Made by a program: the position numbers and the translations under genes. DNA of 64,000 nucleotides from Amyelois transitella (Eukaryota > Arthropoda > Insecta > Lepidoptera > Pyralidae), in the NCBI RefSeq assembly GCF_032362555.1, contig NC_083524.1:1846001-1910000 (forward strand), in the 5' to 3' direction. This document shows positions 1-64,000 of the stretch, piece after piece. Every line of letters starts with the position of its first letter. The first letter of the stretch is position 1. The notes beneath the pieces were generated by a model, which was not told the origin of the DNA, did not search any database, and worked only from the letters and a program-made list of their open reading frames with translations.

Positions 1-1069
1 ACTTAAAATTGTTCCTCCTCCAGTGGAACTCCACAATTAAGTCTGCGAAATCTTTTCAATTCGTATAATTACTGCTGCGGAAAATTTTTTTGCCCACTCT
101 CCACTGCGACTCAATTCGTTGAGTGTGAACGCCATCGGATGCAATAAATGGATTGTCGGGGTCTGAATGGTTTACTTTTTATGAATATAACCATATTCAC
201 CCAGACAATCGTACGCCTTCCAAAAATCTGTATGTGCCGCCTGAGCAGTGGTGCCCGGCTCAACATGTTTCTGGATGAGGGGCACCAACACCTCTGCAGA
301 ACGTACACTTCCAATCTCAGATCCTCAGACCCATCCTCAATGAGGCCAAGCACCCAATAGCCCTCTAAATGACGTCCTTTATTATACTTTCTTTTGCCAA
401 ATTTGGGCACGTCAATTTGCACTACTTTGCCTGGCCCTCCAATTTTTCCGCGAACTTGTGTTTTTCCTATAAAGTAAATTACTACCACCTCCCTACAGTA
501 ATTATACCAGTCAGAAACTGTTGTTTCCGATAATTTTCTTTCTGTTTCATATTTGTATGGGTCCTCATGTAGTGCTTGTGCATATGACCACTTATGAGCA
601 AATGCATATATGAGATAAAAAACATGGTGCATTTCAATCTTGATGTTTTCGAAGAAATTGTCATTGGTTCCCGATACTTTGCTTTTGGTTTTGCAAGTTC
701 CTTTGATGCACACCCATGATCCCAGCGACCTGTAAAGTAAACAAGTACAATAAAGAGATTACTAACTAGAATAGTAAATATATTATATTTATAAATTTAT
801 AAATACCTGTTCTGAGAGTAGGTGATTTTCATCGGAACACGATGACTCCGGCAGACCTTCTCCTTCGCGACCAACTCATTGCTCTCAGCAAATGCTACAC
901 ACTGCTCCCGTGTAGATAAATCTTTGAAAATTTTAGACAGGTTCCACATCGCCACAACCTCCGATGTATACAGATGACGCTTTACTATAAGTTCGTCACA
1001 ATCGTCTCGAGTCGGTCCACCCGAACTCGTGGAAGGAACAGGATTACTCCCTGACGCCTCAACAGCCAT
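1..1069 (-). pseudogene. Merlin (ISXO2/IS1016-like) transposase, two exons, decayed, runs off the left edge
   Basis: Exon 1 (1069-807) encodes an N-terminal region with a CRSH..MKI half of a zinc-binding site. It splices (GT at 806, AG before 729) to exon 2, which begins WVCIKGTCKTKSK and continues through the ISXO2-like catalytic region (VVQIDVPKFGKRKYNKGRHL, then DNPFIASDGVHTQRIESQW near 75-150). The splice keeps frame (MKITYSQNR-SLGSWVC). Merlin elements cut and paste themselves with a DDE nuclease. The copy is dead: the reading frame shifts about twice between 150 and 330, and a stop follows the IESQWRVGKKIFR segment. The C-terminus lies outside the window. Family call is confident; the start codon at 1069 is a guess. 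Confidence 0.75.
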
Positions 1070-1125
1070 ATTGAATGCATTCCGAAGTCCGATGTGTATG
1101 CCAAGGTAAACGTCGCGTAATCCAA

Positions 1126-1269
1126 TCGAAATCCAGTTAGCAAGCCAAGTCGTGTGAAAGTAGGAGATATCGGAGTCCGTATTCAAGCCAAAGTCGATCG
1201 AAATCCAGTTAGCAAGCCAAGTCGTGTGAAAGTAGGAGATATCGGAGTCCGTATATAAGCCAAAGTCGT
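1126..1269. repeat. 72-bp tandem duplication (two units)
   Basis: A block containing AGCAAGCCAAGTCGTGTGAA repeats with a period of 72 bp just 5' of Merlin exon 1. The two units are almost identical. It lies in the presumed 5' region of the Merlin copy, so it may be part of its subterminal sequence or a local duplication. Confidence 0.8.
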
Positions 1270-1891
1270 CGAAAACAAGGAAAGTAACAAGAGAACACAT
1301 TCGCGTAACACCATACAAACCCTCCCCCACCCTCCTCAACCTCTCTGGCGGTGGGCCGTTTTAAGAGTTAAGCCTAGCCTTGGTCTCGGTAATGGTTTTT
1401 TCGCAATAAATAATACTTAATAAACACACGAAATACACTTTTTCCAATTTCTCCTCAAATTAGTGAGAAGTCTGATAAAAATAGCTGTCAAACACAAACT
1501 GACGCACCATTTTCAAATTTTGATAGAAGTCAACTGACAGATACCTGTTGACAGGAAGTGTTGCTGTTTCGGTAAAGAGGTCAGAAATTCAAAAAGTCAC
1601 GGACTTATTGTTGTTGTTTTGAACTTTTTACATTGTATTTTAACAATAAATTATATAGAAAGACAGATTTACTGCACGATACATCTTCTTGCATACATTT
1701 GTTATTTTCAAATCTTGTCTACTTTTATTTTTAATCGAAATTAGACGAAGGTATGTCCTTGTCCAGAGTCGCTCGAATAGCATCCTTCAATAAGAATATA
1801 ATAATAATAAATCGTTTATTTTCAGAAATCATGTTCCATTTTGTTAGTAAATACAAATTTCAATGAGTCGTAGTTTCGTACTGCTATTTAC

Positions 1892-2243
1892 ATACATACA
1901 TACATACATAAAATCACGCCTCTTTCCCGGAGGGGTAGGCAGAGACTACCTCTTTCCACTTGCCACGATCTCTGCATACTTCTCAACTACCAACTCATTG
2001 CTCTCAGCAAATGCTACACACTGCTCCCGTGTAGATAAATCTTTGAAAATTTTAGACAGGTTCCACATCGCCACAACCTCCGATGTATACAGATGACGCT
2101 TTACTATAAGTTCGTCACAATCGTCTCGAGTCGGTCCACCCGAACTCGTGGAAGGAACAGGATTACTCCCTGACGCCTCAACAGCCATATTGAATGCATT
2201 CCGAAGTCCGATGTGTATGCCAAGGTAAACGTCGCGTAATCCA
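1892..2243 (-). mobile_element. Chimeric retro-insertion: Merlin exon 1 copy joined to a LINE/SINE 3' tail
   Basis: The insertion is bracketed by a 14-bp direct repeat GTACTGCTATTTAC (1878-1891 and 2244-2257), a target-site duplication of retrotransposon length. On the - strand it reads: 253 bp matching 871-1123 (Merlin exon 1) with no difference seen by eye, then a tail with CTACCCCTCCGGGAAAGAGG, then a TATG/CATA microsatellite. The tail resembles the 3' end of lepidopteran RTE-type LINEs or their SINEs (recalled, not searched). TSD, 5' truncation and microsatellite tail all fit target-primed reverse transcription of a chimeric RNA or a template switch. Confidence 0.65.
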
Positions 2244-2527
2244 GTACTGCTATTTACTAAGTCGCAAATTTCATAGCCCATTGGAGCACCTTTTTATAGC
2301 ATTTCTCTCATTGATACCTAGGTTTGAAAATATTGTTTTTCGGGATATCCGACAGTAATTCTAGTACAAAGGTGCTACTTATTTCAAAAGAAATCTCTTC
2401 CAGGAGACCTATGAGAGGAGAGATTATTTTTTTATTCTGATTAACTATTTACAATTGGTTCTATCCTGTATATAAAATCGTCATCTTCAGATTCGCTTTC
2501 TGAGCTGCTTTCTTCACCTCCGAGAGA

Positions 2528-2825
2528 TATACGAGGGTCAATCTGAAAGTTTTTAGAAAATCAAAAACTGAGCATTCTACTTTAATATTAGTTTTATTAT
2601 ATCTTTTCAAAATAGTGTCCCTTTACGTCAATACATCGCTGCATCCGATGGAACCATTGGGAGAAGCACCTTGCCCACTCTTCCTTAGGTGTCTCTTCGA
2701 CGGCCCTTTCAAACGCAGCGACTGCTTCCTTCCAAACGTTTACCGCGAATTTTTTCTTTGTTTTTGGGGAATAAATAGAAATCACAAGGTGCAAGGTTGG
2801 GGCTGTATGGCGGGTGCCCCAGTGT
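2528..2825 (-). pseudogene. mariner-like transposase, C-terminal fragment with its terminal repeat
   Basis: One frame reads HPPYSPNLAPCDFYLFPK, the third-aspartate block of mariner transposases. After a frameshift near 2740 another frame gives WARCFSQWFHRMQRCIDVKG, the usual mariner C-terminus. The stop is followed by CGAGGGTCAATCTGAAAG next to a TA at 2530, which looks like a mariner terminal inverted repeat. The 5' two thirds of the gene are missing. Inactive. Confidence 0.65.
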
Positions 2826-2827
2826 TA

Positions 2828-2848
2828 CATCCATCCATCCATCCATCC
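2828..2848. repeat. ATCC microsatellite
   Basis: About five units of CATC/ATCC immediately 5' of the truncated mariner fragment. It may mark the truncation point. Confidence 0.85.
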
Positions 2849-3155
2849 CATCATTTATAAAACTAAGGTCATAAATGAAGACACAGTTCTAAAATTAAAT
2901 TATTTATTATTTTAATTTATTCTGACAGAGTAATTATGGTCCACAGGGACGATTCCAGACAAATCACTATCACTTGTACTAACATCATCATCTGTCGCAT
3001 CCGAATCTGTGCTGCTATCGTTTCCTACTTCAATTATGAAACTATCAGTAACATTGTCCATACAACCATCACGTTTATAAAATTTATCTTCTATATTTTT
3101 GACGTGTTGACACTGTTTTTGCCAATCATGGGGGGTTTTAGATAAAAAAGCTTCT

Positions 3156-3928
3156 TCAGTTAGTTTTACAATATTGCCAACTTAAAAGGCTCCACATAAG
3201 CTCAATAGCGTTTAAGTCACAGTGGTAAGGGGGCAACCTTATCATAAATAATTGGTCAGCCTCATAAATTGGTGCTTCTTTGTGCTCTTTTATAATTTGA
3301 TAGAGTTCGGCTTTCAACATTGTTAGTAAATATGACAATCCCTTATTTGTAATCCAATTTTGCATTTGCAGTTTTGACGAACTCATAGTAGGTGCTCTAT
3401 TCACTTGTACGGTGTGATAGGGAGCATTATCCATGACGACTAAGGAGTTTGGAGGCAAATTGGGTATAAGTTTCTCTGAAAGCCACTTCATGAAATTAGT
3501 CCTGTTCATATCGTCATGGTAATCCCCGGATTACCTCTGTGATTTAAAATTCAATTGAGCCTTAGGAATAAATCCCATTTCTCCACCTGCATTAACAATA
3601 ATCCATCGCGTTCCAGCAGAATCATTTGTTAGTACTCCGTCCTCGCCATCTTTTTGCCAACATTTTTTCACTGCATATGATGCATGAATGTATGTTTCGT
3701 CTAGAAAACTATTGGCCGTCCGTCTATACGATTTTTCCTCATGGTATCGATATATTTGCGTCTCCATGCAACTATGTCGTGTCTTTCCATTAAAATTTTC
3801 CGCTTCGAACCACATTTTTTGTTCTGAAATCCAAGCTGTTTTAAAATTTTCCACAAAGTCGTTCGGCCCCCAACAAAATTGATGTCATTTTTTAATTCTA
3901 CAAGTAATGTTGACAACAAATCCCACAA
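3156..3928 (-). pseudogene. DDE_3-type (IS630/Tc1-like) transposase, C-terminal two thirds
   Basis: Reads HTH end (GGRTTLWKILKQLGF), HDIVAWRRKYIDTMRKNR, then the catalytic blocks FLDETYIHA (D1), VVMDNAPYHT (D2) and LPPYHCDLNAIELMW (E). This family is common in arthropod genomes and encodes a DDE nuclease. There is a frameshift near 3705-3720, just before LDET, and one in-frame stop near 3528 in an otherwise open frame, so the copy is inactive. The bases 3929-4165, between this block and the next fragment of the same family, show nothing I recognise. Confidence 0.6.
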
Positions 3929-4165
3929 CCCAGGAATTAAAACATGAAAATACCTTTAATATGTAGCGGGAGCGAGGTGATTTGCTCGACCGCCACCAAA
4001 GGGAAGCTTCCCGCCAGGCCGGGTAGTATGCCTGGGGAACTGCGGCTCCGACAATGTTCTGTCAGAGGTTCTATATATACTCCCAATCGTGAAAACTTCG
4101 AGTGCGCAATTCAGTCAATGTATGACAGGTGATGCCATCTGTCTTGAGTAGAGAGAAACTGTTTT

Positions 4166-4392
4166 TCACAATGTGGTACGACCTCCACGAAAATTTAGTT
4201 TTTTATTTCGGATCGCACACCGATCGAAATCATCTATTATAATCTTCTTTTGTTGTTCGCGTTTTTTTTCTAGGCGTGGAAATTTTCTTAGACGTAGAAG
4301 CGGCAACTTCGCCCTCTTTGGTGATTGTATTGACGGATTTTTCAGATATGCCTGTAACAAAGGTACTTCGATCATTTAGTAAAGTATGAGTC
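4166..4392 (-). pseudogene. N-terminal fragment of a DDE_3-type transposase, cut by the Gypsy insertion
   Basis: The - strand reads EKSVNTITKEGEVAAS, STPRKKREQQKKIIIDDFD, RCAIRNK and then directly LNFRGGRTTL. In relatives a helix of about 30 residues separates the last two blocks, so there is an internal deletion. The 5' continuation is on the far side of the Gypsy element at 10428-10520 (frame with ILARQSRKRRKT), separated by the 4-bp duplication AGTC. The block GGRTTL also occurs at 3870-3900, so two copies of the family are abutted here. Confidence 0.5.
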
Positions 4393-4535
4393 TATAAGGG
4401 TGTGACGTAGTCAGGTAAATGAAACGAGTGAATGCTCGAATAATACTACTATATTTGAAGGAATAACACAATTATATAGGTGGTACAAAGATTAACATAA
4501 TAGAAGATTAAATAGGTACTTAGTCTAACCTCACA
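4393..4535 (-). repeat. 3' LTR of the Gypsy element
   Basis: On the - strand it begins TGTGAGGTTAGAC and ends CCCTTATA. By eye it is identical to 10281-10423. The purine-rich AAGTGCGGTGA directly upstream (- strand) is a weak polypurine-tract candidate. Confidence 0.93.
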
Positions 4536-4616
4536 TCACCGCACTTATTGAAAAAAAAAATGAATTTATATAATATATTTTTTTTACAGTCAAATTGATA
4601 AAATATAATCTATTTT

Positions 4617-6599
4617 TTACGTTTTATAATAAGGTTTTGTACGGTTTTTATGTACAATGTCTATTTTACCATACTTATTTATTATCTCTACGTTTGGTGG
4701 TATGTCCTTAATAACTTTATAAGGGCCTAAATATATATTATCTAATTTATTACTAGGTGTATTATTTTTTACTAAAATTAAATCATTTTCCTTATAGCTT
4801 ACAGGATTAATATTTTTGTCATACACATACTTTCTATTTATCTTACTTCTTAACAAATTATTTCTAGCCTCTTTTTGAGAAAGTTGCAAACGGTATTTCA
4901 ATTCATGTGGATAGCTCTCATAATTATAAAGAGGTTCTACATCATTTGTCAGATTACTAGGGAGAGAACATTTCTTACCAAACACCAACTCGTACGGGGT
5001 GAAATCTGTTTCAGTATGAACTCCTGTATTGTAAGAGAAACACCAAAAAGGAATCCACTTACTCCACATCTCCGGGTGATTCTCTGTTTGAATACGTAGA
5101 AACGCATTCAAATGTTTGTGAGTGACTTCCAGAGCTCCTATGGACTCGTGATGGTGGGCTGTTGAGTTGAGTTGTTTAATATTTAATAATTTACATACCT
5201 CTTGAAAAATTTCTGATAAAAACTCCTTCCCTCTATCTGTAGCTATACATTTTGGCACACCATACCTGAGAATAAAATTATTAACAAACGATCTTGCTAC
5301 TTCATCAGCTTTTTTGGAAATTAAGGGATAACCTTCTACATATTTTGTCAGTTCGCATTGACACGTTAGTATATAAGAATAATTATCATTATCTCTTTCC
5401 AAAGGACCAACAAGATCTAAGAATACTTTTTCAAATGCAGTATGCGCTGTACTAGTAATTTCCATTGGTTCTTTCTTTGGTATTGAATGTTTTTGACGTT
5501 GACAACTGTCGCAACGTTTTACAAATTCTCTAACATCTTTATCAATACCAGGCCAGAAATAATATTTCTTTATGTTGTTTGACATTCTTCTCATACCAGC
5601 ATGGCCACTGCTAGGCAAGAGATGAAAATCATTTAAAATTATTTTTCTATCATGTTTATTCTCAATTCTTTTTACATTACTTAAAATACATATACGCGGT
5701 CCGGACCTATTCTTATCGTTTTTTATTTTATCTAATAATTTTTCTATAAAAATTTCATTATCTTTACTCTTTAATATGTATATTTCTTCTAACTTTAATA
5801 AATTACAAAAATTATCTAAATCTCTCACAAATTCGCCTCGCGTCATTTGTGATTGAGAATCTAGAAATTTCACATAAATTGTTCTTTTACTTTCAATATA
5901 GCATAATATTTTATTTTCTTTTGTGATAATTCCCTCTTTTTTTAATTGTTTTAGTCCCTTAATATCAATAAGTTTTAATTCTACTGATTCTTTCGGTCTT
6001 ATATGGGTACTTACGACCTTTGGTTGATCAGGCCTCAAGTCTAAAGCATCCATATCTACCGATGAATCTAGTTTATTTAATTTTCTTGCGCCCGCTCTTG
6101 TCATAACATTAATAACACTTTCGTGCATTTCTTTTAAATCATTTAATGTGATTCTAGACAATGCATCTGCAGCTGCATTTTCAGAACCTTTAACATATTC
6201 TACTTCAAAATTATATTCCTCTAATATGATTCTAAATTTCATGAGCCTACTCGAAGGATCTCTCATATTGAACAAGTATACTAGTGGTTTATGGTCTGTC
6301 AGTATTTTAAATGGGCGTCCATATAAATATGGACGAAAATACTTCACAGCCCATACTATTGCTAGCAATTCTTTTTCTATCACTGGATAATTCTTTTCAC
6401 CTTTATTTAAGCTCCTACTAGCATAAGCTATTGGTCGTCCATTTTTGTTTGATAAAATTGCTCCTATAGCATTATTTGAAGCATCAGTTTGTACTATAAA
6501 TTTATTTTGTTCCGAAAAATCGGGATACTGTAACACAGGTGGGCTTATTAGTAGTTCTTTTAGTTTTTCAAGAGTTTTGACTTTCGGTATTCCATTCAA
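4617..6599 (-). CDS. Gypsy pol, C-terminal part: RNase H and integrase
   Basis: 660 residues. The first ~150 hold the end of the RT connection and RNase H (TDASNNAIGAILSN, TDHKPLVYLF). A basic spacer follows. The integrase zinc domain H-x3-H...C-x2-C is near residue 330-375 (FHLLPSSGHAG, CDSCQRQKH). The integrase core follows: LDLVGPLE, ATDRGKEFLS, and E in HHHESIGALEVTHK. The C-terminal tail resembles the usual Gypsy integrase C-terminal domain (NRTKPYYK). Integrase joins the cDNA to host DNA. The order RT-RNase H-integrase identifies Ty3/Gypsy rather than Copia. Short LTRs and no env suggest an intracellular element. Confidence 0.9.
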   Translation of the reverse strand: MNGIPKVKTLEKLKELLISPPVLQYPDFSEQNKFIVQTDASNNAIGAILSNKNGRPIAYASRSLNKGEKNYPVIEKELLAIVWAVKYFRPYLYGRPFKILTDHKPLVYLFNMRDPSSRLMKFRIILEEYNFEVEYVKGSENAAADALSRITLNDLKEMHESVINVMTRAGARKLNKLDSSVDMDALDLRPDQPKVVSTHIRPKESVELKLIDIKGLKQLKKEGIITKENKILCYIESKRTIYVKFLDSQSQMTRGEFVRDLDNFCNLLKLEEIYILKSKDNEIFIEKLLDKIKNDKNRSGPRICILSNVKRIENKHDRKIILNDFHLLPSSGHAGMRRMSNNIKKYYFWPGIDKDVREFVKRCDSCQRQKHSIPKKEPMEITSTAHTAFEKVFLDLVGPLERDNDNYSYILTCQCELTKYVEGYPLISKKADEVARSFVNNFILRYGVPKCIATDRGKEFLSEIFQEVCKLLNIKQLNSTAHHHESIGALEVTHKHLNAFLRIQTENHPEMWSKWIPFWCFSYNTGVHTETDFTPYELVFGKKCSLPSNLTNDVEPLYNYESYPHELKYRLQLSQKEARNNLLRSKINRKYVYDKNINPVSYKENDLILVKNNTPSNKLDNIYLGPYKVIKDIPPNVEIINKYGKIDIVHKNRTKPYYKT

Positions 6600-8256
6600 A
6601 TGGTACGCCTTTTCTAGTTAATTTATTTAAAGGATATGCGATTTCTGCAAATTTTGGTATGAATTTTCTATAGTAATTCGTGAAAGCTACAAATCTTTTT
6701 ACTTCGTCTGAATTTGTAGGAACTGGATAATTTTGTACTGCAGATATTTTTGCAGGATCCGGCATTATACCTTCATTAGAAATCACATGACCTAAATACA
6801 AAATTTCTTTTTTAAGAAAATCGCATTTTACTGGGTTCAATTTTAAATTGACCTGACGTAATCTTTCAAAAACATCTTGTAAATTTTTATTATGAATTGT
6901 TAAATTACGGCCAAAAACAATTAAGTCATCTAAATAAATTAGACATTTTTCATAATTTAGACCAGCCATTGCCAATGTAATCATTCTGGAAAATGAACTT
7001 GGGCTAGTTTTAAGTCCCATTGGCATACGTGTCATCTGATACTGTCCTGAATGGAAAGCTGTAAATTTTCTACTGTTTTCATCTAAATTAACATTATAGT
7101 ATCCTTGATGCAAGTCTAAATGTGTGAAATAAATGCTACCTGACAACGAGTCCAGAATTTCAGTAATATCTGGTAGTGGGAATTTATCGTCTTCAATCTG
7201 ATTATTCAATTTCCTATAATCTACGACAAGCCTCCATTTTTTGTCTCCTGTTGAATCTGATTTTTTAGGTACTAACAGTATTGGACTAGACCAATCGCTC
7301 TTGCTAGGTTCAATTATCCCTTCCTCTAACATTTTATCAATTTGGCGTTTAATTTCGTCCTTTTGAGAGTATGGCAAACGATATTGTTTTGAAAAGATTG
7401 GATTTGTATTAGGTTTGACAGAAATAGTATGTGTGTATACATCAGTAGTACTTAATTTATCACCAGGGAGGTAAAATATATCTGAATATTTAGCGCAAAT
7501 GTTCTCAATAGTTTTTTGTTCCTCAATATTTAAATGTTGCAATTTCATTAATGAGAAAAGTTTTTTCACTCTATTTGAATCGGTCGTTGACTTTTCAAAT
7601 TCACAAATATTATAGTTACTAACTTTATCAATTTTTGGATTTATTTCTGTGAGTTGAACATCATTTTCAGTAACATTAAGTATTCTAACAGGAATCAATC
7701 CATCTTTTGGTGAACATATGGAACTTGCTAAAAATATACCATGTTTTATTTCTTGAGATAATATGACACAATCTTCATTAATGTCCGTATGTATAAAATG
7801 TATTGACTCGCTTCTAGCTGGGATCTCAAAAATAACATTACATGTATTTATTAAAGGTAAAGTAATTTTCGAATTAATAAATAATGTCAAAGTATTTTTA
7901 CTGAAGTCTAATTGAGCTTTGCCTCTATTTAAAAAATCACGGCCTAAAATTCCACTTCCTTTAATTGGTAAATTTTGAAAAACAAAAAACTTATGATTGA
8001 ATGTTTCATTATTAAAAGTTAATGGTAAAAATAAGTATCCTATTGCTTGTACACTTCCACCTAAACCGTTGATTGTTACATTCTCCTTATGGATTGGAAT
8101 GTTACATTCTATAGCATGTTTATACGTACATGCCGATATTGATGCTCCAGAATCTACTAAAAAATATTTTTTGTTATAATTATTACATGATGATGAAAGT
8201 AAAGAAATATAACAATTACTATCACTGGCTAAAATAAATTTTTCACTATTCCTCAC
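6568..8256 (-). CDS. Gypsy pol, N-terminal part: aspartic protease and reverse transcriptase
   Basis: 562 residues. A retropepsin-like domain is at about 30-130 (FLVDSGASISACTY, GILGRDFL). A reverse transcriptase domain is at about 290-530 (VVDYRKLNNQI, FTHLDLHQGYYNV, MPMGLKTSPSSF, and the catalytic box CLIYLDDLIVFGRN). It overlaps the end of gag by 11 nt in another frame, an arrangement compatible with the programmed frameshifting many Gypsy elements use, and overlaps the integrase frame downstream. RT copies element RNA into DNA in cytoplasmic particles. Confidence 0.9.
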   Translation of the reverse strand: MRNSEKFILASDSNCYISLLSSSCNNYNKKYFLVDSGASISACTYKHAIECNIPIHKENVTINGLGGSVQAIGYLFLPLTFNNETFNHKFFVFQNLPIKGSGILGRDFLNRGKAQLDFSKNTLTLFINSKITLPLINTCNVIFEIPARSESIHFIHTDINEDCVILSQEIKHGIFLASSICSPKDGLIPVRILNVTENDVQLTEINPKIDKVSNYNICEFEKSTTDSNRVKKLFSLMKLQHLNIEEQKTIENICAKYSDIFYLPGDKLSTTDVYTHTISVKPNTNPIFSKQYRLPYSQKDEIKRQIDKMLEEGIIEPSKSDWSSPILLVPKKSDSTGDKKWRLVVDYRKLNNQIEDDKFPLPDITEILDSLSGSIYFTHLDLHQGYYNVNLDENSRKFTAFHSGQYQMTRMPMGLKTSPSSFSRMITLAMAGLNYEKCLIYLDDLIVFGRNLTIHNKNLQDVFERLRQVNLKLNPVKCDFLKKEILYLGHVISNEGIMPDPAKISAVQNYPVPTNSDEVKRFVAFTNYYRKFIPKFAEIAYPLNKLTRKGVPFEWNTESQNS

Positions 8257-9442
8257 GAAAAAACTGATTCAAAGAAAGTTCTGACTCTTCAAATTTTTCG
8301 AAATTATTATTATCATTATCATGCATTAAATGAATATTACGATTATTACGCATCCCTTGATTTCCTCTAGTTGAATTAAAAAATTTACCTCTCTGCTGTG
8401 GACCTCCGCTACTTCCTCGCGTGTACTGACCTCGTGACCCTTGTCCTCGAGAAGCTAGATGAGCTGCTTGCTGTCCTCGAGCTCTTCCTCTATGTACAGG
8501 ATAGCGGCAACGTCCTCCACGCCAGCTTCTATAATAATTTGAACCATTGTTGAAATATTTATTATGGTATGGTTTCTTGTACATACCCATGATTTCTCCA
8601 GATGTTGAAGGAATTGATACTTCTTCATCTTGGGCTGCCTGTACAGCATCTTTAAGTGAACTATAATTCCTGGCAGAAATAATCGTACTAAGTCGACGAT
8701 TACGCAAGCCGTCAGCAAATTGCTTAACAGCCATTTTTTCATTAATAGGTTTTAATATTTTATAGCATTGATCATTCCCGTCAGCTTGCGTTATCGTTAA
8801 ATCAACAAATAGTTCCGTTATTTCTTTACCATAGTCAGCAATTGACAAGTCATTTTGTCTAATTTTTTGTAATTTATTTTGTATTGCCGTTGCAGCTTTC
8901 TTACACAATAATACATTTCTCATATCAATAATTAACTCATTAACTGATTCATATTTTGATTTTAATTTTAACTTAGCTTCAGGAGAAAGCCTACTTTTTA
9001 ATACGAAATTAATTAAATTTTGTTTACATGTATCTTCTTTCAATAAAGTATTATAATATTCAATGTTATCAATCAACTGTTTTGTATTCGACTCCTCATT
9101 TGTCATAATAGGTAAAAGATTTAACGCCGTTTTTAAATCAAAAGAATTCATGTTGAACGATGACTTCGGCTTATCACTATTACACAACACTAAAATATTT
9201 TCATGTAACTCTAAAAATCGACTACAATAATTTTTGATTAATATAATATCATCCGAACTATAATATTTTCTCTTAAGTTTTTCTTCAAAACCTATCAGCC
9301 ACGTCTCATAATTCTCATAGATTGCATTAATCTCATTTAATTTGTTTACTAACACTTTTTCCGTTCTTCGACTGGCTCCTAATTTAATTAAATATACTCT
9401 AATTTTCTTTAATTCCTCATACAATGATATAATAGTTTCCAT
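8246..9442 (-). CDS. Gypsy gag-like structural protein
   Basis: 398 residues. The helical N-terminal and central parts have no named domain I can see by eye. The C-terminus is rich in Arg-Gly (RSWRGGRCRYPVHRGRARG, RGGPQQRG-like stretches) with no CCHC zinc knuckle, so RNA binding is probably through the RG-rich tail. Position directly 5' of protease-RT with a short overlap supports gag. Confidence 0.75.
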   Translation of the reverse strand: METIISLYEELKKIRVYLIKLGASRRTEKVLVNKLNEINAIYENYETWLIGFEEKLKRKYYSSDDIILIKNYCSRFLELHENILVLCNSDKPKSSFNMNSFDLKTALNLLPIMTNEESNTKQLIDNIEYYNTLLKEDTCKQNLINFVLKSRLSPEAKLKLKSKYESVNELIIDMRNVLLCKKAATAIQNKLQKIRQNDLSIADYGKEITELFVDLTITQADGNDQCYKILKPINEKMAVKQFADGLRNRRLSTIISARNYSSLKDAVQAAQDEEVSIPSTSGEIMGMYKKPYHNKYFNNGSNYYRSWRGGRCRYPVHRGRARGQQAAHLASRGQGSRGQYTRGSSGGPQQRGKFFNSTRGNQGMRNNRNIHLMHDNDNNNFEKFEESELSLNQFFREE

Positions 9443-9829
9443 TAGTCACTTACCACCATAACGTAGAGTAAAATATTCTTGTACCTGTGCACATAAAGAA
9501 CATAACACATTAAAAAATAAATAAAAATAGACTTTAAAATATAATCGCGATTACAATTAACACTATCAAGTCCAAAGTTCAGTCACAGTGCATCATCCGT
9601 CCGTCCGTATATGGAAAGTCGCTGCATTCCTTACCGGTGACCTATATCTCGTACATAAAATTATTATTAGGATATTTGATTATATATTTAAGATACTTTT
9701 TTTTTTTTTTTTTTTAAGTAGATTATTGTATTTTATTATTTTCACTTTTTTTTTTTTTTAATATTTATTTTTATATAATAAATTTTCACTTTTGAAATAT
9801 ATTTATGCACTTTTATTTTTATTTATTTT

Positions 9830-10129
9830 TTACACCATTTCTTTTGAATAGATTTTTTGGGGTGGGTTAAGGTCTTCCAACTGTCGCCGGAAAAGTGATC
9901 TTCTTATAGTCGCCCGATTTATCTCCTTAACAATCCATTTTCTATGGCATTTTCTATATAGTCGATATATGAAGAACAGCACGCCACACAGTATAATTAA
10001 CAGGATAACACACAGGATAATATTTGTGGTGCTCATATGAAAACGAATTTGTTCTGTAGTTGCTTTATTATCGCCAGCCGCAGCATTCTGGATGACCAGG
10101 GTTTCTTCTTTAGACTGTGGGGAGCCCAT
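9830..10129 (-). CDS. Small ORF upstream of gag: predicted myristoylated single-pass membrane protein
   Basis: 99 residues between the 5' LTR and gag. It begins MGSPQSKEE, which fits the N-myristoylation pattern G-x3-S. A strongly hydrophobic segment follows at about 33-55 (IILCVILLIILCGVLFFIY), then a basic tail (RKCHRKWIVKEINRATIRRS). I recall similar small proteins in some insect Gypsy elements but cannot name one. Function is unknown; membrane targeting is inferred from sequence only. Confidence 0.65.
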   Translation of the reverse strand: MGSPQSKEETLVIQNAAAGDNKATTEQIRFHMSTTNIILCVILLIILCGVLFFIYRLYRKCHRKWIVKEINRATIRRSLFRRQLEDLNPPQKIYSKEMV

Positions 10130-10267
10130 TATTTTTGTGAAATTTTTTATTCACGTGTACACTAGCGTTTAGTCCGAAACAAAGATAGAACTGGTACTTT
10201 TCCATTGTCCTTATTAACGATTACACGAGTAACGTCTCAAATTCGCGGCGCGGTGGAAGATTCCATA

Positions 10268-10280
10268 GGCAGGGTCGCCA
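10268..10280 (-). promoter_or_regulatory. Primer-binding-site-like sequence of the Gypsy element
   Basis: The - strand reads TGGCGACCCTGCC directly next to the 5' LTR. A TGGCGACC start resembles insect Gypsy elements primed by an arginine tRNA. The tRNA assignment is tentative. Confidence 0.55.
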
Positions 10281-10423
10281 TATAAGGGTGTGACGTAGTC
10301 AGGTAAATGAAACGAGTGAATGCTCGAATAATACTACTATATTTGAAGGAATAACACAATTATATAGGTGGTACAAAGATTAACATAATAGAAGATTAAA
10401 TAGGTACTTAGTCTAACCTCACA
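10281..10423 (-). repeat. 5' LTR of the Gypsy element
   Basis: 143 bp, by eye identical to 4393-4535. It is followed on the + strand by the AGTC target duplication. Confidence 0.93.
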
Positions 10424-10562
10424 AGTCTTTCTACGCTTTCTACTCTGCCGAGCAAGTATGACCATTGTTTATATCCCACAACATTTGATTTTTTGTGAAC
10501 CGTATCAGTGTGCTAGTGTTGCGGTTTCTTCTAAGTGTGCGTTTGTAACAACAAAATTTATT

Positions 10563-11889
10563 TACTACTCTGTCAAGAAAGTAGCAGGAAAAGATCAATA
10601 ATACACAAACTGTTTGTTATTCATCCAAATTTATTTTATCACCTTCAAAATATGCTCCTTTAGAAACGATACACTTACGCCAACGAATAATCCAATCATC
10701 AAAACATTTTTTAAACGCTGTTTCCGGAATTGAGGTCAGTTCTCGCCGCGAATTCTCTTTTATGTCTTCTACCGATTGAAAACGGGTGCCACGAAGTGGT
10801 AATTTGAGTTTAGGAAAAAGAAAAAAGTCGGCTGGAGCCATATCTGGTGAATATGGTGGGTGCTCGATGGTATTTGTTGAGTGTTTGGTTAAAAATTCGT
10901 TCACAATGATGGCCTTGTGCGAAGGTGCATTATCATGGTGCAAAATCCAAGAATTTTCTTTCCACAAATCTGGCCTTTTTTGTCGGATTTGCTCTCTTTA
11001 ACGCCGCATAACACTCAAATAATATTCCTTATTTACCGTTTGACCTTCCGGCAAGAATTCCGAGTGCACAACACCGCGATAGTCAAAGAAAACAGTCAAC
11101 ATGACTTTGACTTTTGAACGACTTTGGCGTGGTTTTTTCGGTTTCGGTTCAGTTGGAAGGCGCCACTCAGAAGCTTGTTGACTAGTTTGCATGTCAAACT
11201 CGTAAACCCACGTCTCGTCACCAGTAACAATGCGTTTCATGAATGTTGGGTCGGAATTGACTCGTTCTAGCATGTCGTCAGCGACTCTCATGCGATTGAG
11301 TTTTTGAAAAAAATTCAGGTCTTTTGGGACTAGCCGAGCGGCAACATGTTTCATACCCAAATTATTAGTTAAAATGGTACGGATCGACTCGTGAGATACA
11401 GAAAGTTCGGTGGCTATCTCTCTCAAAGTTGAATGAGGATTTTCAGTCACTATTTCCTTCACTTTTGCGATGTTAACTTTAGTTGCAGACGTTGATGGCC
11501 TACCAGAGCGAGGCAAATCTTCCATCACATCTCGACCGCTTTTGAACGCTTTGTACCACTCATAAGCACGAGTTTTTGATAAAGTCGATTCACCGTAAGC
11601 CTTCTGTAACATTTTCAGTGACTCCGAACACGATATTCCATTGGCAATGCAAAATTTAAGACAAACTCTTTGTTCGATGTTTTTATCCATTATGAAATTA
11701 GCAATACACACTAGATATGATATAACTAAAAATAGCACTGTATTTAATGTAAACAACAGATGCAACTCAAACTCCGCGCCAAAATGGAAAACAGTTGTGC
11801 CAATCTAACAACAACAAAAAAAAACAAAAATTTGAATTTGGAACCATAAATAAATAATCCATTCCCGATACTTTTCTGACTGAATGTAT
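10563..11889 (-). mobile_element. irritans-like mariner transposon
   Basis: About 1.33 kb. The imperfect terminal inverted repeats are TACTACTCTGTCAAGAAAGT at the left and, on the - strand from the right, TACATTCAGTCAGAAAAGTA. Each ends next to a TA. One transposase gene fills the element. Size, TA target and DD34D transposase fit mariner. TIR mismatches and one stop in the gene suggest moderate age. Confidence 0.85.
10617..11690 (-). pseudogene. mariner transposase (DD34D) with one in-frame stop
   Basis: 357 codons from the ATG at 11690. Features in order: paired HTH region (YEWYKAFKSGRDVMEDLPRS with GRPSTSA linker), second HTH (HSTLREIATELSVSHESIRT), catalytic D1 in VTGDETWVYEFD, D2 in ILHHDNAPSH and D3 in YSPDMAPADFFLFP. 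I count 34 residues between D2 and D3, the mariner signature. The frame is continuous except for one TAA at 10998-11000, where relatives have a hydrophobic residue before REQIRQKRP. Earlier in-frame Met codons exist, but MDKNIEQRV matches the family start. Confidence 0.85.
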
Positions 11890-12776
11890 ATGTAGTAATA
11901 CCCTGGGTCCGGAATGCCCCTCACCAACATAACAGAAAATTTTGTTAGAAGACTTGTGTCTGTTACATATCCATTACTAAATGATTAGATCATTAGTCTG
12001 ACTGCTATTTCAGAAAAGCAATGTATTTTATTTTATACGTGTATTCACTATTAAACTAAGAAGTCCCTTCCCTACTGTTGTGTCAATGAAGTTCAATTAT
12101 TTAAAAAGTAGCTGTTGCGTGATTTCCAAAAAACGCAGCTTATGTGTGAAACCGGGTATTTAACTATGTCCATATCAAATTTCATCAAAATGGAGTCCAG
12201 CGGTTTAGCTGTGAAGAGGGACAGACAGTCAGACTTTCGCGTTTATAATATTAATATGCATAATATGGATGGATATATAAATGGGAAATTGGTAAAAATG
12301 TCAAAGTCAAAGTCAAATTATTTATTGCAAATGTAGGTAACACAAGGGATGTTATATACATATAAATAGTACCGCTACATTTTACCTTTCGGCATGCAAT
12401 TACTGAAGTTCAGATTTTATAAAATAAATAATAATAAATTCAATGTAAGCTAATAAGTCAAATAGTATGCACAGTTCAGTTATACAATTCAATATAATAA
12501 TTTTATGTCAATATCAATTATAAAAAATACCAATTTATAAAATGTCTGAGAGATATTCGTCAATGCTATAATATACCTTGTTTTTTAGCAAATTTAGGAC
12601 ACTACGTTTGAACTCCACATAATTTAATGACAGTATGTCTATATGTGGTGTAAATGTTTATATGTGGGCAACCCTTTTTTACATACCTGTCGAACATTTG
12701 CAAAAGGAATTACAGGACCATTATTCTCTTTTTCACGCTCACAAAATGCATGATTCCAGCTGAAATATCACTCTTA
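11890..12776. repeat. Non-coding stretch with two short dispersed repeat fragments
   Basis: No gene is seen. At about 12130-12285 a segment reads TTTCATCAAAATGGAGTCCA and GCGGTTTAGCTGTGAAGAGG, a style of repeat tail widespread in insects. At 12296-12340 there is GTCAAAGTCAAAGTCAAATT, which I associate with lepidopteran retroelement ends. The rest is AT-rich and featureless. Confidence 0.4.
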
Positions 12777-12948
12777 AGGCGCATTTACATTAGGTCGGTC
12801 ACAGGTCGGTCACCGAAGGCGGCGGCCGCATTCGGTTTAACTGAAACGCTTAACTAAATTGAGTTGTTTACATTGGTCGGTTAACCGAATTCGGCGACTT
12901 GATTGATGCGGCGATTGTATATTGATCAGTCGGGTTGCAAGCATCGTC

Positions 12949-14803
12949 ATGAACAGTCTTGTGTTAGAAGGATTTTTAACTGTGTGCGATGTAATACAAG
13001 AAGTTTTGAGGAAAAAATTGAAAAATAGGAGTACAAAGAGAAAGAGAGTGTGGATAACACCTCTATTAAGTCAACGGTCTTTGTTAGGAGCGTCAGTGTT
13101 GTTTTGTAATGAATTCAAAACTGACGATGATTTTTTATTATTTTTTAGAATAGATAAAAACCAATTCGAATGGTTACTGAATGAAATATCTCCGATTATA
13201 GAAAAACAAAACAGTACATTCAGAGAGTGTTTAAACGCTAAAATAAAACTACAAATAACTTTACGTTTTTTAGCAACAGGCGATTCTTACAAAAGTCTTG
13301 AGTTCTTTTTTAGAGTTTCTGACAGTGCTATAAGTTTATTTATTCCAGAAGTATGCGATGCCATTTCTGAGACGTTAAAGTCATTTATCGAGGTAAGTGG
13401 TTTATGTAGTAATTAGTTTAATGTAGGTAATGTAAGTAAAACAATAAAATCGTTTCCAGAAATGATCTTAAAGCTAATTGATCATGCATTTTGAGAATCT
13501 TCTAGGTTCGAAAGAACACCAATCACATTTGAGATAGAATCGTTGCTTGTATTTAGCTCTATGTTTTCAACTGCTATGTTACTTTGGCTACTAGTACTCA
13601 TAGTAGTACTCGTAGTATAATTGGGTGTGAAATATTCATGTACTGGATAATTACTTGTAGTATGTGATGTTGTACATTCCTCAGATAAAATCCTCAACTC
13701 AATTTCTGTAATAGTTTGTTGGATTATTGATTTTGCTGAAATAAAGTGTTTTTTCGGCATTTGTCGCAACGAAGACGCAATGTATTTGCCAAATATATCA
13801 TATTCATCTTCCTTCATAGTTCCAACTTCTTTTCTTAAGTTCTCCAATGCCATAGCAATCACGTCTTCAGAGTTCTCGTTACCTTTATTTCCCACCACAT
13901 GGTTTCTTTTGCGTTTAGGTTTTTGAGGTAAGTTTCGAGAATCATCAGAAAAATCAGTTGTATGTTGCGATGTACTTAAAAAGGTATCTTCCGTTAATGT
14001 GGGAGTTTGCGTGACATCACTGCCTGTATCGCTGATTGTTGAAGTACAATCAAAATTTTCATGCTGAAATATAAAACATTTAAATTAGGTACTGGATCAT
14101 CATGGTTGTTAAATAGGTAAGTCAAAATAGGTAATTTATATTTTTTTTCATTTCAGATCCCGAAAACAGAAGAAGATTGGCTTAAAATCGCTAAAGGTTT
14201 CGAATTAAAATGGAATTTCCCAATTTGTATTGGAGCACTTGATGGTAAACATATTGTGATTAAGGCGCCACCAAACACTGGGTCAGATTTCTTTAATTAT
14301 AAAAAAAATTACAGTATAATATTATTAGCTTGTGTAGATCACGATTATTGTTTTACGTATATTGACATTGGTGCAAAAGGCAGAGATTCAGACGGCGGTG
14401 TTTTTGATCATTCTCCCTTGAAAACGGCAATTGATAACAATGCTCTTAATATTCCTGAAAGATACGTGTTCGTAGCTGATGCTGCATTCCCACTCAAAAA
14501 TTACTTAATGAAACCTTACCCGGGTCATGATCTTACTGTTGCTGAAAAAATATACAACTATCGACTATAATAAATACGGAGAAAGTCGTGAAAACATGCT
14601 GCTGTCTTCATAATTGGCTGCGTAAAACATCCCCTGCACATGCACACTTTGCATATTCAAATACCTGGAGATCTAATTTTCTATCATTTGTTGAAGAAAA
14701 CAATATGGACTGTAGTGAAGCAAGACAAAAACGAAATGCTTTACGTGATTTTTTTAACAGTGATACTGGCGCTGTTTCTTGGCAAACAAATTGTCTTCAA
14801 TAA
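12949..14803 (+). pseudogene. HARBI1-like DDE transposase of element A, catalytic end deleted
   Basis: Exon 1 (12949-13392) carries the N-terminal helical region and [12 protein letters not shown]. It ends AG|GTAAGT. Exon 2 starts at 14157 after TTTCAG and carries GALDGKHIVIK (D1) and VFVADAAFPL (D2). After EKIYNYRL at 14570 the frame hits stops. About 45 codons, including the RARR..E..FGI block with the catalytic Glu, are missing. The sequence resumes with EKVVKTCCCLHNWLRK and a normal C-terminus SWQTNCLQ. Harbinger transposase is a nuclease that works with its partner DNA-binding protein. This copy cannot be catalytic. An upstream in-frame TTG is not a credible start. Confidence 0.85.
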
Positions 14804-15308
14804 ATAAATAAATAATATGTAATTACTGTGTTAATTTAAGTGAATAAACTTGCTTACCATATTTGTATTTGTATGTCTTTTACTTGTATATGTCCTCAAA
14901 AATCCATCAGCTATTTCAAACCACGGCATCTTTGGTTTATAAACAGATTGTGTACTGGCACCGGATCGGAAGCTAGCGTCAATTTTTTTTCTTTCTTTTA
15001 TGTAGGTAGACCGTAATTTTTTTATTTTCTTGCTTATGTCTTGCAATGAAAGTGATGGCGTATTCAACGAGTCTCTGATTCTTGCATAGGCGTTATCTCT
15101 TGCATCTCGACTTCTGTACGACTTTCACACGGCAGTCCAGTTTTGCAGGATCGGCTTTTTACGGTATCCTGCTAAACTGGACGCTGTGTTCACATGGCAG
15201 TTCAGTTTTGCAGGATTCAGTAAAAAGCTGGTTCCGCAAAACTAGACTGCCGTATGAACACGGTTGCATCCTGTTTTTTTACCATTCCTACGCCGGTTAT
15301 CAGGTGAA

Positions 15309-17737
15309 ATGGACGTAAATACTTTCCTAATTTTCTATTGGTATTATCGGCGTCGGCAGCGAAATAGAAGATTCTGGGTTCATCCTATTCTGACACAACG
15401 CTCGAATTTGGGTATTTTTCGGAATCTTATGAGCGATTTGAGAAGAGATGAGTCAAAATTTTTCAATTATTTTAGAATGAGTATGACCACATTTGACGAT
15501 CTTTTAAAAAGGGTGAATGAAGATTTAAAAAAACATGATACAAATATGAGAAAAAGCATCACACCTGAAGAAAAGTTAGCAATATGTTTAAGGTAAGAAT
15601 GAAATACATATTTAAAGTTTAATATTTATTACCAAACACAATAAGTTATGTATGTATGATATTTTCACAAGATGATCGTTAATATTAATTAAATATTAGT
15701 GAAATCCGGAAAATCAGAGCTCTGCGATTCAACTGATTGTGCAGATGGCGATGACTGAACGCTGTAATGCGGTGTGAAATAACCTGCTGATTGATAAGAG
15801 TTGTTAAAAGTAGATGGTTGTTGAGAGGACCATTGGTTAAAATTGCGGCTTTTTATATTTTGCAACAAACTTATAACACCTGCTTGAAATTGTAATATTT
15901 GATCATCGTTGAGTGAAGCTAGTGTAGGAAGTAAACTTTTAAAAAATGACAAGTTACGATCTTCATTCTGCGTATTCGGCTGACTTTTCATCTGGTGATC
16001 AATGAAACTCGCCATTTTTTGATCCATTACAGAAAGTCTCTGCCTTGGTAGTACACTTCTCTTAAGTCGTTTAGCACCACCTGCAGGATTTTCTTGTCCT
16101 GGACTTCCGATAATAGGTTCATTTTCACTTTCTTCATTTTGGATAGGATTTTCCGTATCACCCTCTTCAATATCTGCAGCTTTGTTACCGCCACTGTCTT
16201 GTGTTTCAGCCGGATCCATATTTTTTTTTAAAAACAACAACTGGTCGTGATAACAGTATTTTTTGGTATTAACTGCAGCAGATCCAGATTTATTTATTTT
16301 CTTTTTCGCATTTAAACTCCTCTTCCAGCTGTCTCTTATCTGATTCCATTTTTTAACGACCATTTTAGCTGAAAAAGAAAACATAAATTATAAATAAGGG
16401 CGGAGAAAGAACCTTCAACAGCTCCAGTATTAGGTATTCTGCTATTTTTTCAAATTTCAATAATACATTTATATTTTATTGTGATATATTAAAATATCTC
16501 ATAATTATTAACATTTTAATATATAATAATAAATTATAAATATATGCAAATAACTAACGATATTGGTTGAAAATTTGTATTTTGTATTTAAAAATAAATA
16601 AAGTTCTCTCGCTCGACCAATAGCATTATCTATTCGAAGCGAGTTCGATCCCAAAAAATAACAGAATACCTCTGCTGGAAATTTAGTTGTACGTAATGTT
16701 AAAAAATATTACAGGGTTATTACAAAAAAGTTTAACTGACGTTTTTAACACAATGTTTAAAAAACGTACATAGTGATTTTTTTAAATATGTGTTTAACTT
16801 TATTATAATAACACTATATATGTTTTTAATTTGCAGGTACTTGGCATCTGGGTGTTCGTACATGGATTTGCATTACGCATATCGAGTGGGAGTCTCAACA
16901 ATCAACTCAATAATAGTAGAAGTAACAAACGTCATATGGAATAATTTGCATCAGGAGTTTATGAAATTGCCCGACACAAAATATGAGTGGGAACAAATTG
17001 CTGACGCATTTTATAATAAAGCTAACTTTCCTCACTGCATTGGTGCAGTTGATGGGAAGCACATAAGAATGAAGAAACCAAGTCACAGCGGTTCTATGTA
17101 CATGAATTACAAGAATTTTTTTTCCATTGTATTGCTAGCGGTAGTGGATTCGAATTATAGATTCACCTATATCAGCGTAGGCTCTTATGGCAAAGAATGC
17201 GACTCCTCTATATTCAAAGAATCTACTTTCTGGAAAAGATTAAATGATGGCAGTTTAGATTTACCAGAAGCTCGTCCTCTCTTTACAGGTTTGGAATCAC
17301 GTGTTCCATTTGTGATAGTGGGTGATGAAGCATTTGGTTTGCATTATAATCTGTTGAGACCCTATGGAGGAACTCATTTAGATAAAAATAAAAGGATATT
17401 TGACTATCGATTAACAAGAGCCAGACGTTATGTGGAGTGCGCGTTTGGAATATTGGCAAATAAATGGCGAATATTTCATCGTCCATTGGACGTAAGCACC
17501 AGTACAGCTATCTCGATAGTTAAAACTTGCGCCGTGCTTCATAACTATATCATGCATAATGAAAGTTCATATGCGAACATTGACAGCAACGATTCAACGA
17601 TATCTTTGGAAAACGTACGTAATGAGCCAAATACACGAGGTGGACGCTGTGCTAACACAATACGAACAGAGTTCACAAATTATTTTGTTTCTGAAGTGGG
17701 AGCTGTACCTTGGCAAGACGAAGCAATACAAGGATAA
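15309..17737 (+). CDS. HARBI1-like DDE transposase of element B
   Basis: Exon 1 (15309-15592) encodes MDVNTFLIFYWYYRRRQRN and the N-terminal helices, ending ICL-AG|GTAAGA. Exon 2 (16837-17737) starts after TTGCAG and restores RYLASGCSYMDLHY. Catalytic triad: D in [14 protein letters not shown] in VIVGDEAFGL and E in [19 protein letters not shown], followed by CAVLHNYI. The C-terminus TNYFVSEVGAVPWQ is typical. No internal stops. About 395 residues, normal for the family. It should cut at the element's own ends together with the MADF partner. Confidence 0.9.
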
Positions 17738-17944
17738 ACGAAATAAATATAAAAACTTACCATAGCTTTGTCTTTCTTTTTCCTCAAGTTCTTGAAAGTC
17801 TTCTCTCAAAACAATGCAAACTTCGCGCCATGCTGCAGTTCGCAAGTTGTTATCTTTATAATTTTCCAGCGTTTTATCCCATAATATAGGCCTAATTTCA
17901 ATTAGTGTAATAAGAAGTTCGGGATCAATATTTGTTTGCGACAT
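15689..17944 (-). CDS. MADF-BESS-like DNA-binding protein of element B
   Basis: Exon 1 (17944-17761) reads MSQTNIDPELLITLIEIRP and ILWDKTLENYKDNNLRTAAW, the N-terminal half of a MADF domain. Its intron contains the whole second exon of the transposase. Exon 2 (16370-15689) continues in frame as QSYAKMVVKKWNQIRDSWKR, then an acidic linker and a BESS-like helix pair (LSFFKSLLPTLASLNDDQIL). It ends in a Ser/Gln-rich tail. Role inferred from the family: binds element ends and partners the transposase. Confidence 0.85.
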
Positions 17945-18542
17945 TTTTCGACGAAACACAGCAATCTCGGCGCCGCGCAAAAGAGCAATGCGCGAGCGCT
18001 ACACATGTGCGGGTGACGCGGCGGGCGCGGGGCGGGGGCTGCCACCACTCCACTATCCCGCTAAAAACAGTGTCCAGCAAAAAACCGCATGCAGGAAGCC
18101 GTGTGAAGATTGCTATTGAAATATATGTGTGATTAAACGGGATCCCGCTTTTTACTGGACTACGGATCCAGTTTCTAGTGACAAAACCGAATGGCACAAT
18201 TCGACCGGATCGGTTTTTTGCAGGATCCCGCATGCGGGATGCTCGTGTGAACGCTAGCATATAAACACATTCGCCATCAAACGGGATCCTGTAGAAAACG
18301 GGATCCTGTAAAAAACTGGACTGCCGTGTGAAAGGGGTGTTATGTGTAACTTTCCATAGAACTTCGTTTTCCCGATACAGTTCTACCAAGTGCGTCATTT
18401 CCGAGTCACTTAATTTTCGAGAGGCCATTTTAATATGCACAATCGTGCGCGTGCGGCGGACTGGCTCGCGCTCTTCGAACTGAGCTGCGGGCGGCGGGCG
18501 ACGGGCGGGGCACGGCGCACTCGACACCGACAACGGGCTCGA

Positions 18543-18617
18543 CCGAATACGGCCAAACCGAATACGGCCAAACCGAATACGGCCAAACCGAATACGGCCA
18601 AACCGAATACGGCCAAA
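18543..18617. repeat. Five tandem 15-bp units in the subterminal region of element A
   Basis: CCGAATACGGCCAAA is repeated five times. The same motif recurs at the right end of A (CCGAATACGGTCTAACC at 22518-22534), so these are probably binding sites for A's own proteins. Element C starts 8 bp downstream. Confidence 0.85.
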
Positions 18618-19065
18618 CGAATACCTGGAGGCTTAGACAATGTAGTATCGCTTCTTAACGAAACGATGTCGAAGTTCTTTTTCGTCTTAGAGATAACGAT
18701 AAACATTTCCTAGCCAATGTAACGCAATTGTCGCGATCGTTGTGTCGAACGGATCGTTCGATAAACAAACGAATATTGGCTATGGTAACGAAAATTTAGC
18801 TGTCAGTTTCAAATTGGAACAAACAAAGCGGGATTATTCTAAAGTTTAAGTGAGTGTTTACTGTGAGTGTGGTGAGTCGTTTTTAATTGATATTATTAAT
18901 TCTTGACGCTTTTTAATAATCTTATAGCAAAACTTTGATAGTGTTAAATTATTAGAGTGTTTTTACATAGTTTTTACGTAGATTTCTTCAAAATTAAATA
19001 GAATCATCGTGATTGTAACTGTTCAAAATAAATATAGTTATTTTTTTTATTTTTAGTGTTAAAGA

Positions 19066-19920
19066 ATGGATTCTAGGGTAAGGGCAAGTCCCGAATAACT
19101 CTCAACTCTACTGGAGTATATGGAAAGGTAGGTAAATCCAAGTTATTTTCCATTTCTTTTAAATTCAATCGTACAAAACTTTGGTACCATTTCAATCGCT
19201 AATGTAAACAATGACGCGATAATAACAATGAAGCATTTGTGTATTGAACCGTTGCTTATGTTACAGTCATGGGGACCTGGCTAGGCCTGTTGCAGGGGCA
19301 CAAGGTCGAGTACGGTCAGACCAATTATGGTCTGATCTTACTAATATATTAAATTCCGTTGGTGGTGGTGTCAACAAAACAACAGACAAGTGGAAAAAAG
19401 TAAGTAATGACTAGCAATTCTATTCCAATAGCCGTATTTGAAGAGTCTTTGTGATTATAAGTTCTTTCTATGGAAATTACTCAGATATTTAGTTATATTT
19501 AATAATCTTTTCTACATATTACATGCCAAGCAATTTGGATGTGGATCTGGTATAGATAAAGTCACAAGTTACAATCTGCTTTGATGTGCAAATCAAGCAC
19601 CTAGAATATCATATATTATTATCACATATGTGCAAGAAGTGGTAACAGGGATGTTAGGAATTTTTCGGTCCAGTGGAGTTACCAATTTTCAACTTATGTG
19701 GTTGTATGCATACTTATGACTGATAATTCCAAAAAGGTATGGGCCGATTTAAAATCCAAGACTAAGAAAAAAGGTCTGACCTTGCGGCAACATGCCAGAG
19801 GGACTGGAGGTGGACCGGCTAGCCAGAAATCCTTGTCGCATTTGGAGGAAAGGGTTCTGGCTATTATCGGCCCAACAGCAGTGGAAGGACAAGACTCTAT
19901 ACAAGAGCTTGGATTTAGTG
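19066..19920 (+). pseudogene. Myb/SANT-like DNA-binding partner of element C
   Basis: Exons at 19066-19127, 19267-19399 and 19737-19920 read MDSRVRASPE, then LSTLLEYMER, GDLARPVAGAQGRVRSDQLW, TDKWKKVWADLKSKTKKKG and SLSHLEERVLAIIG. This is the trihelix Myb_DNA-bind_5 type common in arthropod Harbinger elements. The introns have GT-AG borders (GTAGGT, GTAAGT, GTATGT). A TAA at 19096-19098 stands where relatives have Gln (SPEQLS), so the copy is null. A last exon after 19920 is not seen. Confidence 0.75.
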
Positions 19921-20113
19921 TATGTATTAACCTTATTTTCCAGTACCTCATGTAACAAAATTATTAGCTAAAAATCAATACTAACTAGGTAAATCTTGTT
20001 GAATAAATATTGTACTTGAATATTAGAAATTAAAAATTTTAGCCATTACAAATATATAATTAGATAAAACAGTATACTATTTAATTAAGTTCTCGTCTAA
20101 GTAGTAGTATAAG

Positions 20114-20152
20114 TATCTAGTCAGTAGAATGCTGCATTCTACTGACTAGATA
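20114..20152. repeat. 39-bp near-perfect palindrome (19-bp arms, 1-nt centre)
   Basis: TATCTAGTCAGTAGAATGC, then T, then the exact reverse complement GCATTCTACTGACTAGATA. It sits just past the 3' end of the C transposase, between two convergent genes. It would form a strong hairpin in RNA or DNA. Confidence 0.95.
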
Positions 20153-20155
20153 ATT

Positions 20156-22091
20156 TCACATAGCCCTTCCTCGAATTAACTCGTTTTGATTAGTGTTGGT
20201 TGTAGAGGTGTTATGCTGTATACTTTGATCTTCACTACCATCAAGAGCCTCAGCTGGCATATCTGTTGGAGCAGGTAGTTTAGCATGTATTGCAATATTA
20301 TGCAATACACAACATGCGTTAATAATTCTGCTAGCCACGTAAGGCTGATAGTGAAGAACACGGTGTCAAAGCATACACCTCCAACGAGCCTTCAGTAATC
20401 CAAAACATCGTTCTATGCGAGATCTGGCTTGCACATGACGTCTGGTATATATTTCTTCTTGGGACCCTTGTTCAGCATCTAGTATAAGCGTCATCAACCA
20501 AGGTCGCTGTGGATATCCAGAATCCCCTGAAATTACATACTCAATAAATATTTTATCCTACTACTATTATAAAGGCGAAAGTTTGTATGGATGTTTGTTA
20601 CTCTTTCACGCAAAAACTACTGAACCGATTACCATGAAATTTGGTATGTAGGTAGCTGAAGACCCAGAATAACACATAGGCTACTTTTTATCCCAGAATT
20701 CCCGCGGGATTGATAGGGTTTCCATGCGGACGAAGTCGCGGGCGGCCTCTAGTTCAAAATAAATTGAAGAACTATAATGTATACTTGGGTGGCAAACAAT
20801 GAATACTAATTTAATTTAGTTGATTTCCAATAGTTTATAGAAGTAGATGTATTATTTAAATGAAATACTTTACATATGTTTATTCCATATAAGTTTTTTA
20901 TCTATTATGGTTTGCAATGAAATATAAGAAAAAATGTCTTACATACCTAATAACCAAACATGTTCACCACTTTCATGAAGCCCTCGCATGAAAGTCTCTA
21001 CATGACTAGCGGACCATATGTGGGAGTCATGTGTAGCACCACCAAATTTTGAATTGACATTAACTATTTTTAAATCGAAATCGCATATCTGGGGAAAAAA
21101 TATACAAAACAATTTGTTTTGGGGATATAACAATTGATAAAAAGTTATATAATGCTCAATCTGTGTGATTTGTCCCTATATATTTATTTACATGTGATAC
21201 CTTTGACAGGTATATTCAGGCCATTTGAATTGAATTAACACTTTATTGCACAACATATAAAGAGTAGTATATTTAGGTGTTTTGATAATAAAAATTAAGT
21301 CTAGTTTCTTACCACTTGAACATTTAATTAATGATATCCTTTTCTATTAAAAAATTAATATTCATCCTCCTCTGGTCTTACTATAGCTATATGGGTACAA
21401 TTAATGCACCCAATAATTCCAGGCAAATTATGTCTTATATGGAATCTGGAAATGTTAACAATTTTATAACAAATACTGGCTGTAGGCCTAGGTGACAAAT
21501 ATTAAGAAAGGTTTTATATCTTTATAATTACACTTACTTCTCTTTGATTAAAGATCTCTCATGTGGTGTTTGTGGAAACACTATCCACCTGCTGACCATC
21601 CAATTGTGATTTAAAGAATTCACAACCTCCCTGACACAGCGACTTGTAGTCCGCTGTGTCAAATATTGTCCCACACCTACAATTGTCTGGTATGACCCTG
21701 TGGCTAAAAAGCTTAGAGTACACAGCACCTGAAAAACAGTAATGTCTCTGCATACTCGTGTGGTTTTCTTTATAGGATTAGACTATAGAAATTTCTATAA
21801 GTATTCTAAGTTTAGAGATAAGTATACTTATTTCCCTATGAGGTTAATCCTTATGAAAGTTCTTACCTTCACTTCCAGGGAAATTTCATTGGATCCTTTC
21901 AATCCAGTATATCTTTTTAGTTCGTCGCATAATCGTCGAAAAGTTTTTTTATCAAGCCTGAAATGTTGTATAAACAACAATTCCGGCATATCTTCAATCG
22001 TTTCCATATGTCTTCTTGATGAAAATCGCCTTTGACGCCTCACCCAGGTATTCTCATTATGTGCAGCCCACAATAAACGTAAAGAATGCAT
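20156..22091 (-). pseudogene. HARBI1-like transposase of element C, five exons, catalytically dead
   Basis: Exons: 22091-21867 (MHSLRLLWAAHNENTWVRRQ), 21728-21538 (LSFLATGSYQTIVGVGQYL), 21445-21313 (HNLPGIIGCINCTHIAIVRP), 21088-20947 (ICDFDLKIVNVNSKFGGATH) and 20526-20156 (GDSGYPQRPWLMTLIL, RSRIERCFGLLKARWRCML). The layout matches host-type HARBI1 genes. Three in-frame stops are visible: two in exon 3 (after EDEY and after RKGYH) and one in exon 5 (after RCML). In addition GCINCTH has Asn where HARBI1 proteins have the catalytic Asp (VDC or IDG). D2 (GDSGYP) and E (RIERCFG) remain. Confidence 0.8.
20556..20753. mobile_element. Non-autonomous Helitron-like repeat in the last intron of the C transposase
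   Basis: Starts TCCTACTACTATTATAAAGG and ends in a GC-rich hairpin (GCGGACGAAGTCGC) a few bases before CTAGT. A CTAG-type 3' end preceded by a hairpin and no target duplication are Helitron traits. I recall this sequence as abundant in Lepidoptera (Lep1-like). A second, more decayed copy is at 36866-37078. Confidence 0.55.
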
Positions 22092-23085
22092 TTTTATATA
22101 AATAAAACTGTATTAACGCAACGTAGCCCTTGTACACAAATCACAGCTGACTGTAATTTTCGGCCATTTTGTAGCGATATCGACAGCCCCCAAGCTTTCG
22201 TTATTGTGGCGAACACATGTCGAATCGAACGATCGCTCCCGAAGAGAAAGCGAACGTCAAAAGTGCCGCTTGGCTACGCATTTGTATTGAAATAGGCGAA
22301 TAAACAATTCGCTAATTGACGATTTCGTTTCGTTTTCGACATGAATGTAAACATTGTCTACCAATTTTGTTATCGATCTCGATCGATCACGTGATTTAGC
22401 GAAGGCTTATGTCATCCCATACATTTTTTTATTGCCGAACTTCGTCATCGTTTTCAAAATGTTACTTTGTCTAAGCCCCCTGTTTATATTAGTCGGTGAC
22501 CGAATACGGCCTGCAGCCGAATACGGTCTAACCGACTAATGTAAATGCGCCATTAATATGGAAAATCACTTTGAACTGCTTACGCACGACTCAATCAGGA
22601 GTACGGGCGCTTTTAGTGTCACGCGGATTTGCTCACGCACGCGGGATTGGACCGCATGCGTAAAATTTCACGCTGCGGATCATACGCAGCATGAGTTTCA
22701 GTTTTCTACGGGCTGCGTAACGGTATAGACGTGTTCAAAAATGATCAATGTCAGAAGAATATCTGTCGCTTACATACTTTACAAACGACGAAACAAGAAG
22801 ACAAGAGTACATGTTGATCCCTTTCTTGAAAATAGGCTTCTTGCTGGGGCGTTTGTTACACACTTTGGAAAACTACAAAATAATGAACGTAAATTTAAAA
22901 ATTACTTTCGAATGTCCATTCGTTCTTTTGATGAACTGTTGTGTAAAATTGAGAATAAGCTACAAAAAAGCAGTTTACGAAGGATTACAATACAACCGAT
23001 TGAGAGGCTCGCTATTACATTAAGGTAAGTTTAAAATTTTAAATATTTAATTTCCTGCTATGATTTAGTGGAAAGGGATTTGAAC

Positions 23086-23558
23086 AGGTAGGATAAACGT
23101 ACCAATCCCAAACCAGTAAAGGACTTTTTTGACTTCAAATTACTGTCATGTGTAAATTTACATGTGCAAAAAAAAAATTTGTCATGTACTCTGGTCAACT
23201 GCAAAAATGTTAAACAAAAATCAAATCAATGATTTTTTTCGGTAGTTGACCATCGTGGTCAACTATTGAGACATCATACAACACATGTTCTAAGTAATTA
23301 TCCAGTCTAAATAAACGGTATAATAATGATTTTTTGTTTGAAATATCGTAAAGTAACGCGTCATTGGTTATTAATTGTTGAAATTTCATAAAATAAGATT
23401 ATTTCACTCATAAAATGTCACCATTAAAGTGGAATCATTCCCACCTTTCATCACACGCTACTTATTATAATATAGATAAAAGTTATAGGTTTGCACATGA
23501 CAGTAATTTAAAGTCAAAAAAAGTCCTTAATTGGTTTGGGATTGGTACGTTCAACCTA
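23086..23558. mobile_element. Fold-back MITE with ~65-bp inverted repeats
   Basis: The left arm (23086-23150) reads GTACCAATCCCAAACCAGTA, GGACTTTTTTGACTTCAAAT and TACTGTCATGTG. The right arm (23495-23558) is its reverse complement with a few changes. The spacer of about 340 bp has no gene. Long arms and no coding content indicate a non-autonomous DNA element. The target duplication is not clear, so the superfamily is open. A second short inverted pair (GGTCAACT / AGTTGACC) lies in the spacer. Confidence 0.7.
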
Positions 23559-23588
23559 CATACACAATCCTTTTTTTTATCTGATAAA

Positions 23589-23723
23589 GTACACATGGCC
23601 ACAGATCAAGTTACCCAAAACCAGCATAAATGGAACTCGCGCCTTGCGTATTATCATACTTAGGTAACCCGTCGGAGTCCCGCTTATACTGGATTTGAGT
23701 AACTTGATCTGTGCCGTGTGTAC
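23589..23723. mobile_element. MITE copy 1, GTACACA...ATGTGGCC type
   Basis: Ends read GTACACATGGCCACAGATCA and, inverted, GTACACACGGCACAGATCAA. Both continue into AGTTAC(T/C)CAAA. About 135 bp, no coding. TA (or GTAC) at each end suggests a Tc1/mariner-type target. Confidence 0.75.
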
Positions 23724-23837
23724 AACCGCACTCATATGACTAAACAAACAATTAGAGAGAAACTGGAGAAAAAAAGTTAATCGTACTCATTTTAATAAAA
23801 AGAGTTTTATTCATAAATTAAAAAATCAAATTTTACA

Positions 23838-26800
23838 TCATTCATTTCTTTGTAAATTTGTATCCTGAGCGTTGACATTTCTTTCGCCTGTAGATGATGT
23901 TGTTGCTGGGGTATAAATTACGTCATAAGATGTGATATTAAACAAGCCGCTTTCAGTCGAAATAAGAGTTTCATTGTCATTCACTGCAGCAGAACTAATA
24001 GCATTGTCGTTAAGACTCGAAGTATCCTGGATTATACTATTGGTTTGGTAATCTTGATTTATCGGTGAGAAACTGTCAAGCTCAGTAAAAGCACTAGAAC
24101 TTGTTGTAGGTATGGGACTGTAGTATGCAGGTTGTGTTTGACTTTCCATTTCCATAACTATATTTAACACTTTTGTTCTGAACATTAGTTTTTGATATCT
24201 AGTGAATCTTTTTAATGAAGGCTGCAGAGACTGAAAGAAAGCCAAATCCTCACTTTCTAGCTCCAGTTGATTAGACTTTAAGCATTCTAATAACTGTGCC
24301 TCAAATTCAGATGGTGCTTGCTTTTTAGATTTTACTTGTTTTTGTTTTGATGTTAGTTGAGAACTTTCTTGACGTGAAGTACCTGGTTGCGTGGACTCAT
24401 TAGGTGTTTCTAAATTACTTTGTTCAGACATTTCTTCGCAGAGTGACTCTTCTCCAACAGTTTCCGTTGTACTGTCTAAGAAAGTCAAAATGTCATAGTA
24501 AGAATATTTCTTCTTCTTCTTACTCCCAGAGCCGGATGGCTGATTTTTTTCAGATATCTTGTCTTTCTGGTAAGTGTCCCTTGCTGTTCGCCAGCGTTGT
24601 TGTATTTTCTTGTCTGAAATGACAAAATATAATAAGTAAGTGGCAAAAGTACACACAGTTTCAGATCAAGTTACCCAAAACCAGTACCAATAAACGGAAC
24701 TTGCTAGGGCCTCGCCGGGCGGCGAGTCGTCTACGATAATAAACAACGCATGAGTCCTATTTATACTGGTTTTGGGAAGCTTGATCTGTGGCCGTGTGTA
24801 CAAATCTGATATTAGTTGGAAAATTAACTGCATTCGATTAAAGGCCCTCCTTAATTCACACATGTTGTCAACTTTACACTGTCTCATGAAGAATTAGATA
24901 CATCAAGATATATATATATATACCTATACAGAGTGGAAAAATAAGGCCGCAGTTGAAGGAAAAGTACCCATAATATTGATGATGGCAAATTTTACTGAAT
25001 GGAAATAATTCATTTTTTACAAAAATAACACTACCCAACAAAATTGAAGTTAAGGAGAGCAACAGAGACCAGAGTATGATATTCTAGGTAAAACGACCAC
25101 GCTTAATTCGAATCTGAGCTTAGAATTTTGCCTAGACGTCAGGTTTTTTTTTTTTTTTTTCTTTATTAATTGTACAATTTGTTACAGAAAAAATAAAAAA
25201 CCGAGATATAAAATAGCAAGAAATCATTGTAATTAATAAAAAATAAACACATAAAATTATTAATAATGTATATAATCTATTCTAAAGTTGTTTTTCCCTT
25301 TGAATGTGGAGATTTTCTTTTATATTCGCAATCTGATTCTCTTGTAAGGAACCAACAGTAATCGCCCATCATTGCGGAGTCCCATCGACCCTGATATCTT
25401 TTTTCCATCGTAAGAATGTCTTGATGAAATCTTTCACCCATCTCATCACTCACAGCTCCCAAATTTTCGGGGAAGAAACTTAGATGTGAGTGCAAAAAAT
25501 GAATTTTCAGCGACATTCTACAGCCCATTTTTTGGTAGCTTTTCAGCAGATTTTCTATAAGTTCTTTATAGTTTTCTGCTTTTCTATTCCCTAAGAAGTT
25601 TGTGACCACATTTTGAAATGACTTCCAAGCTTGTAATTCGGTGTCATTTAACTTTTTCTCGAAGTCTTCATCTTTCATCAGTTTTCTTATTTGCGGACCC
25701 ACAAAAATACCCTCTTTCAGTTTAGCGTCACTCAATTTAGGAAAAACGCTTTTTAAATATAGAAAAGCAGTACTTTCTTTGTTCAGAGCTTTTACAAAAT
25801 TTTTTATTAGTCCCAACTTGATATGAAGAGGGGGCAGAAGAACATTTTTGGGATCAACAAGTGGCACAAATTTTATATTTTCTTTTCCTGGTTCAAAAGA
25901 ATCTCTATTAGGCCATTCTTTGACAATGTAATGCTTTTGAGTTGCTCTGCTGTCCCAGAGACAAAGGAAGCAACAAAATTTGGTAAAACCTCCCTGAAGA
26001 CCCAGTAACAAAGCTATGACCTTTAAATCTCCACATAGCTGCCATTTATAACGATCATAGTTTATAGATCTAAGGATAAGGGACATATTTTCGTAAGTTT
26101 CCTTCATATTATAAGCGTAAGCTACAGGAATCGATGGTTTTGTATTTCCGTTGTGCAACAAAACCGCCTTAAGACTCGATTTAGAGGAATCTATAAACAA
26201 TCTCCACTCATTGGGCTGATGAGAAATATTTAAATTTTCTATTAGTTTATCTGGATCTGTACAAAAGCAGACATTGTTTTCAGAAGTAAAAAACGTAGAC
26301 AAATGTTTGTTACGATCTCTAAACACACTTATTTTTGTTTCTTTTGCTAATAAATTCCATTGTTGTAACCTGGAGCCCAAAAGTTCAGCGTTTTCTTTTG
26401 TAAGGTTAAGGTCTCGGGCTAAATCGTTAAGTTCAGCTTGATTTATCAAGTGGGGTTCATTAGTACTTATCACAAAATTTGGATCAAATGCTGAAGGTGC
26501 ACTACTGATACAATCTGCACTAGTGGAAGCAATATCGAGTGGTGGAACCGGTATTGGAAATTCTTGGCCATGCGGAACAGGTCTTGTAGATGAAGAAGTA
26601 TCAGGATAGACAATATTGATTTTCGTCTTCCTGGAATGTCCACTGGTCTTAGTTAAGCAAAAGTAGCAGTCCAAGCTGTGATCAGTAGGCTCACGCCACA
26701 TCATTGGCATTGCAAACGGCATCGAAGAACGCTTGCCAGTCATCCATTTTCTCAGACTAGCAACACAAGTAATGCAGCAAATATGAGGAGCCCATTTTTT

Positions 26801-28648
26801 ATTTTGGTGACCAATTGTAAAACCGAAATACGCTTCGTACATCACTTTAACATTCTCACTTACTGGTCTCCTTTGAGTTACGGGTGTAAAATTGCCACAA
26901 ATGAAGCAAAACGTATCAGGGGAATTCACACAACTTATTTTATCAGAATTTTCACTCATTTTAATAACAAATTTTAAATATAACCAAGTTATTACAGAAA
27001 ATACGCAAAGCCAGTATTTGTTGTGTAGTAGTGTCATAAGAAAAATAAAGATACCCTCATTTTATACTTGTCTATCTATCATATCATATGAATTATAAAG
27101 ATACCCTCAAATAAATAGTTGACTATCATCTACATTTTTATCTTAGCCTGTATGCGGGTAAATTATAAAAAAAAATATTTAAAAAAAAACCAGACGTCTA
27201 GACAGATTTTGGTAAGCATATTTGTAATCAGTAATGCTAGTGCTACATCGTGATATAGGTCAGTGTTCTGTTGCCCGAACCTTGTAGACTAGTGTAATTA
27301 GAACTTCATTTAAGGATTTTTGGAAAAACACCGGATTGAATCGGGAAATGCTGCTGTCTTATGTCTGATGTCAGCATTATTAATATATTATGTTATCATA
27401 TTATTAATATATTGTTTTTGTTTTCAGATATTTGGCAACTGGTAATACATTCACTGATCTACACTATTCCTATATGATTGGAATTGCAACAATTAGCGAA
27501 ATAGTAAGACAAGTTTGTTACATAATATGGATTGAACTAAAGTCTGAATGTATTCCACAGCTTAATGGGATCAAATGGAAAGAAATCGCAGAGGGATTTC
27601 TCACATATACAAATTTTCCTAATTGCTTGGGTGCTATTGATGGAAAACATATAAGAGTGATTCGGCCGCCGCACAGTGGATCACTATATTTTAATTATAA
27701 GAAATATTATTCTGTAGTGCTCCTCGCAATGTGTGATGCTGATTATAATTTTACATATATTAATGTCGGTACCAGTGGAAGCAACGCCGATTCAACCATC
27801 TTTAGAAGGAGTCAATTGTATACGAAACTGGAAAGTAACACTGGAAAGTGACACAAAAAGTATCCCTGACCCGCAAGAGTTGCCTATTATTTGCCCCGAA
27901 GTAGCTTATCCATCTAGTGTAAGAGCAAAGTTCCCGTTCGTGATAGTGGGAGATGAGGCATTTGGTTTATCATCACATGTGATGCGGCCTTATGCTCGTG
28001 ATAATTTACCTTACAAAAAGAAAATATTTAATTACCGTCTGTCCAGAGCTAGAAGGTACATAGAATGCACTTTTGGAATTATGTCAAATAAATTTAGAAT
28101 ATTTCACAGATCCATGACTGTCAAGTTAGATCTAGCACAATTAATAGTCAAGACGGCATGTGTACTTCACAATTTCATAAGGAAACGGGATGGCTACATG
28201 GTCAGCCATACATTTGTCACAAATGGTTTTACGGGACCACTACCCAGGCAGCAGACTGAAAGTAGTAATACGTCGGCAAGTAATATCAGAGATATATTTG
28301 CAGATTACTTTATCAATGAAGGAAAAGTCTCCTGGCAACACCGATATATAATTAATTAACTAAACTCAAAAGGTTTTAGAAGGTTTTTGATGTTATTTGT
28401 GAATTAAATAATTATGCTTATATTAATAAAGTAATGATGCTTGTATAAATAAAATAATGAACCAAACACATACCCGCCACTTTTCTTTCCTCTTCGCTCA
28501 AATTTTCGTAGTTAGGTGCCAATTCCTTCAAAATATCTCTCCATGCAGCCTCCCTCGCGTCCCTGTTTTTGTATAATTCATTGCGTTTATCCCACAAAAC
28601 GGGCCGCAGATGAACTTCAATGATTACTCGTTCTGTATCGATTTTCAT
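23838..28648 (-). CDS. MADF-BESS-like DNA-binding protein of element D
   Basis: Exon 1 (28648-28474) reads MKIDTERVIIEVHLRPVLWD and AREAAWRDILKELAPNYENL. Its donor is G|GTATGT. Exon 2 (24613-23838) completes the domain as VADKKIQQRWRTARDTYQKD, then a Lys/Ser-rich linker and a BESS-like segment (LAFFQSLQPSLKRFTRYQKL), ending in an Asn/Ser-rich tail. No stops. Its 3.9-kb intron contains E1, a MITE and the transposase exon 2. It would need accurate removal of all that to be expressed. Role as for the other Harbinger partners, inferred. Confidence 0.8.
24649..24801. mobile_element. MITE copy 2, same family as 23589-23723
   Basis: Ends GTACACACAGTTTCAGATCA and, inverted, GTACACACGGCCACAGATCA, continuing to CCAAAACCAGTA on both sides. 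About 153 bp. The interior differs from copy 1. It flanks exon 2 of D's MADF gene on the opposite side from copy 1. Confidence 0.75.
25028..27295 (-). mobile_element. E1: unclassified single-gene DNA transposon
   Basis: The left end reads ACACTACCCAACAAAATTGA. The right end, inverted, reads ACACTAGTCTACAAGGTTCG, and both then share GCAACAGA. Flanks are AATA (25024-25027) and AATT (27296-27299), a 4-bp duplication with one change. An inner inverted pair CTAGACGTC(A/T)GGTTTTTT lies about 100 bp in from each end (25132 and 27202). One open gene fills the body. Its termini match E2 (52482-54576). It lies in element D's intron, so it is younger than D. Confidence 0.75.
25277..26959 (-). CDS. Putative transposase of E1, family unknown to me
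   Basis: 560 residues from MSENSDKISC, the start that matches its E2 relative; 26 further in-frame codons lie upstream. N-terminal Cys pairs: CFICG near 18, CCITC near 63 and CYFCL near 100, likely zinc-binding. Then NEPHLINQAELNDLARDLNL, LFIDSSKSSLKAVLLHNGN, CGDLKVIALLLGLQGGFTKF, CCFLCLWDSR, HIKLGLIKNFVKAL and GAVSDEMGERFHQDI. The Asp, Asp and Glu in IDSS, GDLK and SDEMGE are plausible DDE residues with a C-x2-C insertion motif. I recall such proteins as 'uncharacterized' in many arthropods. No stops or frameshifts. Confidence 0.65.
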   Translation of the reverse strand: MSENSDKISCVNSPDTFCFICGNFTPVTQRRPVSENVKVMYEAYFGFTIGHQNKKWAPHICCITCVASLRKWMTGKRSSMPFAMPMMWREPTDHSLDCYFCLTKTSGHSRKTKINIVYPDTSSSTRPVPHGQEFPIPVPPLDIASTSADCISSAPSAFDPNFVISTNEPHLINQAELNDLARDLNLTKENAELLGSRLQQWNLLAKETKISVFRDRNKHLSTFFTSENNVCFCTDPDKLIENLNISHQPNEWRLFIDSSKSSLKAVLLHNGNTKPSIPVAYAYNMKETYENMSLILRSINYDRYKWQLCGDLKVIALLLGLQGGFTKFCCFLCLWDSRATQKHYIVKEWPNRDSFEPGKENIKFVPLVDPKNVLLPPLHIKLGLIKNFVKALNKESTAFLYLKSVFPKLSDAKLKEGIFVGPQIRKLMKDEDFEKKLNDTELQAWKSFQNVVTNFLGNRKAENYKELIENLLKSYQKMGCRMSLKIHFLHSHLSFFPENLGAVSDEMGERFHQDILTMEKRYQGRWDSAMMGDYCWFLTRESDCEYKRKSPHSKGKTTLE

Positions 28649-28892
28649 TTCGGTAGTACAATACGGCGCGTGCGCCCCGCTCGACTCTAAAATGGGCACT
28701 GAAGTTGTAGGCAGCGCTTACGCATGCGGATACCCCGCACCGGGGTGACGCCCCGCACAGCGCCCCGCGTCCCGCGTGCGTTTATCACGCTTTACAATAG
28801 ATACCTATATGAAATTGTTCTTTGCGGATGCTACGCATGCGGGCCAATCCCGCGTGCGTGAGCAAATCCGCGTGACACTAAAAGCGCCCTAC

Positions 28893-29946
28893 CAACATGC
28901 AGAAATGATACAATGACATTTGTCAGAGGTAAAATAACTGTGAACGGACTATACGCGTCAAGAAACGTGCCAAATGTAGGAATATGACGGAGCACACGCG
29001 ATAGAAAAGTGACAGATCTCACAATATAATTTGTTACTGCTATTGCGTCTGCAGGATCCGATGAAGTAGATGGTTTACAAGAACTAGTGGATGGCTTTGA
29101 TGAAGATTCAAGGCCCTTATTCTGTTCAGGTCATAATCTCGCCAGCCTCCGTTTCTATTGGCAACGATTGAAGGTTCTGGTCCTGGATTGAGTCTGAGTT
29201 ATCCGCTGTGGAAGCTATTGGCATATTTATCGTTTCAGCTGGTTCTTATTGAAGCAGTCTTTCCATAAGCTTGATTAAATAAATATCCGTTCCAATGACC
29301 TTTAGGAACTGACTCTTACTGTAATTAAAACCATGATATTTACCAATTAGTTTAATCCGAACATTAAAGAACAATATACATATGCGCGTGAGTGCACCCC
29401 GTGACAACGACTGGCGAGCGCGCACCGCGGACCGGGCGATAGCACATTCCGCGGTGTCAGCGTCTCGCAGCGTTTCCTACAGACCTGTCACCATTCTTCC
29501 TGGATGATTTTATCGGGGTTAGGGCGTCATTTTAGGTATCCAGTTTTCTATACGTCATATACCTCGATATAGACTCACAGAAGGTGTAATAGGGGCCGGT
29601 GTAATTTAAAAAGATTTACGTAGATTTAGAAAAGGATATCTTAGTTTGAAATATTTTTAGGTTGAGATTCAGTTTTACCGTTTTATTTACGCCAGACTCA
29701 GACACCGCAGACAAGAGTCTTGTCACAAGACGCCAAGACGTTTCGTCTATATATATTTATATAATAATACTCTATGTGTTTCGTTTTACAAAGTCTCATC
29801 CATGAGCGAGCATAGAGGAGGGAATTGCATGAGCATGAGCCTCAGTTATTTTGAATTGACAGTGACACTTTGTTTTTAAAATGAATGGCGTAAAACTGAG
29901 TGGCGTAAAAATGCCGGGCAATCTTGCAAGGCGATCATTTCACAAA
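28893..29946. other. Stretch without recognisable gene
   Basis: No transposon ends or known domains. A - strand frame at about 28895-29110 stays open with SSSKPSTSSCKPSTSSDPAD and TNYIVRSVTFLSRVLRHIPT, but has stops upstream and no match I know. Element D is inserted in this frame. About 29390-29480 is GC-rich. It may be the decayed target of D. Confidence 0.4.
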
Positions 29947-30690
29947 TTAATTTATGTACGAGTAGCTCACGACTTCTTTGGCCTGGGTCAACCAACTTCC
30001 AATAAATTTAATTGTGCTGCAAGTCGAGCCATCCTGCAACCAACAAATAAATATTAATAAATTTTTAATGAGATGGGAATTCCCTATGAAGGAATCATGT
30101 GTAGCCTCTCCAAAACTTGTTATCTGCATATCTACATCACAAATCGGGAATTCTATTTAACAATACATAAAACCAAATAATTAGCTTAAAATAATTTATG
30201 GAATTAATATACTAAATAGATGATTGTATAAGTACTAACAAGCTGAAAATTAAATGACTGGCAATGTTTTATACAGAAATATCGTTTTTTATTTACTGTA
30301 GGTCTTGCAAAAGCTATTGCTAAAACCCCAGGAATGCCGAATTTTTGATAAAAAACTAGAAATTTTATAAAATGTATGAATCTATCAATATCAACAAATT
30401 AAATATATGGATACTATTAAACGTAAAATAAGGCTTAAAAAGAAAAAAACACAATAATAAGCTAGGTAATCTGAAAGTCCTTCGTAGTGGAAAGTGGTAG
30501 GGCGCATGCGTAGTTTCACGAGGCAGCAACAAGATATTTATAGCCAATCTCGGTTCCCAGAGATTTCTGCTGTCGTCGTCGGTCACTTGAGCAATTACTT
30601 TTGACACAGTCTGTTGAGCCAAGAAATGCCCACCTATTTCACCGATAGGTCTCTTGTAAGATTCAGTCGCAAAAGAAGAAAGGGCAGTAA
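29947..30690 (-). pseudogene. Decayed HARBI1-like transposase fragment
   Basis: Two pieces of a host-type HARBI1 gene can be read. About 30690-30580 gives ATESYKRPIGEIGGHFLAQQ and TVSKVIAQVT, the second-exon block. About 30160-30060 gives FPICDVDMQITSFGEATHDS, equivalent to ICDFDLKIVNVNSKFGGATH in element C. The catalytic region between is lost and the 3' part is scrambled. No ends found. Confidence 0.6.
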
Positions 30691-31780
30691 AAAAACAACA
30701 ATAGTTTACTACTCTCGCGCGTTAACCGATTCCGTGCGGAGGTCTTTTTGGAAAATCCTGGAAATCCTGGGCAATCAGGACAACCCTAAATAATTTGTTT
30801 ACTTTTCTTTGTTGTTTGGTAACATACGAGTATTTTATACCGTTTTCTACTAATCCTTCCACCACGCTTGGGGAGTAGTGCAAAGAGTAGAAAAGTAAGT
30901 ATTGGCGGGTCTGTGGTTGAGATGACAGATACCTAAATTTGAAAGTCCCGGGTTGACCCCAGGCTGACCATTTTTATAGCGAATTATTTGGTACTTACTT
31001 GTGACTGACTGCTTGTCTGTCTGCAAGTGTCTTTGGAAAAGATATGTACTTTTCAAGCATCGCAGGATGATTAAGGGCCTGTGTTACCTCCTGAATGTAA
31101 ACGCTATACATCTTTTGGCATAGACTTTTAGCCACTCCTACAGGACGCTGGTAAGACCCGGTTGCATTGAAAAATAGTGCAACCAGACCCTAAAAAAATA
31201 ATTTGCAGCGTTTTCTTTAGGGTAGTTAAGTGTTTCAGTTCTTCACAAAGAAATAGAAATGCTTCCTTTGATAAGCGATATCTATTTCTAAACTCCACCG
31301 GCAAGCTCGTCGTTTTTGACGCAGTTGATTTCTTCTGTCTTAAGTTTCTGCAGCCATTAATAACTTCCAGGCAAAAATATTACGTGCTGCCATTGTCATA
31401 AATATCCTTCTAAATAAACAAATTATTTGAAACGACGTATGATTTCATAAGCCAAAAGCAAGTGATTTATTTACTTTACTAACGCGTTTCGGTTGTGAAA
31501 CAATTTAAACTTGTTGACATTTGACATTTACACTCGCAAAAACACACGAAACTTGACTTCGAATGAGAACGCAGTCGAAGCGTTCAGAAACTCATCGTCA
31601 TTAGTAAAAGTTTGTACAAATACACTCGTCATTTTATTTCTAATAGTTTCCTTTAGAGGTGCTGTTCAAGTTTACATACAAAATTGGAACTTAACGCAAA
31701 CGCAATAGTTCAGTTTGTCACAAATGAAAACTTACACTCGGGGTTCAGATCTCAACGCCCAATGCGTAGAGCGATTGAAG
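30691..31780. other. Stretch without recognisable gene
   Basis: AT-rich, with only short open frames on either strand. No terminal repeats, splice-supported exons or known motifs seen. Confidence 0.5.
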
Positions 31781-32040
31781 CTACAAGTGTAGACTGATGT
31801 GTACTATATTTCTTTTCACTAGTGCGGCTAGCCCGCGATAGGCTTGGCCCGTTACCGAAATTTCATCACGACGACAGACATAGTATTTTGGGAACTTCAG
31901 TTGGTCTGCGGCACGCAAGTGCGTTTCTGAGTTCAGTACGATGTCCACGTTATGTTCTCTTACCACTGACTTCAGAAGGCTGCGTCTCGTCTTGGAGAGT
32001 CCGTTGGCATTTCGGCTGATAATCCGTCAGGCCGTCTTAT
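31781..32040 (-). pseudogene. Non-LTR retrotransposon endonuclease fragment (jockey/R1-like)
   Basis: The - strand reads LIISRNANGLSKTRRSLLKS, VVREHNVDIVLNSETHLRAA and AYRGLAALVKRNI. The NANGL, SETHL and AALVKR blocks belong to the apurinic-type endonuclease at the start of LINE ORF2. Only the first third of the endonuclease is present. It is in the same orientation as the LINE ORF1 at 33308-34740 and could be a remnant of that element. Confidence 0.65.
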
Positions 32041-32859
32041 CCATTGAGAGGCAGGAGTGTCGCCATTTCTGTTAGCACAATAGGGATGATATCTTGCGGC
32101 TAGACCGGGGGTTCGGTTTCCTAGATATTTTTTCTCTTATTCCTAAATATCAGATATTTTACATTCTCAGTTTCGTTATCCTCGTTGGATGCAACAGTGT
32201 AATGTTGAAGAGGTTTAGGGAGACGCGGTAATGGCTGATCTGATTAGACCAGGATGGTTCAAAAGTTGATCGTCTAAAATGATATTTTTTATTCCTTTTT
32301 GAAAAATGTAATCTTTGTGCTTCTACTTACATTCTTCTACTTGAGAAGCATAAGGTGACACAGGTTCCTTATTGGTCACCACCATATGTTGTATATCTAT
32401 TATAAATAGATAAATATTAACCTGTGAAAACCTAGCCTTCTCCAGTGCTAAGTTCAATCACACATCAACAAGTCACATATTTTATTTGAATTCTAATCGA
32501 ATCTATTTTTGGTAAATTGAATGATTGTGCTTTTACAAAGCCCGATTTAGACGAATTCCTATATTTATAACAAACGTTCTCGGGCCTTAATTTTTTATTT
32601 TAAAACAAAATTTTATATTTTATGAGAGTCTTTGTGTGCATTTCTGGCAGAAGTTGCTTTTGTAATCGAATTTTATCAACGCCTTTTAAAATTTTGTTCC
32701 GGTCCAATATGTCATCGGGAGGGATATAGTCATCAGGTCCTTCACCAGTCCGTAAAGCAAAGGTCAAAGAAAATATGAAAGAGTGTTAAAGGTGGAATGC
32801 AGCTTGACAGGCACAGGCAATGAATTGGTGCTTAGATAACTTCGGTTACAAAAATACAA
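32041..32859. other. Stretch without recognisable gene
   Basis: No coding signal, ends or repeats identified. Confidence 0.5.
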
Positions 32860-33130
32860 TTACCTTAATGCTATTCATTCTTATTTTTGTGCTGCGTTTT
32901 CTTTAAAATTTCCCACTTAAACGCAGCCGCTGCGGTGTACGACGACAAACTGTCGCTGAGGCATTGAATCGCACTGCTATACGACTCCAATCTTCATTTT
33001 TTAATTTATTGTTGGTGGCATTGGTGGTTTTGCAAGTAATGTATTTGCTAGCTTCTATGAGCTCCAGCAAAGCCTTCGTCTCCTCCTTCGTCAAAGGCTT
33101 GCTCTTTACCTCAAACAGATTGATGAAAGA
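32860..33130 (-). pseudogene. Myb/SANT-like DNA-binding domain remnant
   Basis: Reads KPLTKEETKALLELIEASKY, TTNATNNKLKNEDWSRIAVR and RRTPQRLR. A one-base shift at about 32920 moves the frame to LKWEILKKTQHKNKNE, the expected third helix. This trihelix domain is common both in insect Harbinger partners and in lineage-specific nuclear proteins. Upstream sequence is not coding. Probably an orphaned transposon gene. Confidence 0.6.
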
Positions 33131-33307
33131 AATAACGAAAATAACGGGAAACGATAGAGCAGGTTTTCCATTGCAAAAGAGAAATGAGCAGAAAATAGCC
33201 AAGCGGCACGGCCTCCGTTTAAATCAAATAGGTTTGTGTGTAACATTGTGTTTCCACTGAAAAAGGGGCCTTTTTAATAACAATATTTTTATTAGAAAAG
33301 TAAAATT

Positions 33308-34740
33308 TTAAAAATAAATAAAGCCGCAGCACCGGACAGGATGAGTGGTTCGTCGGGTGCAGTTGGCGCAGGTCGCCGGCTGGTCCAGCGGCCGCTCGCA
33401 GTCGGCAGCCTTGTGAGGCCCGCCGCAGCGCACGCAGACGATGGACCGGTGACAGTTCACCGACGAGTGTTGGAAAAGCTGGCACCGGTGATACTGCGCG
33501 GACACCCCTATTTGCCCCTCCACGCCTCTATTTTGACAGCAGGCCAGTGGAGGAGCTCGCTGATGGCGAAAAAAAATTTATTTTGCTGTTGATGCGCTCG
33601 AACGTCCTTGTTTGGATATGGATCACGAAAGAATTATTATCTAAGACGACGAATGAAAAAGAAACAGAAACAGTGGAAATCGTCACATTTTTCAAAGTGT
33701 TGGCCTGGCGTTGGCTCACGTGGCCGAGCTTTGGCTTTGGCCTTGGCCCTGGTTTGCGGCACCGGTCCAGGTCTTGCAGGTGGCATAAGAGTTGACCCTG
33801 TGTTGCCTTCCCTGCGATCTAGATCCCCAGCATCTTTTTGCCTTCTTCTGTCAGCCGCCAGTGGCGGGCGTAAGATTGGTTCTGGGGCGAGTATGCCCCT
33901 CTTTTCGGCTTCATTTAACCGGGTCGTCACCATTTCGCCTATTTTGACGAACAGGTTCCTCTCAATGGACACCTCAAGCTCGTTAAGGACGTCTTTGAGC
34001 TCCGCCATTGTGACGGTCCTGATCCTGAGGTGGACGGCCCGGCAGATTTTTCCGCAAAAGCCTTCCGAAGGGCCCTTGTTTCCTGCTCCAGCTGCGTTAG
34101 TTGCTCCCGCATTCTTTTGTTGTCAGCAGTCAGAATTCTGACTGCTGCCGACTCCTCCTGGTGCATTTCAATTTTGTCAGCTGCATCTAGAATGTACTGG
34201 CAGGCCTTGTACCTTCATTGATCGCCATACCGTGCCTTTGAGGTTGCCGGATTTACCGGCTTCCTCCAGTACTTTCTCAACCGACGTCCGTACAACGTCA
34301 AGTTGTTCGTCAACGATGCTGGCGGACTTTGGTGGCGAAGTCTGTGCGCGCCGACCAGCATGACGGCCCCTCGTGGCTGTGTTGATTTTGGGGCCTCGCG
34401 ATCTTAGTGTAGGCCCCTCCAGTGCCTTCCGTTTACGGGGAACACTGCCCCTGCCGTTCTTGTAGTCTTCCGTCATTGTGACTTCCGGAAGGCTGTCGTT
34501 GTCCTCGTCGGATGTCGGTGCGAGGACCCTCGACTCGTCGACCGTGACCGTTTCTTCCTCGCGACGAAAGGTCCTCGGCCCCATCAATTTGGGGTAACGA
34601 GTTGCCCGGCGCCGAGCCGAAACCTGACGCCGCACGAGACACATCCACTCACTGTCTGAGGGCAGACAGGAGGGAGCGACTGGTAGACGGACCTGGACGC
34701 AAAAGCGTCTGCCCAAAAGCCGGTTAGGCTATCCAACCCG
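33308..34740 (-). pseudogene. LINE ORF1 (gag-like) of the R1/jockey group, copy 1
   Basis: Pieces in order on the - strand: Ser/Arg-rich N-terminus (VPRKRKALEGPTLRSRGPKI), a coiled-coil (ESAAVRILTADNKRMREQLT), MAELKDVLNELEVSIERNLF, and LRPPLAADRRRQ, typical of R1/TRAS-type ORF1. Zinc knuckles follow: CVRCGGPHKAADC and CANCTRRTTHPVRC at 33350-33450. Frames shift at about 34200 and 34000, and unrelated sequence separates the knuckles from the rest at 33530-33717. ORF1 proteins bind LINE RNA. A near-identical segment is at 39206-39990. Confidence 0.75.
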
Positions 34741-35330
34741 TCCATGTGTCAGGACATTTGCCGATGGATAACAAGACCCCTAATAGCGGAGAGTTCTTAA
34801 CCATCGCCCAGGGTGCACCAGCCCAGTGACTTGTCAGCCCGCCGCTATCACCGGATCAAAGATCAAGCAACAGAAGCAAAGCTTTCAAGGTACTGAGCCA
34901 ACGTGGAGGTTTCCTGACCGTAGCGCCCCGATAGGGACGATATCCTGACCGAACTGGTACTCGGTCAAGATTTCGATTAGGAGAGTCAGTACCGGTTCAA
35001 CGGCGTCTGACCTTCGTCCTGGTCTGTCGTCCCTATCCTTACCGGTTTATGACATTTGAGGGGTGGGCTGCATCGATTGGGCAGGCGCCCGCTTGAGCGA
35101 CAGCGGCCTCGGCTTTGCTCCTACGCTGTCAACGTCTTTGCTTTGTGGTCGCGCGGCTGCGCTGCGTTGGCTGTAGCTGCTCGGTAGGGGTTTGAAAGCT
35201 TTCGACTTCCTCCCGCATCTTGGCGCATGCGAATTCGCGAGCACTGCTAGAGTTAAGGAATAGGAGGAATAACTGGAGTTTTTTACCAAGAATTTTGCGT
35301 TTTTTCGTCGTCGATCGGCGTACATTTTTT
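34741..35330 (-). other. Probable 5' region of the LINE copy
   Basis: GC-rich sequence directly upstream of ORF1. A - strand frame reads SSSAREFACAKMREEVESFQ, which looks like LINE ORF1 N-terminal coding with frame breaks. No promoter can be assigned. Confidence 0.4.
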
Positions 35331-35478
35331 TTTCTCAATCACTGAATTTGAATTGTTCTACGGCTCCATAAATAATTATTATGGTTAAAATTGTTATTGG
35401 AGTCCGAAAGCTGGTTGGCCTTATGTGTATTACACATTTACAATATAAGTTCAATGTGAATTGGACGGCGTATGTATA

Positions 35479-36183
35479 TTTGTCAATAATCAAAATGGCT
35501 GCACTGATGAATGATGTAGTCCCATGTCATAATCCTCACCAAGGATACTTAAAAATTTAATTTCTATTTCTGCTAGCGCTTCCCCACTTGGAGGGCTGTC
35601 CTCCTGTCCTTACCGCTGCCCCCTTAAATTATTCTATTTTTACGTTTTTTTTTTGCCTTAACCGCCCAAAACTAAAACATTTAAAAAATTTACTTTTGGT
35701 TATAGTTTTAAACTGAGACAATTAAAAGAGAAAACTGATTGATTGAGTGACTGTTAGATCAACATACAATCTTTTTTAAAGAACAAACATCTGTTAGGCT
35801 TCTCTACGTTATTTTAGGACCATCAATAAATTTCAAAGTTTTTGATATGTTAACACAGGGTGTGTTTGTTTATAAATTTGGTGTTATTTAATATTTTTAT
35901 ATATCGACCCCATTGGTCCATGTGATTGGTTTTTTCGGACACAAGTTTTTTAACGTTTTTTGGACTAGCGGGGATGGCAATCAGTGCCATCTTCATATAG
36001 CCCTGATGCAGTTTAAAATATTTTTAGAGCTCCTAAATTTGTTGACCCTTGGTCATATATGTTTTTAATAGCTCCGACAATTCAAACTGATACTCAACAG
36101 TCGCATAAGCAATTTTCCTCTTAAAATTAAGACTTCGTTTCATAGATGGATCAATGTTAACAAAGAAATCGCAAAGCTCATTT
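35479..36183. repeat. Dispersed repeat F, copy 1
   Basis: About 700 bp, with clear similarity over its full length to 61569-61848 plus 63152-63572. Shared landmarks include TGGAGGGCTGTCCTCCTGTC, GGTTTTTTCGGACACAAGTT and GGCAATCAGTGCCATCTTCA. The - strand has a partly open frame (DPSMKRSLNFKRKIAYATVE, ELLKTYMTKGQQI) that recurs with different stops in copy 2. No known domain. Probably a transposable element, class unknown. Confidence 0.8.
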
Positions 36184-36421
36184 GCCATTCTTAAACCTTC
36201 ACTAAGAAAGTAAATGTCACATTATTGTAATTTATAATTACAGCCAAATTTTCCGAAGATATAATGCCTTTTGTAAAGTAACATTTCAGTTTCACTAAAT
36301 AAGGATTACTTCTATATAACTAACTGTAGAACCGAAAATAAAGATTTTTCGATTCAAGCAGGCCAAGCCCTGAGGAGGAATAAGAGTACTCTAAAAAACA
36401 ATAGAATTAATGCTTACGTAC

Positions 36422-36608
36422 CTTGGACCATTCCAGGCCAGATTTTACTGCACCATCACCCGCTGAATCCAATGAATCGGTTACCCTCGACCACATTTCT
36501 TTAGAATGTTGCCGAACTTGTGCTGATTTTTTGTAACCAGTAACAATCTCCCGATGCTCATTCAAAAACTCAAATTGACACTCGAGTTGATGAAATGAGA
36601 CTCTGCGT
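36422..36608 (-). pseudogene. Possible Myb/SANT-like exon
   Basis: Bounded by CAG| at 36609 and AAG|GTACGT at 36422. Reads SFHQLECQFEFLNEHREIVT and WSRVTDSLDSAGDGAV, then WSK. Length, W spacing and the splice site in the last helix match trihelix Myb partner genes. No next exon is found. It may belong to the element represented by repeat F. Confidence 0.35.
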
Positions 36609-36865
36609 CTGGTTTGTTATCGATTTGCACCAAAACACCAGACCTGATCAAGTTATTATTAGCTAAGCTATACAATAAAATTATACTTTGTCTGAAATTA
36701 TTTAATATTTTGTCAAGTTCCTGCCATTTCTTATTATTTCATCACATCGACTTCGCATCGAGGATACCAGTGCCTCACAAACATTCGTGCCTCGAAGTGA
36801 CTCCCATTCTTCATAAACATGTGTGACAAGTGCCTCTATGACCCTTAATAATAATTTTCTGTCCA

Positions 36866-37078
36866 AACTAATAATAAGAATGCGAAAGTATGTTTGTTAA
36901 CTCTTTACACGTTATCTAGATACTGAATCAGTTTATCGTATAAATAAGAGTCTAGAGGTCATGAGCCATCTTCTATCCCGGTAAAGACTATAGTACCCGT
37001 GGGATTTGCAAAAACCTGGAAGTATTCTTTATTAGTTGGCGTAAAATTAGGGCGGGTGAAGCTACGGGTAAAAGTTAG
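36866..37078. mobile_element. Decayed Helitron-like repeat (same type as 20556-20753)
   Basis: Starts CTAATAATAAGAATGCGAAA and ends near GGTGAAGCTACGGG, TTAGT. The middle has CCCGTGGGATTTGCAAAAAC. Internal deletions are evident compared with the copy in element C. Confidence 0.45.
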
Positions 37079-37102
37079 TGTAAATATAAAGATCATAATT
37101 AC

Positions 37103-37715
37103 CGCGGCGTCACCACCATTGCATTTAGTGGGTTTCTTTGTAGTCGTGCGCTTCTCAGATTTGCGTTCGCGCACGCGCACGATTTCCCGAATTTTCTCAG
37201 CCCACTGGTATATAGTGGCCCCACCGGCGTTTTTCCTGAAATTAATTGTGAGATTATAGTGTGTGGCTGGTGACATGGTTTTCATAAAAATAAAAATACA
37301 TTCAAGTTGAACACGCAGACTGACATTAGATTTTTAGTAATTTCACAAAACACCTGTAAGTTGGTAAACTTCTAGTAAGTTGCTTTAAAATATTTAAATT
37401 CATTCAAACAGTTAATCAAATATTTAAGATTATTAATATTAATACAGTGGATGTATAACGATGTATAACGAAAAGTACTTACAATGAAACTTGATCCAAG
37501 GCCTCATGCAGCGCTTCCTTGCTCTTCCTGTCCATCCATGGCGCCGACAGCTCATACTTCGCAGACGCCTGGTCCGGGTAATTGGGCGGCATTGTCACAT
37601 ACAGTAACACTTCTCTTTTATTCTCCGCTATCCTGACGCAGAAAGATCTTGCGCTGTCACTTTCTACGTTCCAGTCGTCACCGTAAATGGATGCCAGAGC
37701 TCCAATTTCTTCAGT
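37103..37715 (-). CDS. RWD-domain protein, IMPACT-like (two internal exons of a host gene)
   Basis: Exon 37715-37483 reads TEEIGALASIYGDDWNVESD, SFCVRIAENKREVLLYVTMP and YPDQASAKYELSAPWM. It splices (CATT|GTAAGT) to exon 37235-37103, KNAGGATIYQWAEKIREIVR. Joined, this is an RWD domain in the order of the N-terminus of IMPACT, the GCN1-binding regulator that restrains GCN2 during stress. EEI-A-IYG-W, the YP turn and the WVEKIR-like helix all align with what I recall of the human protein. The frame is clean. The first exon and the C-terminal UPF0029 part are not in the window, so introns are long or the gene is broken. Confidence 0.65.
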
Positions 37716-37899
37716 CTGGGAAAGGAAATAACAAGATTTATATATGAGTTACATAATTGTAGGGGAAAATGGAAGAAAGAAATGTTAAGGTATAACAGGG
37801 CGACAAACCACTACAGAACACAAGGTGTAAGAAATTGAAGTATTTGGCAATGTAAAGAACCAAAAAGAAATGCACTAGGTACACTAAGGGATAATTTTA

Positions 37900-38300
37900 C
37901 ATAAAGTTATAATTTAAAATCACAATATTTAAGTCACACCAATTTTTAAAAAGAATAAAATTTTTCACATTTTTTGCCACACTGCCAGTGAATAACTCAG
38001 CCTCTTTTAATGATTTTATCAGTTTCGACAAACTGGGTAGCTCATTCTTTTCATAATATCGATATATATGATTTCGGATAGCTTCGTCGTCAAAACTGTC
38101 CACATTTGTAATTGGCTTATTCCGCCGTCGCTTCTTCGGTGTCGATAAAATATTTTCAACGGTACCAGCTGCACCAAATTTTTTTTTTATGATACGTATA
38201 ACTGTGGCCGTCCCGATATCCAATGCTTCTGCAACTCGGGCGATAACATGTTCGATCGGCACAACAATGAAAAACTTAAACAAACAACAGCAACAAAACT
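37900..38300 (-). pseudogene. N-terminal HTH fragment of a DDE_3-type transposase
   Basis: Reads EHVIARVAEALDIGTATVIR, STPKKRRRNKPITNVDSFDD and EAIRNHIYRYYEKNELPSLS. This is the HTH-plus-linker of the family whose catalytic part is at 3156-3928. It ends at SVAKNVKNFILFK, before the DDE core. Confidence 0.55.
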
Positions 38301-38521
38301 CAACAATAACCAAAAGTAACAATAACCGAAAACCACGCAAAGATCAATTAAAACACAACTCGCATACAAGGCTGATGCACTCGTACTGACGCGATTGATA
38401 AGCGATGACAAGATGGCCGCCGATTATGTATTGTCCCAGCTCTACGTTATTTCCACGTTCCGTTCCACGTACACGAATTGCGCAGGAATTAAAAAAAAAA
38501 AATATTTTCTATTTCGTTAAT

Positions 38522-39990
38522 TTAAAGTAAGCGATACTGTTTTTGTTGTAATATTTTGTTATAAATTTTTTTTTGTTCGGGTAGCAGGCGTGGTTCAGTT
38601 TCGCTGACCTGAGCGTCTAATAAAGCAATATCGTAGCTTAGCTCTTTGATCAAATCGGTCGACAACTCTCCTCGACGCTCTGGTGTAGGCATACCGAAGT
38701 CAGACAATTTCTTACCGAAAATCGTTATTATTTTGTCCTCTATATGTCTCAGTGCTTCATTGAAACATAGATCATTGTTGACTTGATCCATCCTTTCAAA
38801 TCTATGCAAGATATCCTCCGATAATGCAGATTTATACTTATCCCATAGTAGAAGAGGATTGGATAAACCGCAAGTGCATATCAATATTGCAAATAGTTCT
38901 CTTATTTGCGAAGGAGAGCGACACAGCACTGCCTCTTCCATTGTGGCATCCCAGTGGTTGTCATCTTCCAACAACCCCAACTTCTCACACGCTTGTCGAA
39001 AAGTTTCAAGTTCTTGGCCGTCAACTGTTTTTAGATCCAAAAAGCTAGTGGGTCCCTGTACTACATTCAGCAGCATTCGCAAACAGTAACATTCGAAGTT
39101 ACTAACATGCACTGTGTAAATGCGCCCAAGAGCATCTCCTGCCTTCACACCTGGCCAGCCGTCGACAGGTGTGCCTTGTAAACGACGTTTCCATTCTTTC
39201 GACCGTGGCCGAGCTTTGGCTTTGGCCTTGGCCCTGGTTTGCGGCACCGGTCCAGGTCTTGCAGGTGGCATAAGAGTTGACCCTGTGTTGCCTTCCCTGC
39301 GATCTAGATCCCCAGCATCTTTTTGCCTTCTTCTGTCAGCCGCCAGTGGCGGGCGCAAGATTGGTTCTGGGGCGAGTATGCCCCTCTTTTCGGCTTCATT
39401 TAACCGGGTCGTCACCATTTCGCCTATTTTGACGAACAGGTTCCTCTCATTGGACACCTCAAGCTCGTTAAGGACGTCTTTGAGCTCCGCCATTGTGACT
39501 GGTCCTGATACTGAGGTGGACGGCCCGGCAGATCCGCATAAGCCTTCCGAAGGGCCCTTGTTTCCTGCTCCAGCTGCGTTAGTTGCTCCCGCATTCTTTT
39601 GTTGTCAGCAGTCAGAATTCTGACTGCCGCCGACTCCTCCTGGTGCATTTCAATTTTGTCAGCTGCATCTAGAATGTACTGGCAGGCATCCTTCATTGAT
39701 CGCCATACCGTGCCTTTGAGGTTGCCGGATTTACCGGCTTCCTCCAGTACTTTCTCAACCGACGTCCGTACAACCTCAAGTTGTTCGTCAACGATGCTGG
39801 CGGACTTTGGTGGCGAAGTCTGTGCGCGCCGACCAGCATGACGGCCCCTCGTGGCTGTGTTGATTTTGGGGCCTCGCGATCTTAGTGTAGGCCCCTCCAG
39901 TGCCTTCCGTTTACGGGGAACACTGCCCCTGCCGTGCTTGTAGTCTTCCGTCATTGTGACTTCCGGAAGGCTGTCGTTGTCCTCGTCGGA
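38522..39990 (-). pseudogene. LINE ORF1 copy 2 fused in frame to a Helitron helicase fragment
   Basis: 39990-39210 repeats 34520-33718 almost base for base: coiled-coil, then MAELKDVLNELEVSNERNLF, LRPPLAADRRRQ and AKAKARPR. Without losing frame it passes into SKEWKRRLQG and ALGRIYTVHVSNFECYCLRM, GPTSFLDLKTVDGQELETFR and LLEDDNHWDATMEEAVLCRS. That is the region between the Rep and helicase domains of Helitron proteins. The merged frame is 323 residues (39493-38522), ending KILQQKQYRLL. The Helitron's own Rep and helicase motifs are absent. Probably an insertion or rearrangement junction, not a working gene. Confidence 0.7.
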
Positions 39991-39991
39991 T

Positions 39992-40199
39992 GTACAAGCT
40001 TGCTGTGTCTTACAAACCTGCGTGCGCGAAAGAGACGGGTATAGATTTCAAGACACTGTACGTTCCACCAGAACTGGAAATAATCGTTGGACCCACAAAT
40101 AGAGGCAGCCGATCATCAGCATCTTATAGGGATTTATTTGCGGATTATTTTATTAATACAAATCCATTAGAATGGCAAAATAGATATGTATTAGAATAG
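39992..40199 (+). pseudogene. C-terminal end of the element K transposase
   Basis: One frame begins ACCVLQTCVRERDGYRFQDT, the C-V-L-H-N block of Harbinger transposases. A shift then moves to SRSSASYRDLFADYFINTNP and LEWQNRYVLE with a normal stop. Everything upstream, including the catalytic core, is missing. Confidence 0.7.
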
Positions 40200-41044
40200 T
40201 GCCTACCTATTTATCTAAATAAAACATTGAAGCGAAAACACCTACTAAGTACAAAAAAGAAAAATAACTAATACAGAGTTATCCTGCGATACCTTACAAA
40301 AATATTGATTAGCCGGGTCCACACCGGACGATCCATCGATCCCGCGATCCGCGATCCAGGATCGCGGAGCGTGGATCGTGGATCGTGTTAGGCCGATCCA
40401 CTCTTGGAAACTTGCGATCCCAAATATGCGCTCCAAGCGATCCTAAGGCGATCCGTGATTCAGCCAGTCTAACTCTTGTACGATATGGAGTCACACGTAC
40501 AACGGCGGCGTCTTGCCGTTGCAGCAGTAACTTTTATTTTGCTTAAATGCTTGCGCAAAAAAACACAAAAAAGAAAACGACGGTTTTGGGTGAAACAAAT
40601 TTACAAAAATCGCTTGGAATCTGGGACTCAGCTGTACGCAGAGTTAGTGTCAGATAAAGGTGAACACAATTTTGCAAGAATGAATGCTAATCAATTTGAG
40701 ATATTGTGTTCATTATTAAATAACAAGCTAAGAAAGAATGATACAAATTATAGAGATGCCATTACTGTGAAGGAAAGATTATTACTAACATTGAGATTTT
40801 TAGCAACTGGAGATTCGTACGTCAGTTTGCAGTATCTGTTCCGCATTTCCAAACAGTCTATATCGATAATTATTCCTGAAGTTTGTGAAGCCATCATTGA
40901 CCTGTTAAATGATTATGTAAAGGTAAGTAAAACCATACTTTATTACTCAATAAAAAAGTAGTGTATTACAATCATAATTTAAAGAAGTAACATGTTTACA
41001 ATTATTAATTATTTTTTGAAAACATGATATAGGTAGGTACTTAT

Positions 41045-44000
41045 TTAATTCGGTGGTGACTGTGGAAGTGAATAATCCTGAGGTTTCAGAAACTGGGACT
41101 GCGATGAATTGGAGGCTAGATGAGCAGACGGTGATGTCTGTGGAATTGGAGCTGGATAATTTTGAGGTTGTAGAGACTGGGACTGTGATGAAGTGGATGC
41201 TATTGGTGTGCCAGGATATGAATTAGTGTAATATCCATAATTGCTATCCCCATATCTTCCTGTGTCAGCTTGAAAAATAATTTGGCATATAGCATTTTTG
41301 ACATTAACTAATGTTACTGCATCATATTTCCGCAATTCAGTAGATATATACTGCCCGAAAGCAATGTAAGAATCAGTTTCCGGTTGTGGTGGCTGAGCAC
41401 ATTGTTGCAGAAGTTGGAAAGCCTCTGAAAGAGTTTCATCTGATATGTCATCTGCATTATTAGAAGTAGTTTTCTTTCTTTTTTTTGTTCTTTTGTTTGT
41501 TGTTTGGACACTGGATTGTGCATTCTGATCATTCTGCTCTCTACTCTGATCTGTGTGGTGGTTGGCTCTCTCCGGTTGTGTGTCACTAGTAATGTTACTG
41601 TTCTCGTTTTCGCTCACTGTAGTATTAACTTCAAGTTCCCCTTCAGTCGTATCAGATTCTACCTGTAACAACAATTATTATTACTATTTACTGCTTATTC
41701 TTATTTTCAGCTTTATATTATAATTAAGATCTCCTTTATTTTCAGGTGCCGTCAACTAAAGAAGAATGGCGTACAGTTTCTCAGCAATTCGAGAATAAGT
41801 GGAATTTCCCACACGTGATAGGAGCGATGGACGGCAAACACGTCGCTATACAATCGCCTTTTAATAGTGGCAACGACTTTGATAATTACAAATTATTTCC
41901 TAGTATTGTTCTTTTTGCATTAGTAGATGCAAATTATAGGTTCCTGTATGTGAATGTTGGGACTAAAGGCAGAATATCAGATGGAGGCGTGTTCAAAAGC
42001 ACAAATTTATATAAAAAACTTGAAAAAAAAGAGCTAAATATTCCTCCACCGGAGATATTGCAAGTTCCCTATAAAATTGAGGTACCCTATTATATACTAG
42101 GTGATAAAGCTTTTCAGCTTAATGATTATACTATGAAACCATACGCTGGTACACGGGAAAGGGGTTCTTGTGAAAGAATTTTCAACTACCGACTGTCAAG
42201 AGCACGTAGAGTAGTTGAAAACGCGTTTGGAGTACTTAGTTCTGTCTACATAGTCCTGCGTAAACCTATGCTTTTGGAACCAGAAACTGCGACTAAAGTC
42301 GTGCTGGCAACGGTTGATCTATATAACTACTTACGCAGTAATCCTAACCTTATATCGCCAGGAACGTTTGATACAGTACAGGAGAATGGAGATGTAAGGC
42401 CGGGTCCAGACGAGTGTAACGTGTAATGTAAGATTACGTGTAATTTAGTATCAACAGTGTGGACGGCACACGAACTAAAGCGAATTGTGAACGCGAAAAT
42501 ATTTCAAAAGCTGTTTCCACTCAGTTGCTACGAACATGCCGAATAGGAAGGTCGTGATAGCTGGTGCGGCTTTTATTTTCATGTATTTACTAACTGAAGA
42601 CCGCAAAAGTCGGAAGCGTCGATGGTGGAAAACTAATTTGTATAAAAGAAGATCTTCTTTACTTGTGGAACTAAAATCTCAACATATAAGTGGTCAATAT
42701 AAAAACTTTACCCGGATGTCGCCTACTGACTTCGAATATTTGTTAACAATCATTGCGCCTAAAATATCAAGACAAGACACTATAATGAGATCTGCAATTT
42801 CGCCGCAAGATAGACTGGCTCTAACACTAAGAGCTCGTTCCCACCTGTCGGCTATCGGATCCGTATATTAATCGGATGTCGGCGCCTTTGTTCACACACA
42901 CGATCGGTTGTCGGCCACGGTCGAAGCTAGTGCCAATTTCAAGCACTCTACGCGAGGCGATTGTGCACGATGGACGTCGACGAAGCTCTTGTTGTGATGT
43001 ATTATTATTTGAGAAGAAAACGAAGAAAGACAGCCAAGGAAAGAAAATATTGGGTGCACCCAATCCTGAGAGAAAGATTTAGTTTGGGAACATTTCAGAA
43101 TTTAATAACAGAATTGAGGAGTGACGAAATTAAGTTTTTCAATTATTTTAGAATGTCGATAACTACATTCAACCATCTATTGGCTCAAATATCAGTGAGC
43201 ATAAACTACCAAAATACGAGATTTAGAGACTGCATTTGTACTGAAGAAAGGTTGGCGATATTTTTAAGGTAATATAATTATACATATTAATTTGTATAAA
43301 GGAAGAGATAAAACAGTCACTTTTAGTTCACATATATTTATTGAAAGAAATAACTTTAATTTTTTTTAATTACGAAAACAAATTAGTGGAGTTAAATATT
43401 ACTAAAATCTAAGTCCGAATCTTGAGTATTACTTGAATGTAGTGACAAAGTAGGTGATGCTGGTTCAACGAGTTGGCGTGTCGAATATCCATATCCACTT
43501 GAAGGGAAGATATTATTCTGGTTTAATGGTGGGTGCACATTCTGGTTTTGTGACGAATATACAGATTGTTGCACGTGATCTCTTGATTGTGAATGCCAAC
43601 CATAGTTTGATGAGTATAAACGACTTTCACGCTGCTTTTTAATATTTTGAATCAGTGACAGCACGCCTGATTGAAACTCTAAAGTTTCATTATCGTCAAA
43701 AGACGTAACGCTCGGTAGAACACCTTTAAAAAAAGAGAGCATTGGATGTTCGTTACTTCTGTCTGACTGTAGCCTGCTATCTAAAAACTGGCTCATTTTG
43801 TCATCGAGACAGGAGGTTTTGGGCTTTTTGGAAGTGCTTGGTAATAGCAGCTCTGAATTTATATCTGTTGTATTGGCCGCTGATGCCTCGGGACATGTAT
43901 CTGTTGGACGCTTCTTGACAGAATCATGAGTTCGATTAGGCTCAGCCACTTTTTGCAGAAAACTCATCTGTTCTTTATATATATATGGCTTTGAAAACTT

Positions 44001-47000
44001 AGCCCCTGCTCCGGATTTTTTGACGTCATTTTTATTTGCTCGCATCCAGGCATCTCGTAGATTCGACCACTTTGTAGATACTAATTTACCTGCAATTACA
44101 ATAGGTACATATAGAAATGTTAATTATTTTACCTACTTAATTATTTTACAGATATTGCGCATCGGGTTGTTCCTTCAAAGAATTGCACTATAGTTACAGA
44201 GTTGGTGTGTCAACTATTAGTAAAATCTGCAAAGAAATTAGTTCCACTATCTGGGATGTATTAAGAGACGAGTTCATGCAAATTCCTGATAATGAGCGTA
44301 AATGGTTGGAAATTGCAAAAGGTTTTGATATGAAAGCCAACTTTCCGCACTGTCTTGGAGCAGTTGATGGTAAGCACATAAGAGTGGTGAAACCAAACAA
44401 TACTGGCTCGATGTATTTTAATTACAAAGATTATTTTTCATTTGTTTTACTAGCCGTTGTTGATTCAGAATATCGTTTTATTTTTATGAGTGTTGGCTCG
44501 TATGGAAAAGAATGCGATTCTTCAATATTCAAGGAGTCAACTATATGGAAGAAACTGAATGATGGTAGTTTAAATATACCAAAACCAAGGCCTCTACATG
44601 CAACACTTCAAAATGATATGCCTTATGTTCTCGTGGGCGATGAGGCTTTCCCTCTGTCAACAAATTTGTTAAGACCTTTTGGAGGCACTCATTTAGACCA
44701 CATGAAAAAAATATTTAACTATCGTTTAAGTCGGGCAAGAATGTACGTTGAATGCGCATTCGGTATTTTAGCCAATAAATGGAGAATATTTCATCGGCCA
44801 CTGGATGTCCACCCAGACACGGCTATCGAAATTGTAAAAGCGTGTACAGTATTACACAATTTTGTAAGAGAAAAGGACGGTCTGAACTTTGAAGATATTC
44901 ATTATGCGGCAGAAAATCCGATGCAAGAACAAGTACAACTGCAAAACTGTAATCCACGTGGTGGTCCTATTGCAAATTATATACGGTCTGAATTTGCAAA
45001 CTACTTCGTTTCAACAATAGGCTCGGTGCCTTGGCAACCAGAAGCGCATGGTTAATATTTATGTTTTGAATTTTACGTATATTATTAAATAAATAACTTC
45101 AAACACTTACCACATGATTGTCTTTCTTTTTCGTCCAAATTGTCAAAATTAGGTATGAGTAGGCAGCAAACTTCCCGCCAAGCAGCTATTTTCAGGTTCT
45201 TATCTTTATAATCATTTAGAGTTTTGTCCCAAAGGACACCTCTTTCCTGAACTAGTGTGATCAATTGTTCGGGGTTGATATTTTTTTCCATTACTACGAA
45301 TCACCAAACGTGCGTACAATAAAAACACAACAACTCTGCTTGCGCGCCGCGATGTGTGTGTGCGCGATCGCAGGTACGACGTACGCACGAACGGAATGAG
45401 GGGTAGCGGGGAGAGGGTTATCGGCTCCGACATCAGACAAATGTGAACAGCGCCGTTCTTAATCATAGGCGAGCGAGATCCGACACGATTTTTTTCCGGG
45501 CGTAGAGGGCTGGCAAAACACCCGACATTTCTTGTCGGAGCCGACACAAAATCGGTTTCCGATAAGTGTGAATAGCGTCATATATAATGCTCTGCCACTA
45601 GAACTTCCGTTTAATATACGGATCCGACACCCGACAGGTGGGAACGAGCTCTAAGATTTTTGGCAACAGGAGATTCATTTACAAGCCTTCAATACACCTT
45701 CAGAATTTCAAAACAGTCAATGTCTTGCATTGTACCAGAAGTTTGTGAAGCGATTATAAAAGCATTGAAAGAAAACATTAAGGTGAGTTTTACATATTTT
45801 TATTTATTTATTAAAATAACAAATTAAGCTATTGTATTAAGTACGGTAAGCAAAATTAAAATTATTCCAAAATTAAAATTAGAAAGTTGAATCAAATTGT
45901 ATCTTCAAATCATGTAGTACAAAATTTATTCTTTTCAAATCAGGTCATTCACAAAGTCTACATCTTCATATGAAGTTTGAGATAATTCTGAGGGAACAGG
46001 TGAAGCATATGGAGCAGTAGGGCAACTTGTTTGATTTTGACCTGTTGAATACCCTGAAGTAAGTTCTGAGCGATTAGACAAAGAAGGTGGTTCATTGCAG
46101 TATCTTGATGAAGGAACCGAGCCTGTTGTATACCCACTGTAATTGAATGCCGATGGATAATAATGTTGAGAAAAGTTAGTGCACCCTTCATCGGCTTTGA
46201 ATATTACGTCCATTATTGCTCGCTGCACGGCATTTTTAGTACTTCTGTTATATTGTTGCATCTTGCTGCATATAAAATTTGAAAAGAAAAGGGTTTCACT
46301 GTCAAAATTGTTTGGATTATTGTTCCGGGGTTCAGGAGTAGGACTAGAAGCAGCACTCTTAAGCAGGCCAAGAGCCTCCGAAAGCATACCCATTTTTTTA
46401 TTTTCGTCTGATTTCTTTTTTTTGGGGGCCTGACCAGTTGGTGATATAAATTCTGAACTGTTATCAAACAAACTGTTATCATTTTCGACACTTGTAGATG
46501 CACTCTGTTCCGGTTCATTTGTAATCTGTAATTAAAAAGAAATTCATTGTTTCAGCTGCCAAAAACAGAGTCAGAATGGATCCAGATCTCAAACAGATTT
46601 GATGAATTGTGGAATTTTCCCCATTGTGCCGGAGCCATGGACGGTAAACATGTCATTCTCGAGGCTCCGGTACATAGTGGCACAGAATATCGTAACTACA
46701 AATCTAATTTCAGTATAGTGATGTTTGCTTTAGTAGACGCGGAATATAATTATAAATTTCTGGATGTCGGATGTCAAAGCCGCATTTCAGATGGTGGAAT
46801 TTTTAAGGAAACTGAATTATATAAAAAACTAGAAAATAATTCGTTAAGATTGCCTGCACCTGAAGCACTGCAAGGTAGAAACAAAGTAGTACCATATGTT
46901 TTTGTAGGAGACTCTGCCTTCCCTTTACAAAACAATATAATGAAACCCTATCCAGGAGAATACCCCAAGGGATCGCCGCGAAGAATTTTTAATTACCGGT

Positions 47001-48839
47001 TAAGCAGAGCTCGCAGGATTGTAGAAAATGTATTTGGTATCACAGCATCTGTGTTCAGAGTTCTACGAAAACCTATGCTCCTTCAGCCCAAAACCGTGGA
47101 GACTATAGTCATGGCTATTGCACACTTGCATAATTTTTTGAGAAACACGGATTCATCTAAAAACTTGTATGCACCCCCTGGCTCACTTGACAGCGACCAA
47201 AACGGAAGATTATGTGAAGGTAGTTGGCGGAGAGATTGTGAAATGTCATCTTTACTTCCATTGAATAATGTACCTAGAAGAGCTGCCTCAACGGCAAAAC
47301 AAATTAGGGATGAGTTTAATGACTATTTTATGAACGAGGGTACAGTTTCTTGGCAGAATACATATTGTTAAGTTTTTTTTATCAAGTCGAAGGAAACTAG
47401 TTCAATGCAGTTACCTCTGTGTTGCGTCGTTTCCTTGGATTATTTCGATCTCCTAAAAATGCCAGCGCCTCGTAAGCAAACCATGTACTTTTGTACGTTT
47501 CATCCCCACCTGTAAAATAAATTACAATAAATAAACAATACAATAGAATATAGTACATATATGTATAGTAAAATATAGTAGAATATAGTAATATAGTGGG
47601 TATACAATAGAAGTAATAATTGTACTAATAGCAAGTAAGTGATAATACCGTAAAAACTAAATTAATAAATAAAAGTGTGTAATATGTAAAGCAACATAAA
47701 TTTATAATAAAACATACCTTTTCCGGAACTATGGCTCTTCTTTACTTTTCCTTTTTCTCTTCGATGTGAAGCAAGCAAACTAATCATTTTGTTTTTGCAT
47801 TCTTCTACATCTCTTTCCAATGAATGAGCAATATCACTCCAAGCATCGTGTTTCAGATTTTTTTTATAGTATTGCGGGTTTTTTGGATCCCAAATAACAG
47901 GTTTTTTTTGATACAAACTAATAAGTTCAAGCGATTGTTCGTCACTCCACATCATGAACGTACATACGACACAACCGTCACGAACGCCGTCCAAACGAGC
48001 ACTGCGAGCGTCTTTGTGTTCGCGCGAAAAACCGACAGCCGATGGATCAACCCCGAGCGCCGCGCGAGCGTTACATGTAATGCTCGTAGTGCCGTCCACA
48101 CGTAGAATTCGTGTTACATTACACGGTGGATTACATTACACGTTACACTCGTCTGGACCCGGCTTAATACCTGGAAGCTGGCGAAATGAACCGCCATCAC
48201 AATCGCTACAACCGATGGCCGTCGTACCAAGAAGAGCAACTGAAAATGCCACTACAATACGGTCCCACTTAGCAAGACACTTTGTTACAAACCATACAAT
48301 AGTTTGGCAAAATGAATATCAGTAAACTAATAGCTCACATGTTCCAATGTATCGCGTGTGGTTCCGGGTTCATTTTTATCCGCCATAAAGTCGAAGTCAT
48401 CATACGCAAACCACTTTGATTTATATGTATCTTGAGCACCTGAAATAAACAAGTTACTCATTAAAATCACCACGTGTATTTCTAACAGCTTAAATGTAAA
48501 AAGCGAAATCACGTGAAATCCACAGTAAATATTATGATGTAATTACTTATAATAAAATATATAATTTTAATACCTACAGATAAAAAGTAGCTTTGTTTTC
48601 TTACCGGATTCAGTTATACGGCTTTGCTTCTCTCTGTGTTTCTCCCTTCTGTAGCCTCCCGCCAGAGATCGCATTTTTTTCTTTAGGTTCTCGATCGACT
48701 TATTCCCCATTTCACGAGAAATCTGACGCCAAGCATCATCTCTAACACCTCTATTGGTGTAATTAGAATCTTTGGGATCCCATAAACATTTAAATTCTTT
48801 ATAAAGCAATATCAAACGGCGACTTTCTGAGATGTCCAT
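41045..48839 (-). CDS. MADF-type DNA-binding protein of element H (three exons)
   Basis: Exon 1 (48839-48605): [20 protein letters not shown], then [20 protein letters not shown] and [20 protein letters not shown], a MADF domain. Exon 2 (48439 to about 48342): [20 protein letters not shown]. Exon 3 (41662-41045), inside the transposase intron, begins [12 protein letters not shown], has a basic stretch ([13 protein letters not shown]) that may be a nuclear signal, a helical segment and a Ser/Gln/Pro-rich tail. The open frame looks intact, but its intron now holds I and J (about 6.7 kb). Partner of the transposase by family inference. Confidence 0.8.
42970..45055 (+). CDS. HARBI1-like DDE transposase of element J
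   Basis: Exon 1 (42970-43268): [40 protein letters not shown], ending FL-AG|GTAATA (a slightly unusual donor). Exon 2 (44152-45055) after [29 protein letters not shown] in [29 protein letters not shown] in [11 protein letters not shown] and E in [21 protein letters not shown]-terminus [18 protein letters not shown]. About 400 residues with no defects. Expected to mobilise J together with its MADF partner. Confidence 0.92.
43392..45291 (-). CDS. MADF-BESS-like DNA-binding protein of element J
   Basis: Exon 1 (45291-45111): [40 protein letters not shown]. Exon 2 (44089-43392) joins in frame as [20 protein letters not shown], finishing the MADF domain. Then comes a linker with [13 protein letters not shown] and a BESS-like pair ([20 protein letters not shown]), and a Ser/Asn/Gln-rich end. 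Its acceptor at 44090 and the antisense transposase acceptor at 44151 are 62 bp apart. No defects seen. Confidence 0.88.
45935..47956 (-). CDS. MADF-type DNA-binding protein of element I (three exons)
   Basis: Exon 1 (47956-47718): [60 protein letters not shown]. Exon 2 (about 47511-47415): [20 protein letters not shown], donor GAG|GTAACT. Exon 3 (46525-45935): [10 protein letters not shown], a basic patch ([12 protein letters not shown]), a helical region ([20 protein letters not shown]) and a Ser/Tyr-rich tail. The exon structure is the same as in H. The acceptor of exon 3 is only 30 bp from the transposase acceptor on the other strand. Open throughout. Confidence 0.82.
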
Positions 48840-49139
48840 GGCGAGGTGGATCGCGCGAACCAACACAACCGTCCACACCGCGCGCATCACGCAACTGAGG
48901 CACCTTTGAGGCTGGCACAAAAACCGACCGCACACGGATCGCGCGAGGTAGGGAGCGCGCGCTCCAATACGTGCGCATGGATCGCGCGCGGCACGTCCAC
49001 ACCGCCTGCATCTTTGGATCGCGCTGCTGCCGCGCGCGATCGGAGCGCGATGGAGCGTCCGGTGTGGACTCGGCTATTGGTGTTGCAGAATCACCCTGTA
49101 TTATACTGAATAATCCAGCTAATAAAAATACTTGCTTAC

Positions 49140-49316
49140 CAAATTCTTTTTTTTTCATTTTCTTATAAATTTTCCGAGCACATTTTGTTCGTGATTTCTT
49201 CCCATCTTCTTTTCTTTAAATCCCGATCACTGTATTCTTCTGATGTTATATCCCAAATTGCTTTACGGCTTTCAATTTCCCGAATAAATTTCTCTGTATC
49301 GAAAGTCATCTTCATC
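49140..49316 (-). pseudogene. MADF first exon of element K
   Basis: Reads MKMTFDTEKFIREIESRKAI, WDITSEEYSDRDLKKRRWEE, then after a shift ARKIYKKMKKKEFG|GTAAGC. The MADF pattern W-D-x10-12-D...W is clear. H lies in the intron after this exon. The remaining exons would have been in the lost left half of K. Confidence 0.65.
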
Positions 49317-49584
49317 TTCAACAAAGTTCGGAACGCAAAATACGTCTGGCTGCTACAACTAGTGCGCGGAGACTGACCGCAGCCGCATACATTCGCCTAC
49401 CCACGTTCTGGCTGCGCGCAGCCAACCGGCTGCCGTGCAAACAACCGCGTTGTTTGCACGGCTGCCGTGCAAACAAACTGCCGCAGCCGGGAATTCATGG
49501 TTGCCTAGTGCGCGGGCTCCTATACAACGTCATATGTTTTACTGCCTAGCCTGGCTGCGCAGCCAGGCTGCCTAGTGTGCCCTT

Positions 49585-49754
49585 AATGTACAGTTGTAGG
49601 TGTTCCAGTCCTGCTGTGGTAGGACTGCAGGGTTTTTGCAAAGTAGCTCGCCATTTTTTTTTGGCCAGTATAACTTTCCTTTGATCTCCCAAGAAGCGGG
49701 CACTGTTTTTAATTCAACCCGGCCTTTTTTACGAGTCGAAACTATTTTGAACAT
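49585..49754 (-). pseudogene. N-terminal exon of an insect transposon-associated protein, cut by K
   Basis: Reads MFKIVSTRKKGRVELKTVPA, WEIKGKLYWPKKNGELLCKN, QQDWNTYNCTL. The M-F-K-I-V...VP..W...G.LYWP...DW pattern is one I associate with the N-terminus of repetitive insect proteins that carry a DUF4806-like C-terminus. K's right terminus interrupts it at NCTL. No further exon can be found. Confidence 0.4.
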
Positions 49755-51174
49755 GTTTCTGGAAAAAATATATCATTTTTCTATAACACTTCAAAAACTA
49801 CCACACGATTACAAACAATAACAACACTATTAAAAATACTAACATTATTGTATCTTCAGGGGATGTGAAGTTTGCTTATATGTATAATAAATTTATCCAA
49901 CAACAGTTAGTTTTGCAGTCAATTACAAACAATTTTTAGCCGCCATCAACTTTTCATTAAGGACAGTGACAGTGACAGCAGATCTTTTTAGTTTGACATT
50001 GACTTATGAGTGAAAGATATTCAAAACGAGATTTAAATGGAAATATAATTAGGTGCTCTTGGGTGTATTTTGTAACAAGTGCTAAAATTTTGGTTGCAAC
50101 TACTTACAATTTTAGTTGGTAATATAAACAATTGTCTAACTAAATATTACGCAATGCGTCATTCATAGTAGTACTATAAATACCTACATTAGTGTAGGTC
50201 CCATCACCCTCAAATATTCATGGATTTATTTTCTATAAAAAAGAACCCTAAAAAGCTGAATAAAAGTATACTGTTTTATGTAATTTAAGACCTTTTGCTG
50301 ATAAATATATAATTATTGTACTTTAAACCAAATAATTTCTGGATATGTCGTAGTATGTGAACTATTATGCAAAAATAAGCAACACTTTAATTCAAATTGG
50401 CCTTCCGGCATTAACTAACGTTCGACATAAACCTATTTTTATAAATCCTCAACATTTATCTTATGAAACACTTTGTTTAGTGAGTAGGAAACATTATCAG
50501 TTATACAAAATTTGATTCTCATTACTTGCTGGGACTGAAATTTGATAAAAAGTAAAGATCATTTAATTTAACTATTATTTCATATTTGTTTACCTTTTAA
50601 AATGTAGCTTTATCTTGAGGCGCTCAAAAAATGCACAATGATCATGTTGATAATTCACAGTAAAGTGCCATGCGTTTATATAATTCACCTTAAACTTACT
50701 TAAAATGTATGAAATCATTTACTTACCAAATTTTTGAAGACGTAATCGGCGACCATTTACAATATTTTGAACTAAGTGACACAAATTAATCCCGTCACAA
50801 TGAAAAATACTTTTTACTTGCATAATTTCTTTGTAAAACTACTCCAAAGATCGGAATTTTGTTTATCATTTGAATATCTGAACTCATAAATTAACAACTG
50901 CATAAAAGATGTATAATTTCTGGACTAAAGAAAAATCAGAATTTATGCAGAAGATATTCAGTGTGTTGTACATTTATTCAGCTGCTATGTGGCTATTAAT
51001 CAACTGTTAACCAAATTGAAGCAAGATATTTTGTGCCCAAATAGCTTGAATATCACCTGTGTAAGCGCTTACACAGAAGTTATACAAATACTATATCCAG
51101 CTTAAAGTTAAAAGATTGCTTTTACGCAAAATTTATACAGCTATACTGTGTTGGCTGGGTGGGTAAAAGCTAGT
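49755..51174. other. Stretch without recognisable gene
   Basis: AT-rich, only short open frames, no ends or dispersed repeats recognised. It may include the promoter side of the broken gene at 49585-49754 and otherwise ordinary intergenic DNA. Confidence 0.5.
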
Positions 51175-51365
51175 CCTTTTCAGTCACTTCGTAATCTTCC
51201 ACCGTATCAATTTTTACGCCTTGTATAGATGATTCAAAACAGTGACCAATGAGTCAATATTAGTAATATTACCAGCATGAGCTACAAATTGATCTGCAGT
51301 TCGTTTTAAGAATACCGCCGACGCCTACGCCATCGGGTGCTCCCTTTCCGTGACCACACTCTTTA
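51175..51365 (-). pseudogene. Degenerate fragment of a repetitive insect protein
   Basis: Frames on the - strand give CGHGKGAPDGVGVGGILK, then TADQFVAHAGNITNIDSLVT, then IQGVKIDTVEDYEVTEK, with at least two shifts. A GKGAPDGVGG..KR.AD motif occurs, as I recall, in many uncharacterised arthropod transposon proteins. No family name offered. Confidence 0.35.
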
Positions 51366-52477
51366 ATGAAGTTTCCGCAATAAAGTACTGCCACTATTAA
51401 GGATTTAAATAAAAAAAGGTAAATCCCTAGAAAATCCACTGTTTTTATTATATGATTAAAAGTATACTGAAAAACAAATGGTATTATAAACTTAGGGGTT
51501 TATGTATTTTTGTACCTTAGTAGCGGCAATCATAATGAAATCAAAAAAAAACTAAAAAACTACGCTTTTATTGCTAATCGAACTAAAAAATAGAAAATAA
51601 AAATTAATGACAAAGGAATTATTAAACAGTAGTAGCAAGTCGAACAATCAGTTATAGTCAATTACCTCCGATTAAAATTATAACACAATTAAATTTATAA
51701 ACAAAACCATTTAAATCGGAGTCAAAAGCGTAGGGTGCTTGATGTAGTAAATATTAGTATAATTCTCATAATGATGATTGTTAAACCCAGTTGAAAAGAA
51801 TTTTATAGGGAAAAATCACTGTTAATATAATATTTTTAACTATCCAGCAAACATAATAATTTTCGATTGTGGCCTTGCCAGGAATCAAAAAACAAGATTA
51901 AGAGGCAGATTGATACAGGAACAAAAATATTTCAAACATACCTCCACTGCCTTTACAACCAGGAACGCAACCATGTTTATCTGAAGACATCGTGGCACTT
52001 TTGTTGTAAAATCTGTCTTTCACAAAAACAAACACAAACTTGGGAGTCATATCTCAAATAATCAGGTACTTATTACTGGAGTCCTATCTCAAAATATCTG
52101 CACAACACAGTGAACACAGTCAGAGTCCAATCTCAGATGATAAAATCGCACGAATATCCGGAAGAACAAAGCTCGACTCAACGGAAGATTCCAAACTCCA
52201 AATAACGACAAGTTATCAGCACAAAACAAAGTGCAAATAAATACACAGGCACCGGTAAAAAAACAGAAAAAAAGTTTACAGGTGTTCGAATCGAATTCAA
52301 AACTTACTGTCAAAACTTATTTGAAATAAATAAATTGTCACTCATTTTCCAAACGAGTATTACAGTGTTGCTATTATAAATAGGCAAAAGATACCTAATG
52401 TTAATTCAAGAATTGCATTAATATGTTAAATACGTATTAAATATCGCAAAATTCTGTAGGTAGTAACTTTTTTCTTG
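51366..52477. other. Stretch without recognisable gene
   Basis: AT-rich. No coding signal longer than about 70 codons, and none of these resembles a protein. No repeats identified. Confidence 0.5.
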
Positions 52478-52481
52478 TATT

Positions 52482-54576
52482 ACACTGGTCAACAAAATTT
52501 TAACTTTGTCGTGCCACACGGACTTTTTTGATAATTTTTACTTTAATTGGTGATTGTAAGAAAAAATAAACATTTAAAAAAATTTGCTAGACAAGGATTT
52601 TATTCTATTGAGTAATTTAAAATATTAAGGAAAAACACAGATCTCGTAAATCAAAAGTTATTTTTTTTTATAAATGACTTAATAATCTAAGATTTTCTTG
52701 AATATTTAGCTTCTGGTTGGTCCCTTTTAATTGTCCAGCAGTAATCTGCTAACATATTTGGGCTCCATTTGCCCTGGTACCGCTTTTCCATATTAGAAAT
52801 GTCCTGATGGAACCTCTCACCGTGCTCGTCGCTGACAGCCCCTAAATTGTCAGGAAAAAAATCCAGGTGCGAGTCTAAGAAATGGATCTTAAGTGACATG
52901 TTGCAACCCAATGCTTGATATGACAATAATAGCTCGCTAACCAACTCTCTGTAGCTGTCACTCTTGTGGTTACCCAAAAAATTTGCAACAACATTTTTAA
53001 AAGCCTTCCATGCAGATGTTTCTAAATCGCTTAATTTTTCTTCAAATCTTGAATCTTTTATTAACTCCCTAATTTGAGGGCCAACAAAAATACCCTCTTT
53101 TATCTTTGCATCACTTATTTTAGGGAATTTTTCTTTTAGATACAAAAATCCACTCCCATTGCGATCCATTGCCTTCACAAAATTTTTTATTAATCCTAAT
53201 TTGATATGCAATGGTGGTAGAAGCACATTATTTGGCTGTACAAGGGGTAAATACTTTACGTTTTTTTGCCCAGGAATTAACGATGCACGCGTAGGCCATG
53301 TTTTTTTTATATAGTGATTAGTTCTGTCTCGGCTATCCCATTCACATAAAAAGCAGCAAAACTTTGTATAACCCAGCTGAAGTCCAAGTAATAGTGCAAC
53401 AACTTTAAGATCACCGCAGATTTTGAAGGAATATGTACTGTAATTTATTTTTTCAAGTAAAAGTTTCATATTTTCATAAGTTTCTTTCATATTTTCAGCA
53501 TGGGCCAGAGGTACAGACGGAAACTTATTTCCATTATGCAATAACACTGCTTTTAGACTTGCTTTCGAAGAATCAATGAATAAACGCCACTGAGAGAGAT
53601 CAAAATTTATGTCCAACATTTTCATAATCTCATTTACGTTATTGCAAAACACCAAATCTCCATCCTGAGAAAAATACGTTCTGAAGTGTTGATCACGGTT
53701 TCGAAAATAGCTAACTTTTGTATTATGATGTAGCAAATTCCATTCTTTTAGACGTGATCCTAATAGTTCTGACTGCTTTTTTGACAAATTTAAATCCCGA
53801 ACCAAATCATTTAGGTCTCCTTGAGTTATCAAATGTGGCTCGTTTACAATTCCTTTTAACTCAAAGTCATCATCCCCGTCAACACATTCACTTGAAGTGG
53901 ACGGTTGTGAATTGTTCTCAACAGAAGTAGTTGCAACTGGTATTAGTTCTGGCAATTTTTTACAATGAGAGACTGGTCTTATAGCCGAAGATAAGTTAGG
54001 GTAAATAACTGTGGTTTTTTTCTTGTAATTTATACCTTTTATGTCTGTGAGACAAAAATAGCAATCTGAAACGTGATCTCGCTGTTCAGTCCATATCATG
54101 GGTACAGCAAACGGCATAGGTCGTGCACCTTTCTTCCAGTCAGTTAAATTTTTCACACACGTTATGCAACAGACATGAGGGGCCCAGGATTTGTCTTGAT
54201 GGGCGACAGAAAAACCAAAACATTGTTGATAACACTCCAACACAAGATTCGTAAAATTTCGTCGTTGTTTTTTGAATGTTAGTTCTCCGCAGACATAACA
54301 AAAAGAGTTAGGATCATTATTACACTTTCTCGACATATTCACAGGGTTAATAAATCACAAAAAAGGGTTCAAATTCAACAACAAATATTTTTATAAGGAT
54401 TTACTTGTAAGCGTTTTTGTTAATTTACTGCCGTAGTACTAGTTATGAGTATTACCGTATCACAACAAATATGAGGCTAATAGACATATCACAGCTGTGA
54501 TTTAATAATGAGGGTAGACTGATAAAACAAAATTAGCTATCAAAGTTCGTGTGGCAAAACCAGTGTTGACCAGTGT
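52482..54576 (-). mobile_element. E2: second copy of the unclassified single-gene DNA transposon family
   Basis: Left end ACACTGGTCAACAAAATTTT; right end, inverted, ACACTGGTCAACACTGGTTT. Both then share TGCCACACGRACTTT. Exact 4-bp duplication TATT (52478-52481, 54577-54580). 2,095 bp with one open gene occupying 79%. The exact duplication and intact gene suggest a fairly recent insertion into otherwise empty DNA. Confidence 0.85.
52687..54342 (-). CDS. Putative transposase of E2, family unknown to me
   Basis: 551 residues, no stops. Cys clusters: C15-x2-C18, C58/C59-x2-C62, C94-x2-C97, probably a zinc-binding N-terminal domain. A low-complexity linker follows (about 130-165), then NEPHLITQGDLNDLVRDLNL, D257 in LFIDSSKASLKAVLLHNG, D311 in CGDLKVVALLLGLQLGYTKF, C330-x2-C333 (CFLCEWDSR), H343, H379 in PPLHIKLGLIKNFVKAM, and E506 in SDEHGERFHQDI. 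Spacing and order resemble DDE transposases with an insertion between D2 and E. The start at 54342 or the Met two codons on are equally possible. Confidence 0.7.
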   Translation of the reverse strand: MNMSRKCNNDPNSFCYVCGELTFKKQRRNFTNLVLECYQQCFGFSVAHQDKSWAPHVCCITCVKNLTDWKKGARPMPFAVPMIWTEQRDHVSDCYFCLTDIKGINYKKKTTVIYPNLSSAIRPVSHCKKLPELIPVATTSVENNSQPSTSSECVDGDDDFELKGIVNEPHLITQGDLNDLVRDLNLSKKQSELLGSRLKEWNLLHHNTKVSYFRNRDQHFRTYFSQDGDLVFCNNVNEIMKMLDINFDLSQWRLFIDSSKASLKAVLLHNGNKFPSVPLAHAENMKETYENMKLLLEKINYSTYSFKICGDLKVVALLLGLQLGYTKFCCFLCEWDSRDRTNHYIKKTWPTRASLIPGQKNVKYLPLVQPNNVLLPPLHIKLGLIKNFVKAMDRNGSGFLYLKEKFPKISDAKIKEGIFVGPQIRELIKDSRFEEKLSDLETSAWKAFKNVVANFLGNHKSDSYRELVSELLLSYQALGCNMSLKIHFLDSHLDFFPDNLGAVSDEHGERFHQDISNMEKRYQGKWSPNMLADYCWTIKRDQPEAKYSRKS

Positions 54577-54580
54577 TATT

Positions 54581-55149
54581 ATAAATTTAGTTGTTCAATT
54601 TTCATTTATTACTTTTGTTTTATTACTTATATATTTTTTATTGTTTTAAAATATTCTACTAATTCTACTATTGTTTCTAATGGTAATTCTAAATGGAGCG
54701 ATGCGATGAAATAAAAAAGCCTCAGGTTAATAGTAGCATTATATGGAAATATATTACATCTCTTTTTGGACTCATTATACGTCAGAACTTCTCGGTTTCT
54801 TGTATGGAGATTACTGGCACTGGTGCTATCTCTGTCTCTCTTACTCTCCTACGAAGGATCTAAAAATGAATTTATTAATCCTGACAGTTTTAATAAGGAT
54901 AATGAGAAACTCTTATCAAAATATTGCATTGTCATCGGTCCTTGATACGTGTGCAAAGTTCCAAGTTGATCAGACGTTTAGAAACCAGTGAAAATTAAGC
55001 TCAGAGATTCCGTTACATACATACATACATACAACCCAAGCTAATAAAAGCGTAGTAATAAAAAAAATTATAGTCAGCTATAGGAGACAACACCTGTTAT
55101 CTAAAAAAAATATATTACAAGTTAAAAGTGCCATTCTGTACTAACAGTT
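54581..55149. other. Stretch without recognisable gene; ACAT microsatellite at 55015-55034
   Basis: Only short unrelated open frames. A short ACAT tandem run is near 55015-55034. Confidence 0.5.
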
Positions 55150-55344
55150 TCAGCCGTGCCGTTTACGATTTGGTACTGGGAAATTCACCCGAGTGATCTC
55201 AGATCTTGGGCTTGTTTTCTTATTTTTTCTTTGTCTCTTTTAAGCTTTGATTTTTCACGCCATATTTTTCTTATATGTCGCTGCTCTTTCGGAGTAAAGT
55301 CATTAATAGTTTTTATTAATCCTTCTTCTTTTTTGCGTTGATAC
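55150..55344 (-). pseudogene. Fragment of a basic, Lys/Arg-rich repetitive protein
   Basis: Reads QRKKEEGLIKTINDFTPKEQ, RHIRKIWREKSKLKRDKEKI, ending DLRSLG with a stop. The TPKEQR..RK.WR..S pattern is one I recall from uncharacterised insect transposon-associated proteins. It abuts the Gypsy RT remnant at 55345. Confidence 0.35.
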
Positions 55345-58057
55345 CAAGTGACGCAGGTTGGTTGGTCTAGCCAGGGCTAAGATCGTTGCAGTCTTTTCAG
55401 GGTCAACTTCGCGACCTCTGGGTGTTATACATATAATGACCCAAATCTTCACCGTTGAGCAACAAAAACGGCACTTCTTTAGATTGACGATTAGATTAAA
55501 TTCCCATAATTTGGAGAAAACTTTGATCAGATCTGCAAGATGGCTTTCGAAAGAGGGAGAAAACACGATCAAATCGTCTAGGTAGGCTAGCAATTTTATA
55601 TCAAGGCTAATCTTGAATTTGTCTATTAGCCGTTGAAATGTGGCTGGCGCATTTCGTAGACCAAATGGCATGCAATTGAAAACATAAATTCCGAAGGGTG
55701 TTATGAAGCCAGTCTTTGCTTTTTCTTCTTGAGAGACTTCTATTTGCCAGTATCCTGCTTTAAAATCAAGGGTCGACATAAACGGGATAGGTTTAGCCTC
55801 ATGCAATAGATCATCCAATCTCGGTATTGGGTAAGTATCCGGAACAGTAATTGCATTTAGCAGGCGATAGTCGACGCATACTCGGATTTCCCCATTTTGT
55901 TTCGGTACGAGTACTACTGGTGCAGTCCAAGGCGTGCTTGACGGCTCTATAACTCCTTCTTGGACCATTTTGTCAATCTCCTTTCGCAGTATTTCTCTCC
56001 GGGACGGTGAAAGACTGTAAGGAGGAACTGAAATTGGCCCTTTCCCAGCAGTATCAATTGTATGTACTACGTTTCTAGCTGGTTTCCCATTTGGCTGGAA
56101 GACTCGTTCGTGCTTATTCAATAAGTCTTTCAACTGATCACGTTATTGGGCACTAAGCTCATTGTTGACAGGAAATTCGATATCCATTGAGTTTACTGTC
56201 TGGAAAGAGTGACATCGAGTGAGGGGATAAATTAACTTCCTCTTGATGAATGTTCATTTGAGCATCTCGGAACATATAGTTCAGCCTAGGCGAATGACCA
56301 TCAAACAACGTTCTTGTCTTTTTAGGAGTAGACGGCTGCAATCTGTGTAACTGATAACTTTCTTATTTCCAGATTCATTCGGAACGCTGGCTGATTTTCC
56401 ATTCATCGCTGTACTGCAGTTCTAGGGGTTACTTGATTCACTTGCTACTGAAACTGGAGTGACAGCATATTCCGGATTTGGACGTTTATTAGTTATACTT
56501 GTAGCAACAGGGCTCTTGTTTTCAAAGTTGATGAAATCCTCCGTGTATAGCTCGTAATTTTCTTAATCATTATCGATAATATGTCATAATTGAGGAAGAT
56601 TCAAAATCATCTGAGCCTGTTGTATAAATCCTACTCCAAGTAGAGTGCGGTTATCTCTAGCCTCAGGTTGTACAATGAATGAAGTAGTGAAGACACATCC
56701 AGATAATGTAATTTCTGCATCAATCGTCAAAACATTTTGCTGTTTCGGAAAACCATCGGCTAGGGTAATTTGAACTGACTGCTGTCTGAAGGCGAAGCCT
56801 TTTTCTAGTAGACGACCGTATAGCCAGTATGATGCGACGCTCGTCTTTGCACAAGTGTCGATGTAAGCGCTGCCATTTACCATTGACGCTAATGAATACT
56901 ACAGGTCGGGGCCTCGGGGCAACTTTAATGTTGAGCGACCAGAAATCAATACCTTCCTTCTTGACATTTGCAGATAACTTATTAGTGCATTTGGGACAGT
57001 TGGAACGAACCACTCCCGGTGCGCCGCAACCGTAAACACGAAAATTTTGGTTGTGACGGTGAAGGTGCTTGCGTTTGAACAGATGAGGGCCCCGATGTCG
57101 GTTTTCTTCTTCCTGCATACTTCCTCCGTATCCGAGATTTCGACAGAAAGTGCATCTTGGCTTCTTACCACCTTTATGATCCGCGCGTGTCTCAATGTCA
57201 CCTTTTTCTTTAAGAACTCCTTCTACCTCTCGAGCGCTTGCTATAAGGTCATCGAAGGCGCTAATCAAACTTTTAGGTACTTTGTCTCTTATATCCACGC
57301 GAAGAAGGCCAAAGATCATGTCTATTTGCTGAACTTCTATGTGATGTAGTTCCGGCAACTGGGCAAACAGCATTCTTTTCTTGGACATGAACTTTTCCGT
57401 ACTTTCGGTAGGATATTGTTAAGTAGTGTTAATCTCATTGCACAGTTCGAAGACTGGCTTTTGAGGTGCAAATGTTTTTCTTAACAATGCTTCGAAGCTG
57501 CTCATTGTTGGTACTTGACTTTTCACTCCCTGCCACCATTCACCAGCTTCTCCAATGAGAATTAATGGTAGTCCACTAATAACGTCCTTTTCAGGAATGT
57601 GTTCCGTACGCCTGAAAATATTTAGAGCACAGAGGAAAGCTTCGACTGCCTTTGCATCCTTCCTGCCATCATAGGTGGTGGTGCATAACGTCATCGACTT
57701 CCTTTGGTGTAGGGTTGCTAAGAGTTCTCGCTGCTGTAGCCGCTGATGTTCCAGTAGCTGCAGAAACTGGTCCTGACTCATCGCCATCTTCCCTTGTCGT
57801 TTCTGCCTGACAGGTGTTGAAGTTATTCGTCCGGATCGAGTCACGTATCTTGGTTGTCGCTCAGGAGTTGTGCCCGCGTTGGTCGCCACTTTGTAGGCCT
57901 CGGTCTCGAATTTTGCGGGCAGCGGGGTGGCGGCGGCGGCGGCGCGGGAGAGGGGCGGGCAACGCATACCTGTTCTCGAAACCAGCGGGCAGATCGCGCG
58001 GTACTGTAGCGGTGTAGTGATGTGTTCGTGGTTGTGTTGTCGACATTCGCAAACGAA

Positions 58058-60489
58058 ATGTCTGAAAATCGGCGACAACATCTTTTTGATTCAAATGTAT
58101 TCCTAACGCTCGATTTATTGTGGGCAAAAGAAGAAGTGGATCCCTACTATAAGGCAAGGAAAATAAATGGCGAGTTTTATCGAAATTATGAAGAACAGAG
58201 ACAAAATCCCGATAAATTCTACGACTACACCAGAATGAGTGTAGAAACTTTTGACTATATTCTAGAAACTATCAAGAGTGATTTACAGTCTGGAATTAAT
58301 CCAAAAAGTTTTAGAGGTATATCTCCAGCAGAAAAATTATACATAACGCTTGGGTAAGTAAAACAACGAAATTGTAATTTGTAATTGTATTTATTGATAG
58401 TTTCAAAAAGGAAGTGTTGTACCTACTAATTTAGTAAATAGTTTGGCATCGGTATTAAGTTCCCAGATACAATAATTTTAATTAAATACCTACTACACAC
58501 TAATCAGCCTTAATTATTTATCTTTGACGAAAAATATAATATAAAAACGTTTCGTATGAAATAAGTAACATAACAGTTTGTCATTTATTTTTAAAATCAC
58601 AGTTTTCGTTTGTACTACGATTAATTATTTCTACAATCACAGTTTTCTCACTCATTTACAGTATTTTTATTACAAGGTCGATATACTTAGTGGTCAGTAT
58701 AATAATTCCACGCTAATCTTAAAACTAAATCTTCTCTCTAAAATTAAAGTTCTCATCTGTACGACGATTAGTTAACTATTTAAATCACAGTTTTGTTATT
58801 TATTGACAGTATTTTCATTATAAGATTGATATACCTCTATTGTTGAGTACTATACCCATACATATATGATTCATTAGAAGGGTACGTGCTTTCATTTACA
58901 CTTAACTCATCTAGAAGAGCTTGATTAATTTTTTGTCTTACTCTAAACTTTTGAAAGGGCGTGAATTTTTCCATTTGTGGAAGTAAACTCATAAAAAAGT
59001 AGTAGTCATCAGACTTATTCTCATTTCTAGAAGCCTCGTTTCTACTTTGATTTGATAAATCATTTTCCAGCAGTCTTATCCTTTTCCTTTCCAATTCTAA
59101 AAATTCAGTTCTTATGTCATTCGCTGTTCTCTTTTTTCTTGATCGTTGTGACGCAGAAGCTTCTCTTGGAGGCGTAGAAATTTCTTGCAATGATGTAGAA
59201 GCTTCTTGAGAAGAAACAGGAGCCTCTTGTGAGGATGTAGAAGGTTGTTGTGGATAAATAGAAGATTCTTCATTATGACCGGTTGTATCTTCTTGAGAGT
59301 TTTCTCCAGATATGTCTTCTGTCTCAAACGAATCATTACTTATCTGATTACTTACTTCAGGTCTGCTTAAATTACCCTCAGTAACATTTGGTACAACTTC
59401 ATCTTGCAAAAACCTCAATTGAGAAAAATATTGCCAATTTGAGGGTTGATTAACATTTCCGGCATCTCCTGATCTAGGGGCAGGATTTTTTTTTAATTCC
59501 TTTCTATAGTGATCTTTTAAATTTTTCCATTTCTTCTTTAAATCGGTCACTGAAACAAAGAACGAACAGACTATTTATTACATACATAACTTTAACATAT
59601 ACATGCTTTAATTTTCAGGTTTTTGGCGAGTGGGCAGCCTTTCAAAAGACTGTCATTGTCATTCAGAATGGGAAAAACAACGGTAGCCAACATAGTTTAT
59701 GGCACTTGTAAAGCTATATGGAAAAATTTGGTACATTTACATATGCCAAAACCGACAGAAGAATTATTGAAAAATATAGCGGAAAAATACTATGAAAAAT
59801 GGCAATTTCCTAATTGCGTTGGTGCTATTGATGGCAAGCACTGTCGAATAAAAAATCCTAAGTTCGCTGGATCATCGCATTATAATTATAAACATTTCTT
59901 TTCGATGCACTTGCAAGCGGTCGCGGATGCTGACAAAAGATTCGTTTGTATAGAAGTTGGAGGAAGAGGGAAACAAAGTGATGCAGGGACATTCCATTAC
60001 TCTAATTTGAACCGTTTACTTCAAAGTAATAACTACAATATACCAGGTCCACAATATCTACCCACATCAGATATCGTTCTACCAATGGTTTTTATTGGAG
60101 ATGAAGGATATCCACTCAAAACATATTTGATGCGACCTTATCCACAAAGCGTACTTAATGCACAAAGTGAGTTATTTAATAAGCGATTATCGCGGGCTCG
60201 AAAGACTATTGAGTGTGCTTTCGGAATTTTAAGATCCAAGTGGCATATTTTCAGATCGCCCATAGAGACAAACAAATGTCATGCAAGATTACTCATCAAA
60301 ACTTGCTGTTTGTTGCATAACATTATCCGAGATAAGGACGGTGATAATGACATTGCCTATATTACTGTCAATACGAATCAACAAACATTACAAACACGAT
60401 TACAAACCAACGCCCGGACGTCTTATCAAGCACAATATATACGTGAAAAATTCAAAGAATATTTTGTAAATAATCCCATTAGCTACTAA
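58058..60489 (+). CDS. HARBI1-like DDE transposase of element L
   Basis: Exon 1 (58058-58353): MSENRRQHLFDSNVFLTLDL, FYDYTRMSVETFDYILETIK, ending LG at GG|GTAAGT. Exon 2 (59619-60489): FLASGQPFKRLSLSFRMGKT, D in GAIDGKHCRIKNP, GRGKQSDAGTFHYS, D in VFIGDEGYPLKTYLMRPYP and E in RARKTIECAFGILRSKWHIF, then CCLLHNII. C-terminus REKFKEYFVNNPISY. No defects. More divergent from B/J than H and I are from each other. Confidence 0.92.
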
Positions 60490-60694
60490 TTAATTTGTAA
60501 ACCATAATAAACATTGTATATAACATAATAAATAATTTTTATATTCACCTACCTTCAATATTCAGTTCGTTTTTTATTTCTTCCCATAATTGATTAATTA
60601 TTCTTCTATTTTTATGGTTCACATCTTTGCTGTTCCATATGGGTCTCCTCTCAAAGATTGCCGAAATAATTTGCTCTTGCACGTCCGAGGACAT
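58837..60694 (-). CDS. MADF-BESS-like DNA-binding protein of element L
   Basis: Exon 1 (60694-60553): MSSDVQEQIISAIFERRPIW, NHKNRRIINQLWEEIKNELN, donor AAG|GTAGGT. Exon 2 (59549-58837): VTDLKKKWKNLKDHYRKELK completes the MADF domain. Then SNWQYFSQLRFLQDEV, a striking SSQEA/STSLQE-type repeat, a basic patch (SQRSRKKRTANDIRTE), a coiled coil and a BESS-like segment (FFMSLLPQMEKFTPFQKFRV). Ends with a Tyr/Ser tail. Open throughout. Confidence 0.88.
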
Positions 60695-61019
60695 TTTGAA
60701 ACGTCACAAAAAAAAGTACAACACTATACTACAATGCAGACGCGCAACACGGGACGGTCACCGCTCGACTGGAGTGCACCGCTCGTTGCCCGCCCCCGCG
60801 CCGCTCCCGCGCCTCTGTTTTCGAGACCCGGTCCATTTGACGATACGCAAGATCCTGCCGCTCCCGCGCCGCCGCCGCCGCCGCCCCGCTGCCCGCAAAA
60901 TTCGAGACCGAGGCCGTAAGGAAAGTGTGAGGCGACAAAGAAAATGCGAAGACCAAGTTAATACGAAATATACACCTCGTTTCGCGTTAAGGCAGAATGT
61001 TTTTACAATTTTTTACTAA

Positions 61020-61568
61020 ATACTTACTAAATAACACCAGGAACAGGAAAGATGCAGTGAATTAAAATTATAAAAAATAAAATATTTCTTTCACTAAATA
61101 GGATTTTTGCACGTAATCACCTCAGAATGACGCCGGCAAATGGCAGCCGTGCATTGTTGCCATTGCTATATAAAAATATTCATTGGTAGGATTTTTTTTT
61201 TATTATGGAAATGTAAAATTTAGGTCCACAGACGGGTCGCTAAATCGTGTAACTGATTTTTTTTTGAAATTTCGATGTTTTATTGTGATAATTAATTTAA
61301 ATACTTAAAATATCATTTACATTACGACTATTCACTATTTTAAAATACATTTCCGTTAAAGATCCGCCCTTAAAAACAAAGTTGTCTGCCTTTAAATATA
61401 GGGACAACACATCTGAACAATCCACAGAAGAGTACGATAGTATTATTTTAGTTTTTTTTAAATTTAAATCAGCATTGTAAATGTTACTTGGCGCGTATAT
61501 TTTTATGAATTTTGACCATATTCTAGTAATCCAATCATGAGTCATATTCGTATCAACACTTCGTTTGA
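61020..61568. other. Stretch without recognised gene; one unexplained open frame
   Basis: A - strand frame at 61297-61545 (82 codons, AADLNLKK-like interior with ADNFVFKGGSLTEMYFKIVN) ends in a stop but matches nothing I know. The rest is AT-rich. Confidence 0.35.
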
Positions 61569-61848
61569 TTTGTCAATAATCAAAATGGCTGCACTGATGA
61601 ATTATGTAGTCCCATGTCATAATCCTCACCAAGGATACTTAAAAATTAAATTTCTATTTCTGCTAGTGCTTCCCCACTTGGAGGGCTGTCCTCCTGTCCT
61701 TACCGCTGCTCCCTAAAATTATTCTATTTTTACGTTTTTTTTGCCTTAACCGCCCAAAACTAAAACATTTAAAAAATTTGCTTTTGGTTAAAGTTTTAAA
61801 CAATTAAAAGAGAAAACTGATTGATTGAGTGACTGTTAGATCAACATA

Positions 61849-63151
61849 AAGGGTGTCCCAACAAGAACGCAAGATTTAAATTTTAAATAAAACGCAGATA
61901 TTTTTAAAAAAATCGTGTAAGCTTTATTATATCGTAAAGTAGAGAAGACGAGGTTATCTATGGAACAATACATCGGGCAGATGGCCGCCGCGGCTTTGCT
62001 GGCACATACGCGATCTTTTAATGAAATTTTCAATGACTGTTTTGCATAAATGCTGCGGTATTTCATTAATACAGCGTCCAATTTCCTTTTAAGGCTTGAG
62101 TCGTCGTCGGCTTATTCGCATAAACCATTGACTTTAAGAAACCCCAAAGAAAAAAGTCTAATGGTGATAAATCACATGATCTAGGCGGCCAATTCTGGTC
62201 TCCAAAACGTGAAATAACACGATCGGGAAATGACTGATGCAGCAATTCAATTGTTTCTCTGGCTGTATGACATGTGGCGCCATCTTGTTGGAACCACATG
62301 CCCTCCACATTCATTTCTTCAATTCTGGGCACGAAAAAACTGGTTATCATTTGACGATACCGAACACCATTGACAGTTTGCGCTTGACCTGCCTCATTTT
62401 CATAAAAAAAAGGTCCAATGATTCCTCCAGCCCAAAATCCACACCACACAGTGACACGTTGTGGGTGCATTTGCTTCTTATGAATCACTCGAGGATTTTC
62501 TTCACCCCAAATGCGACAATTCTGCTTATTGACGAAGCCATCAAGATAAAATGGGCCTCGTCACTAAAGATGATTTTATCGGCAAAATCAGCATTTTCAT
62601 GTTGTCTTTCCAAAACCCAATTAACGAACTCCCTTCGCTGTCTATGGTCAGCTGGCTTCAGTTCCTGAGTCAATTGAACTTTGTTTGCATGAAGATGCAA
62701 ATCTTTCGTTAAAATTCGCTGCATAGTGGATTTGGAGACACCAATTTTGCTGAGCTCGGTGTCGAATTGAGATGGATGGATTTTGAGCGACATCATCACA
62801 GTACAGCTGCAACATTTTCGGTCGATCGACCTAGTCGAAGGCGCGTTGTTGTCTTTACATCACTAACAGACCCAGTTTCAACAAATTTTTCCATTAATCT
62901 CTTTACAGTTGACTCTTTTGGAGCATTATTGTGACCCCAAATTGATCGCAATTTCCGAACTGTAGCCGCAAAACTTTCACCATTTTGGTAAAACAATTTC
63001 ACAATGAGAATGCGTTGTTCAATCGTGTAGCGCTCCATTTTTACTAACCTCGTACCTTAAACTAATAAACAATAACACGTGTTCAAATGTCAAACAATGA
63101 CACTTCGAATGCCGCCAAATTTAAATCTTGCGTTCTTGTTGGGACACCCAT
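61849..63151 (-). mobile_element. Tc1/mariner-superfamily element (DD41D type)
   Basis: 1,303 bp with about 35-bp terminal inverted repeats differing at one position: GGGTGTCCCAACAAGAACGC, then AAGATTTAAATTT. TA duplication at 61847-61848 and 63152-63153; the empty site is preserved in repeat F copy 1. One transposase gene, broken by several frameshifts. Confidence 0.92.
61958..63038 (-). pseudogene. DD41D transposase of the 61849-63151 mariner
   Basis: Starts MERYTIEQRILIVKLFYQNG with an HTH (KESTVKRLMEKFVETGSVSD). Then SKSTMQRILTKDLHLHANKV, D1 in IIFSDEAHFIL, D2 in MWFQQDGATCHTA and D3 in CDLSPLDFFLWGFLKS. I count 41 residues between D2 and D3. The C-terminus in another frame reads RCINEIPQHLCKTVIENFIK. 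Frameshifts occur near 62800, 62745, 62540 and 62090, so it makes no functional protein. Confidence 0.8.
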
Positions 63152-63572
63152 TACAATCTTTTTTAAAGACCAAACATCTGTTAGGCTTCTCTACGTTATT
63201 TTAGGACCATCAATAAATTTCAAAGATTTTGATATGTTAACACGGGGTGTGTTTGTTTATAAATTTGGTGTTACTTAATATTTTTATATATCGACCCCAT
63301 TGGTCCATGTGATAGGTTTTTTCGGACACAAGTTTTTTAACGTTTTTTGGACCAGCGGGGATGGCAATCAGTGCCATCTTCATATAGCCCTGATGCAGTT
63401 TAAAATACTTTTAGAGCTCCTTAATTTGTTGACCCTTGGTCATATATGTTTTTAATAGCTCCGACAATTCGGACTAATACTCAGCAGTAGCATTAGCAAT
63501 TTTCCTCTTAAAATTAAAACTTCGTTCCATAGATGGATCAATGTTCTCAACAAAGAAATCGCAAAGCTCATT

Positions 63573-64000
63573 AGCCAGGTCCACACCGGACGATCCATCG
63601 ATCCCGCGATCCGCGATCCAGGATCGCGGAGCGTGGATCGTGGATCGTGTTAGGCAGCCATTACACAGTCAATCCAGATCGCGATCCGACCAAGGTCACG
63701 GATCACAGCAGATTGATGGATCTTGATGCGACTGAAGCGTCATTAGACGTTCACTCCAGATCACATCAGTCCACTGTTCGCCACTGTCAAGATGAACACG
63801 TGTTTACAAGTAAATCAGAAGAAAAAAGCTTGTGTAGCAATAATAATTGCTTCTGCTGTAAAGAAACGTGTTAATAGGAAACGTTGGGTTAAACCATGGT
63901 TACTAAAGAGGAACATCTACACCCATTTGAACTTGTTACATGAAATTCATAGTACTGAGGAAGAGGACGATTATGCTAATTACTACAGGATGAATGATGC
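63573..64000. mobile_element. PIF/Harbinger element M, left end only
   Basis: Begins AGCCAGGTCCACACCGGACG after ATT, as in element H. The first 83 bp differ from H at one base and include the palindrome TCCGCGATCC-A-GGATCGCGGA. Sequence then diverges at once. A transposase first exon starts at 63792. The right part is outside the window. Confidence 0.85.
63792..64000 (+). CDS. HARBI1-like transposase of element M, N-terminal part
   Basis: Open from MNTCLQVNQKKKACVAIIIA to the window edge, through KKRVNRKRWVKPWLLKRNIY, and ends in DYANYYRMND. That is the F-x-N/R-Y-Y/F-R-M block found in exon 1 of the other Harbinger transposases here (FFNYFRMS in J, FYDYTRMS in L). It is not close to H's transposase despite the shared terminus. 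The catalytic core lies outside the window. Confidence 0.8.
   Translation, partial: MNTCLQVNQKKKACVAIIIASAVKKRVNRKRWVKPWLLKRNIYTHLNLLHEIHSTEEEDDYANYYRMND

Follow-up and report, generated by a model that had tools for sequence, protein, structure and literature searches.

Asymmetric transposon ends with inner motifs at bases 20 and 30 in six Chapaev3-like families of Amyelois transitella

Introduction

Chapaev3 belongs to the DDE transposases, in the clade that also includes CACTA, Mirage, Chapaev, Transib and RAG1. As set out in sections of PMC4079192, its elements have CAC/GTG termini and duplicate a 3-bp TWA target that lies between A and T, the transposases carry C(2)C, LH and H(4)H motifs, and all Chapaev3 examined there have TWA duplications. 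Garfield, a 2289-bp element, encodes a 556-aa protein (PMC4079192, in part). A passage of PMC4411706 also describes an N-terminal zinc domain, 'Chapa', in Chapaev3 transposases. Beyond V(D)J recombination, passages of PMC8355894 give the 12/23 asymmetry as known only in some Transibs; sections of PMC8289069 ascribe symmetric TIRs to most Transib families and spacers of 27/31 to ProtoRAG.

Here we analysed two elements, E1 and E2, from a 64,000-nucleotide stretch of the Amyelois transitella genome (the window; contig C20, 1846001-1910000), which had been the subject of a sequence-only reading, together with a genome search over 327 Mb in 33 contigs. The window is a dense transposon cluster. It also holds PIF/Harbinger frames at 16790-17737, 46547-47371 and 59623-60489 (DDE_Tnp_4, E 4.6e-31 to 1.3e-23), a MADF/BESS frame at 23838-24656, LTR-type retroelement sequence at 4617-6599 and 55303-56133 with RNase H/integrase and reverse transcriptase frames, and a mariner-type transposase fragment at 10998-11765 (Transposase_1, HTH_48). 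The frame at 111-713 and a 323-aa frame at 38522-39493 gave no Pfam match at E<=0.01; by eye, the former resembles a piece of an ISXO2/Merlin-type transposase.

Ends, copies and mobility of E1 and E2

Both elements contain a single long frame on the minus strand (Table 1). The sequence-only reading had proposed a TIR element with an intact gene at the place of E2, and E1 as an independent copy; both are confirmed, E1 being a different copy type that lies at 25.0-27.3 kb. The outer A and T that it included in E2 are part of the target duplication; the true termini are CACTGGTCAACA and TGTTGACCAGTG, and the elements start with CAC and finish with GTG. Of the protein lengths given there, the 560 residues of E1 hold, but the 551-residue frame of E2 begins with GTG and its first ATG yields 549. 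With up to 3 mismatches allowed, the 13-mer terminus matches the window 20 times against 16.8 expected by chance, so that the informative evidence is confined to the exact pair at both ends, the copies elsewhere in the genome and the empty sites.

Table 1 Features of E2 and E1, in positions of the window; residues follow the 551-residue numbering of E2
Feature	Position	Strand	Remarks
E2, very probable Chapaev3 transposon, 2093 bp	52483..54575	- (transposase strand)	ends, genome copies
3-bp target duplication TTA, left of E2	52480..52482	.	borders, empty site
3-bp target duplication TTA, right of E2	54576..54578	.	borders, empty site
E2 transposase, 549 aa from ATG	52687..54336	-	551-aa frame begins with GTG at 54342
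E2 transposase residues D257, D311, C330/C333, L378-H379, H487/H492, E509			551 numbering
E2 outer 12-mer, long end (gene 3' end)	52483..52494	+	
E2 inner motif GCCACACG, long end	52513..52520	+	offset 30, spacer 18
E2 outer 12-mer, short end (gene 5' end)	54564..54575	-	
E2 inner motif GCCACACG, short end	54548..54555	-	offset 20, spacer 8
E1, second family, very probably Chapaev3, 2266 bp	25029..27294	-	flanking TAA at 25026-25028 and 27295-27297
E1 transposase, 560 aa	25277..26959	-	58% identity to E2 transposase
E1 inner motif GCAACAGA, long end	25059..25066	+	offset 30
E1 inner motif GCAACAGA, short end	27267..27274	-	offset 20

Borders were examined in 30 copies (L001-L030), 20 of E2, of which 19 have both ends, and 10 of E1. 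An exact 3-bp duplication flanks all 19 of these E2 copies and 8 of the 10 E1 copies. In E1 copy L023 the two flanks do not match (TAA against TTA), and in L027 the CAC end is lost (GATT instead). The 19 E2 duplications comprise TTA (9), TAA (3), CTA (2), TAT (2), ATA, TTT and TCA (1 each), and are flanked by A at -4 in 18/19 and by T at +4 in 19/19. TWA is therefore preferred and non-exclusive, being used by 12/19 E2 copies and 7/8 E1 copies, the eighth of which has TAT. PIF/Harbinger elements also make TWA duplications. A 4-bp duplication had been read from the window, and the other copies correct this to 3 bp; the window E1 itself reads TAA/TAA, so the AATA/AATT mismatch previously ascribed to it vanishes.

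Paralogous empty sites were found for two E2 copies: L048 for the window E2, and L026, L052 and L033 for copy L002. Their flanks are contiguous over one target, which is unchanged in L026 and differs from the filled site by one or two bases in L048, L052 and L033.

At least 20 places in the genome match the E2 protein at 99-100% identity over more than 440 residues; this search scored 79 of 189 candidates, hence the copy counts are lower bounds. Seventeen of 20 E2 copies measure 2093 bp, with a mean of 0.94 differing bases per pair and 10 copies identical. Using the 100-bp E2 ends as queries returned the same 21 places, including one shortened copy (C23) and one longer by 2.3 kb (C20:7.59 Mb). 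The left-end query also finds three more divergent places (93, 81 and 78% identity). Diverged E2 relatives (L056-L058) show one end, and their other ends were not found at the positions expected for a full-length element (L061-L063). Since the copies are near-identical and the closest database protein among the matches listed is 78% identical, E2 looks like a recent burst, which perhaps followed horizontal transfer. E2 and E1 are apparently autonomous.

Many copies with long intact frames might also be expected of an array of host genes or pseudogenes, but exact duplications, empty sites and near-identical copies across many contigs make that scarcely credible. We conclude that E1 and E2 are genuine cut-and-paste transposons that have moved recently, and the mobility claimed for them earlier is borne out by the same three observations.

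Transposase and placement in Chapaev3

Neither transposase gave a match above cut-off in Pfam, and NCBIfam and PHROGs gave none. At E<=10, neither PF12940 (Transib) nor DDE_Tnp_4 matched E1 or E2; the three Harbinger frames of the window do match the latter. A profile search of the PDB returned one match, unrelated and at E 1.5, and sub-threshold zf-AD matches (E1: E 0.19) were the sole family-level sign. Proteins resembling E2 number 2248 at E<=0.001 among 7994 scored, and the best 120 are mostly unnamed or 'uncharacterized'. This had been stated in the sequence-only reading and holds among the matches listed, arthropods included; the few named relatives there include proteins of arthropods, a frog, a lizard and Hydra. 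In P0056 of Cordylochernes scorpioides (942 aa), mariner-type domains are joined to an E2-like stretch of 68% identity, and this protein is probably an annotation fusion of two elements.

We aligned 137 sequences (A1), namely E2, E1 and 135 of 240 listed homologues, drawn from 235 of suitable length at a mutual identity below 72%. Nine residues are invariant in 137/137: D257, D311, C330, C333, L378, H379, H487, H492 and E509. The C(2)C, LH and H(4)H motifs and the DDE residues are thus present in every aligned sequence. In the N-terminal region C59, C62, H90, C94 and C97 are likewise found in 137/137, with C15 in 132 and C18 in 133. The N-terminal Cys clusters, D257, D311 and C-x2-C were already noticed in the sequence-only reading and are confirmed; the clusters appear to be in line with the published Chapa domain.

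The DDE core proposed there ended in E506, which is Glu in 136 of the 137 sequences and Ala in one. We compared A1 with a profile of 50 Transibs (A2: L053 and 49 of 120 listed relatives). The hhalign alignment is weak (probability 3%, P 0.014) and pairs SDEHGE509RFHQ with LSEDAQE597SRNK, in which the second Glu corresponds to HzTransib E436. A passage of PMC6941560 gives the HzTransib active site as D126, D225 and E436, and these fit the alignment of a local Transib copy, L052, with a constant shift of 17 (counted by hand). Because this weak profile alignment sets the invariant E509 on the Transib catalytic Glu, it is suggestive of E509 as a better catalytic candidate than E506; D257 and D311 stand.

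The CAC/GTG termini, the duplication, the C(2)C, LH and H(4)H motifs and a length of about 550 residues match the published description, and for this reason we place E1 and E2 in Chapaev3, as elements moving by cut-and-paste, with high confidence. Garfield, Merrow and Conan (Repbase) share with them the CAC/GTG termini, a 3-bp duplication between A and T, an element size of 2.0-2.5 kb and a protein of about 550 aa with all three motifs. Two differences concern gene and target: Garfield and Merrow have two exons, while E1 and E2 have a single frame like most other Chapaev3, and, unlike the published elements, E2 has TWA in only 12/19 duplications (sections of PMC4079192). CAC/GTG termini were found in a representative of each of six families compared below, the exceptions being the E1 copy L027 (GATT) and the E5 copy L040 (GACAGG).

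The family had earlier been called unplaceable, with a possible link to Sola, and the profile check suggested at the time indeed yields nothing above cut-off in Pfam; the named superfamily is reached by published features, not by alignment. Sola makes 4-bp target duplications, and the 4-bp duplication behind the Sola/Kolobok idea was a misread 3-bp one. A new superfamily, or a distant relative of Sola or Kolobok, would suit the lack of matches above cut-off in Pfam, NCBIfam and PHROGs and of a direct sequence match to a named family, but is improbable given the 3-bp duplication and the agreement of termini, duplication, size and motifs with the published Chapaev3 set.

It is very improbable that E1 and E2 fall instead in EnSpm/CACTA or Transib, other branches of the clade. 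EnSpm does share the CAC..GTG termini, 3-bp duplications and a C(2)C/H(3-4)H pair (PMC12730594, in part), but the combination of an LH motif, a length near 550 residues and A-TWA-T targets is that of Chapaev3. A local Transib copy, L052, located through weak PF12940 matches, matches HzTransib (6PQN set, E 2.4e-108), and a sister copy (L064, L053, L065; C32:1767208-1770338) has CACAGTG/CACTATG termini. HzTransib and the local copy resemble E2 in the D..D-CxxC..H..E layout, CAC termini and an aligned S-x-E-x-x-E. Unlike E2, the local Transib has a 660-aa protein, a 5-bp duplication (AGCCG) and inner motifs at 25 and 26, which makes its ends symmetric within one base. We also searched for relatives by peptide pattern, which 2 and 34 stretches of viral contigs and 52 of prokaryote contigs fit; none was confirmed as a relative, so the end geometry was examined in this one genome only.

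End geometry in six families

Six Chapaev3 families were compared in the genome: E1, E2, E3 (L031, L032 and others), E4 (L034 and others), E5 (L038, L040 and others) and E7 (L059), the last seen only as copies of 1.3-1.7 kb. A further candidate family (L039, L043, L045) was rejected, as its members are E1 copies at 99.2-99.8% identity. Every end has an outer 12-mer resembling CACWRSYYWRCA, which a spacer separates from an inner motif. With the first base counted as 0, this motif starts at base 20 of one end and base 30 of the other in 6/6 families. Its sequence matches within one element and is family-specific: GCAACAGA in E1, GCCACACG in E2, GGTGC in E3 and E5, GTTTCCT in E4 and GTTGCC in E7. 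E4 has a second copy of its motif at 212; otherwise each end carries its motif a single time in its first 300 bases.

In a joint test of 741 offset pairs, (20,30) scored best with 39/42 matching bases; neither 300 shuffles nor 300 sets of internal segments from the same elements exceeded 29. This test included E7 and used E3 copy L032, whose A/T run gives 18, instead of L031. With L031 the pair is still best at 37/42; the score is 33/35 without E3 and 27/28 for E1, E2, E4 and E7 alone. Scanned family by family, the picture is uneven. A shift of 10 is best for E1 (p 0.082), E2 (0.0015) and E5 (0/2000); E3 gives 9 (p 0.04) because the copy used has a shorter A/T run, and E4 gives 14 (p 0.23) because of poly-T.

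Genome-wide, we searched for 12-mer and inner motif with the spacer free from 2 to 30; the inner motifs had been chosen after inspection of the ends, and reversed control patterns gave 0 or 1 match each. Of 72 convergent pairs, 69 combine spacers of 8 and 18 and three combine 8 with 16, 17 or 19; there were 0/72 pairs of 8/8 and 0/72 of two long spacers. All pairs are 8/18 in E1 (43 matches, 20 pairs; three others are a long end, a short end and one spacer of 28), E2 (44 matches, 21 pairs; two single long ends), E4 (26 matches, 12 pairs; two single short ends) and E7 (21 matches, 9 pairs; two single long ends and one spacer of 19). A joint search for E3 and E5 gave 29 matches, with five E5 pairs, all 8/18, and five E3 pairs of 8 with 18, 18, 17, 16 and 19, a spread that reflects the varying length of the A/T run. 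The nine others include two unrelated-looking spacers of 13, an E3 long end of 16 and a same-strand 18 and 8. Shortened E4 copies of 1.1 kb (C5, C6, C12, C24, C29) and 1.3 kb (C19, C20, C32) keep one 8- and one 18-base spacer, as do shortened E7 copies of 1.3-1.7 kb at nine places. As anatomy, the asymmetry of the ends is firmly established in this one genome.

The two ends also differ next to the 12-mer, which is followed by AAA at the long end and by other bases at the short end in 6/6 families. The long end lies at the gene 3' end in E1 and E2 and at the gene 5' end in E3, E4, E5 and E7. Because AAA marks the long end throughout while its polarity differs, the gene seems to have been inverted relative to ends that preserved their identity. 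Protein identity is 58% between E1 and E2, 62-63% among E3, E4 and E5, and 47-50% between these clades, with E7 fragments 65% identical to E5. The sample represents at most six independent families in two protein clades, and copies within a family are non-independent.

Discussion

The layout suggests how the ends might be used. Most likely, the transposase would bind two bipartite ends, both composed of one inner motif and an outer 12-mer whose initial CAC would mark the cut, and would bring together one short-spacer and one long-spacer end, reading their asymmetry. A putative D257/D311/E509 active site, presumably in an RNase H fold whose C(2)C..H(4)H insertion is probably zinc-bound, would then cut at the CAC borders. 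Cleavage may leave the flanking DNA with a hairpin, in the manner of Transib and RAG, and the element would be joined across a 3-bp stagger at A-A-TWA-T-T-like targets.

We tentatively propose that Chapaev3 follows a 12/23-like pairing rule, a short-spacer end (20) being joined with a long-spacer end (30), one helical turn apart; we regard this as a possibility somewhat short of probable. RAG1 and its RSSs resemble the ends described here in being bipartite, beginning with CAC and having two spacer lengths. Counted from the cut, the RSS nonamers begin at 7+12=19 and 7+23=30 (by arithmetic from part of PMC8289069), and the Chapaev3 inner motifs at 20 and 30. Chapaev3 differs in that its inner motifs are unlike the RSS nonamer ACAAAAACC, its duplication is 3 bp and each element has a single gene.

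Alternatively, the 20/30 geometry may be merely inherited and unread by the transposase, with the inner motif acting in regulation or being no more than a passive subterminal repeat. CACTA elements carry subterminal repeats, the six families share ancestry and one genome, and the E3 long spacer varies (16, 17, 18, 18 and 19 in five paired copies). Against this, the motif sequences differ by family (GCAACAG, GCCACAC, GGTGC, GTTTCCT, GTTGCC) while the match within an element and the positions are kept, apart from the second E4 copy no end has more than one motif in its first 300 bases, and shortened E4 and E7 copies retain both spacer classes. We consider a passive motif possible, if doubtful. 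A functional pairing rule at Chapaev3 ends would in any case be testable.

What appears to be new is the 20/30 layout itself, kept in six Chapaev3 families despite changed motif sequences. An asymmetric layout for Chapaev3 was not found reported in a search confined to a collection of PMC papers; in the main text of PMC4079192 the strings 'asymmetr' and 'subterminal' occur 0 times, and the parts consulted describe no asymmetric ends.

As an element, E2 is another Chapaev3, notable mainly for its recent movement, and the end geometry matters more. If the pairing rule is true, the end geometry of V(D)J recombination would be recurrent or ancestral across the wider CACTA/Chapaev/Transib/RAG clade instead of a peculiarity of RAG and some Transibs. 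If the transposase reads the 20/30 layout, the origin of the 12/23 rule would become testable with small, single-gene, recently mobile elements.
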